Assembly: GCF_002736205.1 (NCBI RefSeq)
Contig: NZ_CP024091.1
Span: 744,001 to 808,000 of the forward strand
Direction: 5' to 3'
From: Pedobacter ginsengisoli
GTDB taxonomy: Bacteria; Bacteroidota; Bacteroidia; Sphingobacteriales; Sphingobacteriaceae
Length of the DNA: 64,000 nucleotides
This document shows, in pieces, positions 1 to 64,000 of the stretch. The notes below the pieces were generated by a model, which was not told where the DNA came from, did not search any database, and worked only from the letters and a program-made list of their open reading frames with translations. The position numbers and the translations under genes are program-made. The stretch's first letter is position 1, and every line of letters starts with the position of its first letter.

Positions 1-157
1 AATTATACGAATAATAAAAATAACCCCCGAATTGATAATATAAACGTTTCTTACAACTTACTATTGTATGTTTAAGAACATTTTTCAAACCATTTTTGTT
101 AGATATTGTTATATTTTCAATTCCCGAGAGGGCGACAAAATAAAAAAAATAAATATT

Positions 158-637
158 ATGGACGCAAAAGAAATCAGTTTAAATGAAAAGAAAGTAAAAC
201 CCGTTGTAGATATGCTTAATGACTATTTGGCAAACTACCACGTTCATTATCAAAAATTAAGAGGATGCCACTGGAATATTAAAGGGCAGAATTTTTTTAC
301 ACTACACATTAAGTTCGAAGAACTATATACGAATGCGCAGCTCACAATTGATGAGATTGCAGAGCGCGTTTTAACCCTTGGCAAAGCCCCTCATAGTCGT
401 TTTGCTGATTATATTAAAGAATCTGCAATTAAAGAAATAAACACAATTGGTTTAAAAGACCTGGATATGGTTGATGCCGTTCTGGACGATATGGCTAAGC
501 TAATTGAAATGGAACGTGAACTGCTTGATGCTACCGATAAAGCTGGCGATGATGGTTCTAACGATATGGTTAACAGATTTATGCAATTTAAAGAGAAAAA
601 TACCTGGATGCTCCGTTCGTTTGCGGGCAAAAAGTAA
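158..637 (+). CDS. dps: Dps family DNA-binding ferritin-like protein
   Basis: This 159-residue protein is a Dps mini-ferritin, which oxidises and stores iron in a dodecamer and protects DNA in stationary phase or oxidative stress. The family signature is complete: HWNIKG, then F-x2-LH-x3-E, then D-x2-AER-x3-LG, which supplies the ferroxidase residues at the dimer interface. The frame is open from an ATG at 68. I start at the ATG at 158 because the first 30 residues of the longer reading are not Dps-like and 159 residues is the usual length. A good hairpin terminator follows, so it is probably a single-gene unit. Family assignment is secure; the start is likely. Confidence 0.93.
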   Translation: MDAKEISLNEKKVKPVVDMLNDYLANYHVHYQKLRGCHWNIKGQNFFTLHIKFEELYTNAQLTIDEIAERVLTLGKAPHSRFADYIKESAIKEINTIGLKDLDMVDAVLDDMAKLIEMERELLDATDKAGDDGSNDMVNRFMQFKEKNTWMLRSFAGKK

Positions 638-658
638 GTATAGCTCTTATATATGTTG

Positions 659-691
659 ATAAGACAAGCCCTCGGGCTTGTCTTATTTTTT
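659..691 (+). terminator. Rho-independent terminator after dps
   Basis: A perfect 12-bp stem (659-670 with 675-686) with a CTCG tetraloop is followed by a T-rich tract. It lies 22 nt after the dps stop codon. Confidence 0.85.
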
Positions 692-718
692 AGGGCCTGT
701 TTTAAGTTCCATATCTCT

Positions 719-750
719 TTTGTCAGGTAACCTTATGTTTAATATATTTG
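719..750 (+). promoter_or_regulatory. Bacteroidota-type promoter of the ubiD-like gene
   Basis: TTTG at 719-722, a 20-nt spacer and TATATTTG at 743-750 match the Bacteroidota -33 TTTG / -7 TAnnTTTG consensus. The start codon at 758 is only 7 nt after the -7 box. Transcription would begin almost at the ATG, so the mRNA may be nearly leaderless. Confidence 0.55.
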
Positions 751-757
751 GCCTGTA

Positions 758-2593
758 ATGGGATATAAAAGTTTAGCAGACTGCGTTGCCGATCTGGAAA
801 AGCATGGGCATTTGATCAGGATAAAAGAAGAGGTTGATCCTTACCTTGAAATGGCTGCAATACACTTAAGGGTGTATGAACAGCAAGGGCCGGCCTTATA
901 TTTCGAGAAAGTTAAAGGAAGCAAATTCCCCGCCGTATCAAATTTGTTTGGAACACTTGAACGTTCAAAATTCATGTTTCGTGATAGCCTGCCTAAGGTT
1001 GAACAACTTGTAAACCTTAGATCAGATCCTGTTAAAGCACTAAAAAATCCTTTTAAATTGCCTGGTATTGCTTTTACGGCATTAACCGCACTTCCTCTAA
1101 AACAGAGCTTGTTTAAGGCAACTTTTAGTAAAACTACCATTAGCGAATTGCCTCAAATTGTGAACTGGCCAATGGATGGTGGTCCTTTTATTACCATGCC
1201 TCAGGTTTATACTGAGGATATTGATAAGCCGGGAGTATTAAATGCCAATTTGGGCATGTATAGGATACAGCTGGCAGGTAACGATTACGAAACCAACAAA
1301 GAAATAGGATTACACTATCAGATACATAGGGGTATAGGCGTTCATCAATCAAAAGCCAATGCAAAAGGGCAGCCTTTAAAGGTGAGTATTTTTGTAGGCG
1401 GCCCCCCTTCTCATCCGCTGGCTGCGGTAATGCCATTGCCGGAAGGGCTTTCTGAAATGACTTTTGCTGGAGCCTTAGGTAACAGAAGATTCAGGTATTT
1501 TTATGATGATGAAGGATTTTGCATATCAGCTGATGCCGATTTTGTGATAACCGGTACCGTTTATCCGCAGGACAATAAACCCGAAGGGCCATTTGGCGAT
1601 CATTTGGGCTATTATAGCCTTATCCATCCGTTTCCTTTAATGAAAGTGCATAACGTGTATCATAGAAATGATGCAATATGGTCATTCACGGTGGTAGGCC
1701 GACCGCCACAGGAAGATACCAGTTTTGGTGCCCTGATCCATGAAATTGCAGGATCTGCTTTACCCAAAGAAATACATGGATTAAAGGAAGTAAACGCTGT
1801 AGATGCGGCAGGAGTGCATCCTTTATTGTTTGCCATTGGAAGCGAGCGTTATACTCCTTATTTAAAGGAAAGGAGACCTCAGGAAATTTTAACTATTGCA
1901 AATCACATTCTTGGTAAAAATCAGCTAAGCTTAGCTAAATACTTGTTTATAGCTGCAAGAGAAGACAATGAACAGCTAGATACCCATAACCTTTCTGGCT
2001 TTATACAGCACGTATTGGAACGTATTGATTTGACAAGGGATTTGCACTTCTACACCAAAACAACTATCGATACTTTAGATTATAGTGGCGAAGGATTAAA
2101 CAGTGGCTCGAAAGTAGTATTTGCCGCGGCAGGAGAAAAAAAGAGAATACTTGCTACACAGCTTCCTGATGATTTGATATTGCCGTCTGATTTTGGTTCT
2201 GTTAAGCTTGCTATACCGGGGGTAATTGCAGTGCAGCTTCCTGCTTATACCAGTGCAAAAGCAGCAAAGGCTGAGGTAGCGTTATTAGAGGCTGCTTTAA
2301 AAGGTAAAGACTTAAATGCTGTACCTTTAATTGTGCTTTGTGATGATGCTGAATTTACAGCTGAGAATATAAACAATCTGGTATGGGTAACCTTTACCCG
2401 TAGTAACCCGGCAACTGATATTCATGGTATTTCGGAATTTATTGACGATAAGCACTGGGCTTGTAATGGACCGGTGATAATTGATGCGCGTAAAAAACCA
2501 CACCATGCGCCTGAGTTAATAAAGGTACCCGAAATAGAAGAAAAAGTTAATAAACTGGGGCAGCAGGGAGCCTCGTTATTTGGAGTGATTTAG
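758..2593 (+). CDS. UbiD family decarboxylase
   Basis: This 611-residue protein belongs to the UbiD family, cytosolic decarboxylases of aromatic or unsaturated acids that use prenylated FMN. The conserved GPFGDHLGYYS segment and the surrounding ISADADFVITG region are clearly visible in the middle of the protein, and the length is normal for the long UbiD subgroup found in Bacteroidota. The substrate cannot be read from sequence; quinone biosynthesis is the usual guess. No UbiX partner lies nearby in this window. It has its own promoter and no co-directional neighbour, and it ends against convergent hairpins shared with the porin gene. Confidence 0.88.
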   Translation: MGYKSLADCVADLEKHGHLIRIKEEVDPYLEMAAIHLRVYEQQGPALYFEKVKGSKFPAVSNLFGTLERSKFMFRDSLPKVEQLVNLRSDPVKALKNPFKLPGIAFTALTALPLKQSLFKATFSKTTISELPQIVNWPMDGGPFITMPQVYTEDIDKPGVLNANLGMYRIQLAGNDYETNKEIGLHYQIHRGIGVHQSKANAKGQPLKVSIFVGGPPSHPLAAVMPLPEGLSEMTFAGALGNRRFRYFYDDEGFCISADADFVITGTVYPQDNKPEGPFGDHLGYYSLIHPFPLMKVHNVYHRNDAIWSFTVVGRPPQEDTSFGALIHEIAGSALPKEIHGLKEVNAVDAAGVHPLLFAIGSERYTPYLKERRPQEILTIANHILGKNQLSLAKYLFIAAREDNEQLDTHNLSGFIQHVLERIDLTRDLHFYTKTTIDTLDYSGEGLNSGSKVVFAAAGEKKRILATQLPDDLILPSDFGSVKLAIPGVIAVQLPAYTSAKAAKAEVALLEAALKGKDLNAVPLIVLCDDAEFTAENINNLVWVTFTRSNPATDIHGISEFIDDKHWACNGPVIIDARKKPHHAPELIKVPEIEEKVNKLGQQGASLFGVI

Positions 2594-2657
2594 TGTACTA
2601 GAAAAAAGATTAAAAAACTACTTTATTTAGAGTTAAAACAGCGTTTTTAAAGAGAAT

Positions 2658-2707
2658 AGTCGTTCAGAGTCGTTACTAAGTCGTTAAAGAGTCGTTTGAA
2701 AGTCGTT
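2658..2707. repeat. Five phased AGTCGTT heptamers
   Basis: AGTCGTT occurs at 2658, 2668, 2679, 2690 and 2701, so the steps are 10, 11, 11 and 11 bp, about one helical turn. The array lies between two convergent genes. Confidence 0.8.
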
Positions 2708-2757
2708 TATTTTATAGAGCAATTTCGTGTATTGGGTTGTTTTGTTTGTAGCATAGT

Positions 2758-2790
2758 CTCGTCATCTTGAATTTATTTCAGGATGACGAG
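2758..2790. terminator. REP-like hairpin in a convergent intergenic region
   Basis: CTCGTCATCTTGAA (2758-2771) pairs with TTCAGGATGACGAG (2777-2790), 14 bp with a single G-T wobble. Its position between convergent genes suggests a bidirectional terminator or a dispersed REP-like element. Confidence 0.6.
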
Positions 2791-2810
2791 AGCGTGGGCT
2801 ATCAGGTTAG

Positions 2811-2840
2811 CATGTCATAAATCAAATGTATTATGACATG
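2811..2840. terminator. Second convergent hairpin
   Basis: CATGTCATAA (2811-2820) pairs perfectly with TTATGACATG (2831-2840). It lies 12 nt past the stop codon of the minus-strand porin gene and probably ends that transcript. Confidence 0.6.
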
Positions 2841-2852
2841 CCCTGTTAACTT

Positions 2853-4334
2853 CTAAAACCTTAATCCTAAGGTTAAAAACACATTGTTTCTTGATGTTTT
2901 AATGTCAGCAACTGGTTCTAAAGGATTGTCATTTGTTCCAAGTAAATAAGGAGACAACTCAGTATTTGTTTCAGTACGTTGGTAAGCAACATCAACATAG
3001 TAGTTGTTGATGCGATAGCCTAATCCGCCAGAATAAAACTGAGTAGCAAAATGTCCTTTATCATCACCTTGTATTGCGCTACCATTAACGCCGTAACCAC
3101 CTCTTAAGCTAAATGCATTGTCAATTTTGAATTCTGCACCAACTCTGTAGTTAACCGCATGTTTATAATTGTCTCTTACAGAGTTGTTTTCATTTACAAT
3201 AGTTGTTGGATCAAGTCCCTGATCAGTAGAGAAACGGATGGTGCTGTAATCTACATAATCTACATCGGCAGAAATTAATGCTTTTCCTGCAACTACATAA
3301 CTTGCACCTAACGATCCTTTTAAAGGTGTTCTAACACGGTAATTGAATGGGTAATTTTGAGTAACACCATTAAGACTTCCGGCATTGGCACCTCCAATAA
3401 TTCTGGAATCAAGAACAATTGAAGTATTGTCTTCAATAAGCATCCATGAAGGTGACTGCAAGGTTGCACCGATTCTGAAGTTTTCAACCGGTCTTACAAT
3501 TACTCCCAAGCGGGCATTATATCCCGATCCTTTTGATTCCTGATATTGTCTGTAAGATAAGTTGTACTTAGAATTGTCGGTTATTGTTCCCGATTCAATA
3601 AACTCACCGTCGTTGATGTAACGAACATTTACTAAGGATACACTTGCTCCAATATATACCTGGTTAGAGATGTTTATAGCACCCGATGCTGTAAGTTCAG
3701 ATGTTGAACCGGACCTAATCTCACTTTTTCTTTGTGAGTTAGGTACATTGGTAGCTGCAAAAAATTCATTGGTTACATCCTGGTCTAATAAATATCCATC
3801 ATAAGCGTCTTTTTGTAAAGATCCATTAGGGATACCTTTTGCATTCGCTTCATCAGCAAAAAAATCTACAACTGAATTATTTGGATTTGTTCCTCCGTAA
3901 TTGAAATTGGCGCTAAAATCATTGTTTCTGTTGTATGCAATTCCAAATACACTGCTTACTACTCCGGTTTGGGTGTCTTGTCCTTTAAATCTGTAGGCAG
4001 GGCTAAAAAGTACAATTCCAATATGATTAAGGTTTACATTGTCTTTTGTTGATTTTGTGTTTTGGTTTAAAAAGTTTGCATTTCCTGAGAAGTTGTTGAA
4101 TTCTGGAGTTACACTGAATTCGGATTTGGTAAATAATCCCAATCCGGCAGGGTTGCCGCCAATTGAACTCATGTCTCCGCCAACGCCAATTTGTGCTCCG
4201 CCCATGCTTTTAAACCTGGAGGTACTGCCATAATTGGTTTGCGAGAATTTTAAAGCATCAGGCGCGTAAATCTGGGCGTATGTTGTTCCTGAGATGGCTA
4301 CTGTAGCCACCAGAGATAGTATCAGTTTTTTCAT
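2853..4334 (-). CDS. OmpP1/FadL-like outer membrane protein
   Basis: This 493-residue protein has a signal peptide (MKKLILSLVATVAISGTTYA) and a FadL-type opening: SMGGAQIGVGGDMSSIGGNP followed by AGLGLFT. The body alternates amphipathic strands and ends in LGLRF, as expected of an outer-membrane beta-barrel. FadL-family barrels import hydrophobic compounds such as fatty acids; the substrate here is unknown. An upstream in-frame ATG at 4370 would put 12 extra residues before the signal peptide, so I start at 4334. The lipoprotein gene upstream is in the same direction with a 54-nt gap, so the two may be cotranscribed. Confidence 0.88.
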   Translation of the reverse strand: MKKLILSLVATVAISGTTYAQIYAPDALKFSQTNYGSTSRFKSMGGAQIGVGGDMSSIGGNPAGLGLFTKSEFSVTPEFNNFSGNANFLNQNTKSTKDNVNLNHIGIVLFSPAYRFKGQDTQTGVVSSVFGIAYNRNNDFSANFNYGGTNPNNSVVDFFADEANAKGIPNGSLQKDAYDGYLLDQDVTNEFFAATNVPNSQRKSEIRSGSTSELTASGAINISNQVYIGASVSLVNVRYINDGEFIESGTITDNSKYNLSYRQYQESKGSGYNARLGVIVRPVENFRIGATLQSPSWMLIEDNTSIVLDSRIIGGANAGSLNGVTQNYPFNYRVRTPLKGSLGASYVVAGKALISADVDYVDYSTIRFSTDQGLDPTTIVNENNSVRDNYKHAVNYRVGAEFKIDNAFSLRGGYGVNGSAIQGDDKGHFATQFYSGGLGYRINNYYVDVAYQRTETNTELSPYLLGTNDNPLEPVADIKTSRNNVFLTLGLRF

Positions 4335-4388
4335 GTATCCGTAATAATAGATTTTAGGTGTACCCTGCATAATGCAGGGTACTTTAAA

Positions 4389-5327
4389 TTATCCTCTTCC
4401 TGATCTTGAAGATCTGCCGCCGCCACCGCCGCCGCCACTACTTCCGCTGCTGCTTCTTCCAGAACCACCGCTACTTTCTCTTGCAGGAGGACTGTAGCTA
4501 GGTCTTTCTGGCTGACGTGCTGGTGCACTTTCTCTTGTTGGCCTTATTGTTTCAGGACGAGATGGTCTTGTTGTCTGACCATCAGCAGGTACTCTGCTTG
4601 GTCGGCTTGATGCATTTCCGTTAGGATTAACCCTTGATGGTCTGCCTCTGTTAGGTATAAAGTTGCCATCGGCATCTACCCTTGTAGTTGCAGGTCTTGA
4701 ATATCTGCGGTTCATTCCAACGCCGTTTTCTCTGCCCATGCCTGGTCTTGCCCTATAGTCGGGTACGTTAGTGGTTCTGCCGGTGTAATAGCCACCGCCC
4801 CATAAACCACCACCCCATAAGCCGCCTCCTAAAAAGCCACCGCCATAATAACCGCCACCGTAATAGTAGTTATTCCAGCCGAAATTGTTGTAGCCCCAGA
4901 ACGGAGAATATGCATATCCCCAGCCTGAATAAGGTGAGTTCCAATAGCTGTTATAGAATGGGCTATATCCAAAATCCAGTGAACCACCAGAATACCAGCC
5001 AGAATAATAATACGGATCGTAATATGTTCTGAAAGGACTTGAATAATAAAATCTGTTTATACGTGATGAGTAATCCTGATCGTAATAAGGATCGCTTGTT
5101 CCATAATAATCGCTCTCATCATATTGCTGGTCAGCGTATTGCTGGTCGTCATACTGAGATTGCTGCACTTGTCTTGGGGCAGGAGTATAAACCTTTGCCT
5201 TTACCGTGCTGCTATAAACATCATCATCACCATTGGCACTTTGCTGCGCAAGCCTGGGCGCAGAGCACGACGTAACAGCTATGGCTGCTAAGACGAGCAT
5301 TCCTGTGAATAATTGGTTAGGTTTCAT
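4389..5327 (-). CDS. Low-complexity Tyr/Gly/Arg-rich lipoprotein
   Basis: This 312-residue protein starts with a lipoprotein signal (lipobox VTSC near residue 20). It continues with a segment very rich in Tyr, Asp and Gln, then aromatic/Gly repeats, then Pro/Arg/Ser-rich sequence, and ends in a Gly/Ser tract. I recognise no catalytic domain. Similar proteins in Bacteroidota are uncharacterised. The Arg- and Gly-rich tail could bind polymers or the cell wall, but that is a guess. An ATG at 5405 would place 26 residues before the signal peptide, so the start at 5327 is preferred. It sits directly upstream of the porin gene. Confidence 0.8.
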   Translation of the reverse strand: MKPNQLFTGMLVLAAIAVTSCSAPRLAQQSANGDDDVYSSTVKAKVYTPAPRQVQQSQYDDQQYADQQYDESDYYGTSDPYYDQDYSSRINRFYYSSPFRTYYDPYYYSGWYSGGSLDFGYSPFYNSYWNSPYSGWGYAYSPFWGYNNFGWNNYYYGGGYYGGGFLGGGLWGGGLWGGGYYTGRTTNVPDYRARPGMGRENGVGMNRRYSRPATTRVDADGNFIPNRGRPSRVNPNGNASSRPSRVPADGQTTRPSRPETIRPTRESAPARQPERPSYSPPARESSGGSGRSSSGSSGGGGGGGRSSRSGRG

Positions 5328-5432
5328 AACTATATATGTTCTTTGTGTGTTGCAATTTTTTTGTAGGTATAAATTTATAAATTTGTAGACTACATTACAA
5401 GTCATTTAACACAAAAAACGTTCCATTCAGCT

Positions 5433-6905
5433 ATGAGCAAAGGCATTACAAGTAAAAACGAAGATTATTCCCAGTGGTATAACGACATTGTTATAAAAGC
5501 TGACCTGGCAGAGCACTCATCTGTTAAGGGTTGTATGGTGGTTAAACCTTACGGATACTCCATTTGGGAGAAGATGCAGTCTATTTTAGACCAGAAATTT
5601 AAAGATACAGGACACAGTAATGCTTATTTTCCGTTATTCATACCAAAGTCATATTTTTCAAAGGAAGCATCGCACGTTGAGGGCTTTGCGACAGAATGTG
5701 CCGTTGTGACACATTATCGTCTGAAAAATGATGGAAATGGAAACATTATTGTTGACGAAACAGCCAAATTGGAAGAAGAACTGATTGTTAGACCAACTTC
5801 TGAAACCATTATTTGGAATACATACAGGGGTTGGATTCAATCGTACAGAGATTTACCTCTATTAATAAATCAATGGGCAAATGTTGTAAGATGGGAAATG
5901 CGTACCCGCTTATTTTTGCGTACTACTGAGTTTTTATGGCAGGAAGGGCATACTGCGCACTCAACTTCTGATGAGGCCATTGAAGAAACAAGAAAGATGC
6001 TTGACGTTTATGCAGATTTTGCAGAAAACTGGATGGGATTACCTGTTGTAAAAGGAGTTAAAACTCCAAATGAGCGTTTTGCAGGAGCTTTGGATACTTA
6101 TTGTATTGAAGCATTAATGCAAGATGGAAAAGCTTTGCAGGCAGGAACTTCTCACTTCCTGGGACAGAATTTTGCAAAGGCTTTTGATGTGAAGTTTACC
6201 AACAAAGAAGGTAAAATAGAGCATGTTTGGGCAACTTCATGGGGTGTTTCGACACGCTTAATTGGTGCATTGATAATGGCACATAGTGATGATGCCGGTT
6301 TAGTGCTGCCTCCAAAATTGGCTCCAATACAGGTAGTTATTGTACCGATTTACAAAGGGCAGGAGGAGCTAAATAAAATCTCGACTTTTGTTGATGAATT
6401 AATGCCAAAGCTGAAGCGCTTAGGAATCTCAGTAAAATATGATGATCGTGATACGCAGCGCCCGGGCTTTAAGTTTGCGGAATATGAGCTTAAAGGAGTG
6501 CCAATTCGTTTAGCTATTGGTGGCAGAGATATGGAAAATGGTACTGTTGAACTTGCCAGGAGAGACACAAGAGAAAAACAAACTGTTATTCAGGATGGGC
6601 TTGAAATTCATATTGCTCAGCTTTTAGAAGAGATTCAGCAAAATATCTATAAAAAAGCTTTTGACTATAGAACTGAACATACTACTGATGCTAATTCTTA
6701 CGAAGAGTTTAAAGAATTGCTTGATGGTAAAGCGGGTTTTATTGCTGCACACTGGGATGGAACGCCCGAGACAGAGCAAAAAATTAAGGAAGAAACAAAG
6801 GCTACAATCAGGTGTATTCCGTTAAACAATAAACAGGAAGCTGGTGTTTGTATTTACTCAGGTAAGCCATCAACCCAAAGGGTATTATTTGCACGGGCAT
6901 ACTAA
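5433..6905 (+). CDS. proS: Prolyl-tRNA synthetase (archaeal/eukaryal type)
   Basis: This 490-residue class II aminoacyl-tRNA synthetase charges tRNA-Pro in the cytosol. It shows motif 2 ([20 protein letters not shown]), the adjacent QEGHTAH, motif 3 (GGRD) and the C-terminal zinc-binding-like domain ending in ARAY. It lacks the editing insertion of the long bacterial form, so it is the short ProS type 3, normal for this phylum. It is followed after 11 nt by a small conserved gene and then a PLP enzyme, which appear to form an operon. Confidence 0.96.
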
Positions 6906-6916
6906 ACTTTAATGGA

Positions 6917-7612
6917 ATGGAAAGTGAGAACTACGATAAAATACTGAGTGAATTTGAAAATAAAGCTTCATTAAAACAAAAGATATTTAGAAATACTACT
7001 GAGGTTTTCGGCTTGCTGAAAACCCAGCTTTCTAAAATTGCGGTTAAGCTGCAAACTGATTATGTAGCTAAAGATCCTTCAGTTGAAGTGCATTTTAAAG
7101 AAAGTGGTAAATTTGAAGGGCAGCTTAAGTTTTCGGGCGATATGCTGATGGTTTCTATGCATACCAATGTGTTTGCTTTTGATAAAACTCATTCCATATA
7201 CCAAACAAAGTACATTAAGGAAGATGAGACGTTAAGCTATTGCGGAACTATTTACATCCATAATTTTCTTGCCGATTCTGTGAAATATAACAGATTGGCT
7301 GACGAGGGATCACTGATTGCACGTATACTGGTTAACAAGGAAAAGCATTTTATGGTTGAGGGAGAGGGCGCGCTTGATTTCTTATACCAAAGCATGGCTG
7401 ATAACGTTGTAACGGAAGAAAAACTAACGGATATTGTGGAGCGATCTATTCTTCATTGTTTAGCATCTGACCTTTTATTGCCTCCATTTGCAGAGATAAA
7501 AGAAGTAACTTTAAATCAAAAACAATCAATGCTGGCTTCAAGTGGTTATCCAACCAGTAAAAATTTGGGTTACCAGTTTAAATCAGAAATTGAGCAGAAC
7601 GATAATATATGA
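6917..7612 (+). CDS. Conserved hypothetical protein
   Basis: This 231-residue soluble protein has no signal peptide, membrane segment or motif that I recognise. Its middle is beta-strand-like and its C-terminal third helical. It begins 11 nt after proS, and its TGA stop overlaps the ATG of the PLP enzyme (ATGA), so it is very likely translated with its neighbours. Two ATGs lie close together, at 6912 and 6917; only the one at 6917 is in this frame. I cannot assign a function. The company of a tRNA synthetase and a sulfur amino-acid enzyme is only weak evidence. Confidence 0.85.
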   Translation: MESENYDKILSEFENKASLKQKIFRNTTEVFGLLKTQLSKIAVKLQTDYVAKDPSVEVHFKESGKFEGQLKFSGDMLMVSMHTNVFAFDKTHSIYQTKYIKEDETLSYCGTIYIHNFLADSVKYNRLADEGSLIARILVNKEKHFMVEGEGALDFLYQSMADNVVTEEKLTDIVERSILHCLASDLLLPPFAEIKEVTLNQKQSMLASSGYPTSKNLGYQFKSEIEQNDNI

Positions 7613-8748
7613 AATTTGCAACTAAAGCAATCCATGCCGGGCAAGAGCCTGATCCTACTACAGGAGCAGTGATGACACCGATTTATCAAACCTCTACTTA
7701 TTGGCAAAAATCGCCGGGAGACCACAAGGGTTATGAGTATTCGAGAGGTACTAACCCCACACGTAAAGCACTTGAAGATTGTTTGGCGGCATTGGAAAAT
7801 GCAAAGTACGGGCTGGCTTTTTCGAGCGGAATGGGCGCTACTGATACTGTTTTAAGGTTATTGAAGCCAGGTGATGAGGTGATTACAGGGAATGACCTGT
7901 ATGGTGGTTCTTACCGCATATTTACTAAGGTTTATGAAAAATATGGCATTAAATTTCATTTCCTTGATTTATCGAAACCGGAGAATATATTGCCTCACAT
8001 AAATGAAAACACCAAGCTGGTTTGGATTGAAACACCTACCAACCCAACTATGAGGATTATTGATATTGAAGGGGTTGCCAAAATTACGAAGCAACACAAA
8101 TTAATTCTTACTGTTGATAATACATTTGCGTCTCCATATCTGCAGAATCCAATGGATTTTGGTGCCGATATTGTGATGCATTCTGTAACCAAATACATTG
8201 GTGGCCACTCTGATGTGGTGATGGGCGCTTTGCTTGTAAATGACGATCAGCTTTATAAGGATCTTTGGTTTATATATAATGCCTGCGGAGCAACTCCGGG
8301 ACCTCAGGATTCATTTTTAGTTTTAAGAGGAATTAAGACGCTTCATTTAAGAATGAAGGCACATTGTGAGAATGGAGAGAAGGTGGCGCGTTATCTTAAA
8401 AATCATCCAAAGATTGATAAGATCTACTGGCCGGGCTTTGAAGATCATCCTAATCATGATATTGCTAAAAAGCAAATGCGTGGTTTTGGTGGGATGGTAT
8501 CTATAACTTTAAAGGGTGCAGACCTTAAGGAAACTTTCCGTGTTGCTTCTTCTTTTAAGGTTTTTACACTGGCTGAATCTTTAGGTGGGGTTGAATCATT
8601 AATTAATCATCCAACTACTATGACTCATGGTTCTATTCCTAAAGAAGAGCGTGAGAAAGTAGGGGTTACTGACAACTTGTTGCGCCTGAGTGTTGGGGTT
8701 GAAGATATTGATGATTTACTTGCCGATTTAGAACAGGCACTTAAATAA
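7609..8748 (+). CDS. Cystathionine gamma-synthase/lyase family PLP enzyme
   Basis: This 379-residue protein is a Cys/Met metabolism PLP-dependent enzyme. It shows the family signatures YEYSRGTNPTR near the N-terminus, DNTFASPYLQNP, and HSVTKYIGGHSDVVMG, in which Lys195 should be the pyridoxal-phosphate Schiff base. The family covers cystathionine gamma-synthase, cystathionine beta/gamma-lyase and homocysteine-forming enzymes. Residues that separate these cannot be judged safely here, so no gene symbol is given. It starts inside the stop codon of the upstream gene, suggesting translational coupling. Confidence 0.93.
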   Translation: MKFATKAIHAGQEPDPTTGAVMTPIYQTSTYWQKSPGDHKGYEYSRGTNPTRKALEDCLAALENAKYGLAFSSGMGATDTVLRLLKPGDEVITGNDLYGGSYRIFTKVYEKYGIKFHFLDLSKPENILPHINENTKLVWIETPTNPTMRIIDIEGVAKITKQHKLILTVDNTFASPYLQNPMDFGADIVMHSVTKYIGGHSDVVMGALLVNDDQLYKDLWFIYNACGATPGPQDSFLVLRGIKTLHLRMKAHCENGEKVARYLKNHPKIDKIYWPGFEDHPNHDIAKKQMRGFGGMVSITLKGADLKETFRVASSFKVFTLAESLGGVESLINHPTTMTHGSIPKEEREKVGVTDNLLRLSVGVEDIDDLLADLEQALK

Positions 8749-8780
8749 TAAAATGTTTAAAGTATTTAAATGGGCGAAAA

Positions 8781-9641
8781 TTGGAATTTTTAGCACTTAA
8801 AGAGTTTTTGGATGTGAAGGTTGATCAGTATAATCGGCCAGATTTTATTCAAAACGATCCGATCTGTATTCCACATCAGTATACTAAAAAACAAGACATT
8901 GAAATTGCCGCATTTTTTGCGGCAATTTTAGCTTGGGGACAGCGAAAAACCATTATTAATAAGTGTAATGAGCTGTTTGAACGGATGGATAATGATCCGC
9001 ATAATTTTATGCTGCATCATAGCGACGCGGATTTAAAACGACTGCTTGGCTTTAAACATAGAACATTTAATGATACAGATTTACTGTATTTTGTGGCGTT
9101 TTTTAATCAGCACTACCACGAGTTTGATAGTTTTGAGACGGCTTTTTTATCTCCTTCGGATGTATTTAGAAGCGACTTTTTAACAGATGAACTTCAGCAT
9201 GGATATACGCAGTATGCTTCTTCAAGCTGTATGCTTTCGGAATTAACACAGCATGAGCCAAAAGCTGAAAGATCACTTAATTATTTTAGATCTTATTTCT
9301 TTTCTCTTCCAGATTATCCAAGAAGAACTATTAAGCATGTTTCTTCGCCTTTGCAAAAATCTACCTGCAAGCGTTTAAATATGTTTTTAAGATGGATGGT
9401 GAGAAAGGATAATAAGGGAGTTGATTTTGGAATCTGGAACACAATTAAGCCTTCGGATTTGATATGTCCTTGTGATGTACATGTAGACAGAGTGGCTCGT
9501 AAGCTTGGTTTGATTGAAAGAAAGCAAACGGATTGGCGCACGGCAGTGGAGCTTACTAATGAGCTGCTGAAATTTGATCCTATGGATCCTGTTAAATATG
9601 ACTTTGCATTGTTTGGACTTGGAGTTGAAGAGAAGTTTTAG
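8781..9641 (+). CDS. TIGR02757 family protein
   Basis: This 286-residue protein belongs to the TIGR02757 (DUF2400) family, seen widely in Bacteroidota and of unknown function. Family marks include AAFFAAILAWGQRK near residue 45, the FLRWMVRKD segment and the CDVHVDRVARKLGL region, which resembles a helix-hairpin-helix DNA glycosylase fold. The first good start is a TTG at 8781; nearby ATGs at 8753 and 8770 are out of frame. It follows the PLP enzyme by 32 nt in the same direction and may be part of that operon. Confidence 0.87.
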   Translation: MEFLALKEFLDVKVDQYNRPDFIQNDPICIPHQYTKKQDIEIAAFFAAILAWGQRKTIINKCNELFERMDNDPHNFMLHHSDADLKRLLGFKHRTFNDTDLLYFVAFFNQHYHEFDSFETAFLSPSDVFRSDFLTDELQHGYTQYASSSCMLSELTQHEPKAERSLNYFRSYFFSLPDYPRRTIKHVSSPLQKSTCKRLNMFLRWMVRKDNKGVDFGIWNTIKPSDLICPCDVHVDRVARKLGLIERKQTDWRTAVELTNELLKFDPMDPVKYDFALFGLGVEEKF

Positions 9642-9722
9642 TCATATTAACAATCCTTTTTTCTGATGCAGAAATATTATGCAGAAAAATCATAATTTTA
9701 TGCTTCTTTGTCTTTATTCAGC

Positions 9723-10238
9723 ATGGTTACTTTTAAAGCGGAAATAGAACGTTTTGCCGAAATGGGCGAAAAAACGGGTTGGACCTATGTTTTTATTCCG
9801 CTCGCTATTGCCGATATGATTAAACCTGGTTGCAGAAAGAGCTATCGTGTTAAGGGACATTTAGATCAGGTTAAAATTGAAGGAGTATCATTTGTGCCAA
9901 TGGGAGAGGGGAATTTTATAATGGCTTTGAATGCAGGTATTCGTAAACAGCTCAAAAAAGATCTTGGTGGAGTTTTGGAGTTGTCATTAGAGGAGGATAC
10001 CACTTTTAAAATTGAAATGCCTGAAGATTTGGAACTGTGCCTTTCTGATGAGCCACATTTGCTTAAGAATTTCTTTAAACAACCTAAATCGCATCAAAAT
10101 TGGTATATCAATTGGCTAAATTCGGCCAAAACTGAAGCCACCCGTACCAAAAGAATTGTAAAAATAGTTAATGCAATGGATAAAGATTGGGACTTTGGAA
10201 CGATGATGCGTGATGGTAAGCCTAGAGAAGTGGAGTAA
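9723..10238 (+). CDS. YdeI/OmpD-associated (DUF1905) family protein
   Basis: This 171-residue cytosolic protein has an N-terminal DUF1905-like beta domain (motif GWTYVFIPLAIA, then a short barrel) and a C-terminal YdeI-type segment (HQNWYINWLNSAKTEATRTK). YdeI-family proteins have been linked to tolerance of cationic peptides, but the mechanism is not settled. The frame is also open from a TTG at 9708; I use the ATG at 9723. It ends one base before the convergent glycosyltransferase gene, leaving no room for a separate terminator. Confidence 0.85.
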   Translation: MVTFKAEIERFAEMGEKTGWTYVFIPLAIADMIKPGCRKSYRVKGHLDQVKIEGVSFVPMGEGNFIMALNAGIRKQLKKDLGGVLELSLEEDTTFKIEMPEDLELCLSDEPHLLKNFFKQPKSHQNWYINWLNSAKTEATRTKRIVKIVNAMDKDWDFGTMMRDGKPREVE

Positions 10239-10239
10239 T

Positions 10240-10971
10240 TTAGACCCTATCGTATTTTCGGAACCAGCTCCAGATCTTCATTTGTATTACGCCAATAAAT
10301 GCTTCCCTGAAAATTCTGGTACTCATTTTTGAAGTGCCTTCTGTTCTGTCTGTAAATATAATGGGCACTTCTTCGACATTAAATCCATACTTGATGGCGG
10401 TAAACTTCATCTCGATCTGAAAGGCATAGCCAACAAATTTAATCTTGTCCAGCGGGATTGTAGCAAGTACTTCTCGACGGTAGCATTTAAAGCCTGCAGT
10501 TGCATCCTGTATGTTTATACGGGTAATGAGACGAACATACATAGATGCAAAGTATGACATTAATACTCTGCTCATAGGCCAGTTTACAACATTTACACCT
10601 CTGACATAGCGAGAACCCACGGCAACATCTGCACCGTTAACACAAGCTTCACGTAAGCGAATCAGATCATCAGGATTGTGTGAGAAATCTGCATCCATCT
10701 CAAAAATATACTGGAATTGGGGTCTGGCCAATGCCCACCTGAAACCATGGATATAAGCTGTTCCAAGGCCTAATTTGCCAGTTCTTTGCTCTAAATGAAG
10801 CGCAGGGTATTCTTGCTGAAGATTTTTAACTATTTCGGCTGTGCCATCTGGAGAACCATCATCAATAATTAATATTTCGAAAAAGTAACTCAAAGAAAAA
10901 ACCTTCCTAATGATTCTCTCAATATTTTCTTTCTCGTTGTAGGTAGGTATAATTACTAGACTGTCTGACAC
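10240..10971 (-). CDS. Polyprenol-phosphate mannosyltransferase-like GT2 enzyme
   Basis: This 243-residue family 2 glycosyltransferase resembles dolichol/polyprenol monophosphomannose synthases. It has the N-terminal IIPTYNEKENI motif, the IIDDGSPDGTA nucleotide-sugar site, a DADFSHNP catalytic/metal motif and the C-terminal RTEGTSKMS segment typical of DPM1-like enzymes. It lacks the C-terminal membrane helices of longer relatives, so it should be a peripheral membrane enzyme feeding lipid-linked sugar to glycan assembly. It sits alone on the minus strand, with the peptide-transporter terminator just upstream. Confidence 0.9.
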   Translation of the reverse strand: MSDSLVIIPTYNEKENIERIIRKVFSLSYFFEILIIDDGSPDGTAEIVKNLQQEYPALHLEQRTGKLGLGTAYIHGFRWALARPQFQYIFEMDADFSHNPDDLIRLREACVNGADVAVGSRYVRGVNVVNWPMSRVLMSYFASMYVRLITRINIQDATAGFKCYRREVLATIPLDKIKFVGYAFQIEMKFTAIKYGFNVEEVPIIFTDRTEGTSKMSTRIFREAFIGVIQMKIWSWFRKYDRV

Positions 10972-11010
10972 GTAAAATAAATTAAGTAGCGAAATTATGG
11001 ATTCTAAATG

Positions 11011-11043
11011 AAAAAACCCTTAATATAGACTATACTAAGGGTT
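11011..11043 (-). terminator. Terminator of the peptide transporter genes
   Basis: AACCCTTA (11015-11022) pairs with TAAGGGTT (11036-11043), extended by a TATAG/CTATA inner stem. On the minus strand it is followed by a run of T's, 30 nt past the stop of the transporter. Confidence 0.8.
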
Positions 11044-11072
11044 AAATTTTGTTAAAAGTGGGAGTTTTTCAG

Positions 11073-12590
11073 TTAATTTACTTCCTGCATCAGTTTTTTT
11101 ACAAGCGGAGAAATTATGAGAAGTGCAATACCGGCAATTAAGGCATAAATAGCTAATTGTTTGTATCCCTCAGTATAACTTATCAGTTTCTGTACCGGAG
11201 TGTCATTTTCGCTTGCTTTGGCCAAACCGGCACCCAAAAGACCAGCTACGTATTGACCATATGCGCTGGCCAGAAACCACATTCCCATCATTACACCCTG
11301 TAATTTTACAGGAGATAATTTTGTCATGATAGATAGGCCTATTGGCGATAAACAAAGCTCACCAAAAGTCATTACCAGATATGCAGCTGTAAATATGTCG
11401 AGCGATGCAATGCCTTGTGCGTTAGCGAAAAATCTGGTTACGTAAAAGGTAAAGAAAGAACCTGATAAAAATAAAAAGCCCAGACCAAATTTAATAACTG
11501 TATTAGGTTCGATTTTCTTTTTGGCCATTGCAATCCATATCAAACTAAACAGGAATGCAAAGACGATTACGAAGAAAGAGTTTGCAGAATTGTTAACTCC
11601 GTTTGGATCCAGGTTTATAATTCCTAACAGGTTATTGTCTAAATTCCTGGCTGCAAATAAGCTTAAGGAGCCTCCACTTTGTTCAAAGAATGCCCAGAAT
11701 AATATTGAGAACAATATAAAGATTAATGCTGCAATTAATTTCTTACGTTCAGCCCATCCATATCTTGTCATTTCATAAAGGAGGTAAAGCAGGGTTGCCG
11801 GACCAATAATGTACATAAACCAATCTGTATATTGTGTTTTTGCCACCATGATCATAATAACCGGGATAATTGCAAGAGAACCTGCATAAACGGCATAATC
11901 ATACCATTTTTTATTTACAGATTTACCTGGTGTTGCTGCATCACCTGCTGCATCTTCTCCTTTTCCAGGAGGAAGTCCGATAGGACCCAGTTTTTTTTGA
12001 GTGAATAAAAAAGTGATTAAACTAATGGTCATTACAATTGCGGCAAGTCCGAATGCCAGGTGCCATGAATATTGTTTACCAATGGTGATACAAGCGTAAC
12101 CACCCAGAAGTGCTCCAATATTTATACCTGCATAAAATACAGAGAATCCGGCATCCCTACGGGCATCATTAGCTTTATACAATTTTCCAACCATTGTAGA
12201 AATATTGGGTTTGAAAAAGCCTGTTCCTACAACTGTGAAACTTATTCCCAGAAAAAAGAATTGATGAGGATCGTAGGATAAAATTCCACTGCCTACAATC
12301 ATTAGAATCCCTCCCCAGAAGAGGGATTTTCTGAAGCCGAGTATTTTATCGGCAAATAAACCACCTATAAATGTAAAAGCGTAAACAAAGGCTTGGGTTG
12401 CACCATATTGCAGATTTGCATCTACATCTTTCATGAACAATTGGGTAACCATGAAATAGGTGAGCATTCCCCGCATTCCGTAGAAGCAGAAACGTTCCCA
12501 CATTTCTGAAAAAAAGAGTGCCCAAAGCTGCTTAGGGTACCTCCCTTTGAAATCTTGAATTTCGCTTAGTGTAATGTTGTTATCCTGCAT
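11073..12590 (-). CDS. Proton-dependent oligopeptide (POT/PTR) transporter
   Basis: This 505-residue inner-membrane transporter is of the POT family in the major facilitator superfamily, which imports di- and tripeptides with protons. It has the ExxERF proton-coupling motif (EMWERFCFYGMRGML), the signature VFYAGINIGALLGG, and the CLSPIGLS segment late in the protein, with about a dozen hydrophobic helices. It lies 16 nt downstream of a second, longer POT gene in the same direction, and a terminator follows, so the pair is probably one transcript. Substrate preference is not visible. Confidence 0.93.
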   Translation of the reverse strand: MQDNNITLSEIQDFKGRYPKQLWALFFSEMWERFCFYGMRGMLTYFMVTQLFMKDVDANLQYGATQAFVYAFTFIGGLFADKILGFRKSLFWGGILMIVGSGILSYDPHQFFFLGISFTVVGTGFFKPNISTMVGKLYKANDARRDAGFSVFYAGINIGALLGGYACITIGKQYSWHLAFGLAAIVMTISLITFLFTQKKLGPIGLPPGKGEDAAGDAATPGKSVNKKWYDYAVYAGSLAIIPVIMIMVAKTQYTDWFMYIIGPATLLYLLYEMTRYGWAERKKLIAALIFILFSILFWAFFEQSGGSLSLFAARNLDNNLLGIINLDPNGVNNSANSFFVIVFAFLFSLIWIAMAKKKIEPNTVIKFGLGFLFLSGSFFTFYVTRFFANAQGIASLDIFTAAYLVMTFGELCLSPIGLSIMTKLSPVKLQGVMMGMWFLASAYGQYVAGLLGAGLAKASENDTPVQKLISYTEGYKQLAIYALIAGIALLIISPLVKKLMQEVN

Positions 12591-12606
12591 TGTTATTTCA
12601 GTTTGC

Positions 12607-14433
12607 TTATCTTACTTCGTGCATTAATTTTTTGATAACAGGGGCCAACAGGATTGACATTACTCCAATAGCAACGGCAACACCGGTTATAATCAGGAAG
12701 AAATAGCTAATTCCTTTTTCGGCTGCAATTCTATCAGCATTTTCTCCAAGTATACCTGCAACTTTATTTGCAATAGCAATGGCCAGATACCATACGCCAA
12801 ACATAAAGGCAATCATACGGGCAGGTACTAATTTACTTACGTAAGAAAGCCCCACAGGTGAGATACAAAGCTCAGCCATTGTATGGAAAAGGTAAACCAT
12901 AATTAACCAGAAAATACTTACTGAAGCAGTTTTTGCACCCGGAGCGATATCGCTTGCTCCAAAAACTAGAAATGCCATTCCTAATCCTAACAAGATCATT
13001 CCTATACCAAACTTAACGTTTGCACCGGGGTTGTACTTGCTTTCCCACCATTTGGAGAATAATGGTGCCAAAGTGATGATAAATAAAGAATTAAGTACGC
13101 TAAACCAGGATGCCGGGATTTGGGTAAGGCTTTCTTTAACCTTTTCGATTTTAAGAGAAGTTAAAGTGGCGTCGGAAAGGTTTAAAAACCCTGCACCATA
13201 AAAATCACGGACAAGCATCCAGATTGTGATAATCCAAATGATCACGAAGCTTATGCTTAGAATGATATTTGCTAAGCTGTATTTTTTAAAGGTTTGCTTA
13301 AATAATAAAAATAAAACCCAGGTAATGATAGCTAAAGGGACTACAGCAATTAGTGAATTTGCTATCAGAAAAATTAAGCTGGAATTGCCAACCAGGATTC
13401 TATCTGTATAATCTCTGGCAAAGATGGTTAATGTACCTGGTGCTTGTTCAAAAACAGCAAAGAAAGAAAAGGTTAAGAATGCAAAAAAGGTAACCGCGTA
13501 TAATTTTTCTTTGGTTACCTGTGAATATTTTGTTAGCCTGTAAAATAGTAAGAATAAGAATAAACCTAATGCTAATAATATGGTGAAATTGGTTCCTTCC
13601 ATTCCAAAAACATTGAAATTTAGCAGGTTGCTTGCTCCATGAGATATCTTGGAAACAGGATCATTGATAACCCAGATTAAGCCTAAACCAGAACAAAGGG
13701 CAACAATGATAAGCTGCCATAATGAAAATGGTACTCTTTTATCTGAATCATTTTCATCAACTACGATATCTCTTGTTTTAAGTGGTTTTAAACCAATGTT
13801 CCCAAAAATATTTTGGGTAAAATAGAATTGTAATAAACCAAAAAGCATGAATACTCCAGCCAGACCAAACCCAATGCTCCAGCCAACTTTTTCGCCCAGG
13901 TAACCACATAGTAATATTCCAAAAAATGCTCCGGCATTTACACCCATGTAGAAAATGGTATAAGCACCGTCTTTCTTTTCAGGATGATCTTTGTACATTA
14001 AAGATACTATGGAGGTCATGTTTGGTTTGAAAAATCCGGTTCCGAAAACCAAAAGACCCAGACCAAGGTAAATGAAAAATGGCGTTTCTACCGCCATGCA
14101 ACCATGCCCTAAGGTCATTAATAAAGCTCCAACAATTACTGCCCATCTAAATCCGATTAATTTATCGGCAAAGTAACCGCCAAGCATTGTAGATAGATAT
14201 ACCAGAGCGGTATAGGATCCGAAAAGCGACATTGCATGCTCACGTGGCCAACCCCAGCCCGGATGATCACCTAAAACAGATGCTGTAAAGAACATGACCA
14301 ATAGGGCCCGCATACCATAGTATGAAAATCTTTCCCACATTTCTGTAAAGAATAGAACAAACAGTCCGGCGGGATGCCCTAGTACTTTACTTTCAAAAAA
14401 GTTATTTGGCGTATCCAAATTTTTTGTATCCAT
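12607..14433 (-). CDS. Proton-dependent oligopeptide (POT/PTR) transporter, long form
   Basis: This 608-residue POT transporter carries the same marks as its neighbour: EMWERFSYYGMRALL at the start, IFYMGVNAGAFFG, and ELCISPVGLS towards the end. It is about 100 residues longer, mainly because of extra hydrophobic sequence in its middle, including a VIIWIITIWMLVRDFY helix, which suggests additional membrane segments between the two six-helix bundles. It leads the two-gene unit. The two genes look like an old tandem duplication that has diverged, so they may differ in peptide range. Confidence 0.93.
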   Translation of the reverse strand: MDTKNLDTPNNFFESKVLGHPAGLFVLFFTEMWERFSYYGMRALLVMFFTASVLGDHPGWGWPREHAMSLFGSYTALVYLSTMLGGYFADKLIGFRWAVIVGALLMTLGHGCMAVETPFFIYLGLGLLVFGTGFFKPNMTSIVSLMYKDHPEKKDGAYTIFYMGVNAGAFFGILLCGYLGEKVGWSIGFGLAGVFMLFGLLQFYFTQNIFGNIGLKPLKTRDIVVDENDSDKRVPFSLWQLIIVALCSGLGLIWVINDPVSKISHGASNLLNFNVFGMEGTNFTILLALGLFLFLLFYRLTKYSQVTKEKLYAVTFFAFLTFSFFAVFEQAPGTLTIFARDYTDRILVGNSSLIFLIANSLIAVVPLAIITWVLFLLFKQTFKKYSLANIILSISFVIIWIITIWMLVRDFYGAGFLNLSDATLTSLKIEKVKESLTQIPASWFSVLNSLFIITLAPLFSKWWESKYNPGANVKFGIGMILLGLGMAFLVFGASDIAPGAKTASVSIFWLIMVYLFHTMAELCISPVGLSYVSKLVPARMIAFMFGVWYLAIAIANKVAGILGENADRIAAEKGISYFFLIITGVAVAIGVMSILLAPVIKKLMHEVR

Positions 14434-14667
14434 TTTAGTTTTTTAGTGTGTTATTTATAGTAAGTTTAGTTAGTTCAAATTTATTAATCTAAAGCTATAT
14501 TGATCTGATATGTGTTTTTGATATCAGGATTCTATATTAATGCAGGAGTTTTGATGTAGGTAGAAAGTGCTTTTCCCTCTTTTTGTAAAAATAAGCATCG
14601 CGCAAGATAGGTACATGATGGCAAACTCCCAAATTTTTAATTTCCATTTTAGGTGTATTAAATACAC

Positions 14668-15594
14668 TTAAAGCTTCTTTATAGTCTTTATTTTCTTGTC
14701 TTTTGGATCTGAAAAAAGATCATCCATTTCATTAGGTTCGTTCTTCAATTCAATATTCTCTACTAGTTTTAACCTTCCGTTTAATAGTTTATACGCATCA
14801 AAACTTAAATCGGATGCGTAGTATTCAAAATTTCCTGTCATTTCTTCTGAGATGGGGGCAAGATGATCAAATACAATCATGTTAACATTTTTATCAAGTG
14901 TTAATGTCATTGTATTTTGTTTGTTGTATTCAAAAACTATCCTGTTTTTAGTAGCCGTACTTTTAGCTTCTTCGAATACAGGTTTGCCAAAAACGGGTTG
15001 TTGCTCTTTGTTAAAGGAGAGCACATCAATTACTTTTTTAGAAGTTTTTAGACTGTTGCCCTTCCAGCCAATTAGGACATAATAAGGTGGCCTGCCGTTC
15101 ATGATAACAGGGATAATTTCATAATACCTGGCACCGTACCAGTTTTTATTTCCAGTAATGAGGTTAGTGTCTTTAATGTTGCTGGTATCGTCAATAAGCG
15201 GGAACATTTTTAATTTTCCATCTTTTGTAGCCATTTGGATGGTTCCAAAAAAGCGATATGAGCCATCATCAAGAGGTAAATACCAGGAGAATATTCTGAA
15301 TGAATTATCAGGAGATTTAAGGATTGTAATTTTCTTTAGAGAATCGAAGGGGAAAAGAAATGAGCCTTGCGTTTTTAGTGAATTCACTAATGTTTTTATA
15401 AAGGCAGCATTTTGAGTGTACCGTTCAGAATTAGTGGTGGCATTGAAGGTGACTTCACTAAGTTTAATTAATGAATCCTGGAATTTATTCATAACAGGAC
15501 CACTATTAAAAGGAAAGCTATGCTGTGCCTTAAGCTTTGCCGAGACGGTGCATAGTATGATTATCAGTATTAAGGATTTTAACCGCTTTCGCAT
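14668..15594 (-). CDS. Secreted hypothetical protein
   Basis: This 308-residue protein has a clear signal peptide (SLILIIILCTVSAKLKA) and then a soluble body predicted to be periplasmic or surface-exposed. I recognise no catalytic motif. The repeated pattern of short beta segments (FRIFSWYLPLDDGSYRFFGT, YYVLIGWKGNS) suggests a beta-rich fold. Its ATG directly abuts the stop codon of the thiolase gene upstream, so it is very likely cotranscribed, although a functional link between a cytosolic thiolase and a secreted protein is not obvious. Confidence 0.8.
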   Translation of the reverse strand: MRKRLKSLILIIILCTVSAKLKAQHSFPFNSGPVMNKFQDSLIKLSEVTFNATTNSERYTQNAAFIKTLVNSLKTQGSFLFPFDSLKKITILKSPDNSFRIFSWYLPLDDGSYRFFGTIQMATKDGKLKMFPLIDDTSNIKDTNLITGNKNWYGARYYEIIPVIMNGRPPYYVLIGWKGNSLKTSKKVIDVLSFNKEQQPVFGKPVFEEAKSTATKNRIVFEYNKQNTMTLTLDKNVNMIVFDHLAPISEEMTGNFEYYASDLSFDAYKLLNGRLKLVENIELKNEPNEMDDLFSDPKDKKIKTIKKL

Positions 15595-16773
15595 TTAATT
15601 AATGTTTTCTATAACTATTGCGCTGGCACCACCACCGCCATTACATATTCCGGCAACACCAATTTTTCCATTATTTTGTGCAAGAACAGAAAGCAGTGTG
15701 ACTACAATTCTTGCTCCGGAGGCACCCAGGGGATGACCCAGGGAAACGGCACCGCCATTTGTATTTACTTTATCTTCGGTTAACCCAAGTTCCTTATTAT
15801 TTGCGAGGGAAACTACAGAAAAGGCTTCGTTAATTTCGAAATAGTCGACATCGGCAAGGCTTTTACCCGCTCTTTTTAATGCTAATGGGATGGCTTTGGA
15901 TGGAGCAGTAGTAAACCATTCTGGTGCCTGTTGTGCATCAGCATAGGCCAGGATTTTAGCCAATGGTTTTAATTTGAGTTCTTTTGCCTTATCTGCACTC
16001 ATTAATACAAGAGCTGCAGCGCCATCATTAAGTGTAGAAGCATTAGCAGCTGTAACGGTTCCATCCTTTTTGAAAACTGGTTTTAGGCCTGGTATTTTAT
16101 CAAACTTAACTGCAAAGGGTTCCTCATCTTTTGAAATTAATGTTATTTCTCCTTTACGGTCTTTTATTTCAACGGGGACTATTTCTGAGTCGAATTTACC
16201 TTCCGTTTGTGCTGATTGAGCTCTTTTATAGGAGGAAATGGCAAAAGCATCCTGGTCCTCTCTGCTAATTCCACATTCAGAGGCGCATAGTTCGGCTGCG
16301 GAACCCATATGGTAATCGTTATAAACATCCCATAGACCATCTTTAAGTAATCCGTCGGTAATTTGGCCATGACCCAACCTGTAACCGGTACGGGCTTTAT
16401 CCAGGTAATATGGTACATTACTCATACTTTCCATACCACCAGCAACAATAATATCAATATCACCTTGTGAGATACTTTGAGCAGCGAGCATAATTGCCTT
16501 TGTACCTGAGGCACACACCTTATTTATTGTGGTTGCAGGAAGATCCGGTAAACCAGCAAATTTAGCGGCCTGTGTTGCAGGTGCCTGCCCGATATTGGCA
16601 GATAAAACGTTACCCATGTAAACTTCCTGGATATCTGAAGGCTTAAGTCCTGCTTTTTCCACTGCTGCTTTAATGGCTACAGCGCCTAATTGGGTAGCAG
16701 AAAGGGTTGATAATGCACCTCCAAAGCTACCAATTGGAGTTCTGACAGCAGATACAATTACTACTTCTCTCAT
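15595..16773 (-). CDS. Acetyl-CoA acyltransferase (thiolase)
   Basis: This 392-residue protein is a thiolase, catalysing reversible Claisen condensation or cleavage of acyl-CoA. The acylated Cys is Cys87 (NKVCASGTKA), the His is in GGAVSLGHPLGASG and the second Cys in GICNGGGGAS. Length and motif order match acetyl-CoA acetyltransferases and 3-ketoacyl-CoA thiolases; the sequence does not decide which. No other beta-oxidation gene is present nearby. It heads a two-gene unit with the secreted protein downstream. Confidence 0.94.
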   Translation of the reverse strand: MREVVIVSAVRTPIGSFGGALSTLSATQLGAVAIKAAVEKAGLKPSDIQEVYMGNVLSANIGQAPATQAAKFAGLPDLPATTINKVCASGTKAIMLAAQSISQGDIDIIVAGGMESMSNVPYYLDKARTGYRLGHGQITDGLLKDGLWDVYNDYHMGSAAELCASECGISREDQDAFAISSYKRAQSAQTEGKFDSEIVPVEIKDRKGEITLISKDEEPFAVKFDKIPGLKPVFKKDGTVTAANASTLNDGAAALVLMSADKAKELKLKPLAKILAYADAQQAPEWFTTAPSKAIPLALKRAGKSLADVDYFEINEAFSVVSLANNKELGLTEDKVNTNGGAVSLGHPLGASGARIVVTLLSVLAQNNGKIGVAGICNGGGGASAIVIENIN

Positions 16774-16851
16774 TTACTGTATTTTAAGTTAGTTGATAGC
16801 AAAGTTATATAATTACTGTCATTAAGAGGTTAAAACTGATCGTTTTTAACA

Positions 16852-17031
16852 TTATAGGTCTGTATTATTTTTGTTTAACCGTTTTCTTCTACTAGATTTT
16901 ACGGCCTGATTGAGCAAAAATTCTATTTGTCCGTTGGTGCTCCTAAATTCATCTGCAGCCCATTTCTCAATCTCTTTAAGCAAATCAGTATTTATTCTGA
17001 GAACAAAAGCTTTTTTATCTTTTTCAGACAT
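16852..17031 (-). CDS. Small Arc-like ribbon-helix-helix protein
   Basis: This 59-residue protein fits the Arc-type ribbon-helix-helix pattern: an N-terminal basic strand (KKAFVLRIN), then helix 1 (DLLKEIEKWAADEF) and helix 2 (NGQIEFLLNQAV), ending in a basic tail (SSRRKRLN). It starts 8 nt after the stop of the SPFH gene, so the two form an operon; a small RHH gene beside an SPFH gene is a recurring pair. It may bind DNA as a dimer and autoregulate, but the target is unknown. Confidence 0.8.
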   Translation of the reverse strand: MSEKDKKAFVLRINTDLLKEIEKWAADEFRSTNGQIEFLLNQAVKSSRRKRLNKNNTDL

Positions 17032-17039
17032 AGTTAATG

Positions 17040-17900
17040 TTAATTATATAATGTTCCTGTATTTACAACGGGTTGAACATTACGATCGCCACATAGCACT
17101 ACCAGTAGATTACTAACCATGGCTGCTTTGCGTTCTTCATCCAATTCTACGATATTTTTTTCAGAAAGCCTATCTAATGCCATTTCAACCATTCCTACAG
17201 CACCCTCAACAATGAGCTTTCTGGCGGCAATTACTGCTGTGGCTTGTTGGCGCTGTAACATTGCGCTGGCAATTTCCTGTGCATAGGCAAGGTGGGAAAT
17301 TCGCGCTTCTACCACTTCTATCCCTGCACGTGATAATCTTTCGCTTAATTCAGCTTCAAGTAGTGAACTTACTTTTTCTGCGCCATCTTTTAAGGTAATT
17401 GTTGCTTCTTCATCCTCAAAATTGTCGTACGGAAAAATGTTAGCCAAATGCCTAACGGCAGCTTCACTTTGAATGCTTACATATTGCAGGTAATCTTCGA
17501 CCGCAAATGTTGCTTTTGCGGTTTCTTTTATTTGCCAAACTACAACAGCTGCAATTTCAATTGGGTTACCCAGCTTATCGTTTACCTTAATCTGGTGCCC
17601 GTTCAGATTTCTTGCTTTTAGGGATACCTTTCTTTTAATTGTTAATGGATTAACCCAAAAAAAACCATCGGTTTTAACCGTGCCTACATACTGGCCAAAA
17701 AGGGTGAGTACTTTTGCCTCATTAGGGTTGTTGATAATAAAGCCGGGTAAAATTAAAATACCACAAGCAATTAAAATAATTTCCAGAACTAAGAAGCTTT
17801 GAGTTGCCATAGCTAATAATCCGCACAATAATATAAGCGCAAAAAATACGGCAATCATTCGAATGCCTGATGGCGGTGTAATAATTTTTTCCTGATACAT
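17040..17900 (-). CDS. SPFH/Band 7 domain membrane protein
   Basis: This 286-residue protein has two adjoining hydrophobic segments at the N-terminus (residues about 14-60), then an SPFH/Band 7 domain ([33 protein letters not shown]) and a helical, Ala/Arg-rich C-terminal part ([20 protein letters not shown]) that usually drives oligomerisation. SPFH proteins scaffold membrane microdomains and modulate membrane proteases. No protease partner lies next to it; the only linked gene is the small RHH protein downstream. Confidence 0.9.
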
Positions 17901-18092
17901 AATGATATTAATTTGATATCATAAATTACGCAATAATATTTGATTAAAACAATAGCTTAAGTATCCACAACAGGTTTGATTTTTGAAGATAAGCGGCTGT
18001 CACTCAAAACCTGTTGCTGCTTTAAAGCCAATAAAACACGCATTCAAATGAAAATTAATGTTATTTTTGAATAAAATTCAACATACACAGCT

Positions 18093-20171
18093 TTGGCAAA
18101 AATCAAAAAGAATTCTCACAGGGTGCTTTACCGTAAGTATTCATCAAACATCAAGTATATTATGATGGTACTTTCTGTATTGATAATAACTGCTTTTTTA
18201 CCAAAACAGCCACGTTTCAGGTACGAATTTGAAAAGGGTGAGATCTGGAAAAACAAGGATCTGATATCTCCTTTTAATTTTGCGATATTAAAGACAAACC
18301 CGCAAGTAGATACTGATAAAAAAGATGCTTTAAATAATGTATTGCCCATTTATACAATTAACAAGTATCTGATTAATGATGTAGAGGAGGCTTATTTAAA
18401 TGAGTTTGATGTAAAATGGAGAAGTAACGCACTTCCTGAAAATGATAAGGAACAGTACAAACAAGCTTCATTTAAGTTGTTGAAATCGATTTACGAGAAA
18501 GGGATTATTGCAATTAATGCAAAACACCAGAAAGGTAGCAAGAATTATGATTTGTCTTTGCTGGACAATAACATAAGTAAGGCGATTAGTAGTCAGGATG
18601 TATATACTGTACAAAGTGCTCTTGATTATTTCAGAGATAAATTTCAGTCAGTAAATCTGAAAGAAAAGGAAATGGTTGTTAATCTTGTTGAGGATCATTT
18701 ACAGCCTAATATTATTTTTAATGAGAAATTAACGGCTATTGTACAAGACAATGCAATAAATAGTCTCTCTACAACAAGAGGCATGGTTCAGAAGGGCGAG
18801 TTGATTATAGCTAAGAATAATGTGATTGATGATGAAATTTATCAAAAATTACAGTCGTTTAAGGAAATATATGAAGCCCAATCTAAAACCATTGGAGATA
18901 GCAGCTTGGTTTACTTTGGCCAGATCCTGCTTGTTGGCTTTAATGTTTGCTTATTAATGGTTTTTTTGCATTTGTTTCGGAAGGATATTTTTGCTGATAA
19001 TCGCCAGCTTTCATTAATATTACTTGTAACAACAAGTATGCTTTTGGCTTTATCATGGGCTATTAAGCTTAATCTGCCTAGTTTGTATTACATCCCATTT
19101 TGTATCGTTCCAATAATTATAAGGATATTATTTGATACCAGGTTGGCTTTATACTTGCACTTATTAGTGATTCTGATAGCTGGTTTCTTTGTGCCAAATA
19201 GTTTTGAGTTTGTTTTTTATCAAACTACTGCAGGTATGGTGGCGATTTACAGTATTAGGAATCTGGTAAAAAGGGAGCAGTTGCTATTATCGGCTTTATT
19301 TATTCTGTCGGCATATTTTATCTCTTTTGTAGGTATTGCCCTGCTAAGAGAGGGTGCTATTGGCCAGATTGAGTGGATCAATTTTGTTCCATTTATTGTT
19401 AGTGTTTTATTATCTCTGCTTGCTTATCCTTTGATTTATGCCTTTGAACGGGTATTTGGAATTACATCTGATGTTGCGTTGATAGAGCTCACTAATACCA
19501 ACAATAAGTTATTAAGAGAGTTGGCTTTTAAAGCGCCGGGTACATTTCAGCATTCTTTGCAGGTAGCAAACCTTGCCGAAGCTGCAATATTTAAAATAGG
19601 AGGGAACTCGCTGCTTGTCCGTGCAGGGGCATTGTACCATGATATTGGTAAGATTGAGAACCCCCAGTATTTTATTGAGAACCAGAATACGGGAGTTAGT
19701 CCGCATGATAAGCTACCATATGAGCAAAGTGCTCAGATCATTATTAAACATGTGCATAAGGGTATTGAGATTACACGCAGGCATCAATTACCGGAAAGTG
19801 TAATAGACTTTATAAGAACTCACCATGGGAATACCAGGGTAGATTATTTTTATCAGTCGTTTTTAAAGAATTCTCCTGAAAAGTTTGTTGATGAGAACAT
19901 TTTCCGTTACCCCGGGCCTATACCTTTTTCTAAAGAAACGGGCGTGTTAATGTTGGCAGATTCTGTTGAAGCTGCTTCAAGAAGTTTGAAAAATCCGGAT
20001 GCTCAGAGCATAAATGACCTTGTTGAACGCATAATAGACTATAAGCTTGAACAAAATCAACTGGATAATTGCGATATTACATTAAAAGATCTGGAAACTA
20101 TAAAGCTGATATTCAAGACAATGCTTATGAGTATCTATCATGTTCGCATAGATTATCAACAAACTCTATAA
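18093..20171 (+). CDS. 7TM-HD family (PgpH-like) phosphohydrolase
   Basis: This 692-residue membrane protein has an N-terminal helix (residues about 23-41), a large extracytoplasmic 7TMR-HD domain, about seven membrane helices (about 270-460) and a C-terminal HD phosphohydrolase domain. Metal ligands are visible in FQHSLQVANLAE and YHDIGK (His516-Asp517), followed by HHGNTRVDYFY. Members such as PgpH hydrolyse cyclic-di-AMP, which is the likely but unproven role. The start is a TTG at 18093; no better ATG exists upstream in frame. It ends 65 nt before tRNA-Ser. Confidence 0.9.
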   Translation: MAKIKKNSHRVLYRKYSSNIKYIMMVLSVLIITAFLPKQPRFRYEFEKGEIWKNKDLISPFNFAILKTNPQVDTDKKDALNNVLPIYTINKYLINDVEEAYLNEFDVKWRSNALPENDKEQYKQASFKLLKSIYEKGIIAINAKHQKGSKNYDLSLLDNNISKAISSQDVYTVQSALDYFRDKFQSVNLKEKEMVVNLVEDHLQPNIIFNEKLTAIVQDNAINSLSTTRGMVQKGELIIAKNNVIDDEIYQKLQSFKEIYEAQSKTIGDSSLVYFGQILLVGFNVCLLMVFLHLFRKDIFADNRQLSLILLVTTSMLLALSWAIKLNLPSLYYIPFCIVPIIIRILFDTRLALYLHLLVILIAGFFVPNSFEFVFYQTTAGMVAIYSIRNLVKREQLLLSALFILSAYFISFVGIALLREGAIGQIEWINFVPFIVSVLLSLLAYPLIYAFERVFGITSDVALIELTNTNNKLLRELAFKAPGTFQHSLQVANLAEAAIFKIGGNSLLVRAGALYHDIGKIENPQYFIENQNTGVSPHDKLPYEQSAQIIIKHVHKGIEITRRHQLPESVIDFIRTHHGNTRVDYFYQSFLKNSPEKFVDENIFRYPGPIPFSKETGVLMLADSVEAASRSLKNPDAQSINDLVERIIDYKLEQNQLDNCDITLKDLETIKLIFKTMLMSIYHVRIDYQQTL

Positions 20172-20178
20172 AATTTCT

Positions 20179-20208
20179 TTTGCAAATATTAATGAATTGC
20201 TATATTTG
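20179..20208 (+). promoter_or_regulatory. Bacteroidota-type promoter of tRNA-Ser
   Basis: TTTG at 20179-20182, an 18-nt spacer and TATATTTG at 20201-20208 match the Bacteroidota consensus perfectly. The mature tRNA begins 29 nt after the -7 box. Confidence 0.75.
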
Positions 20209-20236
20209 CAACCTCGAAAGGGAGATTTCGAGATAC

Positions 20237-20326
20237 GGAGGGATGCCTGAGTGGCCGAAAGGAACAGTTTGCTAAACTGTCGTACTGGCAACGGTACCGA
20301 GGGTTCGAATCCCTCTTCCTCCGCCA
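20237..20326 (+). tRNA. tRNA-Ser (GCT anticodon), CCA encoded
   Basis: The acceptor stem is GGAGGGA with TTCCTCC (one G-T pair), and the discriminator G is followed by an encoded CCA at 20324-20326. The anticodon GCT is at 20271-20273 in loop TTGCTAA, the long variable arm typical of tRNA-Ser is present, and the T loop is TTCGAAT. It reads AGC/AGT codons. It borders the genomic island, and the recombinase gene on the other strand overlaps its 3' half. Confidence 0.95.
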
Positions 20327-21837
20327 AGTGGGATTCCACAAATTTTATCAGAGGGTTGCTCCAAAAAGAGCAGCCCTTTTTCTTTGAGTATCAATAAGTT
20401 AGATTCGAATTCTGGATTGATCCAGGGTGTTCTAAATGACCCCTCTTTGAATGTGAGACCCTGTTTGAACACCTGCTTAATAATAGCATGTTGCTGTCCG
20501 ATTGTAGAATCCTCAAAAATCTGAGGTAAATTCAACATATAGGGTAAAACAAGCAATTCCTGATGTAAATGTCCTTCCATGGTTTCCAGGAAATTAAACT
20601 CATCTTTCAATTGCGCTTTTTCAGCCGCAAATTTTTTCATTCCTTTCTTATATGTCGTATCATTGATCACTCCATCGAAAAGTTTATTTTCAATATTTTC
20701 AATTTTTGTTTCAATAGCCGCAAGTTTTGTCGCTAAAATTTTATGCCTTTGATCCCTTACCTCGAGGGTAGTCTTTGCTAAGCTGGTAATCCTTTCTATG
20801 AGCTTGTCAAGAAATTCTGGACTGAAGCTGATGTATTTCAGTAATTCCTGGAATTTTTGATGAACCAATGTTCCTGAAATATTGATGTTAGTATGCTTAA
20901 TGCAGCGGTAGTACATATAATATTTATTTTTACCCTTGCTCCAACCAGCTGTCATATTGGTATTGCAACAAGGACTTTGTAAAATGCCCTTCAAAGGAAA
21001 TTCCTCCTTAGGTTTAGAATTCATGGATCTTTTACCGTTCTCTATCATTTCTAACGCACGGAAATACTGTGATTCTGATACAATTGGCTTATGCATGCCT
21101 GGAACAAGTTTTTCAGGGTATTTGCCATTGGCGCATACTCTTACCAGGCCTGCGTACAACGGATTATTCAAAACCCGGAAAATTGCACTATTTCCGCTGA
21201 GCGGAAATCCAAGTTTTTTAACTTCAGAATGAATGAGGAAAGGCTGGATTCCAGAAAGGTAATCCCTAAAGATCTTCCTGATCACAAATGCCGTCGATTC
21301 ATCAATTTCTATAATTCTCTTTCCTCCGGCTTGCGTCCCATTTGTATAACCAAAAGGAGCTCTGCTTAAGTACCTTCCTGACTCCTGTGCGTGTCTTGCA
21401 CCTTCTTTTGCCCTCCGACGTATGGTTAATAATTCTTGGTTCGCGATAAGGTATTTAAATGCTCTTAATAGGAAGACGGAGGGGTCGGCTGTGTCAATGT
21501 CCAGTGGCTCACTTGTCGCGATTACCTTAATGCTGTATTTCTTTTCCAGGGACTCTATTTTTTGTAGTGCCTCGGGCAAGTTACGACTGAATCGGTCATG
21601 GTCAAAAACAACTAGGTATTTGATCTTACTTTTTCCCTTGTGGTTTTTAATGAAGTTTTCGAGTGCTTTGTAGTCGGGACGGTCAAAAGTGTAACTGCTT
21701 TCTCCATCATCAATGAATAACGGACCGAGAGTAATCTGGTTCCGGTCGGCATAATCACGTATATTTTTTTCCTGATATTCGAGTGAATGTGTTGATTGGT
21801 CTTTTTTACTGATCCTTATATATCCTATTGCATCCAT
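20272..21837 (-). CDS. Large serine recombinase (island integrase)
   Basis: This 521-residue protein has an N-terminal resolvase domain with YIRISKKDQ (catalytic Ser10) and the usual arginines (FDHDRFSRNL, IRRRAKEGAR). A Recombinase domain follows (APFGYTNG, then a DNA-binding region), then a zinc ribbon beginning SPCCNTN, a coiled-coil-like segment and a C-terminal tail. This is the architecture of large serine integrases that move islands and phages. The last residues are encoded antisense to tRNA-Ser, and the TAG stop overlaps the anticodon, so the native C-terminus was probably altered by integration. The start overlaps the upstream small gene by 32 nt. Confidence 0.92.
   Translation of the reverse strand: MDAIGYIRISKKDQSTHSLEYQEKNIRDYADRNQITLGPLFIDDGESSYTFDRPDYKALENFIKNHKGKSKIKYLVVFDHDRFSRNLPEALQKIESLEKKYSIKVIATSEPLDIDTADPSVFLLRAFKYLIANQELLTIRRRAKEGARHAQESGRYLSRAPFGYTNGTQAGGKRIIEIDESTAFVIRKIFRDYLSGIQPFLIHSEVKKLGFPLSGNSAIFRVLNNPLYAGLVRVCANGKYPEKLVPGMHKPIVSESQYFRALEMIENGKRSMNSKPKEEFPLKGILQSPCCNTNMTAGWSKGKNKYYMYYRCIKHTNINISGTLVHQKFQELLKYISFSPEFLDKLIERITSLAKTTLEVRDQRHKILATKLAAIETKIENIENKLFDGVINDTTYKKGMKKFAAEKAQLKDEFNFLETMEGHLHQELLVLPYMLNLPQIFEDSTIGQQHAIIKQVFKQGLTFKEGSFRTPWINPEFESNLLILKEKGLLFLEQPSDKICGIPLGGGRGIRTLGTVASTTV
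20353..20381 (+). terminator. Terminator downstream of tRNA-Ser, inside the recombinase ORF
   Basis: GGGTTGCTC (20353-20361) pairs with GAGCAGCCC (20368-20376) around a CAAAAA loop and is followed by five T's on the plus strand. It lies within the antisense 3' end of the recombinase gene. Confidence 0.75.
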
Positions 21838-22009
21838 TTCTGATCTTTCTAACGATGTTCTCCGTAATGATTTCGGCTAATAAATTTAGTAAACTTTCAC
21901 TGCATTTCGAAGCTTTTTCTGTCACCTCCGCATGCCGTGATGGAGTGCTTTCAGTTGTGTGGTTGCTTTCTTTTTGTTCGGCTTGTGTTTTGATCTTATT
22001 TGATTTCAT
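21806..22009 (-). CDS. Small protein upstream of the recombinase
   Basis: This 67-residue protein has a charged, flexible N-terminal half and a short amphipathic helix (SLLNLLAEIITENIVRKI) near the end. Its last 32 nt overlap the recombinase start, and it begins 8 nt after the upstream 91-residue gene, so the three form one transcript. Small genes of this shape often precede recombinases on Bacteroidota islands; I do not know the function. A role as directionality or recombination helper is a guess. The start at 22009 is chosen over 22027 because it avoids overlap. Confidence 0.65.
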   Translation of the reverse strand: MKSNKIKTQAEQKESNHTTESTPSRHAEVTEKASKCSESLLNLLAEIITENIVRKIRNGCNRIYKDQ

Positions 22010-22017
22010 GCTTCTTT

Positions 22018-22293
22018 TTATCTGCAATAGTTAGCATTTTGAACCAATAGAGGGTCATATGGGAGAATAGGTGTCATTGGTATTGTCTCCATGATGAGCC
22101 CGGCTTTTTCGTTATTGATGGTGAGTTCATGTTCATTAAGTATTCGAATGGCATTCTTTTGGGCTGATTTTTCGCTTTTTCCGGGGATTCGATACATGGG
22201 CATTTGGAGTAACTCACAAATATCCTGAAAGGCTGTTTCGCGTTTTCCCATGTGGGAAAAATGGATTGGTTGCCGGATTATTCTAAATCCCAT
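22018..22293 (-). CDS. Hypothetical protein leading the recombinase operon
   Basis: This 91-residue protein matches no family that I recognise. It has a basic central part (RIPGKSEKSAQKNAIRIL) and a hydrophobic, proline-rich C-terminal region. Two start codons are possible, at 22293 and 22251, and each lies inside one of the two CCCAyATGGGA palindromes. Repression by a protein bound to those palindromes would therefore block translation or transcription directly. It is first in the operon with the small gene and the recombinase, so it may be a regulator or excision factor, but no HTH is evident. Confidence 0.55.
   Translation of the reverse strand: MGFRIIRQPIHFSHMGKRETAFQDICELLQMPMYRIPGKSEKSAQKNAIRILNEHELTINNEKAGLIMETIPMTPILPYDPLLVQNANYCR
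22243..22260. repeat. CCCAyATGGGA-type inverted repeat, copy 1
   Basis: TTTTCCCA and TGGGAAAA are separated by TG. It covers the alternative start of the 91-residue gene. Confidence 0.75.
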
Positions 22294-22302
22294 ATGGGAT
22301 TT
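22285..22302. repeat. CCCAyATGGGA-type perfect palindrome, copy 2
   Basis: AAATCCCATATGGGATTT is an 18-bp perfect palindrome that contains the ATG of the 91-residue minus-strand gene at 22291-22293. Confidence 0.8.
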
Positions 22303-22523
22303 TAAAAATTGGGGGTACTTTTCTGATTGTTGATCAGGTTCTTCTTAGTTGGGGTTTTATTAATCCTGCACCAAGGTAGCCACCTGACTTTCGGGGCGCA
22401 AAAATTGTTCGGCATAAACCCACCGGCTTCCGCTCCATCCCATTTATTCCGCTGCATTTTTTGCTTGCTCAGTCATCGGCTAGGGTGCGCGCAATTAATC
22501 AAATTTTCCATTAAAAATTAAAG

Positions 22524-22994
22524 ATGATGAAAGCGCAACATTTAAATCCATTGTTCCAGGTTTCAGAGATTAGTGTTTCTTACCAACCAAAGTTTAAGGC
22601 ATCAGAACGCCCGAGAGTCACCAGTTCGCGGGAAGCTTATAAGGTACTGATAAACAATTGGGATATGCAGAAGATTCATTTCCAGGAACAGTTTTATGTG
22701 TTAATGCTTAACTCTGCCGGAAGGGTGATAGGAATATCACTGATATCAACTGGTGGTAAGGTTGCGACAATAGCAGATCCCAAGATTATTTTCAGCATTG
22801 CTTTGAAAGCGCAGGCTGTGTCTATAATTTTGGCGCACAACCATCCTTCAGAAAACTTGAAGCCAAGTCAGGCTGATGCGAATTTAACCAAAAGGATGGT
22901 TGAGGCGGGTAAGTTTCTGGACTTAATGGTGATTGATCATTTGATAATTACCAGAGATGGTTTTTATTCATTTGGTGATGAGGGATTGATATAG
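22524..22994 (+). CDS. RadC-like JAB/MPN domain protein (JAB domain only)
   Basis: This 156-residue protein is a stand-alone JAB domain of the RadC (UPF0758) family. The JAMM metal site is complete: Glu55 (HFQEQFY), His105 and His107 (LAHNHPSE), Ser115 and Asp118. The N-terminal helix-hairpin-helix domain of full RadC is absent; about 45 unrelated residues take its place. Short RadC proteins are common on Bacteroidota mobile elements and their role is unsettled. A gene at 43623 on the same island carries the missing N-terminal half without a JAB domain. Two adjacent ATGs (22524 and 22527) are equally possible. Confidence 0.88.
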   Translation: MMKAQHLNPLFQVSEISVSYQPKFKASERPRVTSSREAYKVLINNWDMQKIHFQEQFYVLMLNSAGRVIGISLISTGGKVATIADPKIIFSIALKAQAVSIILAHNHPSENLKPSQADANLTKRMVEAGKFLDLMVIDHLIITRDGFYSFGDEGLI

Positions 22995-23010
22995 TTCTGA
23001 AAGTTGAACT

Positions 23011-23457
23011 TTAATTTAATGCTCTTTTGATATCATTCTTATCGTCCTCGTCGAAATCTGACCATAGTTTGGTGTAGTAATTTTTAGATACCAATTTTCT
23101 GTCGATTTTTTTCCGATACATGTTATCTAAAATATCGTGAAGGTCAGATAGAGTATCTAATTTTTCCAGCCTATTGTCATTCATGGCTAATGTACCAAAT
23201 TTTTTAAGTGAATGAACTTCGGGATATTCTGTTTTGTGAAGGCCAATAATATATTCTTCAAGATCCGAACAATAACTTATAATATATATATGGTCAGATT
23301 CACTTGCCTCTTTAAGAAGCTCGCTGATGTCAAATTCATCCCGATTAGCGAACCTGCGTTCTGCCTCAATGAGATATGGTATTGTTAAACCATATTTTCC
23401 ATCAACGATGCACCATGTATTCACCAGTTTCTGCCATACATTTGATAGTAGTTCCAT
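23011..23457 (-). CDS. Hypothetical protein, third gene of the membrane operon
   Basis: This 148-residue soluble, acidic protein matches no family that I recognise. It reads as mostly helical, with a segment resembling a sensor or adaptor (DHIYIISYCSDLEEYIIGLH). It starts 8 nt after the stop of the membrane-protein gene and is the last of three genes transcribed together. The operon setting suggests that it works with the 316-residue soluble protein and the four-helix membrane protein. No nuclease, NTPase or protease motif is apparent. Its convergent neighbour is the RadC-like gene, 16 nt away. Confidence 0.72.
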   Translation of the reverse strand: MELLSNVWQKLVNTWCIVDGKYGLTIPYLIEAERRFANRDEFDISELLKEASESDHIYIISYCSDLEEYIIGLHKTEYPEVHSLKKFGTLAMNDNRLEKLDTLSDLHDILDNMYRKKIDRKLVSKNYYTKLWSDFDEDDKNDIKRALN

Positions 23458-23465
23458 AGTTTGAT

Positions 23466-24017
23466 TTAAGTGGGAGCGTCGTTTTTTTTCAGTAGAATAT
23501 AGATTCTATTTAATATCATAAGCATCGTCAAAAAGAAAATGAATAATAGAAAATAAATTAGTGCAGTTACCGCCTGATTCAAGTAGATCATAAATTGATG
23601 GCAATAAACTTTCGGCATGTATGAGTAGCCCAACAAACAGATGAGTAGAAATAGAGAGATCAGGATATTGAAGGAAATATTGACGTGCACTTCTTTGATG
23701 AATATTTTCTTTAGCTCTCCTGAATCAGATTCAGGAAGTTGATTCTCGACATCTAACGTTAATTTGTCCATTAAGCCATAAATAATAGCCAGCAAATTGA
23801 ACAGGAAGCCACCAATAATAGATACAGCCGTAATTAAATCGGTGATGTGATCGTCTACACTGATCTTAAAATAAGCAAGTGCAACACTAGCTCCCAGTGG
23901 AATAATGAAAAATAGGAGTAAGTCCCCAATGGATCTCCGCCGGGGTGTGGTGTCTATCCTCTTTAAAGTATCGAGGTGATCACAGATGATTTTAATGAAA
24001 TTAATGCGCTGAAACAT
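23466..24017 (-). CDS. Four-helix inner membrane protein
   Basis: This 183-residue protein has a cytosolic N-terminus of about 30 residues with a basic patch (RIDTTPRRRS) and four hydrophobic helices at roughly 33-50, 60-80, 113-133 and 142-170. The long loop between helices 2 and 3 is charged (NQLPESDSGELKKIFIKEVH). Its start overlaps the end of the 316-residue gene by 17 nt, which points to coupled translation and a shared complex. Small four-helix membrane proteins beside a soluble sensor are seen in the RexAB and Kiwa defence systems; that is the analogy I draw, not proven homology. Confidence 0.75.
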   Translation of the reverse strand: MFQRINFIKIICDHLDTLKRIDTTPRRRSIGDLLLFFIIPLGASVALAYFKISVDDHITDLITAVSIIGGFLFNLLAIIYGLMDKLTLDVENQLPESDSGELKKIFIKEVHVNISFNILISLFLLICLLGYSYMPKVYCHQFMIYLNQAVTALIYFLLFIFFLTMLMILNRIYILLKKNDAPT

Positions 24018-24951
24018 TTGGCTTCAAAGTTAGCATATCTGTGATTAAACTTTCCGATACTCTCACTAATGACTCTACTGTTGGTTCATTGTTGACGATA
24101 TCTAAGTCGTCTGAAATTTCCACATCCGGTTGCGTGCGGCTCTTGGCAAAAACATGAAACGTTTTTTTCTTGCCATTTAGTTCTAACTCAAATTCTACTT
24201 CATCTAGCTTGTCAAGCCCTTCTAGTTCAATTAGGCTATCCTTTTTGTAGTTTTTATGATAGAGTTCCTTTACCAGATCTTTCCAGTATTTCCCCAAGGA
24301 AGGCGCTCGGACTGAAGTCGTTAATGTTCCTCTTTCCTTTTTTAATCCTTTTGAGTACAAGTCCTCAATCGTACTGGGAATGGTCTTTCTAATAAAATCA
24401 ATATTTTTGAGGCTACCCTCGGTCATCATGCGGTCAAAGACTCTCCCGTTCAACAAATTATTGATTGTAGCTGAGTATTTGAGGTAGCCTCTTTCCTTCA
24501 GATATAAGTTCAATGCTTTTTCTATGAGCCCCTTTGCCCCTAAATCTCGTTTTTTCTGTATGATCAGGTATCCATAGTTCTTGTCTCTAGGCAATTGGAG
24601 ATAGAAGAAAAGATTCCGGAAAGTGACATGTTTGTTGGGATCAGCTTCAAATGCGGTTGTTGTCTCCCCTTCAGCTCGCACTTTGAATTTGTCACCGCCG
24701 ATACCACTTGAAATATACCCATAAAAAACTCTTTTGGATTTGTCAGATGTTACTGGTTCGTCTAGGGTAAGATGTAAGACAGTTCGATCCTTAAAAGAAT
24801 GTGTCTTTTTGATATTTGTATAAATATCAGTCATGAAGTCATTGAAAAAATCAAAAAAATCTTCATTCGCATTGAATTTGCTCAATAGAACTTCAGCTTT
24901 TTCTTCAAATACACTTAATTTGTATGTCGATAAATAGATTTTTTGGGCCAT
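24001..24951 (-). CDS. Soluble protein paired with a membrane partner, possible Rex/Kiwa-like sensor
   Basis: This 316-residue soluble protein matches nothing that I can name with confidence. The first half looks beta-rich (VFYGYISSGIGGDKFKV, FRNLFFYLQLP, YGYLIIQKK). The middle has a pattern like ATINNLLNGRVFDRMM, and the C-terminal part holds a region that could bind nucleic acid (TLTTSVRAPSLGKYWKDLVK). That order recalls RexA of lambda and the DUF4868 protein of Kiwa, both of which work with a small four-helix membrane protein. It leads a three-gene operon and overlaps the membrane-protein gene by 17 nt. Confidence 0.65.
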   Translation of the reverse strand: MAQKIYLSTYKLSVFEEKAEVLLSKFNANEDFFDFFNDFMTDIYTNIKKTHSFKDRTVLHLTLDEPVTSDKSKRVFYGYISSGIGGDKFKVRAEGETTTAFEADPNKHVTFRNLFFYLQLPRDKNYGYLIIQKKRDLGAKGLIEKALNLYLKERGYLKYSATINNLLNGRVFDRMMTEGSLKNIDFIRKTIPSTIEDLYSKGLKKERGTLTTSVRAPSLGKYWKDLVKELYHKNYKKDSLIELEGLDKLDEVEFELELNGKKKTFHVFAKSRTQPDVEISDDLDIVNNEPTVESLVRVSESLITDMLTLKPNVSAH

Positions 24952-25043
24952 TTAGATATTTGGTTTTTTAAGAGGTTTAGGTAAATATACTAGATTCTCA
25001 TGAAAAACCGCTTCTGTTGGTGTTGGGAGCTGCCAGCCCAAAC

Positions 25044-25061
25044 TTTTCCCATGTGGGATTT
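25044..25061. repeat. CCCATGTGGGA repeat, copy 3
   Basis: TTTTCCCATGTGGGATTT is the same motif as at 22243 and 22285. It lies between the membrane operon and the mob genes. Confidence 0.7.
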
Positions 25062-25317
25062 CTCCTAAGTCATACTGTTCATTTTTGGCTGAAACAAAAT
25101 ATGGTGACTATGAGCAAGTATAGTAATCAATACCTCAAAGGCAAAGAGAAGTGCTACAATTTTGTGCCGCACTTGAAGTTTAAAAGAGTAAAACTAGCAC
25201 TTCGAATTAAAATCCGTCGACCACTGAGAATTAATATTTCGGTGACTCGGTACTTGGGGGACGGCATGTTGACTAATCATTAAACTTTTCACAAACCTTC
25301 TTCAATCAACAATTACG

Positions 25318-25404
25318 TTCAGAAAAGCACTTTCTGAAGAAGCTTCGTTGTTGCACGCGTGTGCAAAGCAAAGATGTATTTTCGTATACGAAAACCTCTT
25401 TGCT
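25318..25404. other. Candidate origin of transfer (oriT): clustered hairpins
   Basis: Three inverted repeats lie in 87 bp. TTCAGAAA/TTTCTGAA pair at 25318-25338. TTGCAC/GTGCAA pair around GCGT at 25351-25366. AGCAAAGA/TCTTTGCT (25367-25374 with 25397-25404) enclose the perfect 16-bp palindrome TTTTCGTATACGAAAA at 25379-25394. They lie 65 nt upstream of mobC, where oriT sits in related mobilizable elements. The nic site cannot be placed from sequence alone. Confidence 0.55.
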
Positions 25405-25469
25405 GTCCTTAAGGCCAGGGGTTTTGCTTCGGAACTCGCAAATCCTGAACGTGGGTAAATATCACTTAA

Positions 25470-25877
25470 ATGCCGAGGAAAAAAGCGAAAAACCAGGAGC
25501 AGGTACTGACCCATCCGATCATTATCAGGGTGACGAAGACGGTATTTGACCGTTTGGAAAACAAGCGAAAGGAAAGCGACTGTGGCACTATCGGAGAAGT
25601 CGCCCGTAAGATCCTGTCAAATAAATCTATCAAGTGTTTTTACAAAGATGTAACGCTGAATCCGGTGATGGAAGAGTTGGCCCAGATCAGGAAAGAACTT
25701 AAAGCGATCGGGATTAACATCAACCAGATCACGCGTTCTTTCAATCAGGACAAGGTTGAAAGCCATCGGGCATTTTACGTATTGAAAGTTGCAGATCGCT
25801 ATAAAAAAGTGGAGGAAAAAGTCGATCGTTTGCTCATACTGATTTCCCAGCTCGCTGAACGATGGTTGCAAAAATAA
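25470..25877 (+). CDS. Mobilization relaxosome accessory protein (MobC-like)
   Basis: This 135-residue basic protein fits the plasmid mobilization MobC family. It has a basic N-terminus, a ribbon-helix-helix-like segment (PIIIRVTKTVFDRLENKRKE) and the typical C-terminal stretch IRKELKAIGININQITRSFN. Such proteins bind oriT, open it and load the relaxase. It overlaps the relaxase gene by 16 nt and lies just downstream of the hairpin-rich oriT candidate, which fits its role. Naming of Mob proteins varies in Bacteroidota, so the letter C is by family resemblance only. Confidence 0.88.
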   Translation: MPRKKAKNQEQVLTHPIIIRVTKTVFDRLENKRKESDCGTIGEVARKILSNKSIKCFYKDVTLNPVMEELAQIRKELKAIGININQITRSFNQDKVESHRAFYVLKVADRYKKVEEKVDRLLILISQLAERWLQK

Positions 25878-27139
25878 CAACGGGCAAAAGCATCAGGGGA
25901 ATGCTGCATTATAATGAAAATAAGGTGACTGCAGGAGAGGCCTGTTTGATCCTGTCCAGTGGTTTTGCGGTTGACATTGACCAACTGAATTTTAACCAGA
26001 AACTGCAAAGGTTCCAGCACCTGACCGAATTGAAACCGAACGTGAAAACCAATGCGGTTCATATTTCCTTGAACTTTCACAGCAGTGAAAAACTGGATAA
26101 TTTAAAGTTGCAGCAGATTGCTAATCGCTATATGGAAAGTATCGGTTTTGGTGATCAGCCCTTTTTGGTTTACCGTCATGATGATGCAGCGCATCAGCAC
26201 CTGCACATCACCACGACCAATATTACCGCAAATGGGGTACGGATAGATCTTCATGATATCGGAAAGCGGTTATCTGAACTGGCCAGGAAAGAGATTGAAA
26301 TCGAATACGGACTGGTAAAAGCAGAAAGTAAACAAGCCAAACAGGAAGCCGGGATTAAACCTGCCGATCTGGAGAAGGCCTACTATGGAACGTTACCAAC
26401 CAAAAGGGCAATCAGTAATGTAGTAACCGCTGTAACCAGGGATTATAAGTTTACTTCACTGGCCGAATACAATGCCATTCTGAAATGCTTTAATGTAGTG
26501 GCTTTTCGCGGAGCGGAACATACTGCCATGTTTGAAAAGAAAGGGCTGATGTTTTCTATGCTGGATAAAAAGGGTAACCAGGTTGGTGTACCGATCAAGT
26601 CCAGTGCCTTTTACAGCAAACCAACTTTGCGAAACTTGGAAAAGAAATTTGAAGCCAATGTTGAAAAGCGTAAAGGCTTTAAGGATGACTTGAAAGTGCG
26701 AATCGATAAAATAATAGGAAATAGGGCTGGCATCAGCAAGAAAGCATTCGAAGAAGGGGCTAAGGAACTGGGCATAGAAGTTAGTTACAGGGAGAATGCA
26801 GCAGGTCCAATCTTCGGGATCACTTTCGTAGACCACATAAACAAGGTGGTATTTAATGGTAGCGACCTAGGTAAAGCGCATAGTGCGAAGGCAATTACCG
26901 GTAGGTTTACGGCAAAAGACATTGGTCTAAAACCGGAGCACAAAACCGAACTGAAGACTGGTAAGTCAACTAGAATGATTAAATACCAACGGGGTGAATC
27001 TGTATTCATCCTCCCCAAAACACCAAAGCTAATTGAACTGGTACTGGCCAAAACTTCAGCGGAAAGTGGTATCAAAATCCCTAAACGCAGAAAAAAACGC
27101 AAGAAAAAACAACGCATTACCCAGGAACTCAATTTATAA
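25862..27139 (+). CDS. Relaxase/mobilization nuclease (MobA/VirD2 family)
   Basis: This 425-residue relaxase nicks one oriT strand and stays bound to its 5' end. The likely catalytic tyrosine is Tyr17 (GMLHYNENK). The metal site is the three-histidine motif at residues 111-115 (YRHDDAAHQHLHITTTN). The N-terminal 150 residues are the MobA/VirD2-type domain; the C-terminal part is basic and ends in a Lys/Arg-rich tail (KRRKKRKKKQR) suited to DNA binding. It overlaps mobC by 16 nt and is followed after 9 nt by a coupling-protein gene. It appears intact. Confidence 0.93.
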   Translation: MVAKITTGKSIRGMLHYNENKVTAGEACLILSSGFAVDIDQLNFNQKLQRFQHLTELKPNVKTNAVHISLNFHSSEKLDNLKLQQIANRYMESIGFGDQPFLVYRHDDAAHQHLHITTTNITANGVRIDLHDIGKRLSELARKEIEIEYGLVKAESKQAKQEAGIKPADLEKAYYGTLPTKRAISNVVTAVTRDYKFTSLAEYNAILKCFNVVAFRGAEHTAMFEKKGLMFSMLDKKGNQVGVPIKSSAFYSKPTLRNLEKKFEANVEKRKGFKDDLKVRIDKIIGNRAGISKKAFEEGAKELGIEVSYRENAAGPIFGITFVDHINKVVFNGSDLGKAHSAKAITGRFTAKDIGLKPEHKTELKTGKSTRMIKYQRGESVFILPKTPKLIELVLAKTSAESGIKIPKRRKKRKKKQRITQELNL

Positions 27140-27148
27140 ATATAGACT

Positions 27149-28048
27149 ATGGAGACCGGAGAAGACAAACAGGGACTAAGAAAAATACTGGATCTTACCA
27201 GAATGATCAGTATGGCGATACTGACAATACACCTATACCTGAGCTGCTACCAGGCATTTGTGGAATGGGGACTCACGAGTCAGCTCATGGAACGTTTATG
27301 CAAAAACCTTGCAAGACTGGAAATATTTGTCGGGCTGTTTAAACCTAAACTAGCGGCACTAGTTTGCCTGCTCATTTCCCTAATCGGTGCCAGCGGCAAA
27401 AAGGATGAAAAGTCAAAATGGAAAAGCATCGTCGCTTACCTGTTATGTGGGCTAATGGTTTATGGGTTATCTTTTTTGGTGTTTTACCTGCATGTAGCGA
27501 TCAGCATGGTGGCTGGTCTCTATATTGGGTTAACTGCTACCGGTTACCTGCTGATGCTTGCTGGGGGAACACGATTGTCTAGGTTAATCCGGTTAAACTT
27601 AAACAAAGATATTTTTAACCGCAACAACGAAACTTTTCCGCAGGAAGAACGGCTGCTGGAAAATGAGTATTCCGTCAACCTGCCCGCAAAGTACAACTAT
27701 AAAGGTAAAGTCAGGGACAGCTGGATCAATGTCATTAATCCGTTCCGGGGGATGCTGATTGCGGGTACGCCGGGTGCAGGTAAATCTTATTTTGTGATAC
27801 GGCACATTATTGAACAGCACTTGCGTAAGGGCTTCAGTATGTTTTTGTATGATTTCAAGTTCGATGACCTATCTAAACTCACATATAACAAATTGCTGAA
27901 GTACTACAGGAATTACAAAGTGAAACCCAAATTCTTTGTGATCTGTCTGGATGAGATCTATCACCGGTCAAATCCTTTAGAGCCGGATAGTATGGAAGAC
28001 ATTACTGATGCGGCCGAATCTGCCCGAACGATGTATGATGGGGGGTGA
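27149..28048 (+). CDS. Type IV coupling protein (TraG/MobC-like), C-terminally truncated
   Basis: This 299-residue protein is the front part of a Bacteroidota conjugative coupling protein, which normally runs to about 600-700 residues and pumps the relaxase-DNA complex to the secretion channel. It has several N-terminal membrane segments (about 20-45, 60-75, 85-115 and 120-140) and Walker A GTPGAGKS at 206-213. The reading frame breaks just after the conserved ESART-M segment and ends in YDGG. Walker B and the motor domain C-terminus are missing, so it cannot be a working motor unless supplied elsewhere. Cargo genes begin 65 nt later. Confidence 0.85.
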   Translation: METGEDKQGLRKILDLTRMISMAILTIHLYLSCYQAFVEWGLTSQLMERLCKNLARLEIFVGLFKPKLAALVCLLISLIGASGKKDEKSKWKSIVAYLLCGLMVYGLSFLVFYLHVAISMVAGLYIGLTATGYLLMLAGGTRLSRLIRLNLNKDIFNRNNETFPQEERLLENEYSVNLPAKYNYKGKVRDSWINVINPFRGMLIAGTPGAGKSYFVIRHIIEQHLRKGFSMFLYDFKFDDLSKLTYNKLLKYYRNYKVKPKFFVICLDEIYHRSNPLEPDSMEDITDAAESARTMYDGG

Positions 28049-28050
28049 AA

Positions 28051-28081
28051 TTTGTAGAACGGAATTATTAAGCTATATTCA
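28051..28081 (+). promoter_or_regulatory. Likely promoter of the GGCT-nuclease/PLD pair
   Basis: TTTG at 28051-28054, a 19-nt spacer and TATATTCA at 28074-28081 resemble the Bacteroidota consensus, with two mismatches in the -7 box. It lies in the short gap after the truncated coupling protein. Confidence 0.4.
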
Positions 28082-28113
28082 TAAATCTAATCAAATGCAC
28101 TCAAACCTACTCC

Positions 28114-30135
28114 ATGAACCTCGGTATACTCGCCTATGGGTCGTTAATTGACGATCCCGGTAACGAACTTAAAAAAATGATTGTCGACAGAATTCCCTGT
28201 GTTACTCCATTTAATGTGGAGTTCGGTAGGATCAGTAGTACTAGGGATAACGCGCCAACACTTATTCCTGTGGAAAAAGGCGGGGCTGCCGTTAACGCTG
28301 TTATACTGGTTTTAAACAATGACGTAAACATAGACCTGGCGAAATCTATGTTATGGAGAAGGGAGATCAGGTCCACCGATCTTGCTAGAAAATACAAAGA
28401 ACCTAAAAAGCCGGGACCAAATACGGTAGTCGTGAAAGTGCTAATTGAATTTCATGGGGTTAGGGAAGTAGTTTACACTTCAATCGCATCTAACATTGGA
28501 AACGTCCACCCAAACATACTTGCGGGGCATGCTGTCGAATCGATTCTGGCCGAAGCCGGTGAAGATAAAAAAGATGGCATCAGGTATTTACTAAAAGCAA
28601 AAAATAATGGCATTGTTACCGGGGTTAGTGCTGAATATGAAGCGGAAATTCTCAGGCAAACAAATACCCGTTCACTTGAAGAGGCCATAGAACAATTGGA
28701 TCAGCTGCGACCCATTCACCTGGAAAGAAAACTGGATCTGGACGAGTTTGAGTTACAGGTTGCTGAACTGGCCGAACTGATCTGTAATTATGGGCTTAAA
28801 ACTACGATCCAGAAAACCGAGTTTACAGGCGATGACCCCAGAGAGCTGGCAATCAAGCACAGGAAGGTTTTTATGCAATGTTGCCATAATGGTTTTAAAA
28901 CTGCACAAAGTAAAATTGTTGCCTTGATGCTCGATCTGGAAGATCACCAAGAGCAACTGGAAAAGGAGTTGAAAAGTGCAAATGTCAACAAACAACGTGA
29001 GCTTGTTTTCAGGCTAAGGCTCAAAATCAAACGAGTAGATTTTAAGGAAGCGGTTTTAAGAAACCTAATAGATTGTATTGCCTGGCAATTGTTTAAAGGA
29101 CAATTGTATATTAATAGAAGGCTTTATCAAGGAGTGAAGGGAAAGAAAAAACTGAAAAATTCAAATATTGAATCTGCCATCAATGCTGCTGCAAAAATTA
29201 ACAGTGACCCTTATGACTTTGCGTTGATCACCGATCTGTCCGCATTTATCCAAACAGCAGACCTGATTCATATCAAAGAGAGCGGTGAGATGCTGTTTGT
29301 AGAATTAAAGCAGGGAGAAAAGAGCAGGCAAATTTTGGAGGTGATGAATAAACTGCTCGACCTGAATAATTCGCCGGAAGATGTTTTTAAGGAAGTAGCG
29401 CTGGATAAACATTCATTAGCCCAGTTAGACCGCAACTTGGCGCAATATAAGCAAGCTGCGGGAGTAATGGAAATCTTGTCCACGGACAAAGGGAAGGATA
29501 AACAGGGCCGGACGGTAAACATCATCTCACCAAATGAGGGTACACCCAGATTCACCGACCAGATCAATGGTCTGGAGAAGCAATTGGAGAAAAGGAATTT
29601 TTGGGCTTACGATGTGGTGGATGACTGTTTACACCTGGCGATGTATAAAGGGATCATGCGTAATGGTGGACCGAAGATGCTTGAGGAGCTTGCCAAAAAG
29701 CATAACCAGCAGTACATCGTATGTGATTATTTGAGTGTCCTGACTTCACTTCATCAACCTTTATTCTTTTTGCCCGTCGATAAGACGCTGATCTTCGATA
29801 TACTATTCGGACGGGTAAGTTTTTACATGATGCTGGAGATCGATAAATACCTTGAGCTCTTCCCCGAACAAGGATTAAAGGCTGAATGGATGACAACCAA
29901 GGAAACTATGAAGTTAAATCAAGCGCATAAAGGAAGCGAAATGTTCACCCATAAAGGGCGCGGACTTAAGGTATCAAGAGAAGGTGCGGAGACTGTACTC
30001 ACCGTTGGTCTAGGTTTAGTTGGAAAAATATTCTACGAACATATTCTTCCCGCATACACTGCGTACACTTTTAATTATCATCTGGACAATAAGCTGGCGC
30101 ACCAGGCTACAAAATCTTCAGACAATGGAAACTAA
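28114..30135 (+). CDS. GGCT-like domain fused to a PD-(D/E)XK-type nuclease domain (candidate defence effector)
   Basis: This 673-residue protein opens with a segment like gamma-glutamylcyclotransferase-fold proteins (LGILAYGSL at residues 3-11, then IDDPGNEL). A long helical middle (about 200-340, coiled-coil-like around LEDHQEQLEKELK) follows. At 363-400 is a PD-(D/E)XK-like core: Asp383 (TADLIHI), then Glu397-Leu-Lys399 (FVELKQGE), spaced 13 residues apart. The C-terminal 270 residues are unassigned. Its stop overlaps the start of the PLD-family gene by 11 nt. The pair sits at the break point of the coupling protein, a typical cargo position. Function is not known; nuclease activity is inferred. 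Confidence 0.72.
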   Translation: MNLGILAYGSLIDDPGNELKKMIVDRIPCVTPFNVEFGRISSTRDNAPTLIPVEKGGAAVNAVILVLNNDVNIDLAKSMLWRREIRSTDLARKYKEPKKPGPNTVVVKVLIEFHGVREVVYTSIASNIGNVHPNILAGHAVESILAEAGEDKKDGIRYLLKAKNNGIVTGVSAEYEAEILRQTNTRSLEEAIEQLDQLRPIHLERKLDLDEFELQVAELAELICNYGLKTTIQKTEFTGDDPRELAIKHRKVFMQCCHNGFKTAQSKIVALMLDLEDHQEQLEKELKSANVNKQRELVFRLRLKIKRVDFKEAVLRNLIDCIAWQLFKGQLYINRRLYQGVKGKKKLKNSNIESAINAAAKINSDPYDFALITDLSAFIQTADLIHIKESGEMLFVELKQGEKSRQILEVMNKLLDLNNSPEDVFKEVALDKHSLAQLDRNLAQYKQAAGVMEILSTDKGKDKQGRTVNIISPNEGTPRFTDQINGLEKQLEKRNFWAYDVVDDCLHLAMYKGIMRNGGPKMLEELAKKHNQQYIVCDYLSVLTSLHQPLFFLPVDKTLIFDILFGRVSFYMMLEIDKYLELFPEQGLKAEWMTTKETMKLNQAHKGSEMFTHKGRGLKVSREGAETVLTVGLGLVGKIFYEHILPAYTAYTFNYHLDNKLAHQATKSSDNGN

Positions 30136-31165
30136 ACAGCGGTCGTATTTTGAGAACATAGAATCATTGATTATTGAACGGATTCGATCAGCCCAATCCA
30201 GTATATATATAGCTGTCGCCTGGTTTACCAGTTCTCCGATCAAGGATGCTTTGCTGCAAGTAAAGAATAAGCGACCGGAAATCACCATAGAGGTTGTTGT
30301 TGATGACAATGACGTGAATAAAAAATATTTTTTAAATACACAGAGTGATTTTTTGAACGCCGGTATCCTCATTCATCGTAACTGGAAGGCAGACTTCCTG
30401 CATCGCAAGTTTATGGTGATCGATGATCTTACTACATTGACCGGTTCTTATAATTATACAAGGAAGGCTAAGTTCAATGCTGAGAATTTAAACGAGACGA
30501 TTGACGTTAATTTTGCTCAAGTGCATTTTCGTGTTTTCAGAAGGATGACCGATGAAAGTTACTTCGATGAAAATATGCAATTGCTTCTGGATTACCCATT
30601 GTTTGCACAGAAACTGCTTTCCACCTATTTTTCTTTCAGTAAAGCCCAGTACAATAGTTATAAAAACAAGATTGTGATCGGTGATTGTTTTACACATGAC
30701 GTAGGGGATTATGATGAATTATCATACTATCCGGGTTTTATCTTTAACCGGAAATATAAGTTTGATACGAAACTGAGAGATCACGAGTTTCCACTTCCTA
30801 TTAATAAATCAGTTATAAAAAACTGGATCGGATCCAGAAATCAGATAATGATCATTGAATCGTACCGGGAATATCCAGAATCCTGGGATGAGATTAGCGA
30901 CAGGCTTGAAGAATACGAAATATCGTTTGAGAAGTTTTACAAGAATAGGTTAGAAAGCACATACACTTACGAACAGCTGAAAGATTGTATTGAGCGTGAT
31001 GTAGACATTATTGTGGAGGACCGGATTTGGTCGGATAATTTCGCTCTTTTCATGGACGATAACATTATTGATGCTGCATTTGACAAGATGCCCGAAGCAG
31101 AAAATAATTACTGGAATGATTTTGCGATCGAAGTGGAAAAAATCATGCGTCAGAAAAAAACGTAA
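30125..31165 (+). CDS. Phospholipase D-like (HKD) domain protein
   Basis: This 346-residue protein has one HKD motif, H93-x-K95-x4-D100 (LHRKFMVIDDLTTLTGSYNY), in an N-terminal phospholipase D-like domain that begins with SSIYIAVAWFTSSPI. Single-HKD proteins usually dimerise to build one active site and act as nucleases or phosphodiesterases. The C-terminal 200 residues, rich in Tyr, Asp and Glu, match nothing I know. I start at the ATG at 30125 rather than at 30020: it gives a standard PLD N-terminus and an 11-nt overlap with the upstream nuclease gene, indicating coupling. Confidence 0.82.
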   Translation: METKQRSYFENIESLIIERIRSAQSSIYIAVAWFTSSPIKDALLQVKNKRPEITIEVVVDDNDVNKKYFLNTQSDFLNAGILIHRNWKADFLHRKFMVIDDLTTLTGSYNYTRKAKFNAENLNETIDVNFAQVHFRVFRRMTDESYFDENMQLLLDYPLFAQKLLSTYFSFSKAQYNSYKNKIVIGDCFTHDVGDYDELSYYPGFIFNRKYKFDTKLRDHEFPLPINKSVIKNWIGSRNQIMIIESYREYPESWDEISDRLEEYEISFEKFYKNRLESTYTYEQLKDCIERDVDIIVEDRIWSDNFALFMDDNIIDAAFDKMPEAENNYWNDFAIEVEKIMRQKKT

Positions 31166-32057
31166 AAATATTTTCATGCCTTGTCAATGGTCTTTGATTT
31201 TCATTCTTATTGTCTATATATGGAAGCAAAATCTTTACTCGCTTATCTTCTTGATATTATCGCTCCGGGGAGCACTTAGATTGATCGGAATCTGAACATC
31301 TAACAAAACGATATTGATTTCGAAATATGCCACCAGTTAGAAAGCACACTTCGATTATTATCGTGATACCCGACAGGATAGTTCCTGCTGTGTCAGTATG
31401 TTCGTTTCACTAGAGAAATTGCATCGTGGAAGGAGAGGTTATTTAGCGTTAAATAAAAACCGTCCTAAATGAAAAAACTTGCTATCCTTTTGGTTCTCTT
31501 TACTCTTTCAATTCATGCATTCGCGATTAATCCTTCCAGGGAATATCAAGTAAGACCCCAGGATATTTCGAGAAAGAAGGAGTCTGTCTAGGAAGACCTG
31601 ATCGGATATCTATTTTAAAAATCGACGAATTATTCGAATCGTATTTTAATTTCAAAAGGTAACAAATCGCTATTTTCCATAAATGGCTGTATAGCGGCTT
31701 TGGAGATGACCATTGAATGTCGGGAAAGGAAGTCTCTGTCTCGTCGTGCGATAACTTTATAGTCGGTTTTTTAAACTTCCAAAGATTTGGATCGTAATTG
31801 TTTAGATAATATTTTATATTTTATTGCATATAAATTTTGTTTTAAATGCGTTATTATATGTATTTAAACTGGTTCCAGTAAGTGATAAAGATTTATGAGA
31901 CGTGCCCAAACTTTATTACGGTTCATTAAACAACATCTGGAATTAAATGTTGCCTTAATATTCAGATTATGGGATTTTTGGGGATTACATTTTCCTAGGT
32001 AAATGCCATTTTTGAGCCAATTCCTTGTTCGCCCTTTAGCGCAGCATATCTTTCATT
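31166..32057. other. Gene-poor stretch with eroded coding remnants
   Basis: This 892-bp region has no intact gene that I can support. It contains a 40-codon fragment with a signal peptide (31469-31591). A short open stretch on the minus strand around 31640-31780 has no family that I recognise. It separates the PLD pair from the thioredoxin-like pair and looks like a scar between cargo blocks. Confidence 0.6.
31469..31591 (+). pseudogene. Truncated gene fragment with a signal peptide
   Basis: Forty codons encode a clear signal peptide (KKLAILLVLFTLSIHAFA), then NPSREYQVRPQDI, and stop at a TAG. The mature part is too short to be a product. It looks like the 5' remnant of a secreted protein gene whose remainder is gone. 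Confidence 0.45.
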
Positions 32058-33557
32058 TTACAACAAGCCTTTAATTATCGTTTTCAATTTGTCATTTCCA
32101 GGGAAAGCGGTAAACTTATTGACGAATACGCCCTGCTTGTTATAGATCAGATAGGACGGAATATATTCGAATTCAAATTTGCTCATCACGTGTTCCCACT
32201 GATCGCCTGTCAGATAATAATGCTCACTTCCTATTCCTTTAATTTTTTCTTCCCATAGCTTTCGGGGTGACGACCCGTTGGTTAAATACACGAAGGCAAT
32301 ATTCTTATCGTGAAATTCGTTTTTAGTGCTTCTGAATTGTGTCATGGCATCCAGGCAAGGCCCGCACCAGGTCGCCCAGAGGTCGATAAAAACAACTTTT
32401 CCTTTGTGTTTAGCAAGAATTGCTTCCATAACCTGTTCTTTTGGAACTGACGAAATATCATTTACAACGACCGGTGATTTGAATTTATCCAATTCGACCA
32501 CCTGTCTGTTCTTTCTAAGCAGGATTTTCGCAATTTCTCCTTTTTTCCAATAACTTATGATATTCTCTTTTTGCTTTTCGGATAGTGGTCTTATTTCTTC
32601 GTTTAGCTGTCTGCCATAGGCATTAGCGACTAAAATATCATAATATGGACCATCACTGAAGCCGACCAGATCCGCTAAAATAACTTTCACCTTTGCCAGC
32701 CAGGAGGGAATGTCAGTTTCTCCGATCTGAGGGAGGTCTAATATTTCATTTTGAAGAATTTTTTTTTGAGCTTCAAGGAAGGAATAACAATTCAGATATT
32801 GCGGGTCATTGAGCTTAAAATCTTTTAAAAAGCGATAATAAGATTTGTCAATCTTTTGGATCGCAGGTTTGTTAACCGTGTCCCGGGTGATGTTTCGATA
32901 ATTCATGGTCATGTATTTTTCGTAGTCAAAGACAAAGCTGCTATATTGGAATAACCGAAAATCCTTAGAAAGAAAGCCTTTTATTTCTTTTGACAAGAGT
33001 TGGCTATTATTTAAAATTTCCAGTCTTTTCGATACCGCAGTTTTAGCATGGGTCAGAAATACATCCGTGCTTTTGTCGTATAAAGATGTAGGTGCTCCAT
33101 GATAATCCAACATTTCATCTATGATCGCTATACTGTTGATCATGTCTGCTTGAGACAGGCCAGCTGGCCTGACGTCCAAATTTTTGATCTCAAAATTTGA
33201 ATTGTAAGTAATGTCAATGTTGGTTGTACCAGCACTCGTCAATTTAACATAAAGGGGTTTTCGCCTTAAACTGGTGTACAAGCTAATCAGCGTGATGTCT
33301 GTTTCGACAGCTACATCGATAGCGAACTTTCCTGACCGGTCGGTAAGCGCTTCCTGCTTAACATACTCGCCCAAAATTGGATGGGGGACGCCGATGGTTA
33401 AAAGTACGCTATCCTGATGAGCACCGTCCGGATTGATTATTCTTCCCGTTAGCTTGGCTGTACCTGCTTTTATCGCGGGTGTACCTATTGAGCTGACAGC
33501 AGATTGTTTACATGATAAGAGGAACAAAAGGCTGAGTATACAAAGAAGATTTTTCAT
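32058..33557 (-). CDS. TlpA-like thioredoxin lipoprotein
   Basis: This 499-residue protein has a lipoprotein signal (lipobox LLSC at residues 13-16). A beta-rich N-terminal domain like those found before TlpA domains in Bacteroidota follows (TGRIINPDGAHQDSV), then a helical middle, and a C-terminal thioredoxin fold with WATWCGPC. It should be anchored to a periplasm-facing membrane and act as a thiol-disulfide reductase. It is divergent from the second thioredoxin-like gene at 33713, sharing a 155-bp promoter region. The pair looks like island cargo. Confidence 0.88.
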   Translation of the reverse strand: MKNLLCILSLLFLLSCKQSAVSSIGTPAIKAGTAKLTGRIINPDGAHQDSVLLTIGVPHPILGEYVKQEALTDRSGKFAIDVAVETDITLISLYTSLRRKPLYVKLTSAGTTNIDITYNSNFEIKNLDVRPAGLSQADMINSIAIIDEMLDYHGAPTSLYDKSTDVFLTHAKTAVSKRLEILNNSQLLSKEIKGFLSKDFRLFQYSSFVFDYEKYMTMNYRNITRDTVNKPAIQKIDKSYYRFLKDFKLNDPQYLNCYSFLEAQKKILQNEILDLPQIGETDIPSWLAKVKVILADLVGFSDGPYYDILVANAYGRQLNEEIRPLSEKQKENIISYWKKGEIAKILLRKNRQVVELDKFKSPVVVNDISSVPKEQVMEAILAKHKGKVVFIDLWATWCGPCLDAMTQFRSTKNEFHDKNIAFVYLTNGSSPRKLWEEKIKGIGSEHYYLTGDQWEHVMSKFEFEYIPSYLIYNKQGVFVNKFTAFPGNDKLKTIIKGLL

Positions 33558-33712
33558 GAGCGCGAGTTATATTAGTAAGATAGTTTTTCTGGTTATGAAA
33601 AACAAGTAATCTCGGTAGTTTTATATGGTTCTAAAGGGACTTGACATATGATCTGTGTGTTTTGCAACAATCCTATAATTATATTGCTAAATCTTTGTAT
33701 ATTAGGGTAATT

Positions 33713-36070
33713 ATGCTCTTGTTTATGTCTAGATTATTAACGCTTCTCTTTGTTTTTAGTTTTCCTTATTCCGCTCTTTGTCAGGAGTTGAATGTGCCAA
33801 ACGGCCAGCAGTTCGCCTACACTTGGCATGTAGTGGGAAAGGGCGGACACAAATATGATCAGTTGCGTACCTATATTTTTCGCTCACTGGGCAGAAATGA
33901 CAAAGGTGATAATGTGTTCGAATGTCAATTAGTGAGAGCGGTTGAAAAAGACGATCCTGGTGCAAGTCCAGACTTGGATACCGATAATCCTAAAGCGACA
34001 GTCTTTAATAATTCGGGTGTGTTAACACCTCTGGCGCTATTGCAGCAACCCCTTACAGTAACAGTTAGCGCGAAAGGAAAGCTTTTGGATATTGATGGCT
34101 ACGATGCTGTTTTATCACGTGTGGACAGGGACTGGGAACTTCAAAAGGGCATAAGGAGTCAGATCGAAAGCCGTAAAGAATCACTGGGTTACTATATTCA
34201 GGATATGTTTTTCCAATTTCCAGACCAGCCAATCGGTAGTTCGGGAGAATGGAAGGATAAACGTGGAGTCAGTTATAAAATGGAAAGATTGTATGGACAT
34301 CCCCGTGGGGCGGTGAAAGTAAATAAAGAAGTTCCTGAATTTAATAAAGCTTCATTTTCTAACGAATCACTACTGCAAATTAGTTTTGTTCGTGAGGGCG
34401 ATGTGGAAGAAAAAGGGATTTATATTTTAGATCCTAAAACTGGTTTGGTACGGGATTTTAGCAAAAACAAGTCTTTTGAATATAGCTATAGCTCTGTAAA
34501 CGATCGTGAGGTATCGGAATTGGCAATAGTAATGGAAACGAATCCTAAAGAAAGCAATCTGGATACGGCCTGGCTTAACATGGCGATAAAAACGGGCTTA
34601 TGGTCTGCTGCATTTGGAAGTGGTCAGGACTACAATCTGGAGAAGATGCAGCGATATTTCAAGACAAAAGATGCTCAGTTTGAAAAAACTCCCCTTTACC
34701 AGGTAAATAAGCTCTCCCTTCTCCAGAAACTGCGCAAGAATCCAAAGGCAGAGGCCTTGTACAGTGATTTGCTGATGTCTATCCCGAATGCTTATCTTTC
34801 AGTGCCAGGTCTCTACCATCACCTCATAAATAAATTCCACCAGCTTTTCGAGAAAGATGCGCGTCTTGCCTATGAAGTTGCGGGTTATTTTTATCAAACT
34901 AAAGATTTCAATAGTTGGCTGCATGAAACATCGGCGCAGAATTTTCTTAGTTCTTATAGCTCAAATAAAGAAAGCTGGGACAATGGACTGGAAGTAGTTC
35001 GATTGATGCATACAGATAAGAACCTTGCTATGCGTCAAACTGCTGATCCCTTGTTCTACTGGTCTCAGGCAAATAAAAATCCAAAGGATTTGAATAAATT
35101 GTTGAGCTCAGCCAACGCATTGTCGAAAATGGATAATAAGACTATGCAGCTTGGTAAGGGTGGGAGGTATGGAGTGTTGGTTTATCAACTGTTGGTAAAT
35201 GAAGGTAAGCAAGCAGAAGCAAACCACTTGCTGGACGCAATCTTAGATAAACTGCATGTGGTAGTGGTAGATACATTATATGGTGGTAGAAAGGATGATA
35301 GGAGTATTTTGGCCCATGCATACCAGTTGAAATACCTGGCCAGGAAAGGCTCGGGTGATGTAAATGCGATCAAGTACTTGTCTTTAGCGGCACAATATTC
35401 GCCCACCGGGCCTGCAGATAAAAGCAGGATGTCAAGATATGACAAGCATTTCCTGAAGTCGAAAGAAACCTACCGGCAGGATTTTGTGGAAATGCTGTTC
35501 AGCTCCGGTAATGAAAAACAGGCACTCAAAACCTTTGCTGCACATATCAGTGCAGAACCGGAAAGTCTTGAAGAGATGAAATCATTGTACCTGAGACATT
35601 TTCCTCAGAATGACTTTAAAGCCTTAATGAGTGATGAGGTGATTGTTTCATGGGAGAAGGCACCGGATTTTAAATTGAAAGACCTTAATGATAACGAAAG
35701 GACGCTGAAGGATTATTCGGGAAAGTGGATGGTCATAGACTTCTGGGGCACCTGGTGTGGTCCCTGTGTCGCAGAACTTCCTGAAATTAATACTTTTAAT
35801 AAAGAGTTGGATGAAGGTAAGTACCCAGGCGCTACGTTCTTAAGTATTGCCTGTAAAGATTATGAACAAACTGTTAAAGCGTTTCTGACTAAAAATAACT
35901 ACGAAATCCCTGTACTGATGTCTGATAACAAAATACAGTTCAAGTACAATATAGATGGATATCCTTATAAAGTTATGGTGTCGCCAACCGGAAGGATGAT
36001 CACTTTGGAAAGAGGCAAGGACTGGAGGAAAATTCTGAAGCTATTTAACCGTATTTCAGGGGTATGGTAA
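33713..36070 (+). CDS. Large secreted protein with a C-terminal TlpA/thioredoxin domain
   Basis: This 785-residue exported protein has a signal peptide (MSRLLTLLFVFSFPYSALCQ), a long N-terminal region without recognised family, helical repeats in the middle (about 300-620, TPR-like spacing) and a C-terminal thioredoxin domain with DFWGTWCGPCVAELP. The frame is open from a TTG at 33641, but the signal peptide points to ATG 33713, or to 33725 just after it. It is divergent from the TlpA-like lipoprotein, so the two may share regulation and substrates in the periplasm. What they reduce is unknown. Confidence 0.85.
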   Translation: MLLFMSRLLTLLFVFSFPYSALCQELNVPNGQQFAYTWHVVGKGGHKYDQLRTYIFRSLGRNDKGDNVFECQLVRAVEKDDPGASPDLDTDNPKATVFNNSGVLTPLALLQQPLTVTVSAKGKLLDIDGYDAVLSRVDRDWELQKGIRSQIESRKESLGYYIQDMFFQFPDQPIGSSGEWKDKRGVSYKMERLYGHPRGAVKVNKEVPEFNKASFSNESLLQISFVREGDVEEKGIYILDPKTGLVRDFSKNKSFEYSYSSVNDREVSELAIVMETNPKESNLDTAWLNMAIKTGLWSAAFGSGQDYNLEKMQRYFKTKDAQFEKTPLYQVNKLSLLQKLRKNPKAEALYSDLLMSIPNAYLSVPGLYHHLINKFHQLFEKDARLAYEVAGYFYQTKDFNSWLHETSAQNFLSSYSSNKESWDNGLEVVRLMHTDKNLAMRQTADPLFYWSQANKNPKDLNKLLSSANALSKMDNKTMQLGKGGRYGVLVYQLLVNEGKQAEANHLLDAILDKLHVVVVDTLYGGRKDDRSILAHAYQLKYLARKGSGDVNAIKYLSLAAQYSPTGPADKSRMSRYDKHFLKSKETYRQDFVEMLFSSGNEKQALKTFAAHISAEPESLEEMKSLYLRHFPQNDFKALMSDEVIVSWEKAPDFKLKDLNDNERTLKDYSGKWMVIDFWGTWCGPCVAELPEINTFNKELDEGKYPGATFLSIACKDYEQTVKAFLTKNNYEIPVLMSDNKIQFKYNIDGYPYKVMVSPTGRMITLERGKDWRKILKLFNRISGVW

Positions 36071-36207
36071 TTTGTTTATTGCTATCTGAAGTATCTTAGT
36101 GTTGCAGTAGTTCCACTAGGGAACTGATTAATCTTTTATCTCCAAAAGATTAACCAGTTTAGCCTTAAACTCAGTTTTAAGTCAGCTCTTCAAAATATTG
36201 TTTAATT

Positions 36208-36238
36208 GTTCTTCGTTCGCAATTTGCAAACAAAGAAC
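36208..36238. promoter_or_regulatory. Imperfect 31-bp palindrome upstream of the HTH gene
   Basis: GTTCTTcGTTcGCAA and TTGCaAACaAAGAAC flank a central T, with only two mismatched positions. It is 63 nt upstream of the HTH gene and may be its operator. Confidence 0.5.
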
Positions 36239-36301
36239 ATAGGTGTTTAGATTTATTGTGTTATTGGAAATTTATATCTTCAGCTTTTAATCATTAATTA
36301 A

Positions 36302-36577
36302 ATGGAAACTATTCTGCTACAATCCTTTACGGTGGATGAATTTTTCGAAAAAATGAGGTCGATTATTAAAGAGGAACTCAAAAGTGCGCTACAACAGGAT
36401 CAGTTATTGACTAAAGAAGGTGCATTGAAAATAACGGGGGCTAGCAATGCCGTCTTTTTAAAGGCGATCAATGACGGGGTGGTCAAGCCCCAATTGGTCA
36501 AGGGCAGAAAAAAGGCTATGTACTTGGAGTCAGAAGTACTGAAGATACCAGTTCGCCGAAGAAGGGCCGAATATTAA
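36302..36577 (+). CDS. Helix-turn-helix (excisionase-like) DNA-binding protein
   Basis: This 91-residue protein resembles the MerR/excisionase-type HTH proteins of Bacteroidota elements. An N-terminal helix (VDEFFEKMRSIIKEELKSA) precedes the HTH-like part (LLTKEGALKITGASNAVF) and a basic wing (GRKKAMYLESEVLK), ending in RRRRAEY. Such proteins regulate transfer or help recombination. It lies in front of a 31-bp imperfect palindrome, and its stop overlaps by 4 nt the stop of the convergent 248-residue gene. Confidence 0.8.
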   Translation: METILLQSFTVDEFFEKMRSIIKEELKSALQQDQLLTKEGALKITGASNAVFLKAINDGVVKPQLVKGRKKAMYLESEVLKIPVRRRRAEY

Positions 36578-37320
36578 AGCTGATATCTTTCTTCTTCCTT
36601 AATGGGTATGAAATTGGATTTTTTGCTGATCAATAGTTCAAGAGCATTATTAGCGTAATTGAAATTTTCGCACCATCTTTTAGTTCGTGATTTTATTTCG
36701 CTTTTTAAGTATTTGGAAAAGTGATATTCAAATTTGACCATAGCATAATTGCCCTTGTAGATATCGATGTACTCTTCCAGCTTATATTCAAAGAACTCTT
36801 CTTCCAATCGTTTTAAATCTTCTTTGATGATCTCAGCTGAAGGTCTAGGTGGATTGGAAGTGTTTATGTCAGATAGACCTTCTTCTAGTAGATAAGGACT
36901 GTTCTTAGATTGCTTTTTATTCGATAGGGCGGAGGCTATCTTTTTGTTAAAGTTTTCCTTATCCGCCTTGAGTTCCATATACCTTTTTAGGTTAACGTTT
37001 CTCGCTTTCAGTTCTTTAGCTAAGGCTTGGATATCGGCCTTGTTATAGTAGTGTGATTTCCCTTTGATGAAAAAATTGGTAAATTTGAATTCTTTCCTTA
37101 TGAATTTACCCACCCCATAATGAGCGTTCTTAAAATATTTATAAAGATCATGTTCAGTTACCCATGCGTCGTTTTCCAGATTCAGTTTTTGGAATTCTTT
37201 AGCTGCCTTTTCTAGTACAGCGGGTGAAAGCTGTTTATTTTTTGGAAGATCTGTTGTGCCAGCCAACTTTACAATCGCCACCCTTAACTCCTTCAGTTCT
37301 TCAAGTATCTGTTTCTCCAT
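36574..37320 (-). CDS. Hypothetical island protein, 248 residues
   Basis: This soluble, very lysine-rich protein has an N-terminal helix (KQILEELKELRVAIVKLAG), a middle segment that looks like a small winged or RHH-type DNA-binding fold (ENDAWVTEHDLYKYFKNAHY) and a coiled-coil-prone C-terminus. I cannot name the family with confidence; similar genes occur next to excisionase-like genes on Bacteroidota elements. It is convergent with the HTH gene, sharing 4 nt at the stops. A hairpin (AAAACCT/AGGTTTT) lies just upstream, between it and the KAP gene. It may be a regulator or replication/partition helper. Confidence 0.65.
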   Translation of the reverse strand: MEKQILEELKELRVAIVKLAGTTDLPKNKQLSPAVLEKAAKEFQKLNLENDAWVTEHDLYKYFKNAHYGVGKFIRKEFKFTNFFIKGKSHYYNKADIQALAKELKARNVNLKRYMELKADKENFNKKIASALSNKKQSKNSPYLLEEGLSDINTSNPPRPSAEIIKEDLKRLEEEFFEYKLEEYIDIYKGNYAMVKFEYHFSKYLKSEIKSRTKRWCENFNYANNALELLISKKSNFIPIKEEERYQL

Positions 37321-37407
37321 AGCTAAAAATAATTATAAATAATGTACAAAAAAACCTCTAGGCCATCAAAAGGTTTTCCTGATTCCCTTGCTAGTCCCTC
37401 AATTAAA

Positions 37408-39477
37408 TCAGCGTCCTGATAATATTGTGGGTTCTGTTTTTTCAACATGAATGGTATTATTGGTATTCTTTAGTCGGCAGTTAGCTGCGAAAAATCTTAG
37501 ATTTCTCAGTGCTTGTTCGCTAAAAGAGCCATCTGGTAATCCATCAATAGCAGCTACTGCTTGTTGTAACCATTCGCCCGGAAGGAATTGCGCCACTGAA
37601 TCCGGGCTTACAAAGCCGGCATTACCTTTTTCATCTTTTCCAAGAAAATTCCTGTCTACAAAGAAGTTGAGAAACCAACCCTTGGTTATGTTTTTTGATA
37701 AAATGGATTGGTACTTGCTTTTGTTGTAACGGTTTGCAGCATAGAAATGGAAATTGCTTATCCAGTTGCCATTTTCCTCTTTTATCAGTAAGGTTGCCAT
37801 ATCTAAACCAGATTCGAGATAACTGCTAAAATTAGCCTCAAATTCCGGATTTAGGGTTAGTTGATCATTAATCATTTTTGAGGTTGGGTATCTGTCAGCA
37901 TCATCTCTGATCGCAACATTTAATAGGAAGGTGCCATTTTGATTGGTATGCTTAGGATCCATCTCTAATAGCTTGACCGCTGTACGTGCAGCTGCGAACT
38001 TGTCCTCAGAGTGATTAAGTATCTGATAAAATGCAGAGGTAATTCCCTTATAGATATCTTTGTCGATCGGTGTGGTAGTGGTGTTCCAGAAGTGTATTAT
38101 GGGTTCCAGGTACTTATCGCTGCTTTCTGTTAGGTTAATTGGTAGTTTTGGATTGGAAATTCTGCTCAGGAAGGATTTCATTTTTCCATTTTTGTTGATG
38201 GTATTCAATATGGCTTTTTTATTGGATCCGGCTGCGAAATACTGGTGAATATGTGCCTCGTCAACATCAGTAACAGGTAGGGATAACGAAAAATACCGCT
38301 CAAAATATTTCGGATCCTTTAGCCGCCGATTATCAGGGATATGGTCTTGTCCATAGGTGCGATCAAATAGTACGTTCAGCATAGCTGCTGTTGTTTCGTT
38401 GAATTGCGACCCTTTTATGAAATTGCTGAAGTTTGTGCTTTCCCAAATCCCCTTACGTGCTGTGAGTAAAAATCCACTGTAGAGATGCGTGTAGCCCTTA
38501 TGATCAAAAGTTCGGATAGCTTCCAATAATAAAAAATCTGGCAGGTACACATTTTGTGCGATATTGGGGAGTGTAAAGATCAAATTGTTAAAATACCTGT
38601 TGAGGTCCCGTATGGAGGAGAAAAATTCCTTGAGTCCATGAAGGTTCCAGATGGATTTCAGGTCACTCATATCAATGCTTAAATTCAGTCGTTTAAGTAA
38701 ATCATCTAAACGCTTGAAAAACAGCAGCTCGAGTTGGCTGCTTTCTACCGTTGGCATTGTGAAATCAACTTGTATAATTTTTTCCAGATATTTCTCTCCA
38801 TTAAAGCCATATTCATTTTCCAGTGCTTTGATGACCACTTCTTTGTCGTAGGCGATAATGAAGACTGTGTTTTTCAGGTTAAGATTTACCTTGAGTACTT
38901 TGAAGAGCTGCGTGATCTCCTTTGGAGTCAGCCGGTCTATGTCATCAATTAAGATGTAAAGCTTTCCGGCATTCTTTAGGAGTAGCTCATTTGCTGCAGA
39001 TTTGATCTCTTCAACCGAGCTCATCTCATGTTGGTTAAGATAGTCATCTAGCCCCTCGAATAAATTATTTGCGATGGGGTGGATGTATCGCAGGAATTGC
39101 ACACGCTGAAGGTGTTTCAGGTATCCTTTTAGCTTTTTGTCGGCTTCTTCTGCAGGTTTAGCCCATGTTGGATCTTGAAGGGAATTGAGGATCGTTTTTA
39201 AAAAGTTACGCTCCAGATCGTCTTCTGCGGTATTTCCCCAACTGTTGAATTCTACCACTTTCAAGTCTTCGGGCTTGTCCTTGTACTCGGCTTCCAGGTG
39301 CGCTTTAATAAAACCCAATAAGGTAGACTTTCCGGAACCCCAACTGCCAGCTATACCTACTACCAGACTTTCCTGTTCACCAGTAAAGGCGGTGATCAGG
39401 CTGTTTACCATTTGACGGGCGAAATTTTCACGTCCTAATGTATCGTTGTTGGTAATGGCGTCAGCGGATATGTTCAT
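37408..39477 (-). CDS. KAP family P-loop NTPase
   Basis: This 689-residue protein is a KAP-type STAND-like NTPase. It has Walker A at residues 44-51 (GSWGSGKS) and Walker B at 178-181 (LYILIDDIDRL), followed by VFIIAYDKEVV, a typical KAP sensor segment. The usual membrane helices inserted in many KAP proteins are not obvious, so this one may be cytosolic. KAP proteins are common in defence islands and act as sensing ATPases; the C-terminal half here is unassigned. No partner overlaps it, and AbiH lies upstream in the same direction after 197 nt. Confidence 0.88.
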   Translation of the reverse strand: MNISADAITNNDTLGRENFARQMVNSLITAFTGEQESLVVGIAGSWGSGKSTLLGFIKAHLEAEYKDKPEDLKVVEFNSWGNTAEDDLERNFLKTILNSLQDPTWAKPAEEADKKLKGYLKHLQRVQFLRYIHPIANNLFEGLDDYLNQHEMSSVEEIKSAANELLLKNAGKLYILIDDIDRLTPKEITQLFKVLKVNLNLKNTVFIIAYDKEVVIKALENEYGFNGEKYLEKIIQVDFTMPTVESSQLELLFFKRLDDLLKRLNLSIDMSDLKSIWNLHGLKEFFSSIRDLNRYFNNLIFTLPNIAQNVYLPDFLLLEAIRTFDHKGYTHLYSGFLLTARKGIWESTNFSNFIKGSQFNETTAAMLNVLFDRTYGQDHIPDNRRLKDPKYFERYFSLSLPVTDVDEAHIHQYFAAGSNKKAILNTINKNGKMKSFLSRISNPKLPINLTESSDKYLEPIIHFWNTTTTPIDKDIYKGITSAFYQILNHSEDKFAAARTAVKLLEMDPKHTNQNGTFLLNVAIRDDADRYPTSKMINDQLTLNPEFEANFSSYLESGLDMATLLIKEENGNWISNFHFYAANRYNKSKYQSILSKNITKGWFLNFFVDRNFLGKDEKGNAGFVSPDSVAQFLPGEWLQQAVAAIDGLPDGSFSEQALRNLRFFAANCRLKNTNNTIHVEKTEPTILSGR

Positions 39478-39674
39478 GAGTCTGTAAAAGCGTTTTCGGA
39501 TTAAATATACATTTTTCAGGAGTTTATGGAAACCAAACTTGGGTCACTTAAACCACAGGAAAATTTTTAGTGGATTCTTTATTAAACTAATTTTATTTTC
39601 TGCAGAGCTTTCTCAAAGAAAGCAGGGGGATAATTCGTATTTGTCAGCTAAACTTGAGCGGTAGATTATCCTTG

Positions 39675-40844
39675 TTATTCTGTGGTTCCTATGCTTAGTG
39701 GGTTTTGGCTTGAGATCATTTTTTCGTGCTGAGGCATAGGACTAGACTTATCAAAAGGTACAATTTTCATCCTCATCTGTTGCTTATTTCTGAAATGTCT
39801 CGATATTTCTTGTGTAAGTTCTGTATAATTATTGCCGCCATTTGGGGTTTGGTGATAGAAAATTTTTATAGAAACACAATTCTTATGTTCAAATATCATA
39901 TTGAGCAGTGTTCTATCTGAAAGTCCGCAGGAATGTCCAAGTATTCGGGCCTGGAATTTATTGCTTTCAATAAATCGCATTAAATTATGGTAGTTTGATG
40001 TCTTGAAATACCAAAATGATTTGATGTAATTAAATATTTCTTTGGTCTTATTAAGTTCTAAGGCAATATAATCAGCATCTAATTCATCTCCAAATCCAAA
40101 TATGACAGGGTTAGATGAATTATCTAGTTCACCATGTATATAGATCATCTCTTTTCTATCTATATACTGTTCAGCAGTTTTGGTATAGTTGAAGTTCAGA
40201 ATTAAAGTTTCGTTAGTTGAATCATTAAGCTTCAGGGTGTTCTCAGATTGGCCTACAATCTCGGATATATCAACCTTGTCGGTAAATATCTTTCTATAAC
40301 CTATTTTGTCACCGATAACAAGTTCTTTTAAATAAATCTTCAACTGATCAACTATGTATTCTATTGTAAGGTTTAATTCCCTGACATCTTCTTGTTTTGA
40401 TTGATTCTTTTCAATTAATACTTTCTTTAATTCATCATAATAAAGATTTTCAATCTCGACCCAGTTTATAGTAGAGCAGCATTTTATAATGCTAGAAAGT
40501 AACTCGGATTTGACATTAACGACGAATGGCACTTCAGGCTTCCTTTCTCTGCGGTCACTAGTCCAGCCAAAAGTTATACTCCGTGTATGAGTATTTAGCA
40601 AAATATCAAGCTCATTCCTTAGGTAGAAACTATCCACATATTCTGAAACAGTAAGATTTCCTAATTCGCGTTTAAATAAAGTCAGATTACCACTCTTGAT
40701 CTCTATTAAATCATCAATATAACTACCGGTTTTGTTATAAGCAGAGAAAGCCTTCTTTAAATACCATAGTATAAAGTCATTATAACCTGTTTTCATTCCA
40801 TGGGCTAAATCGAACCCATTGCCTACAACTATTAATCTATTCAT
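39675..40844 (-). CDS. AbiH family abortive infection protein
   Basis: This 389-residue protein belongs to the AbiH family, first described for phage abortive infection in lactococci. The N-terminal signature RLIVVGNGFDLAHGMKT is clear, and LILNFNYTKTAEQYI and IYIHGELDN in the second half also fit. I start at the ATG at 40844, where the family signature begins, instead of at 40859. The mechanism is unknown; a nucleotide-binding Rossmann-like fold is suggested by the N-terminal glycine pattern. It stands between KAP and NERD genes in the defence part of the island. Confidence 0.87.
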   Translation of the reverse strand: MNRLIVVGNGFDLAHGMKTGYNDFILWYLKKAFSAYNKTGSYIDDLIEIKSGNLTLFKRELGNLTVSEYVDSFYLRNELDILLNTHTRSITFGWTSDRRERKPEVPFVVNVKSELLSSIIKCCSTINWVEIENLYYDELKKVLIEKNQSKQEDVRELNLTIEYIVDQLKIYLKELVIGDKIGYRKIFTDKVDISEIVGQSENTLKLNDSTNETLILNFNYTKTAEQYIDRKEMIYIHGELDNSSNPVIFGFGDELDADYIALELNKTKEIFNYIKSFWYFKTSNYHNLMRFIESNKFQARILGHSCGLSDRTLLNMIFEHKNCVSIKIFYHQTPNGGNNYTELTQEISRHFRNKQQMRMKIVPFDKSSPMPQHEKMISSQNPLSIGTTE

Positions 40845-41033
40845 GAGAGTGTTAATCAAATTAACTATTACTCAAAGATAAGCATTAGTTTGCTCAACCA
40901 CCTGATACTTCCCTTGTAAACTACTTTTTCCAAAGTAAACCGCATGGAATTAACAGAGTGAGCATTTGATGTTACAACATAGACCATAAATAAACTAATT
41001 TTGTGAATACACTGAACGCTTAGATATTAGCAG

Positions 41034-41669
41034 ATGGTTGACAAGGTAATAGAATTTTGGCCGCTTTGGTTGTTATTGTTTCTGACATTAGTAATCAAAA
41101 TTATTCGTCCGCTAATTAAGGGTATAATTGGCGAAATAGCTGTTGCCTTCGTTTTAAAATTCCTTAGTAAGAAAAATTATAGAGTAATACATGATGTTAC
41201 ATTATATGGTGATGGCTACAAATCCCAAATTGATCATATTGTCGTTTCAAAATTTGGTGTTTTTGTTATCGAAACAAAGAATTATAAAGGCTGGATTTTA
41301 GGTAGCGAACGTGCACAATATTGGACGCAGGTGATTTATAAAAGTAAGAAAAAGCTATACAACCCTATCTTACAAAATTACGGTCACATTAAGGCTTTAA
41401 AAAGCACTTTATCAAACTATCCCTCTATTAAATATATCCCTATTGTGGTGTTTACTTGGAAATCAACACTTAAAATAAATACCTCGTCAGAAGTTGTCAA
41501 AATTTTCAGTTTGCTTAGAACAATAAAACGGTATAAACAGAATATCCTAAGCGATTTTTTAAAAGATGAGATTTTTGAAGTTATTAAATCGAATAATGGG
41601 AAAAAACATAAAAACCAAAGTCGGTTAATTAAAATTTCCGAAAATAGCCATCAAAGGATATTTCAGTAA
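41034..41669 (+). CDS. NERD domain nuclease-related protein
   Basis: This 211-residue protein has an N-terminal hydrophobic segment (WPLWLLLFLTLVIKII) and then a nuclease-related NERD domain: GIIGEIAVAFVL, DGYKSQIDHIVVS with the metal-binding Asp, and VFVIETKNYKGWI with the Glu-x-Lys pair. NERD folds are PD-(D/E)XK relatives of uncertain substrate. It is divergently arranged with AbiH, with 189 nt between the starts. It is probably membrane-anchored with the nuclease domain in the cytosol. It could belong to the defence set or be an independent cargo gene. Confidence 0.88.
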   Translation: MVDKVIEFWPLWLLLFLTLVIKIIRPLIKGIIGEIAVAFVLKFLSKKNYRVIHDVTLYGDGYKSQIDHIVVSKFGVFVIETKNYKGWILGSERAQYWTQVIYKSKKKLYNPILQNYGHIKALKSTLSNYPSIKYIPIVVFTWKSTLKINTSSEVVKIFSLLRTIKRYKQNILSDFLKDEIFEVIKSNNGKKHKNQSRLIKISENSHQRIFQ

Positions 41670-41956
41670 GAAATATGCCAGAATTGTTCCGGAATACTTG
41701 TTGTAAAATGAGCTAGGTTCGGTCGGTTTAAGGGTCGTATTGAATTCCCCAGATGTAGATATTTCAACTGTTCTGCCCTATTTACATATTAGAACGTTAA
41801 TTTAGATGGGGGGAAAGGTCGGAATGATCCTTCCCGTTTGTTGTTTTGGACTAAAAGAGACTTGGTAATGCTGGGGGGGGCTGGCCAGGAGCCATAAAGT
41901 GACCGCTGTCGATTTCTTCTTTTAATCCGAATTGTATATTTATACAAACTAAATTA

Positions 41957-42151
41957 ATGGAAAATAACCTGACAATCTTCTTCTTTTTTGCTGTCATAGT
42001 CATTCTCGATCTATGGGTGGTGACCAAGATTTCAAAGTTTCCAATTAGATTTCATCGCAATAAACGTAAATGGACGAACATTGTATTGTTCTGTCCGTTG
42101 TTTGGGCTTATTGCTTATTTTTTTGTTGGCAGAAAAGCTTTTATGGAATAA
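41957..42151 (+). CDS. Small PLDc_N-like membrane protein
   Basis: This 64-residue protein has two hydrophobic helices (residues about 6-24 and 43-58) joined by a basic loop (RFHRNKRKW), ending in FVGRKAFME. The spacing, with a tryptophan before the second helix and a final YFFVGRK, resembles the short PLDc_N (cardiolipin synthase N-terminal) family. Such small proteins usually accompany or regulate membrane enzymes; nothing near it makes a partner clear. An eight-base G run lies 66 nt upstream. Confidence 0.65.
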   Translation: MENNLTIFFFFAVIVILDLWVVTKISKFPIRFHRNKRKWTNIVLFCPLFGLIAYFFVGRKAFME

Positions 42152-42312
42152 GTATTTTTCTCTTTGGTCCCTATTAAAGTGGATGCTTGGTTTAGGAATA
42201 AAAAATCCGGATTGAAATCTGTATAATCATTATTCTGGTCTAGGCAGGTCTGTAAATGGGGAGGGTATTCGCTGAGTTTTAGGATGGTTTGTTTTTTAAT
42301 TAACTTCATAGG

Positions 42313-42618
42313 ATGGAACCCAAAGAATCCAGTCCCTATGTAAAGGCAAGAGCGGTATTGCTGGCGAAGTATTTTGCTTCAAGGAATTGGTATGTCTTTG
42401 AGGGAAAAAATAATTGCATTCTTTTTTATATTCCGGCTGATCAGGTTTTCGAGTACACTGTCGATGAACTTATGGAAATTATCGTTGAATCCGATTTCCA
42501 TGTTGTGGAAACAGGCCTGTTGATGAGCAGTGTAACTTATATGTTTTTTCAGCATGCTAAACTTGTGAACGAGGTAGTAGTATTACCGATGACTAAATAC
42601 GATATCTATACCGGATAG
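42313..42618 (+). CDS. Hypothetical protein, 101 residues
   Basis: This soluble protein of unknown family is compact, with mixed alpha/beta character (LFYIPADQVFEYTVDELMEI, HVVETGLLMSSVTYMFF) and no signal peptide. Codon use and length support a real gene. It has no overlapping partner; the next gene downstream is on the other strand after 93 nt. I can offer no function. Confidence 0.6.
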   Translation: MEPKESSPYVKARAVLLAKYFASRNWYVFEGKNNCILFYIPADQVFEYTVDELMEIIVESDFHVVETGLLMSSVTYMFFQHAKLVNEVVVLPMTKYDIYTG

Positions 42619-42711
42619 GTAGGTCTTTGCATATGTTCACCTTCCTATCTGGCTTGGCTTTGTCTAAGTTTATGATGTTGGTAATCCATTCAATTGATCA
42701 GTAATTGAAGG

Positions 42712-43002
42712 TCATTCCCTTATGTCCAGCATCGTTAAGACCTGATCAAGGTCCTTCCAAATCACTTCTCCATGGTCGAGAAATTTCTGGTAGTTAAAAA
42801 TCACTGCTATTTTGAATTTTGAGAACTTGCTGAATGTTTTGTCGATCGGAAGGTCATTAAAAATGGAGGTGAAAATCTGTTCTACTGTTATATTTGGGTC
42901 GATTGGTATTGGCATAATTGCAGCAATAGAATCCTGACCAACTTTTCGACCTACCAGGTAATTGTATCTATTGATCTTATTAAATGCTTCTATCCGGGTC
43001 AT
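42712..43002 (-). CDS. Hypothetical protein downstream of the zinc-finger gene
   Basis: This 96-residue protein starts at MTRIEAFNKINRYNYLVG. The frame is open further upstream to an ATG at 43119, but that would overlap the zinc-finger gene by 67 nt and lengthen the protein with an unlikely basic stretch. It has no recognisable domain. It follows the zinc-finger gene in the same direction after 50 nt and probably shares its transcript. Confidence 0.6.
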   Translation of the reverse strand: MTRIEAFNKINRYNYLVGRKVGQDSIAAIMPIPIDPNITVEQIFTSIFNDLPIDKTFSKFSKFKIAVIFNYQKFLDHGEVIWKDLDQVLTMLDIRE

Positions 43003-43052
43003 ATATACAGTTGCATGGTTTTTACAGATGTGAAGGTAGATGTCAAACAGAT

Positions 43053-43454
43053 TTATAAGTCTGCCTGGTTGCGTAATTGGAGAATTTGAGTGGTTTCTTC
43101 GCTTTGGAAGGAATAACAATAGTCAAACACACAAAACCATTCTTCTTTGCCACTTTTAAATGAGCTGGTATAAAACTTTGTGTTTATCCCACTTGCGATG
43201 AAGTCTTTTGTGTCACAGGTGAAAGCATTGTATTCGGGGATTTGACCTGGAATGCCTTTCTTTAAAATTTCATAGTTGGTTTTAATGATTTTGAAGATCG
43301 CGGTTGCGTTGGGATGTGGTGTTACCTTTTCAAACTGCCGCTTTGAACGGTTGTATTGGTTCCGGCAGGTGTCGTTGCAAAATCGCTGGTCAAGTCTACC
43401 ATGGAGTGGTTTTTTGCACAGTTCGCAGGTTTTAACAGTTGATGATATGTTCAT
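43053..43454 (-). CDS. Small zinc-finger protein
   Basis: This 133-residue protein has an N-terminal treble-cleft-like zinc site, CELCKKP (two cysteines) and FCNDTCRNQYNRSKRQ (two cysteines), at residues about 10-33, then an unassigned C-terminal domain. Proteins of this shape are common on Bacteroidota mobile elements and are presumably nucleic acid-binding. It is divergent from the PUR/RadC fusion gene, so the 20-bp-periodic repeat between them could control both genes. Confidence 0.75.
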   Translation of the reverse strand: MNISSTVKTCELCKKPLHGRLDQRFCNDTCRNQYNRSKRQFEKVTPHPNATAIFKIIKTNYEILKKGIPGQIPEYNAFTCDTKDFIASGINTKFYTSSFKSGKEEWFCVFDYCYSFQSEETTQILQLRNQADL

Positions 43455-43486
43455 GCTGGTTAGGATGATTCATACAATATCGGAAT

Positions 43487-43554
43487 TATCTCGTAAACCT
43501 GTTTAAGATCGGGTAAAGGAAATTCAGATCGGGTTTGGTTGATAGGGATCGGGT
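43487..43554. repeat. 20-bp-periodic GATCGGGT direct repeats
   Basis: GATCGGGT occurs at 43507-43514, 43527-43534 and 43547-43554, exactly 20 bp apart. A degenerate fourth unit, TATCTCGT at 43487, is in register. The array lies between divergent starts at 43454 and 43623. Confidence 0.85.
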
Positions 43555-43622
43555 AATGTGATTTTGTACCTATTGTTTGCAATTCAGGTGCAGAGCTTTG
43601 GGCTGATCAAATCAATAGCATC

Positions 43623-44264
43623 ATGAATAAAAATGGAATCTTAGCATCAGAATCTTTCTCACGCGGCAGGCGTCATTATTTTTTGGACTTTAAGTTAGCC
43701 GGTAACAATAGTAACTATGTGCAGTTTACTAGGAGTGAGCAGCAGGGGAATGGCAGTTATAAGCGCTGGTCATTTGTGATTTTTGAGAACCAGTTCGAAG
43801 ATTTTATCTCTGCATTTGCTTCTTTGTTTCGTTCTGCGGCTTATCAGGGGAAGGGATTTGTGACGGTAAAGCAGCTGCATGAAGAGTTTAAGGGGGAAGG
43901 TTGTATCAAAGCGATGCCACCTGAGTTAAGGCCGCGGGAAAAGATGGCGACCAGTGGCCGATCGGAAATGGAGAATAGTGAACTGTTGGCGATGCTGATT
44001 GGTTCCGGTTCTCCAAATGAGTCTGCGCTTAAGTTAGCGGAAAGAATATTGAATGGCGCAGGGGGGAGCCTTAAAAATCTTTCTGTTATGTCCGTTGCTG
44101 AGCTGTGCCAGTTTAAGGGGATGGGAATAGCTAAATCCAGTACGGTAATGGCGGCGATGGAACTGGCCTTGCGGTTGTCGGCAGCAACACCGGTACGGTA
44201 CAAAACGGTATATCTCTATAAAAAGCCGGGCCGCCCTTCAGGTTTCTTTGATTTGGGGAACTGA
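43623..44264 (+). CDS. PUR-domain (DUF3276) protein fused to the RadC N-terminal domain
   Basis: This 213-residue fusion begins with a Bacteroidota PUR-type nucleic acid-binding domain (SRGRRHYFLDFKLAGNN, RWSFVIFENQFEDF; residues about 12-75). It continues with the RadC N-terminal helix-hairpin-helix part (PREKMATSGRSEMENSELL, LCQFKGMGIAKSS; about 103-190). The JAB catalytic half of RadC is absent, and it ends in a basic, proline-rich tail. It looks like a nucleic acid-binding adaptor. A JAB-only RadC partner exists at 22524 on the same island. It sits behind the periodic repeat array and before a long leader. Confidence 0.85.
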   Translation: MNKNGILASESFSRGRRHYFLDFKLAGNNSNYVQFTRSEQQGNGSYKRWSFVIFENQFEDFISAFASLFRSAAYQGKGFVTVKQLHEEFKGEGCIKAMPPELRPREKMATSGRSEMENSELLAMLIGSGSPNESALKLAERILNGAGGSLKNLSVMSVAELCQFKGMGIAKSSTVMAAMELALRLSAATPVRYKTVYLYKKPGRPSGFFDLGN

Positions 44265-44561
44265 GTTGTTTTTTGCTTTTTCCCGAATGAAATGTGGATT
44301 AGGTTTTTGTTATGGGAAGGATTAGGCTGTTTGTGCAACAAATTTCTGATCCGCAGTTTCGTCAGTCAAGGCGGCTTCGCTTTGCTCCGCTGGTTTTGGA
44401 AAAATAATCTCCACACCTGCGCTGCGCTTGGGTAGTATTTTTTGTTCCAAAAGCCTTGTCTGTCTTCCCTGCTAAATCAGGAGAGGGTGTTTAACAAAAA
44501 GCCAGGAATGGCTCCCGCCGAAAGGTAGTAAGCAGGGTTTAAACACTTAATCATTTTTAAA
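44265..44561. other. Non-coding leader between the PUR/RadC fusion and the next gene
   Basis: This 297-bp stretch has no credible ORF. It has GC-rich patches (for example around 44367-44395 and 44414-44436) unlike the surrounding AT-rich sequence, and may include a structured leader for the gene at 44562. No motif that I recognise is present. Confidence 0.4.
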
Positions 44562-45092
44562 ATGGAAACTAATGTAAAAAACAACGGACCGGCTAAAGTA
44601 GTCAACACAGTTCAGGCAGACAAAACCCCAAAATTCGTGGCCGGTAATCCGGTTAACGTGGTGGCGAAAGCTCAAGAGAAGGTAGTGGGTAAAGAGGAAG
44701 AATCAGAAAATCCTGTGGTGGCTTCGCAGGAAGTAACCACGACCGAGCCCAGCAAACTGGAAATTAAGGCTGCTTTGGCAGAGCAGAAACCTGCTTTGAA
44801 TTTGGAGCAGACTTTAAAGAAGATTAAAGACCTGAACAGGCTTTCTAACCAAAGGGAAAAGCTGATCGTGACGATTGACAATTTAGAGGGTTTTGAGATT
44901 TTACAGGAGGATGAAGCCGAAGAAACAAATCTGAATCATTTTCAGCGTTGTGAACTGAAAATCACGGATGACAACGGAAATGTATTCAGTACTAAAAATC
45001 CTTTCATTATTGATCAGGTATCCAAAAACATCAAAGGTCTTTGTACTGAAAAACTAACAGAGGTGGAAGCGCAAATTTCCTTAAACCTGTAA
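44562..45092 (+). CDS. Hypothetical acidic island protein, 176 residues
   Basis: The first 85 residues are low-complexity and disordered (Ala, Glu, Val, Pro, Lys). The rest is a helix (LEQTLKKIKDLNRLSNQR) followed by a small beta-rich domain (TNLNHFQRCELKITDDNGN). I do not recognise the family, but a gene of this form downstream of a PUR-domain gene recurs on Bacteroidota elements. It may serve in DNA processing during transfer. It ends just before a strong hairpin terminator. Confidence 0.65.
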   Translation: METNVKNNGPAKVVNTVQADKTPKFVAGNPVNVVAKAQEKVVGKEEESENPVVASQEVTTTEPSKLEIKAALAEQKPALNLEQTLKKIKDLNRLSNQREKLIVTIDNLEGFEILQEDEAEETNLNHFQRCELKITDDNGNVFSTKNPFIIDQVSKNIKGLCTEKLTEVEAQISLNL

Positions 45093-45101
45093 ATGCGGGC
45101 T

Positions 45102-45134
45102 ACCTCCCGATGTGTTCGGGAGGTGCTTTATTTA
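45102..45134 (+). terminator. Hairpin after the 176-residue gene
   Basis: ACCTCCCGA (45102-45110) pairs with TCGGGAGGT (45116-45124), followed by a T-rich stretch. Confidence 0.7.
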
Positions 45135-45155
45135 TTCATTTAAAAAAGAAAGATC

Positions 45156-45290
45156 ATGTTAGACGCATTTGTAGAATTTTTGGATAAGATGTACTGGGAG
45201 GGCTATGCAGAGGAGTTTGAGCGGGACAATCCCACTGCTTTTTATAATCAGTTCAGGGAATTTAGAAACAACCACGGATTACCATTATGA
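45156..45290 (+). CDS. Very small protein, 44 residues
   Basis: This short gene encodes an acidic, aromatic peptide (LDKMYWEGYAEEFERDNP, then a Phe/Arg-rich end). Its TGA overlaps the ATG of the next gene (ATGA), a strong sign that it is translated. I do not know its function. It belongs with two following small genes in a tight cluster downstream of the terminator. Confidence 0.6.
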   Translation: MLDAFVEFLDKMYWEGYAEEFERDNPTAFYNQFREFRNNHGLPL

Positions 45291-45502
45291 AGTATGAAAC
45301 CTTGTTTATTATGGTGCGTGTGCAGGTGTATACGAGCCATACTCAGATTTCAGAAGTCGTTCGGGAGGTAGAAAATCATTCCAAAATGAGTTTGTCGGAT
45401 ACGGCCAATATCAATATCCTTGAAACGGAAATACTGGTTTCAAGAGTCAGAAATGTAAAAAATATCAATCATCAGCATGAGAACAATTCATTTAATACTT
45501 AG
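45287..45502 (+). CDS. Small hypothetical protein, 71 residues
   Basis: This small protein starts with a hydrophobic strand (LFIMVRVQVYT) followed by a helix (ISEVVREVENHSKM) and the segment TANINILETEILVSRV. It starts inside the stop codon of the 44-residue gene. A second, broken copy of the same small family begins at 45477. No function is known. Confidence 0.6.
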   Translation: MKYETLFIMVRVQVYTSHTQISEVVREVENHSKMSLSDTANINILETEILVSRVRNVKNINHQHENNSFNT

Positions 45503-45659
45503 CATTCGTGTAGAGGGAGAGAGTTAGCTGGATAGCTTGTCAGATGCTATACAGGAAATGGAACAGCAGACCAATTACCGGATTGGCAGTACTGAAAATG
45601 TGAAAATACTGGAAACGGAGATTTTGAAAACAGAACCCTTTAATACTGATCACATTTAA
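45477..45659 (+). pseudogene. Broken paralogue of the 71-residue gene with an in-frame TAG
   Basis: The 61-codon frame would encode a relative of the preceding protein (IHLILSIRVE near the start, then STENVKILETEILKTE against TANINILETEILVSRV in its neighbour). Codon 17 is TAG (45525-45527). Without that stop the frame would be a normal-size member of the family. It is either a recent pseudogene or a read-through case. It overlaps the end of the upstream gene. Confidence 0.6.
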
Positions 45660-45729
45660 CAATCTAGTCTATTTAGTAGAGAGGAGTTATACCATTAATT
45701 TAAAGCTAGAGTTTAATTACAACTTAAGT

Positions 45730-45773
45730 CCCATTAGGGAGTCGCTATCAATTTTTTGGAGCGGCCCTAATGG
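45730..45773. terminator. Hairpin between convergent small genes
   Basis: CCCATTAGGG (45730-45739) pairs with CCCTAATGGG (45764-45773) across a 24-nt loop. It may end transcripts from both sides. Confidence 0.55.
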
Positions 45774-45833
45774 GCATCAAGTGTTTTTAGATTATACTGA
45801 TATTAATTTATGTTTTAGTGGCGATCGATTAGA

Positions 45834-46607
45834 TCAATTCAATATAAATCTGATAAACAGGTCTCCAAATTCAGTAATGGACATTGCCTGAAAGGGCTTG
45901 ATGTCAAAGTAGGACATGCCATTATCTACCAGCAGTGCTTTTGCTGAGAGCATTTGCTTATTGTATAAAAATTCCCCTTCTGTGATTTGGTAGAATTCAG
46001 CTTTCTTAAAGTCCTGGATACTTTCATTATATGTATTTAATGCCTCGATCTGTTTGTCGATGTCTACAATTTGTTCTTCAATCTGTCGCTGATTCTGTTC
46101 GTCAAGTTGATCGCTGGTGATGTTGGTGTGATAGCTGGCCAGGCATTGCCTACGTTTGTCAAGTTCTTGCAGTTGTTGGCTGATTTTTTGACTTTCGATA
46201 CTGAATCTTTGATACTGGCTTAAAATATTAATGGCAGTCTCATTCAGCTCAGCCACTAGCTGAAGGTAAATTTCTGCATTGTCGGTACTGGATCTTGGAT
46301 AAAGAATGTGATGGGTTAAGATGTCCCTGAATCTTTTTTGCTTAGCCAGTGATTTTGTATTTGCGACTTTGATGATCACCAATTCAAAAACATCACTGAA
46401 ATCCTCAGATTTTAGGTTTTCAAGGTCTATATCAGGATGGATATTAAAAAAATCGGACAAAAGTTCTGTGAAATTGTTAAGGCGGTTTTGTTTTATTCGT
46501 CCGCGATAGTCAAAAATTATTTCGTTGAGCAATTGCCCTGCGTAGGGTATTGTAGAAAATAGCATTTTCAACGCTGATATGCCGGCTTCCTTTTTGTCTA
46601 TTGTCAT
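45834..46607 (-). CDS. Hypothetical coiled-coil protein, 257 residues
   Basis: This soluble protein has an Ala/Gly-rich N-terminal helix (GISALKMLFSTIPYAGQLL), a long coiled-coil stretch (about 115-200, ISQQLQELDKRRQ and QIEEQIVDIDKQIEAL) and a conserved-looking C-terminal end (ALLVDNGMSYFDIKPFQAMS). I recognise no family. A decayed copy of its C-terminal part lies at 52395-52660 on the same strand, on the other side of the nuclease and HEPN cluster, so this gene type appears to frame that cargo. The function may be linked to defence, but that is inference. Confidence 0.75.
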   Translation of the reverse strand: MTIDKKEAGISALKMLFSTIPYAGQLLNEIIFDYRGRIKQNRLNNFTELLSDFFNIHPDIDLENLKSEDFSDVFELVIIKVANTKSLAKQKRFRDILTHHILYPRSSTDNAEIYLQLVAELNETAINILSQYQRFSIESQKISQQLQELDKRRQCLASYHTNITSDQLDEQNQRQIEEQIVDIDKQIEALNTYNESIQDFKKAEFYQITEGEFLYNKQMLSAKALLVDNGMSYFDIKPFQAMSITEFGDLFIRFILN

Positions 46608-46805
46608 GTTGGAGTTTTAGCTTTTTAGGTGTCAGTGGAAATTATGATTTCAATGAGATGACAAGGTGTTCAGTCTGATGCATACATTAGGCTATAAATT
46701 ACTCGATCATTGGTGCAGAGGCTTAAATTTAAGCATGAGCGAGGAGCCATTATTTATTCGCTGGCTTGTCCAGATTATACTTTCTTAAATGCTGAGTTTG
46801 TGGTT

Positions 46806-47726
46806 TTAAGAACAGATATCTAGCATTACTTCAGCAATCTTAAAATTAAATGTATGGTCTCCCGTCGTTATCAGTTCCTCCAGCTTTTTGAGGTTAGAAA
46901 GATTAGTGCAGTCTGGATGCGGCAAGAAAACAGCATATTTAAATTCATTTCCATTCAGTTTAAACGTAAGGTTTACTACGAAAGTTGCAAATTCTGAAGG
47001 AGCTGTAATCACACCGACTGTCGAGTTATTCAATGGCGCGTGTTGATTTATGTATACAATGGGAAAGTCAATCTCTAATACAGAAGAACGTAAATAATCA
47101 ATTAGCATACCGTAGGTGCCTTTTTTCAGCCCTGCTGAATCAAAAATTAATTCATATCCAATTTTTGAAAATACAGTCAAATAGGCGCATTTCAACAAGG
47201 CTTTCTTATCTATATTTACCTGCTGTTGCCATTTTAAATTGAATTTACCACCATCCCAATTCTCAAAAAGGCCCTTAAAATCAAGAACCTTAATGTTTTG
47301 CATGGATGAAGATAATTTAACCAGAGGCTTTCCGTTCTTTTCCCCTACAGTGAACTTTGCTTTAACACCATTGAATTCGAGCTGATCTGAGGAAATCACT
47401 ACATCAATTTCGCCCGCACCAGTTTTAAAATTTTCGCTTTTAAAATAATTCAACAATTTTTTGTCCATAGTTTGTCCGTCCATATTATTTGCTTCCTTAC
47501 TTGTAAGAACAATGCCTTTCCCTCCTAAACTCTCAGGCGGAACATGTTCTATTGTCAGATCACGGTTCTTAGAACCTTCAATAGTATAACAACGAAGTGA
47601 AATTGGACATATGTACAATGCATCCAGGACATCACTTTCCAGATGTTGAACCTTCAACCCAAACCGCTTAAAGTTATTTTTTAAATTCTCCGAGAACACG
47701 CTGAAAAGACGTTCATTTTTACCCAT
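46806..47726 (-). CDS. HNH-like nuclease domain protein
   Basis: This 306-residue protein has an N-terminal HNH-like zinc-finger nuclease core at residues 39-82: CPISLRC, then TIEHVPPESLGG with the catalytic His, then KEANNMDG with an Asn. The remainder is unassigned and beta-rich. It is divergent from the nuclease-helical gene at 47849, with 122 bp between the starts. The HNH core suggests DNA or RNA cutting. With its neighbours it forms a likely defence block. No methyltransferase is close, so it is not an ordinary restriction enzyme pair. Confidence 0.75.
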   Translation of the reverse strand: MGKNERLFSVFSENLKNNFKRFGLKVQHLESDVLDALYICPISLRCYTIEGSKNRDLTIEHVPPESLGGKGIVLTSKEANNMDGQTMDKKLLNYFKSENFKTGAGEIDVVISSDQLEFNGVKAKFTVGEKNGKPLVKLSSSMQNIKVLDFKGLFENWDGGKFNLKWQQQVNIDKKALLKCAYLTVFSKIGYELIFDSAGLKKGTYGMLIDYLRSSVLEIDFPIVYINQHAPLNNSTVGVITAPSEFATFVVNLTFKLNGNEFKYAVFLPHPDCTNLSNLKKLEELITTGDHTFNFKIAEVMLDICS

Positions 47727-47848
47727 GTCAATTAACTAAAACATAAAAATAATAAATTCCGTCATTCATTTATCCTTATTTCCTATGACTTTAACTACAG
47801 TCGCTTACCTAATTAGAAAAAACTATATTTATTTGTAATATTACTCAA

Positions 47849-48379
47849 ATGGGGAACGCGATATTTTCACAAACATTCTTATCACAATATTTAAAAGACT
47901 TCCGGCTTCAGTCTGAAACAGATATTTACAGAAAAAAGGAAATTATTGACACCTGGATAGCTATGCTGAGATCGAAACGACTTAATGCTGTCAAGGAGGA
48001 AGAAACCAAATCCAGATTTATTCTCGAAATCTTTGGTGACGTTCTTGGCTTCAATTATAAGAATCCAAGTAACTGGTTGATCAGGGAAGAACTCAAATCT
48101 AAGGTTGATGCTACTAAACCAGATGCTGCGCTGGGAATATTCCATATCAATGAAAGTGGGATAGATAATGATGTTCAAGTAGTGATTGAGATTAAGGATG
48201 CAAATACTTCCCTGGATACACCCCAAAATAGAAAGGCGTTTAACATCTCACCTGTTAGTCAGGCCTTCTTGTACGCTTCTAAAATGGGGGGGAACTGTAA
48301 ATGGGTCGTTGTCTCCAATTTTACCGAGATCAGATTTTATCATTACTCCAGCCAGGGGAATATCAGGTTTTTAACCTAG
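47849..48379 (+). CDS. N-terminal part of a frameshifted nuclease: PD-(D/E)XK domain
   Basis: This 176-residue piece resembles the N-terminal nuclease domain of large restriction or BREX-type proteins. Pro91-Asp92 (TKPDAALGIF) and Glu114-x-Lys116 (VVIEIKDA) form a classic PD-(D/E)XK site, followed by SPVSQAFLYASK and KWVVVSNFTEIRFYHY. The frame stops at TAG 48377-48379, but the next frame continues sensibly after the GGGG run at 48355-48358 into GEYQVFNLADLNKED. One extra G would join them into a protein of about 950 residues. The break may be mutation, sequencing error or frameshifting. Confidence 0.75.
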   Translation: MGNAIFSQTFLSQYLKDFRLQSETDIYRKKEIIDTWIAMLRSKRLNAVKEEETKSRFILEIFGDVLGFNYKNPSNWLIREELKSKVDATKPDAALGIFHINESGIDNDVQVVIEIKDANTSLDTPQNRKAFNISPVSQAFLYASKMGGNCKWVVVSNFTEIRFYHYSSQGNIRFLT

Positions 48380-50703
48380 CTGACCTAAATAAAGAAGATA
48401 TTCTTAAAGAGTTTTTATTTCTTTTTCATAAAGATCGGTTGACGCACAGCGATAAATCTGCCACAGAAAAATTGTTTGATCTGAGAAAAAAGAGAATTCA
48501 GCGGAAACAATCCGAGAAACATATCATTGATCAACTTTACGATGCCATCTACAAATTTGAAGGGCTAGGTTTCGTGGATCCCAACTTTTTGTGCAATGTT
48601 ACTCCATTCAAAACTATTGAAGATCATGTTTGGCACTTCGAAAAAGGTCGACTACTAATTCTAAATCCACTTGTCACCTCTCTTTTTGAGCAACTTAGTT
48701 TAACTAATGACGACATTATTCTCAGTGACAATCTTATTCGTGAAACCAAAAGACTGAAAGTTGTCGAGGCCAAAGAGAAGATTCACTATATCTTTAGAAG
48801 GCTTCACAACTGCATGATAAAGTACGTTTGTGCTCCGTTAGATCTTAATAGCCTAAAAAAAAGAGCCCTAAAATCCATAGGGTTTAGCTTACGGCATTTC
48901 CACCATATACAGGACAAAGAACTGATCATTCTGCCAACAAAAGGTGCTGAAATAGACAAATGCGAGTGTGTGAACTGTCTTTTAAGAAGCTTTGATTTTA
49001 TCCACTTCATAAAAAAACTGAAGGATGCAGAACAAAGGCAAACAATGGACTCATTAGAACTTGCATATGGAAACTATCTTATTTCAACAGATAATTATAG
49101 AAAAGCTTATTTCCAGTACAAAAACACAGACATCAATACTAAAGGAAAAGAGGATAAAAAAATACAGTACTTTATTTCAAAAATTAATCAGATTTATCTT
49201 TACAATCTGATTTCAACCGATAGTGATGATCCGCAGGAGAAAGAAATCCTGAGCGACATTAAAAGCATAGATCTTGATAGAAGCATACACAATGAGCTGG
49301 ATATTTATGTGGACGGGGATGTACGCAATTACCTGATCGAAGTTAAAGAGAACAAAATATTCATCAAAATTAAGGAGTTTGTAACTGCTGAACTGGATAA
49401 ATTAGAGAAATCCCAAGGGACTAACGGCAACATTCATGAAATCGATACAAAATACCGTTTCCTTTATTCACACTTTCACAATAACAGGATTGTCTACGAT
49501 GCTTTTTCTGAATTCACTCAACTTGTGACCAAGATCTTTAAATCATTTGTCCTATGCTACACGTCGTCGGAAAAAATACTTCCTAATTTTCCCGAATTTT
49601 ACCTTGCTGAAGCGATCATTTATGTTAGTTCCCAAGAACTTCAAAATATTCTGAGAAACATTGATCTTACAGTCGATTCTTCTGCGCAGGGAGAGCTTGT
49701 AAGTAAAGCTGAGAAGTTATTAAACTCATTCGCCAGAGAAGGGTTTATGGGCTTTGATATGACCGAACCACTTCTTGTTGCCCAATTGTCTAACTATCGG
49801 TTTCAGGATAACTTTACGAGCATTTTCAGTAATATGTTTACTGTACTTTCGAAAATAGATTTACATACAGATCATGTGGCTATCCTCGCTAGGCCGATCT
49901 TGAGTTTTGTTAAAACCGAGAACATCTTGAGCTGGACGGATCTCAAAGAATTGGGCCTTTTTATTGAAAAGCATGGAGCGATATTTAAACCGTTTCAGGT
50001 ATTGGAACTATTTAATCATGCAATTAACAACAGCTCCTATGGTGAGCATAAATACCATAGCCTGATCCGGTCTTTGTGTAAGGCCTATAGAAAATTTTAT
50101 CCGGATCGAGTGCTTGAGGATAAAAGTCTAGTTCATAGGGCGATAGCAAATTCTATGGATAGCAATGGTAAGGCAGATCCAAAACACCTAATCTTCCTTT
50201 ACCACATTGTTGATGATGATGGTAAGGTTCGGCTACTTAGGGAATTAAATGCTTATCTGACTAACAACTTTAATGACTTTCTTCTTATCGAAATGCTGGC
50301 ACTTGACATTGTAACGCTTGATGAGACCTATCTTCCTATTTACCTTAGATCTGTCAACCAATCAAAGGGTCAAGGTTTTGGTGGAATAGCAAACGGAAAA
50401 GCTGATTTTAAAAATGTGATTATGATTAATCTAATTTACCAACTTTATGCCTATAATATTTGTCTAAACGAAGAGCAATTATCAATACTTGAGAATCTTT
50501 GCCCATTTGAAGCCTGGGCAGTTAACCCGATGGGTTTTGATTACAATAGTTTCGAAGTAGATTGGTTGATTGCTGTTGATCAGGATTTTATACTAGAGAA
50601 ACTAGCAGGAAAAAATGAGATCAGGATATCATTAGAAAAGCAGTTACAGATTGAATTCGAGCCTACGTTGGCTAAAATATATTTCAAGTATTTTCTTGGT
50701 TAA
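48301..50703 (+). CDS. C-terminal part of the frameshifted nuclease: long helical tail
   Basis: This 800-codon frame continues the broken nuclease; the real join is near 48355, so the first 18 or so residues of this frame are not native. The body is mostly helical, with a cysteine cluster (CECVNCL) and a TPR-like segment (GNYLISTDNYRKAYFQYKN). It has no methyltransferase (NPPY) or helicase motifs. The whole protein therefore looks like a PD-(D/E)XK nuclease fused to a helical sensor or scaffold. It is followed by the HEPN gene, whose earliest ATG is 71 nt after the stop, on the same strand. Confidence 0.75.
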   Translation: MGRCLQFYRDQILSLLQPGEYQVFNLADLNKEDILKEFLFLFHKDRLTHSDKSATEKLFDLRKKRIQRKQSEKHIIDQLYDAIYKFEGLGFVDPNFLCNVTPFKTIEDHVWHFEKGRLLILNPLVTSLFEQLSLTNDDIILSDNLIRETKRLKVVEAKEKIHYIFRRLHNCMIKYVCAPLDLNSLKKRALKSIGFSLRHFHHIQDKELIILPTKGAEIDKCECVNCLLRSFDFIHFIKKLKDAEQRQTMDSLELAYGNYLISTDNYRKAYFQYKNTDINTKGKEDKKIQYFISKINQIYLYNLISTDSDDPQEKEILSDIKSIDLDRSIHNELDIYVDGDVRNYLIEVKENKIFIKIKEFVTAELDKLEKSQGTNGNIHEIDTKYRFLYSHFHNNRIVYDAFSEFTQLVTKIFKSFVLCYTSSEKILPNFPEFYLAEAIIYVSSQELQNILRNIDLTVDSSAQGELVSKAEKLLNSFAREGFMGFDMTEPLLVAQLSNYRFQDNFTSIFSNMFTVLSKIDLHTDHVAILARPILSFVKTENILSWTDLKELGLFIEKHGAIFKPFQVLELFNHAINNSSYGEHKYHSLIRSLCKAYRKFYPDRVLEDKSLVHRAIANSMDSNGKADPKHLIFLYHIVDDDGKVRLLRELNAYLTNNFNDFLLIEMLALDIVTLDETYLPIYLRSVNQSKGQGFGGIANGKADFKNVIMINLIYQLYAYNICLNEEQLSILENLCPFEAWAVNPMGFDYNSFEVDWLIAVDQDFILEKLAGKNEIRISLEKQLQIEFEPTLAKIYFKYFLG

Positions 50704-50738
50704 TGTTGTAGAGTGGACATCATAAATTTACTCCCTTA

Positions 50739-50756
50739 TTATTGTTTAAACAATAA
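50739..50756. promoter_or_regulatory. Perfect 18-bp palindrome upstream of the HEPN gene
   Basis: TTATTGTTTAAACAATAA lies just after the nuclease gene and 17 nt before the first possible start of the ApeA-like gene. It is a candidate operator. Confidence 0.5.
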
Positions 50757-50872
50757 ATTAGGTCAATCGCAACATGAAATTTATCCCTATCTTGTTGTAT
50801 TTAAACAAATCAGAACATAATCTCAGATTTAAAGATATTTTTACTCAGATTTATGCTAATAGATTAGTTATT

Positions 50873-52240
50873 ATGACTGAAACACCAGATCACACCTATT
50901 ATGGCGTATGGTTCCTGCCTGAGGAGCAAAAAAAAGTGCAAGGATATGTTCGTGTAACTAACTTCATAATTGAATTGCACCTCACTGATCCAGATGGTAG
51001 GCAACTAACCAATAAGCGGCACGATAGTATCGATATGGAGAATTACCCGATTATCCATGGCATAGGTAGCTATAATGAAAGGATAACATTATACCAATGC
51101 AGTGGTTTTTCAGGTTCCTTTGATGTGAAAATTATGCTTTATGGTGATCAGTTCTACAAACCATTTGATGAGCAGAAATTTCAAATTCTGGGAGTTCATG
51201 TTCCACTCTTTGACAAATGGATTAGTGCTGAAAGCTTCAAAAGGGATATAATTAATACAGGATTTTCCATCACCTATAACGCGCCCGAAGAGATTGAGTG
51301 TATCCTTAACGAAGAGGTCAAAATACATATCCAATTTGAGTGTTTCCTCCCCACAACAGAAAACAAGAACAAAATTAATCTGCATGAATTTTCGCTTGTA
51401 CATTTTGTCTGCCTGAATAAGGAGGGGTTAGCATTGGCTCAATTTTTCAAGTATATTCTGCATTTCCAGCAACTCGTTTCTTTTTTGTCTAGGGATGGAG
51501 CCAATGTTTCAGCTGTGCGTGTTTATACGGATGAAAAGGGATTCCAACAAAATAAGTTCTTGGGTACGATGGTTTATGGGGCAATTCCTTTTAACAAGTT
51601 TGAGTATTCTTCGAGTGATCATCTGCACAAGTTTCTGATCACTAAAAATGATATTGGAACTAATTTATCTTCGTTTTTTAAAAAATGGTTTGAATTAGCC
51701 AATAATGCTCAGCACATTCTTAATCTTGTTTTTCATGATTACTTTCATAGAGGCGCTTTTACAGAAAATAATTTTTTAAATCTGATCCGTGTTCTAGAAA
51801 TTTATGATGCGTTTAAGTCTCCAGGCACAGTTATGCCGGAAAAGGATTTCAAAAACAAACTTGATGAAATTATAGCCGGTGTCCCCGAGATCTATAAAAA
51901 GGAGGTGAAAGAATATCTGCAATACAAAAACGAATTTACCTTAGATCATAGATTGAAAAGGTTGGTAGCCAGGACCATGAATTTCCATATCAGTTTTGAC
52001 TATAAATATGATTCGCAGTTTATCATTAAAGTAAAGAATTCAAGGAATTATTATACACACTATAATTCAAAGCGCAAAAAAAATGTAGCTTTTGGAGATG
52101 AACTCATGCATTTAACAGAATCTTGTAGAGTATTGATCAATTATTTGCTTCTTAAAGATCTAGAGGTTCCTGAATCGGCATTAGTCAAACGATTTGAATA
52201 TTATATCGAAAGTTCTTTTTATTCAAACTATTACCTCTGA
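50873..52240 (+). CDS. ApeA-like HEPN domain protein
   Basis: This 455-residue protein has an ApeA-type N-terminal beta domain (YYGVWFLPEEQKKVQGYVRV) and a C-terminal HEPN domain with the R-x4-H motif, Arg391 to His396 (KNSRNYYTHYN). HEPN proteins of this type are RNases that act in abortive phage defence. The frame is open from an ATG at 50774, which would add 33 residues; I start at 50873, where the ApeA-like domain begins, but the longer form is possible. It follows the frameshifted nuclease in the same direction. The target is unknown, with tRNA the usual suggestion. Confidence 0.82.
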   Translation: MTETPDHTYYGVWFLPEEQKKVQGYVRVTNFIIELHLTDPDGRQLTNKRHDSIDMENYPIIHGIGSYNERITLYQCSGFSGSFDVKIMLYGDQFYKPFDEQKFQILGVHVPLFDKWISAESFKRDIINTGFSITYNAPEEIECILNEEVKIHIQFECFLPTTENKNKINLHEFSLVHFVCLNKEGLALAQFFKYILHFQQLVSFLSRDGANVSAVRVYTDEKGFQQNKFLGTMVYGAIPFNKFEYSSSDHLHKFLITKNDIGTNLSSFFKKWFELANNAQHILNLVFHDYFHRGAFTENNFLNLIRVLEIYDAFKSPGTVMPEKDFKNKLDEIIAGVPEIYKKEVKEYLQYKNEFTLDHRLKRLVARTMNFHISFDYKYDSQFIIKVKNSRNYYTHYNSKRKKNVAFGDELMHLTESCRVLINYLLLKDLEVPESALVKRFEYYIESSFYSNYYL

Positions 52241-52394
52241 AATTTAGATTTTACAGAGGAGCCACTACCAATTAGTTTGTGACTATAATGTTAACCATTT
52301 CGAAGTTTAATAAGCCGGTCTAATGACAGTTCAAGATTACCTAAAGTATACTTTACTTGGTACTTCCAATATCAATTGACATTTTGGACTCTGT

Positions 52395-52660
52395 GGATAA
52401 CGCATGATAAAATGGATGAATTTATTGCCAAATTCGGTGATCGTCATTGCTTCAAATGGCTTCGTATCTATAAAAGACATACCATTGTCGACCAATAACG
52501 CTTTGAAGCCAGCATTTGATCATTGTAGAGAATTTCTTATCTGGAAATGTATAAAACTCAGTTTTAAAATTCTGAATACTTAAAATGTAGGGATTGAATT
52601 CTTCATGCTTCCAGTCTACATCAGCTACATTATGTTGATGCAGGAGGCTTCAAACTTCAC
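52395..52660 (-). pseudogene. Decayed copy of the 257-residue coiled-coil gene
   Basis: Read on the minus strand, this stretch encodes pieces that match the C-terminal third of the gene at 45834-46607. ALLVDNGMSFIDTKPFEAM corresponds to ALLVDNGMSYFDIKPFQAM, and TITEFGNKFIHFI to SITEFGDLFIRFI. Further upstream, NPYILSIQNFKTEFY corresponds to NTYNESIQDFKKAEFY. At least two frameshifts separate the pieces, and no complete frame survives. It lies between the HEPN gene and the 452-residue gene. Confidence 0.75.
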
Positions 52661-52749
52661 CTTGATGCGTTAATTCAAAAATATTTATGGTCGGCCAATA
52701 TGCATGCTGCGGATGGATATAAAGTGATCCTTAAAAATTGTTTGTCTTT

Positions 52750-54108
52750 TCAATAAGCCATGTCCTGCTGGACACTTAATCCAACGAAAGGATTTTTTTC
52801 ATAATTCTTTATAGCATTTTCGATATTGTTCTGCTGTTCCGGGCTAAGCATTATAAGCTCACTCAAATCAATTCTCGCACATATGATATTTACAAGGTCG
52901 ATGATTTCCGAATGCAGGGTCTTGCTAAAAATATGAATGTCATAGTAGTCCCGCCTCATAGAACGGGAGGTATCTTCTTCAAAACCGAATGCTATTGGAG
53001 AAAAGTGACGATGCAAGATCTTTCTCACATCTTTGGGAAACTGAATTAATAATTTAACAGGGCTCTTTTTGCTTGATGAGACCTTGCTAACGGTCAAAGG
53101 CTTAATGAAACTTCGGTGCTGTATCGCATCGCGTAATGGATAGATGAAATCTATCAGACAAGATATTTTGTCACTGAGTAAATATTTGCAGATGCCAGGT
53201 GCTTTATGCAAGAGATTTTTATAGTATGCTTCAGTTGGCTTATTAGTTGGATTGTGTACATTTTGTAGTTTGACTTTAGTTCTATTGATATGCTCCAAAG
53301 AATAACCCAATCCATATAGGTAATTGATTATCCAGGCAAGGTTATCATAGACACCAGTCACTAGTACCACAAAGTAGCTCAGGTGATACATGACCTCAGT
53401 GGAGGCATTGTTAGTTACTGTGCGCAATGATTGGTATTTTAGCTCAATCACGGCCTTGTTCATAAGTATCATCCTGTCATTTAGACTTTGCAGCAAATTT
53501 TCTATAGTGTCAAAGTCATCCGGGTATCCGGTTTTTAGATGGTTGAAGTGTATAAACAAGTTTTTATAGGAGGGGAGCTGTTTGTTAACGGCAATCAAAT
53601 CATAGAAAAATTGGCCGATGCTGGCATTTCGGTCAGATTTGAAAATCCCGTTTTTAACATGGAATACCTGTAATACATCTAATATTTTGTCAATCGGAGT
53701 GGCATTTTTGATAAGGGTAGATACATAATAATGAAAATACCGATTGCCGATAAGCATACTATCGTTTAAAGTATATCCGTTTTCACGCAGAAAATTCTTT
53801 GCATCCTCCTCTTCGGTTTCGTAAGAGAACAACGCATGGATATAATTGCTTTTTACGATGTATTGATTGCCTTGAAGATAATAGCTTGCGAGATCCACTT
53901 CCTGTTCCTGGAGGATTTGGTTGACACGAGGGTCGTTTGTTGGCGTAAAGACGATGGAAGTAGTATCTAAAGATGATATTTTAAATAACCGTTTGAAACT
54001 TTCAGCTCCATTTTTTATTTCTTCAATAAAAGAATCGGTATGAATAAGTATGATGGGAACTGCCGGTACAGGAATCTGATCTAGGGGGTTTACATCATTC
54101 AATCGCAT
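52750..54108 (-). CDS. Large hypothetical protein with a HEPN-like R-x4-H motif
   Basis: This 452-residue protein has no named family that I can assign. The C-terminal half is helical and contains LRDAIQHR, with Arg326 and His331 in the HEPN R-x4-H spacing. Residues preceding it (CLIDFIYP) and the helical context fit a HEPN-type core, but this is a motif-level call. The N-terminal half looks alpha/beta. It lies next to the decayed coiled-coil gene and the ApeA-like gene, so it probably belongs to the same defence block. It is the last cargo gene before the IS110 element. Confidence 0.65.
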   Translation of the reverse strand: MRLNDVNPLDQIPVPAVPIILIHTDSFIEEIKNGAESFKRLFKISSLDTTSIVFTPTNDPRVNQILQEQEVDLASYYLQGNQYIVKSNYIHALFSYETEEEDAKNFLRENGYTLNDSMLIGNRYFHYYVSTLIKNATPIDKILDVLQVFHVKNGIFKSDRNASIGQFFYDLIAVNKQLPSYKNLFIHFNHLKTGYPDDFDTIENLLQSLNDRMILMNKAVIELKYQSLRTVTNNASTEVMYHLSYFVVLVTGVYDNLAWIINYLYGLGYSLEHINRTKVKLQNVHNPTNKPTEAYYKNLLHKAPGICKYLLSDKISCLIDFIYPLRDAIQHRSFIKPLTVSKVSSSKKSPVKLLIQFPKDVRKILHRHFSPIAFGFEEDTSRSMRRDYYDIHIFSKTLHSEIIDLVNIICARIDLSELIMLSPEQQNNIENAIKNYEKNPFVGLSVQQDMAY

Positions 54109-54665
54109 TTTCGGTTTTTTAGGTTCATTACAATTGATGATAGGTATTATTATTTACATGTGCAAATTAAGCTTCTACAAAATAGCAGTCTGATTAAAAT
54201 AAAGGTAGGTTTAGTTGATCACATTTACTTAAAATCCCCAAGCTATCGTTAATCTAAAAACACGTAGGAAAGTGATTACTGAACTCAAATAGGGCAGGTA
54301 TTCTGAAATTTTTATTGGTGTATTTGCAGTATTATTTACTGTAGGTATCTCTTCCATAATTACTCTTGTTATTTTGAACATGGGATTTGGGAGACTAAGG
54401 GTGTGCTTATTTGACTAACGGTTTTCCAATTGACCAAATTAATATATCAAATAAATTTTCTTTAAATTGTATCAACAAATCACTCAACCACTGATATAAA
54501 CATTTTGGAGAAAGACTTATCCATCATGATAGGCAAAACTATGGACGATTTTAAGCTCAAAGATGATTATTATATCATGGAAGAAGCGACCTATTGATCA
54601 TGTAAAGATTTAAGCCTAGAGCAGAATCAAGGACTTTCGAGTGATTTGTTGTTTCAAATTACTGT
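54109..54665. other. Non-coding flank of the IS110 element
   Basis: This 557-bp stretch precedes the IS110 transposase. It is AT-rich and holds no credible gene; the longest local frame is 31 codons (54504-54599). In IS110 elements the sequence between the left end and the transposase often encodes a bridge RNA, so part of this region is a candidate for that RNA. No terminal repeats are visible by eye. Confidence 0.4.
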
Positions 54666-55730
54666 ATGAGAGAAAAGAAGCTTAGCCTTATCAAATATTT
54701 CATAGGCATAGACGTCTCTAAGGCGACATTTAATTACTGTATACGTTATGGAGGAGGAAGTATTATAAACGGAAAGGTTTCCAATAATATTGAATCTATT
54801 AAAGAATTTGTGTCAAGCCTTAAGGAGATTTCCGGATTTAAAATGGGCAGTGCTGTTTTCGGCATGGAGGTTACCGGAGTATATGGTTTAGTACTGATGA
54901 ACACGTTAATAAAATTAAGGGGTAAAGTTGTCGTTGAACCCGCGATGCGGATAAAAAACTCCCTTGGTATCATACGGGGTAAAAATGATAAACTAGATGC
55001 AGCCAGGATTGCTCGCTATCTCATCAAAAACCTTCCTGAACTAAAATTGTGGTTGCCGCGACGGAAAATAATAGATGAGTTGAGCAGCCTGTCAACATTA
55101 CGGGAGAGGATGGTAAGGATCAGCGGAATGATGACCACGCCTTTGAATGAGGATGATGGATTTATAGATGAAAAAATCTCCCTGACAAACATTCGACTCT
55201 GTAACCAATCCATAAAAGATGTCAATGAATTGGTGAAAAACATTGAACAAAAGATTAAAGCACTCTGGACAGAGGATGATAGTTGCAATCGGTTGATGAA
55301 AGTAATGCTTTCTGTAATGGGGATAGGTGATGTAATCGCTTTACAGATGCTCATTCACACCAATGAGTTTAAATCGATAACAACAGCAAGAACTTTTGCG
55401 TCCTACTGCGGAGTAGCTCCATTTACATATGATTCGGGAACGAGCGTAAAGAAAACTGCTCGTGTATCACCTGTTGCTAACAAAAAAATTAAATCCTTGC
55501 TGCATAATGCAGTTAGAACTTGTATTGGATTTGATCCAGAAATCAGAGCCTATTATAAAAGGCGTGTGGAAGTGGATAAAAAGAATAAGATGTCCATCAT
55601 AAACGCCATCAAGTTCAAGTTAATCTGCCGGGTATTCGCCTGCGTCAGACATGATAGGTATTATGAAAAGGGATATGTTTCTAAAGCACCTGAATTAGTC
55701 AATAAAATTAGCTCTTCAAATCATCTATAG
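54666..55730 (+). CDS. IS110 family transposase
   Basis: This 354-residue DEDD transposase is of the IS110 family. The RuvC-like domain has Asp16 (GIDVSKATF), Glu68 (GMEVTGVYG), and Asp108 and Asp111 (RGKNDKLDAARIARYL). The C-terminal Transposase_20 domain includes TFASYCGVAPFTYDSGTSVK, which holds the catalytic serine. Length is normal and the frame is intact, so the element may be active. IS110 enzymes recombine DNA guided by a structured bridge RNA from the element's non-coding end, probably upstream here. It lies near the right end of the island. Confidence 0.93.
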   Translation: MREKKLSLIKYFIGIDVSKATFNYCIRYGGGSIINGKVSNNIESIKEFVSSLKEISGFKMGSAVFGMEVTGVYGLVLMNTLIKLRGKVVVEPAMRIKNSLGIIRGKNDKLDAARIARYLIKNLPELKLWLPRRKIIDELSSLSTLRERMVRISGMMTTPLNEDDGFIDEKISLTNIRLCNQSIKDVNELVKNIEQKIKALWTEDDSCNRLMKVMLSVMGIGDVIALQMLIHTNEFKSITTARTFASYCGVAPFTYDSGTSVKKTARVSPVANKKIKSLLHNAVRTCIGFDPEIRAYYKRRVEVDKKNKMSIINAIKFKLICRVFACVRHDRYYEKGYVSKAPELVNKISSSNHL

Positions 55731-55779
55731 TTTTTTTGAGTTCAGTTCGAAAGTGGAGCACTTCAGAGGATTCAGTGAT

Positions 55780-55796
55780 TATCCCATGTGGGAAAT
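55780..55796. repeat. CCCATGTGGGA repeat, copy 4
   Basis: ATCCCATGTGGGAAAT at 55781-55796 is the same motif as the copies near the left end. Confidence 0.7.
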
Positions 55797-55810
55797 CAAG
55801 TCTTTATAAA

Positions 55811-55825
55811 TTTCCCATGTGGGAT
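55811..55825. repeat. CCCATGTGGGA repeat, copy 5
   Basis: TTTCCCATGTGGGAT lies 30 bp after copy 4. A half-site (TTTTCCCATGT) follows at about 55905. Confidence 0.7.
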
Positions 55826-56201
55826 GACGATTTTTACGGTAATTGCTCCCCTAAGAATCACCTTGAAAATATGTTAACCGCCTATTTTTCATTTCATCGA
55901 TGTATTTTCCCATGTCTGTAACTACCTTCAAATCGTTAAGGAATTGGTGTGTTCGAAATATATCTGGGAGCACTTGGTTGGAGTTAGTCTTAAATTTAGA
56001 GCTAACTCTATTTTTTAGCACTCTAATTTGTTTTTTAGTACTGTAGATATGTTGGAAGCCTAACTTGGCGCGGTATTAGAATGTAATCGCTTTATGCATT
56101 TGGTGTGTCTGTCAGACTGATCTCTCATTTTTTGTTATAAACTTCCATTATGATCGACAAAATAACCTCTAGGTGTTGCAAGGGACTCCCGGCTACCCCG
56201 C

Positions 56202-56247
56202 AAAACCGGAAAAGTGTCTGTTTTTAGAACACTTTTCCGGTTTTTTT
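56202..56247. terminator. Strong orphan hairpin terminator
   Basis: AAAACCGGAAAAGTGT (56202-56217) pairs perfectly over 16 bp with ACACTTTTCCGGTTTT (56229-56244), with T-runs on both strands. No gene close by obviously uses it. Confidence 0.75.
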
Positions 56248-56620
56248 ATATCTATTTGAAAACGAATGAATTGTGTTTGTTTTTGAGTTTCTAAAAATAG
56301 AAGAGATAAAATTACTCAGCAATCTCATTTAAGCGTCTAGAAATATTTTTTAAGTTAATTTTCTGTATTTCAATATGTTGCTTTTTTTTGTCTGATACGA
56401 AAGAATGAGGACGCAACATTGAAATTCTGAAAATTGTAAGAGGGACATGGGATTCGAACACCTTCATAGATCCAAATACTAAGGTTTTTGTATGTACTAT
56501 TAACGACAGTTCGTATTTTCTATAGTCAACCTAGCAAAGTTTACTAGAAAACTTAGTGTTTCTTGTGATTTAACATTTTGTTTTTTAGGGTTTTACGTCT
56601 TTCTCTTGTTAATGCTAAAA

Positions 56621-56775
56621 CTACCATTTCTTTGATAAACATGGTATTCCTACTGCTTTGTAGATACTCATGATACTCTGCTCACAGTCTTTCTTAATAA
56701 TCAGGAAATCTTCATTTTCAATTTCTCCATTTTGTATAAGTTCTTTGGTTTTGAGTATCCTTTTGTAGCCTGTTC
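56621..56775 (-). pseudogene. Remnant of a serine recombinase C-terminal region
   Basis: A minus-strand frame gives about 50 residues (RILKTKELIQNGEIENEDF then LIIKKDCEQSI) resembling the coiled-coil segment near the C-terminus of large serine recombinases. The rest of the gene is missing. It may be left over from an earlier integration at this end. Confidence 0.45.
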
Positions 56776-56978
56776 ATATGTCTTTACCCGGATATATAAA
56801 TATACAGTTTGTATGCTACTCAATTTCTTCTAAAAGGATGAAAATTGATTGTTGTTCCCACAATGAAATATTATTTAATAACTTAATAATAGATTGACAA
56901 GCAATTCTAGAATGAATATTTTTTTGGAAAATCTTTATAAACTTCAGTAGGAAAATTGGCATTTACGATGACTCAACA

Positions 56979-59483
56979 TTATGTTACCGACTGAAGCCTC
57001 TTTTTCCACTTAACAAATTCATACCAGATTACGGATAAGAATCCGATGCCGATACTAAGGGACAGCTGGATTAAGCTAAGTGACTGAAATCCAAAGAATA
57101 CTGTTAATGGTTTGATGTAGAGAATAGCACCTGAAATAAGTATAGTGATCATAATTATGAGAAATACCAGGTTGTTTTTGTAATTTATGGTAGTAAGTAG
57201 AGAATAATAGAAAGATCTGTTAACCAGAGTGAGTAATACATTTGCCGCGATTAAACAGGTAAATACCATGGATCTTGTGAGGCCTTCGCTATAACCATGT
57301 TCAACAGCAAATTGATAGATGAAAAGGGTTCCTGCGGTGATCATTGATCCCTGCAAGATGCTTGTAGTCAACTCTTTGCTGCTGAAAAATGTGGTAGAAA
57401 AAGGACGCGGTTTCTGAAGCATGGTGTTTTGCTCTATCGGTTCATGTTCATAAATAATGGAACAGGTTGGTCCCATTACCAGTTCCAGGAATATAATGTG
57501 AATGGGGGAGAAGATATTTGGATAAACCCAGCCCAGGGCTAATGGGATGAATACTGTGAGTATAATAGGGATATGAATAGAGATGATATATTGAATTGCT
57601 TTCTTCAGGTTGGTGTAGATTCTTCTGCCCATTGCTATAGCAGTTACCATTTTGGCCAGGTCATCTTCCAGCAGGATCAATGAAGCGGCTTGCCTGGCGA
57701 TTTCTGTGCCTCTTTTTCCCATTGCAATCCCAATATGTGCGGCTTTCAGGGCAGGACCGTCATTTACTCCATCACCGGTCATGGCAACGATTTCATTGTT
57801 TGATTTTAAGGCGTTAATGATTTTGAGCTTCGCATCCGGAAACATCCTGGAAAATATGTTCATTTGCATTACAGTGCGCTGAAGTTCTTTTTCCGGCATT
57901 TTCATAAGCTCATCACCGCTGATGCTTTTTTCGTACCCTTTGAACCCGATTTGTCTGGCAATAGCGGTGGTGGTTGCCGCATTATCCCCGGTGATGATTT
58001 TAACGGCAATTCCAGCCTGGTAGAAATCCTTTAATACTTGCTCAATGTGTTGTTTGGGCGGATCATAAAAGGCCAGCATACCGATGAATTTAAACTTAAA
58101 TTTTTGCTGCTGATCCGGAAACTGAGATCCCGTATAATCCGATTGGCCTACTGCCAGGACGCGGTATCCCTGTGAGGCAAGTGAGTTAACAGCCATTGTA
58201 ATCTTTTCTTTTTCAAAAGCCTCAAGTTCCGATACCGCAATCAGGGCTTCAGGGGCGCCCTTAGCTGCGATGATCCGTATCCCGCTTTTATTTTCAAATA
58301 TGTGGGTCATCATGGGCGGTTTTCCACCTAAAGGATATTCATGAACCATTTTATAGTCCGGGCGTTCATCGGAGAATGTAGTTTCAGCATAACCATGGTG
58401 TAAGGCGACTTCCATTGGATCGAATGGAATAGGTTCACTGGCCCACATCCCCATTCGGATCAGGGCTTTTTCTGCATCATTAAGGTCCTGGTCAGGAGCT
58501 GCTATTTTATCGGATGCTAACAGATATAGTCTGGCAAGACTCATTTTGTTTTCGGTGATTGTTCCGGTTTTGTCTGTGCAGATTACCGTCGCACTGCCCA
58601 GCGTTTCTACGGTTTTCATCTGTTTGACCACGACCCCCATTTGCATCATGCGCCATGCCCCCAGTGCCATAAAAGTAGCGAAGGCCACCGGTATTTCCTC
58701 TGGCAATATACTCATGGCAAGGGTAAGTGCCTTTAACAGGCTATCCAGTACATCGAGGGAATTAAAGTAATTAATGCCCCATACGATGCAAAAAACGGCT
58801 GCTCCGGCAACCACCATTTTTTTGATAAAATTGTTGATTTGAATTTCTAGTGGTGTCTTTTCTTCTTTGATATCTTCCAGACTTTTACCAATTTTTCCCA
58901 ATTTGGTACCATTTCCAATCGCTGTGACCACTGCTATGGCCAGCCCGCTGGCTACAGTGGTGCCCTGGAAAACCTCGTGATCGGTACTGTCTTTGTCTTT
59001 ATATACCACAAAGGATTCCCCGGTAAGTATAGACTCGTTTACAGAGAAGTCATTAGAATGAACAATACTGCCATCGGCGGTAACAGAGGTACCTTCTTCA
59101 ATGATCAGATAATCACCGATTACAATTTCTTCACTTTTAATCTCGGTGGTCTGACCATCCCTGATGACCTTGCAATGTGGCTGACTGTAGGTTTTCAGTT
59201 TATCCAAAGCATTTCTGCTTCTGGAGTCCTGATAAAGTGAAATAGCCGCTACTAAAATAACTGCTGATGCCAGAAAAATGGCATCTGACGATTGACCGCT
59301 AATGAGGTAAATAACCGCGGCCGCCATCAGTAAAATAACCATTGGTTCTTTTGCCAGGTTTTTAATGGCATCTATAAGCGCATACTCCTTTTTAGAGGTT
59401 AAACGGTTATCGCCATTTTTTGATCTTGAGGCAATCACTTCTTGCTTCGATAATCCGGGGATATTAAAGTTGTTTGCAGGCAT
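56979..59483 (-). CDS. P-type cation-transporting ATPase
   Basis: This 834-residue P-type ATPase pumps a cation across the inner membrane by phosphorylating Asp304 (CTDKTGT). The TGES actuator loop is at 154-157, the membrane PEEIP motif at 261-265, and a TGDGVND hinge is further on. The PEEIP form and the overall design put it near the P2A/P2B calcium-type or related heavy-metal pumps, but the ion is not decided by sequence. It is the last gene of the minus-strand train and follows the VIT1/CCC1 transporter gene by about 80 nt, so both may handle divalent metal. Confidence 0.93.
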   Translation of the reverse strand: MPANNFNIPGLSKQEVIASRSKNGDNRLTSKKEYALIDAIKNLAKEPMVILLMAAAVIYLISGQSSDAIFLASAVILVAAISLYQDSRSRNALDKLKTYSQPHCKVIRDGQTTEIKSEEIVIGDYLIIEEGTSVTADGSIVHSNDFSVNESILTGESFVVYKDKDSTDHEVFQGTTVASGLAIAVVTAIGNGTKLGKIGKSLEDIKEEKTPLEIQINNFIKKMVVAGAAVFCIVWGINYFNSLDVLDSLLKALTLAMSILPEEIPVAFATFMALGAWRMMQMGVVVKQMKTVETLGSATVICTDKTGTITENKMSLARLYLLASDKIAAPDQDLNDAEKALIRMGMWASEPIPFDPMEVALHHGYAETTFSDERPDYKMVHEYPLGGKPPMMTHIFENKSGIRIIAAKGAPEALIAVSELEAFEKEKITMAVNSLASQGYRVLAVGQSDYTGSQFPDQQQKFKFKFIGMLAFYDPPKQHIEQVLKDFYQAGIAVKIITGDNAATTTAIARQIGFKGYEKSISGDELMKMPEKELQRTVMQMNIFSRMFPDAKLKIINALKSNNEIVAMTGDGVNDGPALKAAHIGIAMGKRGTEIARQAASLILLEDDLAKMVTAIAMGRRIYTNLKKAIQYIISIHIPIILTVFIPLALGWVYPNIFSPIHIIFLELVMGPTCSIIYEHEPIEQNTMLQKPRPFSTTFFSSKELTTSILQGSMITAGTLFIYQFAVEHGYSEGLTRSMVFTCLIAANVLLTLVNRSFYYSLLTTINYKNNLVFLIIMITILISGAILYIKPLTVFFGFQSLSLIQLSLSIGIGFLSVIWYEFVKWKKRLQSVT

Positions 59484-59565
59484 CTGTTTAAGATTGATAC
59501 TTTAAAAATCGGTTATATTCCCGAGCATAGGAGTGATTCAGATCATTGTTTTGCTTGATTCCTGC

Positions 59566-60255
59566 TCAGGTGGTTTTTACCCCAAAAAGATAGCCAACCA
59601 ATGCGGTCATGACCATGGCTGCCGTTCCCCAAAAGCAAATTCTCAGGACGGCCTTTCCCCGGCTAGAACCACCTGCTTTTGCCGCAACCAATGCTGACAA
59701 GCCCAGGAATACTATAGAAAAGCCATATTGGTAAATGAGCATCAGTTTTATTGGTGCAAATATCGAAACCAGCAACGGGAGCAAGCCACCAATGATGAAG
59801 GAAGCTGCTGAGGCTAATGCTGCCTGCATCGGTTTCGCCTGGGTGATCTCGTTAATACCCAGTTCATCCTTAGCATGCGCCCCCAGGGCATCATGGGCAG
59901 TGAGTTGGACTGCCACTTGCTTGGCCAGGTTTTCATCCAGGCCTCTTTGGCGATAAATATTGGCCAGCTCCTGTAGTTCCGCATCCGGTGTATTCTCCAG
60001 CTCTCCTTTTTCTCTCGTCAGGTCAGCGACCTCGATGTCCGATTGTGAGCTTACTGAAACATATTCCCCTGCAGCCATGGATAATGCTCCTGCTACCAGT
60101 CCTGCCAGTGCAGCAAGAACAATCGGTTCCCGTGTGGTACTTGCTGCTGCAATCCCTATTGCCAGACTTGTAGTAGAAAGGATGCCGTCGTTTGCCCCTA
60201 AAACTGCAGCCCTTAACCAGCCGCTTCTGTTGGTATAATGTTCCTCAATTTCCAT
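59566..60255 (-). CDS. VIT1/CCC1 family iron/manganese transporter
   Basis: This 229-residue membrane protein belongs to the VIT1/CCC1 family, which moves Fe2+ or Mn2+. It opens with HYTNRSGWLRAAVLGANDGI, has about five helices and a cytosolic charged loop (LTREKGELENTPDAELQELA) that binds metal in this family. I choose the ATG at 60255 over 60273 because a GGAGG sequence lies about 10 nt upstream of it and the family sequence starts there. Even so it overlaps the cytochrome b gene by 11 nt. It is likely cotranscribed with the P-type ATPase. Confidence 0.88.
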   Translation of the reverse strand: MEIEEHYTNRSGWLRAAVLGANDGILSTTSLAIGIAAASTTREPIVLAALAGLVAGALSMAAGEYVSVSSQSDIEVADLTREKGELENTPDAELQELANIYRQRGLDENLAKQVAVQLTAHDALGAHAKDELGINEITQAKPMQAALASAASFIIGGLLPLLVSIFAPIKLMLIYQYGFSIVFLGLSALVAAKAGGSSRGKAVLRICFWGTAAMVMTALVGYLFGVKTT

Positions 60256-60928
60256 ACGATGTTTTACCTCCATTGATCATGTCTGATACGACGCCCTTGT
60301 TTTCTTTTCTTTCAGCCAGTAATACCCCTGCAATGTGTACTCCAATAAAGATCAGGATCAAATACATACAGAAACCATGAAATTCTTTGATGCTGTGGCT
60401 TGTCCCCTTGCTGATACCCAGTTCCTGATCAAATGCCATAGACAGTCCTGTAACGCCCATAATAATTAACAGCAGGTAGAAAATAAGGTATAGTGCTTTA
60501 ACGGTAAGATCGTGCAAAGCCAGATTGGATTTTTTACTGTGCCTGCGATAAGTCTGATATGCACTGTTCAAGCTGCTGAAAAATTTTTGTTTACGAGGTT
60601 GAAAAATTTCAGCAATTAACCTGAACAACAATATTGCGACCAGGGCGTAACCAAAATAGATATGGATGCCCCAAACCTTGTCTTCAAGGCCATGGGCTAC
60701 GCTTTTAGCTTGCCCGGGGGTTACAGAAACACCGGATTCCTGCAATTGTTGTTGTACATAGCTTGTATTGCCTTTTACATCTAACAAGGTTGAATTTAAC
60801 AAGACTGTTAATAATGATCCGCTAACGATTAGCAGGTTCAGCCAATGCCATACCCTAACAGAGGCACTATGTTTTTTGATATCAGATGGGTCGTCAATAT
60901 CTTTTCTTAGCGGTTCGATAATAGCCAT
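60245..60928 (-). CDS. Cytochrome b561-like membrane protein
   Basis: This 227-residue integral membrane protein is like the cytochrome b subunits of formate dehydrogenase/hydrogenase type. The haem-ligand histidines appear in VRVWHWLNLL, GIHIYFGYAL and EFHGFCMYLI, with a further His near IGVHIAGVL. It should pass electrons across the inner membrane. It overlaps the VIT1/CCC1 gene downstream and follows DUF3570, forming a module that couples redox and metal handling. Confidence 0.85.
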   Translation of the reverse strand: MAIIEPLRKDIDDPSDIKKHSASVRVWHWLNLLIVSGSLLTVLLNSTLLDVKGNTSYVQQQLQESGVSVTPGQAKSVAHGLEDKVWGIHIYFGYALVAILLFRLIAEIFQPRKQKFFSSLNSAYQTYRRHSKKSNLALHDLTVKALYLIFYLLLIIMGVTGLSMAFDQELGISKGTSHSIKEFHGFCMYLILIFIGVHIAGVLLAERKENKGVVSDMINGGKTSYGN

Positions 60929-60944
60929 GGCGATTGTGTCAATC

Positions 60945-62165
60945 TTATTTTACTTTTAAATTTAAGGTAATAATGTTAGAAACCAGTCCTGTAGATCTGC
61001 TGTAATGTCCGTATCTCAGTTCTAGCATGTTAAGATGTTGCCAGCCAAATACTCCATGGGGTGGGGCCAGGCGTATCCCTGCGCCATAGAAATCACTGTC
61101 CAGAGTAGATAGGTCATAATCACTGGTAAAATAGGCAGCGGAAGGATCATGTTGGCCATAGGGAGCGAAATAGCGTGATCCGGTTTGCTTGTTATAACGA
61201 TAAAAAGGACTTAAAGAGATAAATGAGGTTAGTTTTACAGGAACTTCTATTTCGGCAGTATGGGCCCTGATGCCCCAGTTATCCATGAAATATCTGTAAT
61301 AAGTTCGGATGATGACCTGATCACTCGCAAAGTAATTTAACCGGGCTGCAATAGGTAGCTTATAACGCTTGTCGGGCAAGGTTTCTGCGCTTAAAGAGCC
61401 ATCCGTAAAATAGTCGCGCTGGTATTTGGTGGCCAGTAAACCTTTCTGGTAAGCTGGCTCGACCATGATCAGTGCCTGCAGCTTTTGGTTGATGACCTGG
61501 GAAAGAGAGAAAGCGGCACTGAATGAATTTCTTGGACTTGATCCCTCACTTTTTGATTCCCTGCCATTGCCTGGATTGGTTTCAGATCTCAGTTCAACGG
61601 GTAGGATGACTTTCCAGGTATCCAAAAATGCCTGCAGTTTGAAATCAAACTGCGTATTTTTATCTTTTGATAAACGAGTAAGGTTAAATCCTGCACCTAA
61701 GGATTGGTAGTCATATTCTGTTGAAAAGGATCCTGTAAAGCCAATAGCATTCCCTGTTTTTTCATTATTGTGTGTCCAGTTTAGCGAAGGGTAGACACGC
61801 GTGTCTGCCCTGGAGGCAGAAGAGATGGTGCCTGGATCTATTTTATCCGATGAAGCAGAAGTGTAATGGTCTACACCGAGTTCAAACAGAAAAGTGTTTT
61901 TATTCCCTGCTTTGTTGAATTTAGACAGCTGCAAATCGAAGGTGTTTGCAAAATCTGTTAGTTTTTCAGTTCCTATACCACCCGTTACAGCCGAATTGTT
62001 CCCATCCTGATGGTAATATGCTGATACCAGGTTAATTTCATCAATTTTGAGTTTTCTGCTTTGGTAATTGCTCGTGTCGGAAGGAGTGGCTTTAATTTTA
62101 ATTTGTCCGTTGGCACCTAATACACCGAGGAACAGCATGAGTACATGCAGATAAATTTTTCTCAT
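60945..62165 (-). CDS. DUF3570 outer membrane beta-barrel protein
   Basis: This 406-residue protein has a signal peptide (YLHVLMLFLGVLGANG) and a body of alternating amphipathic strands ending in IITLNLKVK. It matches the DUF3570 family, which accompanies ApbE, DUF4266 and a thioredoxin-like protein in many Bacteroidota and proteobacteria. The family is probably an outer-membrane barrel, perhaps a conduit for electrons or metal. It starts 8 nt after DUF4266. Confidence 0.88.
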   Translation of the reverse strand: MRKIYLHVLMLFLGVLGANGQIKIKATPSDTSNYQSRKLKIDEINLVSAYYHQDGNNSAVTGGIGTEKLTDFANTFDLQLSKFNKAGNKNTFLFELGVDHYTSASSDKIDPGTISSASRADTRVYPSLNWTHNNEKTGNAIGFTGSFSTEYDYQSLGAGFNLTRLSKDKNTQFDFKLQAFLDTWKVILPVELRSETNPGNGRESKSEGSSPRNSFSAAFSLSQVINQKLQALIMVEPAYQKGLLATKYQRDYFTDGSLSAETLPDKRYKLPIAARLNYFASDQVIIRTYYRYFMDNWGIRAHTAEIEVPVKLTSFISLSPFYRYNKQTGSRYFAPYGQHDPSAAYFTSDYDLSTLDSDFYGAGIRLAPPHGVFGWQHLNMLELRYGHYSRSTGLVSNIITLNLKVK

Positions 62166-62173
62166 TATTTCCG

Positions 62174-62404
62174 CTAATTACAACCACAACCACCACCACT
62201 TTTTCCGCCATTGGCACCCGATCCGCCTTCCCGGTAGAGCTGGAAACTTTGTTCAAATTTCTGAGCTGGTCTTGACGATAAGGTCATTTCGGCGTCGTTG
62301 AGCTTGTTTTTTTGATAGGGTTTCACTGTTGCGCACGCACTCAGCAAACTGAGGGCAAAAAGGCTCGTACCTAGAAGTACTGATATTGGAATTGACGTTT
62401 TCAT
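62174..62404 (-). CDS. DUF4266 small lipoprotein
   Basis: This 76-residue lipoprotein has a signal and lipobox (LLSAC at about 20-24), a short helical part with the MTLSSRPAQKFEQ segment conserved in the family, and a Gly/Cys-rich tail (GGKSGGGCGCN). DUF4266 proteins are almost always next to ApbE and DUF3570. The Cys pair at the end may bind a metal or cofactor. The gene starts 1 nt before the ApbE stop codon, indicating an operon. Confidence 0.9.
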   Translation of the reverse strand: MKTSIPISVLLGTSLFALSLLSACATVKPYQKNKLNDAEMTLSSRPAQKFEQSFQLYREGGSGANGGKSGGGCGCN

Positions 62405-62405
62405 A

Positions 62406-63341
62406 TCATTGTTTTACATTAATATTTTTGGAAGTATACAAACGGTCAAAATCATCTATAATGATGCATGCGACATGTTGCAACTGGTTGATCAGATCAA
62501 GACCTACCTCAACGCCCATTACCACTACTGGTGTGGCCAGGGCATCAGCCAATTCAGCGCTCGGACAAAGGATACTTACACTTTTGATTCCGCTAACCGG
62601 AAGACCGGTCTTAGGATCAATGGTATGCGAATATTTTTTGCCATTAATGGTAGCATATTTTTCATAATTGCCAGATGTTGCAATGGCCATGTTGCTGATG
62701 TTTAATGAAGAGAAGGGAAGGTTGCTTTGGTTCGGGTCAGCGATGCCTATGGTCCAGGGCCTATCGTTTAACTGCATGCCCCAGGTCACCAGGTCACCCG
62801 CGGCATTAACAATTCCAGCTTTGATACCCATATTTTGCAAAACAAGCTTGGCCCGGTCTGCGGCATACCCTTTGCCAATACCGCCAAATCCAATGCGCAT
62901 ACCCTTGTTTTTCAACATTATTGTCGAATTTTCTGTGTCTATTATTACGTTTTGATAGTTGATCAGACTTACCGATTGAAGCGCAGTTTCAACCTCCGGA
63001 AGCGAGGTCATGTTGATGTCAAAATTCCACAGGCTTTTATCAATAGAACCATAAGTAATGTCAAAAGCGCCCTGGGTAATATCCGATATTTTTATGGCTC
63101 GCTGAATAAGGGAAACCACCTCTTTATCTACCTTTATGGGTTTTATACCCGCATGCTGATTGATCAGGCTGGTCTGACTGCTGTCTCTGAAAGTGCTGAA
63201 CAGCGCTTCAATCCGTCTCACCTCTGCTATAGCTGCATCAATTGCCTTTTGGCCGGCAGCTTCATCCTCAGCAATCACCGTGAACTCAAACCGATTGCCC
63301 ATTAGCTTCAATATGCGCTGACAGGATTCTTTGATTCTCAT
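62406..63341 (-). CDS. apbE: FAD:protein FMN transferase
   Basis: This 311-residue ApbE-family enzyme transfers FMN from FAD to threonine or serine of target redox proteins. It has the family pattern: GNRFEFTVIAEDE, DITYGSIDKSLW, GGIGKGYAADRA and the Asp/Thr-rich SHTIDPKTGLPVSG near the C-terminus. No signal peptide or lipobox is visible at the chosen start, whereas many ApbE proteins are exported, so it may act in the cytosol or the true start may differ. It is followed at once by DUF4266 and preceded by a thioredoxin-like gene. Confidence 0.92.
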   Translation of the reverse strand: MRIKESCQRILKLMGNRFEFTVIAEDEAAGQKAIDAAIAEVRRIEALFSTFRDSSQTSLINQHAGIKPIKVDKEVVSLIQRAIKISDITQGAFDITYGSIDKSLWNFDINMTSLPEVETALQSVSLINYQNVIIDTENSTIMLKNKGMRIGFGGIGKGYAADRAKLVLQNMGIKAGIVNAAGDLVTWGMQLNDRPWTIGIADPNQSNLPFSSLNISNMAIATSGNYEKYATINGKKYSHTIDPKTGLPVSGIKSVSILCPSAELADALATPVVVMGVEVGLDLINQLQHVACIIIDDFDRLYTSKNINVKQ

Positions 63342-63347
63342 TGTTTG

Positions 63348-63782
63348 TTAATTACCGGATACTGTGGTTTTGATTTCCTGAACAAACTTTTCAGGACTTT
63401 CATTTGGATAGCCATCCCAGGATTTTAAGACTTTTCCATCTTCGTTCACCAGCAGGGTATAAGGAAATTTACCGTCCGGGTTATATTTTTCTGCCAGTGC
63501 CTCATTTTGTTCAATTTGTGCTGCAGACAACTGATTCTTTTTTTGACGGGGGAAATCTGCGCGCACCAGTACCAAATGTGGTTTGGCATAATTCTCAAAG
63601 GTTTCGGATTCGAAGATCTCTTTTCTTAAACGAATGCATGGACCACACCAGTCAGATCCTGAAAAATTGATTAAGATCTGTTGATGACCGGCTTTAGCCT
63701 GCTGCTGTGCCTCATTGAAATTGCCATTCCAGATTAAGGAAGCTGGAACAAATGATAATAGTGTAATTAGTAATATTTTCAT
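63348..63782 (-). CDS. Periplasmic thioredoxin-like protein
   Basis: This 144-residue protein has an N-terminal signal (ILLITLLSFVPASL) and a thioredoxin fold with SDWCGPCIRLR. It should reduce or isomerise disulfides in the periplasm, probably for its operon partners. It lies 6 nt upstream of apbE. An upstream histidine kinase gene may regulate the set. Confidence 0.88.
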   Translation of the reverse strand: MKILLITLLSFVPASLIWNGNFNEAQQQAKAGHQQILINFSGSDWCGPCIRLRKEIFESETFENYAKPHLVLVRADFPRQKKNQLSAAQIEQNEALAEKYNPDGKFPYTLLVNEDGKVLKSWDGYPNESPEKFVQEIKTTVSGN

Positions 63783-63869
63783 CAGTATGCCTTTTGATGA
63801 ATCTAATATCTATGGGAATTCTGAAGACATTGTGAAGTTGTGTGTTAAAATATGTTAAGGTTTTGTCAT

Positions 63870-64000
63870 CTAATTTTTATTTTCGGAATGCTTAAAGACA
63901 ATCTTAAAGTGGTGTTGTTCCCGCTGATAGCAGTAACTCAACTGATAATTCTTTCTTATACATACTTGTTTCAAAATGGCCAGTCCCAGTCCTGTACCAT
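63870..64000 (-). CDS. Histidine kinase, C-terminal end (partial)
   Basis: The last 43 codons of a minus-strand gene run off the window edge. GTGLGLAILKQV is the G2-box of the HATPase domain of a sensor histidine kinase, followed by about 30 residues and a TAG at 63870-63872. The kinase probably belongs to a two-component system that controls the downstream redox and metal genes. Confidence 0.8.
   Translation of the reverse strand, partial: GTGLGLAILKQVCIRKNYQLSYCYQREQHHFKIVFKHSENKN

Follow-up and report, generated by a model that had tools for sequence, protein, structure and literature searches.

Recombinase gene, tRNA-Ser gene and a putative embedded terminator

The window, i.e., the whole 64,000-nucleotide stretch analysed here (positions 744001-808000 of the single 5.37-Mb contig of Pedobacter ginsengisoli), carries a tRNA-Ser(GCT) gene (called by ARAGORN, anticodon at gene position 35) and, on the opposite strand, a 521-amino-acid serine recombinase ORF (20272-21837; Table 1). 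An earlier, sequence-only reading of this DNA held that the ORF runs 55 nt into the tRNA gene in antisense and that its stop codon overlaps the anticodon, and both statements were borne out: the overlap is exactly 55 nt (20272-20326), and the stop (20272-20274) coincides in part with the anticodon (20271-20273). The protein contains the Pfam Resolvase domain (PF00239, E 3.6e-23) with its catalytic serine and the Recombinase domain (PF07508, above cutoff), together with a PF13408 match below that domain's cutoff and a profile match to the C-terminal domain of A118 integrase (4kis, E 3.9e-14); residues R8, S10 and Q14 are invariant among the aligned family integrases. Together with a zinc ribbon and a coiled coil (seen as two long helices in the AlphaFold model), the recombinase domain places the protein among the A118-like large serine recombinases, a class in which excision takes place only with a recombination directionality factor.

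Table 1. Features of the tRNA-Ser island and its recombinase gene (window coordinates)
Feature	Position	Strand	Remarks and basis
tRNA-Ser(GCT), integration target	20237..20326	+	In attL, last bases from within CCGC (20321-20324) onward island-derived
Integrated-form C-terminal codons, antisense to tRNA-Ser, about GRGIRTLGTVASTTV	20272..20320	-	ORF and in-silico join
attL core CCGC, same as attR	20321..20324	.	Empty-site comparison
Recombinase body, common to both forms	20325..21837	-	Catalytic, recombinase, zinc ribbon/coiled coil, GLLxxEQP, linker
Putative intrinsic terminator for tRNA-Ser	20350..20379	+	Opposite recombinase codons K-GLL-FL-EQP; terminator-like hairpin and codon-level test
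Whole island, ~35.9 kb	20321..56201	.	MobB relaxase, MobC N-terminal part, defence-like cargo
Detached recombinase C-terminal coding segment, GVAGSPLQHLEVILSIIMEVYNKK plus stop, at far island end	56125..56201	-	attR location, tail profile, in-silico join
attR core CCGC	56198..56201	.	Second copy of far-end sequence and flank
Chromosomal attR side, A/T-rich inverted repeat and T run	56202..56247	+	Read by eye as original tRNA terminator

A tRNA terminator embedded in the 3' end of the ORF had likewise been proposed, and a terminator-like hairpin is indeed present on the tRNA strand at 20350-20379. The corresponding GLLxxEQ stretch is invariant across the family, and its self-pairing averages 8.10 of 9 Watson-Crick pairs vs. 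an expectation of 4.81 (sd 0.15, maximum 5.35 in 5000 trials) under synonymous recoding, with codons drawn by the integrases' own codon usage. Changes in the pairs involve both partners (G-C to A-T or C-G), and the hairpin is flanked by an A-rich run, i.e., a T run on the tRNA strand. This pattern argues that the last conserved codons of the recombinase body (GLLxxEQP) double as a terminator, a predicted replacement, since integration separates the tRNA from its own. The right flank of attR looks like the displaced terminator of tRNA-Ser; a hairpin scan called none at 56202..56247, where the loop exceeds what the scan allows. Between the hairpin at 20350-20379 and the tRNA gene is a further short inverted repeat, often GGG...CCC (window 20327-20349 and the equivalent positions of homologues); its symmetry is kept, while its sequence and centre vary between clades. 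It is possibly a recombinase-binding feature; with its register not fixed between clades, we do not claim it as a conserved structure.

Island ends and the two predicted C-termini

In relatives whose site is empty, similarity to the window stops at base 20324, and the sequence at attR (window 56198) reads GGCTACC, then the core CCGC, then AAAACCGG... The att cores thus found (20321-20324 and 56198-56201) are not remote from the target, the shared CCGC sitting at the very 3' end of tRNA-Ser. Joining the two island ends in silico changes the last residues of the recombinase from ...GG-GRGIRTLGTVASTTV to ...GG-VAGSPLQHLEVILSIIMEVYNKK, so that the 521-aa integrated form ending in GGGRGIRTLGTVASTTV would be replaced in the excised form by a protein of about 529 aa ending in GGVAGSPLQHLEVILSIIMEVYNKK. 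The expectation that the C-terminus differs between the integrated and excised forms is thereby supported, as the predicted 3' end of the excised gene is not identical to that of the integrated one. The join is not merely a computer construct, because a natural copy of the joined, attP-like sequence (the 3' end of the integrase followed by the tail) exists at G000:C1:843517, next to what remains of a truncated integrase gene. For another island, in P. chitinilyticus (tRNA-Arg, 28.9 kb), the circle junction is predicted to encode ...ISTVQDDYFEHLERF.

An initial reading of a 79-kb island ending at G000:C1:843517 was rejected: that site is a separate attP-like junction next to the remains of an old integrase gene, and attR proper lies at window 56198. 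The surrounding segment outside the window (G000:C1:842978-843949, L005:2978-3949) holds a degenerate third tail copy, the attP-like junction and a 430-bp integrase remnant, which we interpret as traces of older islands about 43 kb beyond attR.

Within the island, a MobB-like relaxase (E 9.5e-85) is accompanied by a MobC-like coupling protein whose match spans only positions 1-297 of 655; the latter gene (window 27149-30135) appears truncated and is followed by an unrelated ORF, and mobilization of the island may be broken. The cargo at window 30020-54108 includes many defence-like genes, among them a KAP/PifA-like NTPase, AbiH, a NERD protein, an ApeA-type HEPN protein, a PLD-like protein, and HNH and restriction fragments, and an IS110-family transposase gene (window 54666-55730) lies ~0.4 kb from attR.

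Family pattern and conservation of the detached tail

Family members, collected by a same-family search and a named-genome scan, are found in Pedobacter, Mucilaginibacter, Sphingobacterium, Olivibacter, Parapedobacter, Chitinophaga, Niastella and relatives. Of the homologues analysed (44-69% identity), the majority adjoin a tRNA or tmRNA gene, and all of these run antisense into its 3' end in one frame. At least 11 tRNA types plus tmRNA are targeted (Ser GCT/TGA/GGA, Pro CGG/TGG, Leu CAA/TAA/GAG/TAG, Arg TCT, Glu TTC, Met CAT, tmRNA). The residues encoded by the tRNA depend on the target, and their number varies across the family from two to dozens. Such an ORF could in principle be an annotation artefact of a known kind, in which a lost stop codon lets the frame run by chance into the tRNA; tRNA genes read in antisense frequently lack stops, and the residues derived from them show no conservation beyond that of the tRNA itself. 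Against this, none of 74 sequences (49 unique, including some displaced from a tRNA) contains a stop after the conserved LL motif and before the tRNA end, and nearly all have 73 nt between the LL-motif region and the end of the tRNA, over many tRNA types and in one frame (71-72 nt in a few others, some of which are ARAGORN calls that include CCA). The antisense read-through and frame shared by the homologues make the overlap more than a chance event, and we regard a spurious extension as already refuted by this family pattern and its probability as negligible.

More distant relatives located away from tRNA genes (L207, L209, L212 and L213, about 40-42% identity) have a different, contiguous C-terminus and could represent the ancestral unsplit arrangement. 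At G372:C12:298654-340262 (L072, L113), a tyrosine-recombinase element occupies the same tRNA-Leu(CAA), between the tRNA and the serine-family member, which thereby gains yet another C-terminus. L035, considered as a free attP form, was rejected, having been displaced by 41 kb by a tyrosine-integrase element at the same tRNA-Leu. Plasmid and IMG/VR searches gave no family matches, and a phage search gave matches at about 25% identity only.

The far ends of 10 delimited islands, inserted at Ser, Pro, Leu, Arg, Glu or Met tRNA genes, carry a segment of 20-30 aa (EHL or QHL followed by a hydrophobic helix) with neither a catalytic residue nor a known DNA-binding domain, and in-silico attL/attR joining places this tail in frame with the integrase in 10/10 cases. 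Far ends in G000, G344 and G248 were first located without the motif, by DNA similarity or remnants; a profile built from the first six tails was then run over other islands, and the tails it found have the integrase orientation and lie beside the matching tRNA core. Scores were 26-34 for the four copies in L030, 22 for L017, 19-21 for L012, L014, L029 (two) and L027, and 10 for L033 (supported by core and frame only). Among elements that had not contributed to the profile, E values went as low as 1e-8. Block-shuffled DNA scored up to 11-15 bits and the reverse strand gave two chance hits of 16.7-18.3 bits; the weakest calls (L027, L033) therefore rest also on core, frame and position. G000, G248, L019 and L026 do not count as independent finds, because the scanned DNA overlaps the training set. 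Contiguous body-plus-tail ORFs occur as 5'-truncated remnants in G248, G370, G336, G288, G398 and G209; in G242 the tail is out of frame by a single base. The DNA examined around L010, L013, L016, L018, L020, L035 and L038, beyond which some of these ends may lie, yielded no tail, and none appeared within 40-60 kb in seven tRNA- or tmRNA-overlapping islands of a ~30%-identity clade. A 17-bp repeat in G271 was rejected as attR, the tail-bearing site being about 150 bp away.

Conservation of this segment could, in principle, concern only attP DNA, with an exchange of no consequence for the protein; the segment adjoins the crossover, where serine integrases bind attP half-sites of about 25 bp (PMC3783163). 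The observed pattern, however, makes this explanation very unlikely. Differences between nine tail pairs fall at codon positions 1/2/3 as 49/37/102 (102 of 188 at third positions, binomial P = 3e-9), and the bias persists in codons at least 27 nt from the core (33/22/56, P = 1.5e-4; seven pairs, no sequence used twice). Conservation reaches 70-90 nt from the core, is concentrated at codon positions 1 and 2 even in the part more than 27 nt away, and in most cases stops with the tail's stop codon: identity over the next 30 nt falls to 0.13-0.30 in 6 of 7 pairs, remaining at 0.87 only for L029a/b, two copies in one genome. Pairwise dN/dS is about 0.08 to 0.63 where dS is defined. Given half-sites of about 25 bp, DNA binding alone does not explain this conservation. 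The concentration of differences at third positions and the loss of similarity mostly at the stop argue from codon patterns that selection in the family acts on the tail at the protein level, and it must do so in the circle or in a tandem array, because only there is the tail joined to a start codon.

The predicted C-terminal exchange and its possible consequences

Taken together, these observations favour a model (probability roughly 0.7) in which attP lies within the integrase's own 3' coding region, integration and excision reversibly exchange the C-terminus, the tail aids integration, and the tail-less form is altered rather than dead. The product of the gene in the excised circle would be about 529 aa long and would end in the QHL/EHL tail, a conserved helix on a tether; integration at the 3' end of tRNA-Ser would strand the tail codons 36 kb away at attR, leaving the gene to continue into the antisense strand of the tRNA for 15-17 variable residues. 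Only the excised form, or an integrase in a tandem array, would thus bear the tail, which would act in the circle, where its most likely role is to promote attP x attB integration via the coiled-coil and zinc region. In the AlphaFold model the tail forms a helix (204-216, pLDDT about 80) on a disordered linker; a fold search was uninformative, with coiled coils dominating the matches. Coiled-coil contacts of serine integrases select attP x attB and block attL x attR (PMC3783163). Because the tail is a predicted helix on a flexible linker following the coiled coil, and such contacts set direction, it probably supports integration. The integrated, tail-less protein would re-integrate less readily and could serve in excision together with a directionality factor, presumably as an altered recombinase and not a dead one, since every known catalytic and DNA-binding domain is kept. 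The earlier suggestion that recombinase properties could depend on integration is indirectly supported by the conservation, as protein, of the excised-form tail in related islands; activity may differ between the two forms, and the exchange could represent a built-in switch of enzyme behaviour. A stronger version, in which the exchange is itself the directionality switch (attP x attB only with the tail, attL x attR without it, and little or no separate factor), so that every recombination would re-equip the enzyme for the reverse reaction, appears unlikely.

The main rival to a tail that supports integration is a suicidal integrase, in which loss of the tail inactivates the enzyme and locks the island, so that excision would depend on an intact integrase supplied by a related island, either in tandem or newly arrived. 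Archaeal SSV-type integrases act in this way (PMC8371274), and in the present family tandem accretion and truncated integrase remnants beside tails are common, the distal copy of an array regaining a tail. On the other hand, the detached piece is only about 25 aa, unlike the SSV type, and includes no catalytic residue or known DNA-binding domain, while the catalytic S10/R8/Q14 and the A118-like C-terminal domain remain in the body; we consider inactivation possible, yet clearly the less probable outcome.

The principle of the exchange has precedents. In Myxococcus phage Mx8 (IntP/IntX), attP lies inside int and integration replaces 112 C-terminal residues by 13, changing integrase activity or specificity (PMC6070905, PMC4701971). 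The likeness to our family, seen in the in-silico joins and the natural body-plus-tail copies, is an attP within the int coding sequence and a C-terminal segment replaced upon integration; Mx8, however, is a single phage with a tyrosine recombinase, whereas here Pfam domains identify serine recombinases, with many tRNA targets and a tail of 20-30 aa. Streptococcal rumA ICEs carry an att site in a serine integrase gene, with a different length and C-terminus in the excised form; their target is a protein gene and not a tRNA, and the portion of the source available to us only proposes a functional change and describes no conservation analysis of the detached segment (PMC4701971). A further streptococcal precedent is an IME in snf2 (PMC5357655). 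The CcrB-like Dehalococcoides recombinase DsiB overlaps the 3' end of ssrA at attL with no stop inside the island, and its authors suggest full function perhaps only on the circle (PMC3146451); compared by published arrangement alone, it differs in targeting only ssrA, and no conserved detached tail is described in the available part of that account. In the archaeal SSV type, the att site in the integrase gene partitions it on integration, but these are tyrosine recombinases whose large C-terminal piece carries the catalytic domain (PMC8371274), whereas here only the 20-30-aa tail is separated. What is new is the clade itself, together with the sequence evidence of selection on its detached tail; in the open-licence literature we found no report of this integrase clade or of selection on a detached segment.

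Serine integrases are widely used genome-engineering tools, and the basis of their one-way behaviour is a central question. The family described here would provide a large natural set in which a short C-terminal helix, apparently selected as protein, is attached in the excised form and detached by integration; since the tail is integration-dependent, its role can be tested directly by comparing a single protein in two versions. Stranded tails may also help to locate by sequence where such islands end on the far side, and the statement of a review that self-disrupting recombinases are exclusively archaeal (PMC8371274) would need qualifying. Finally, the dual-use GLLxxEQP codons suggest a way for an island to keep the tRNA gene of its host properly terminated.
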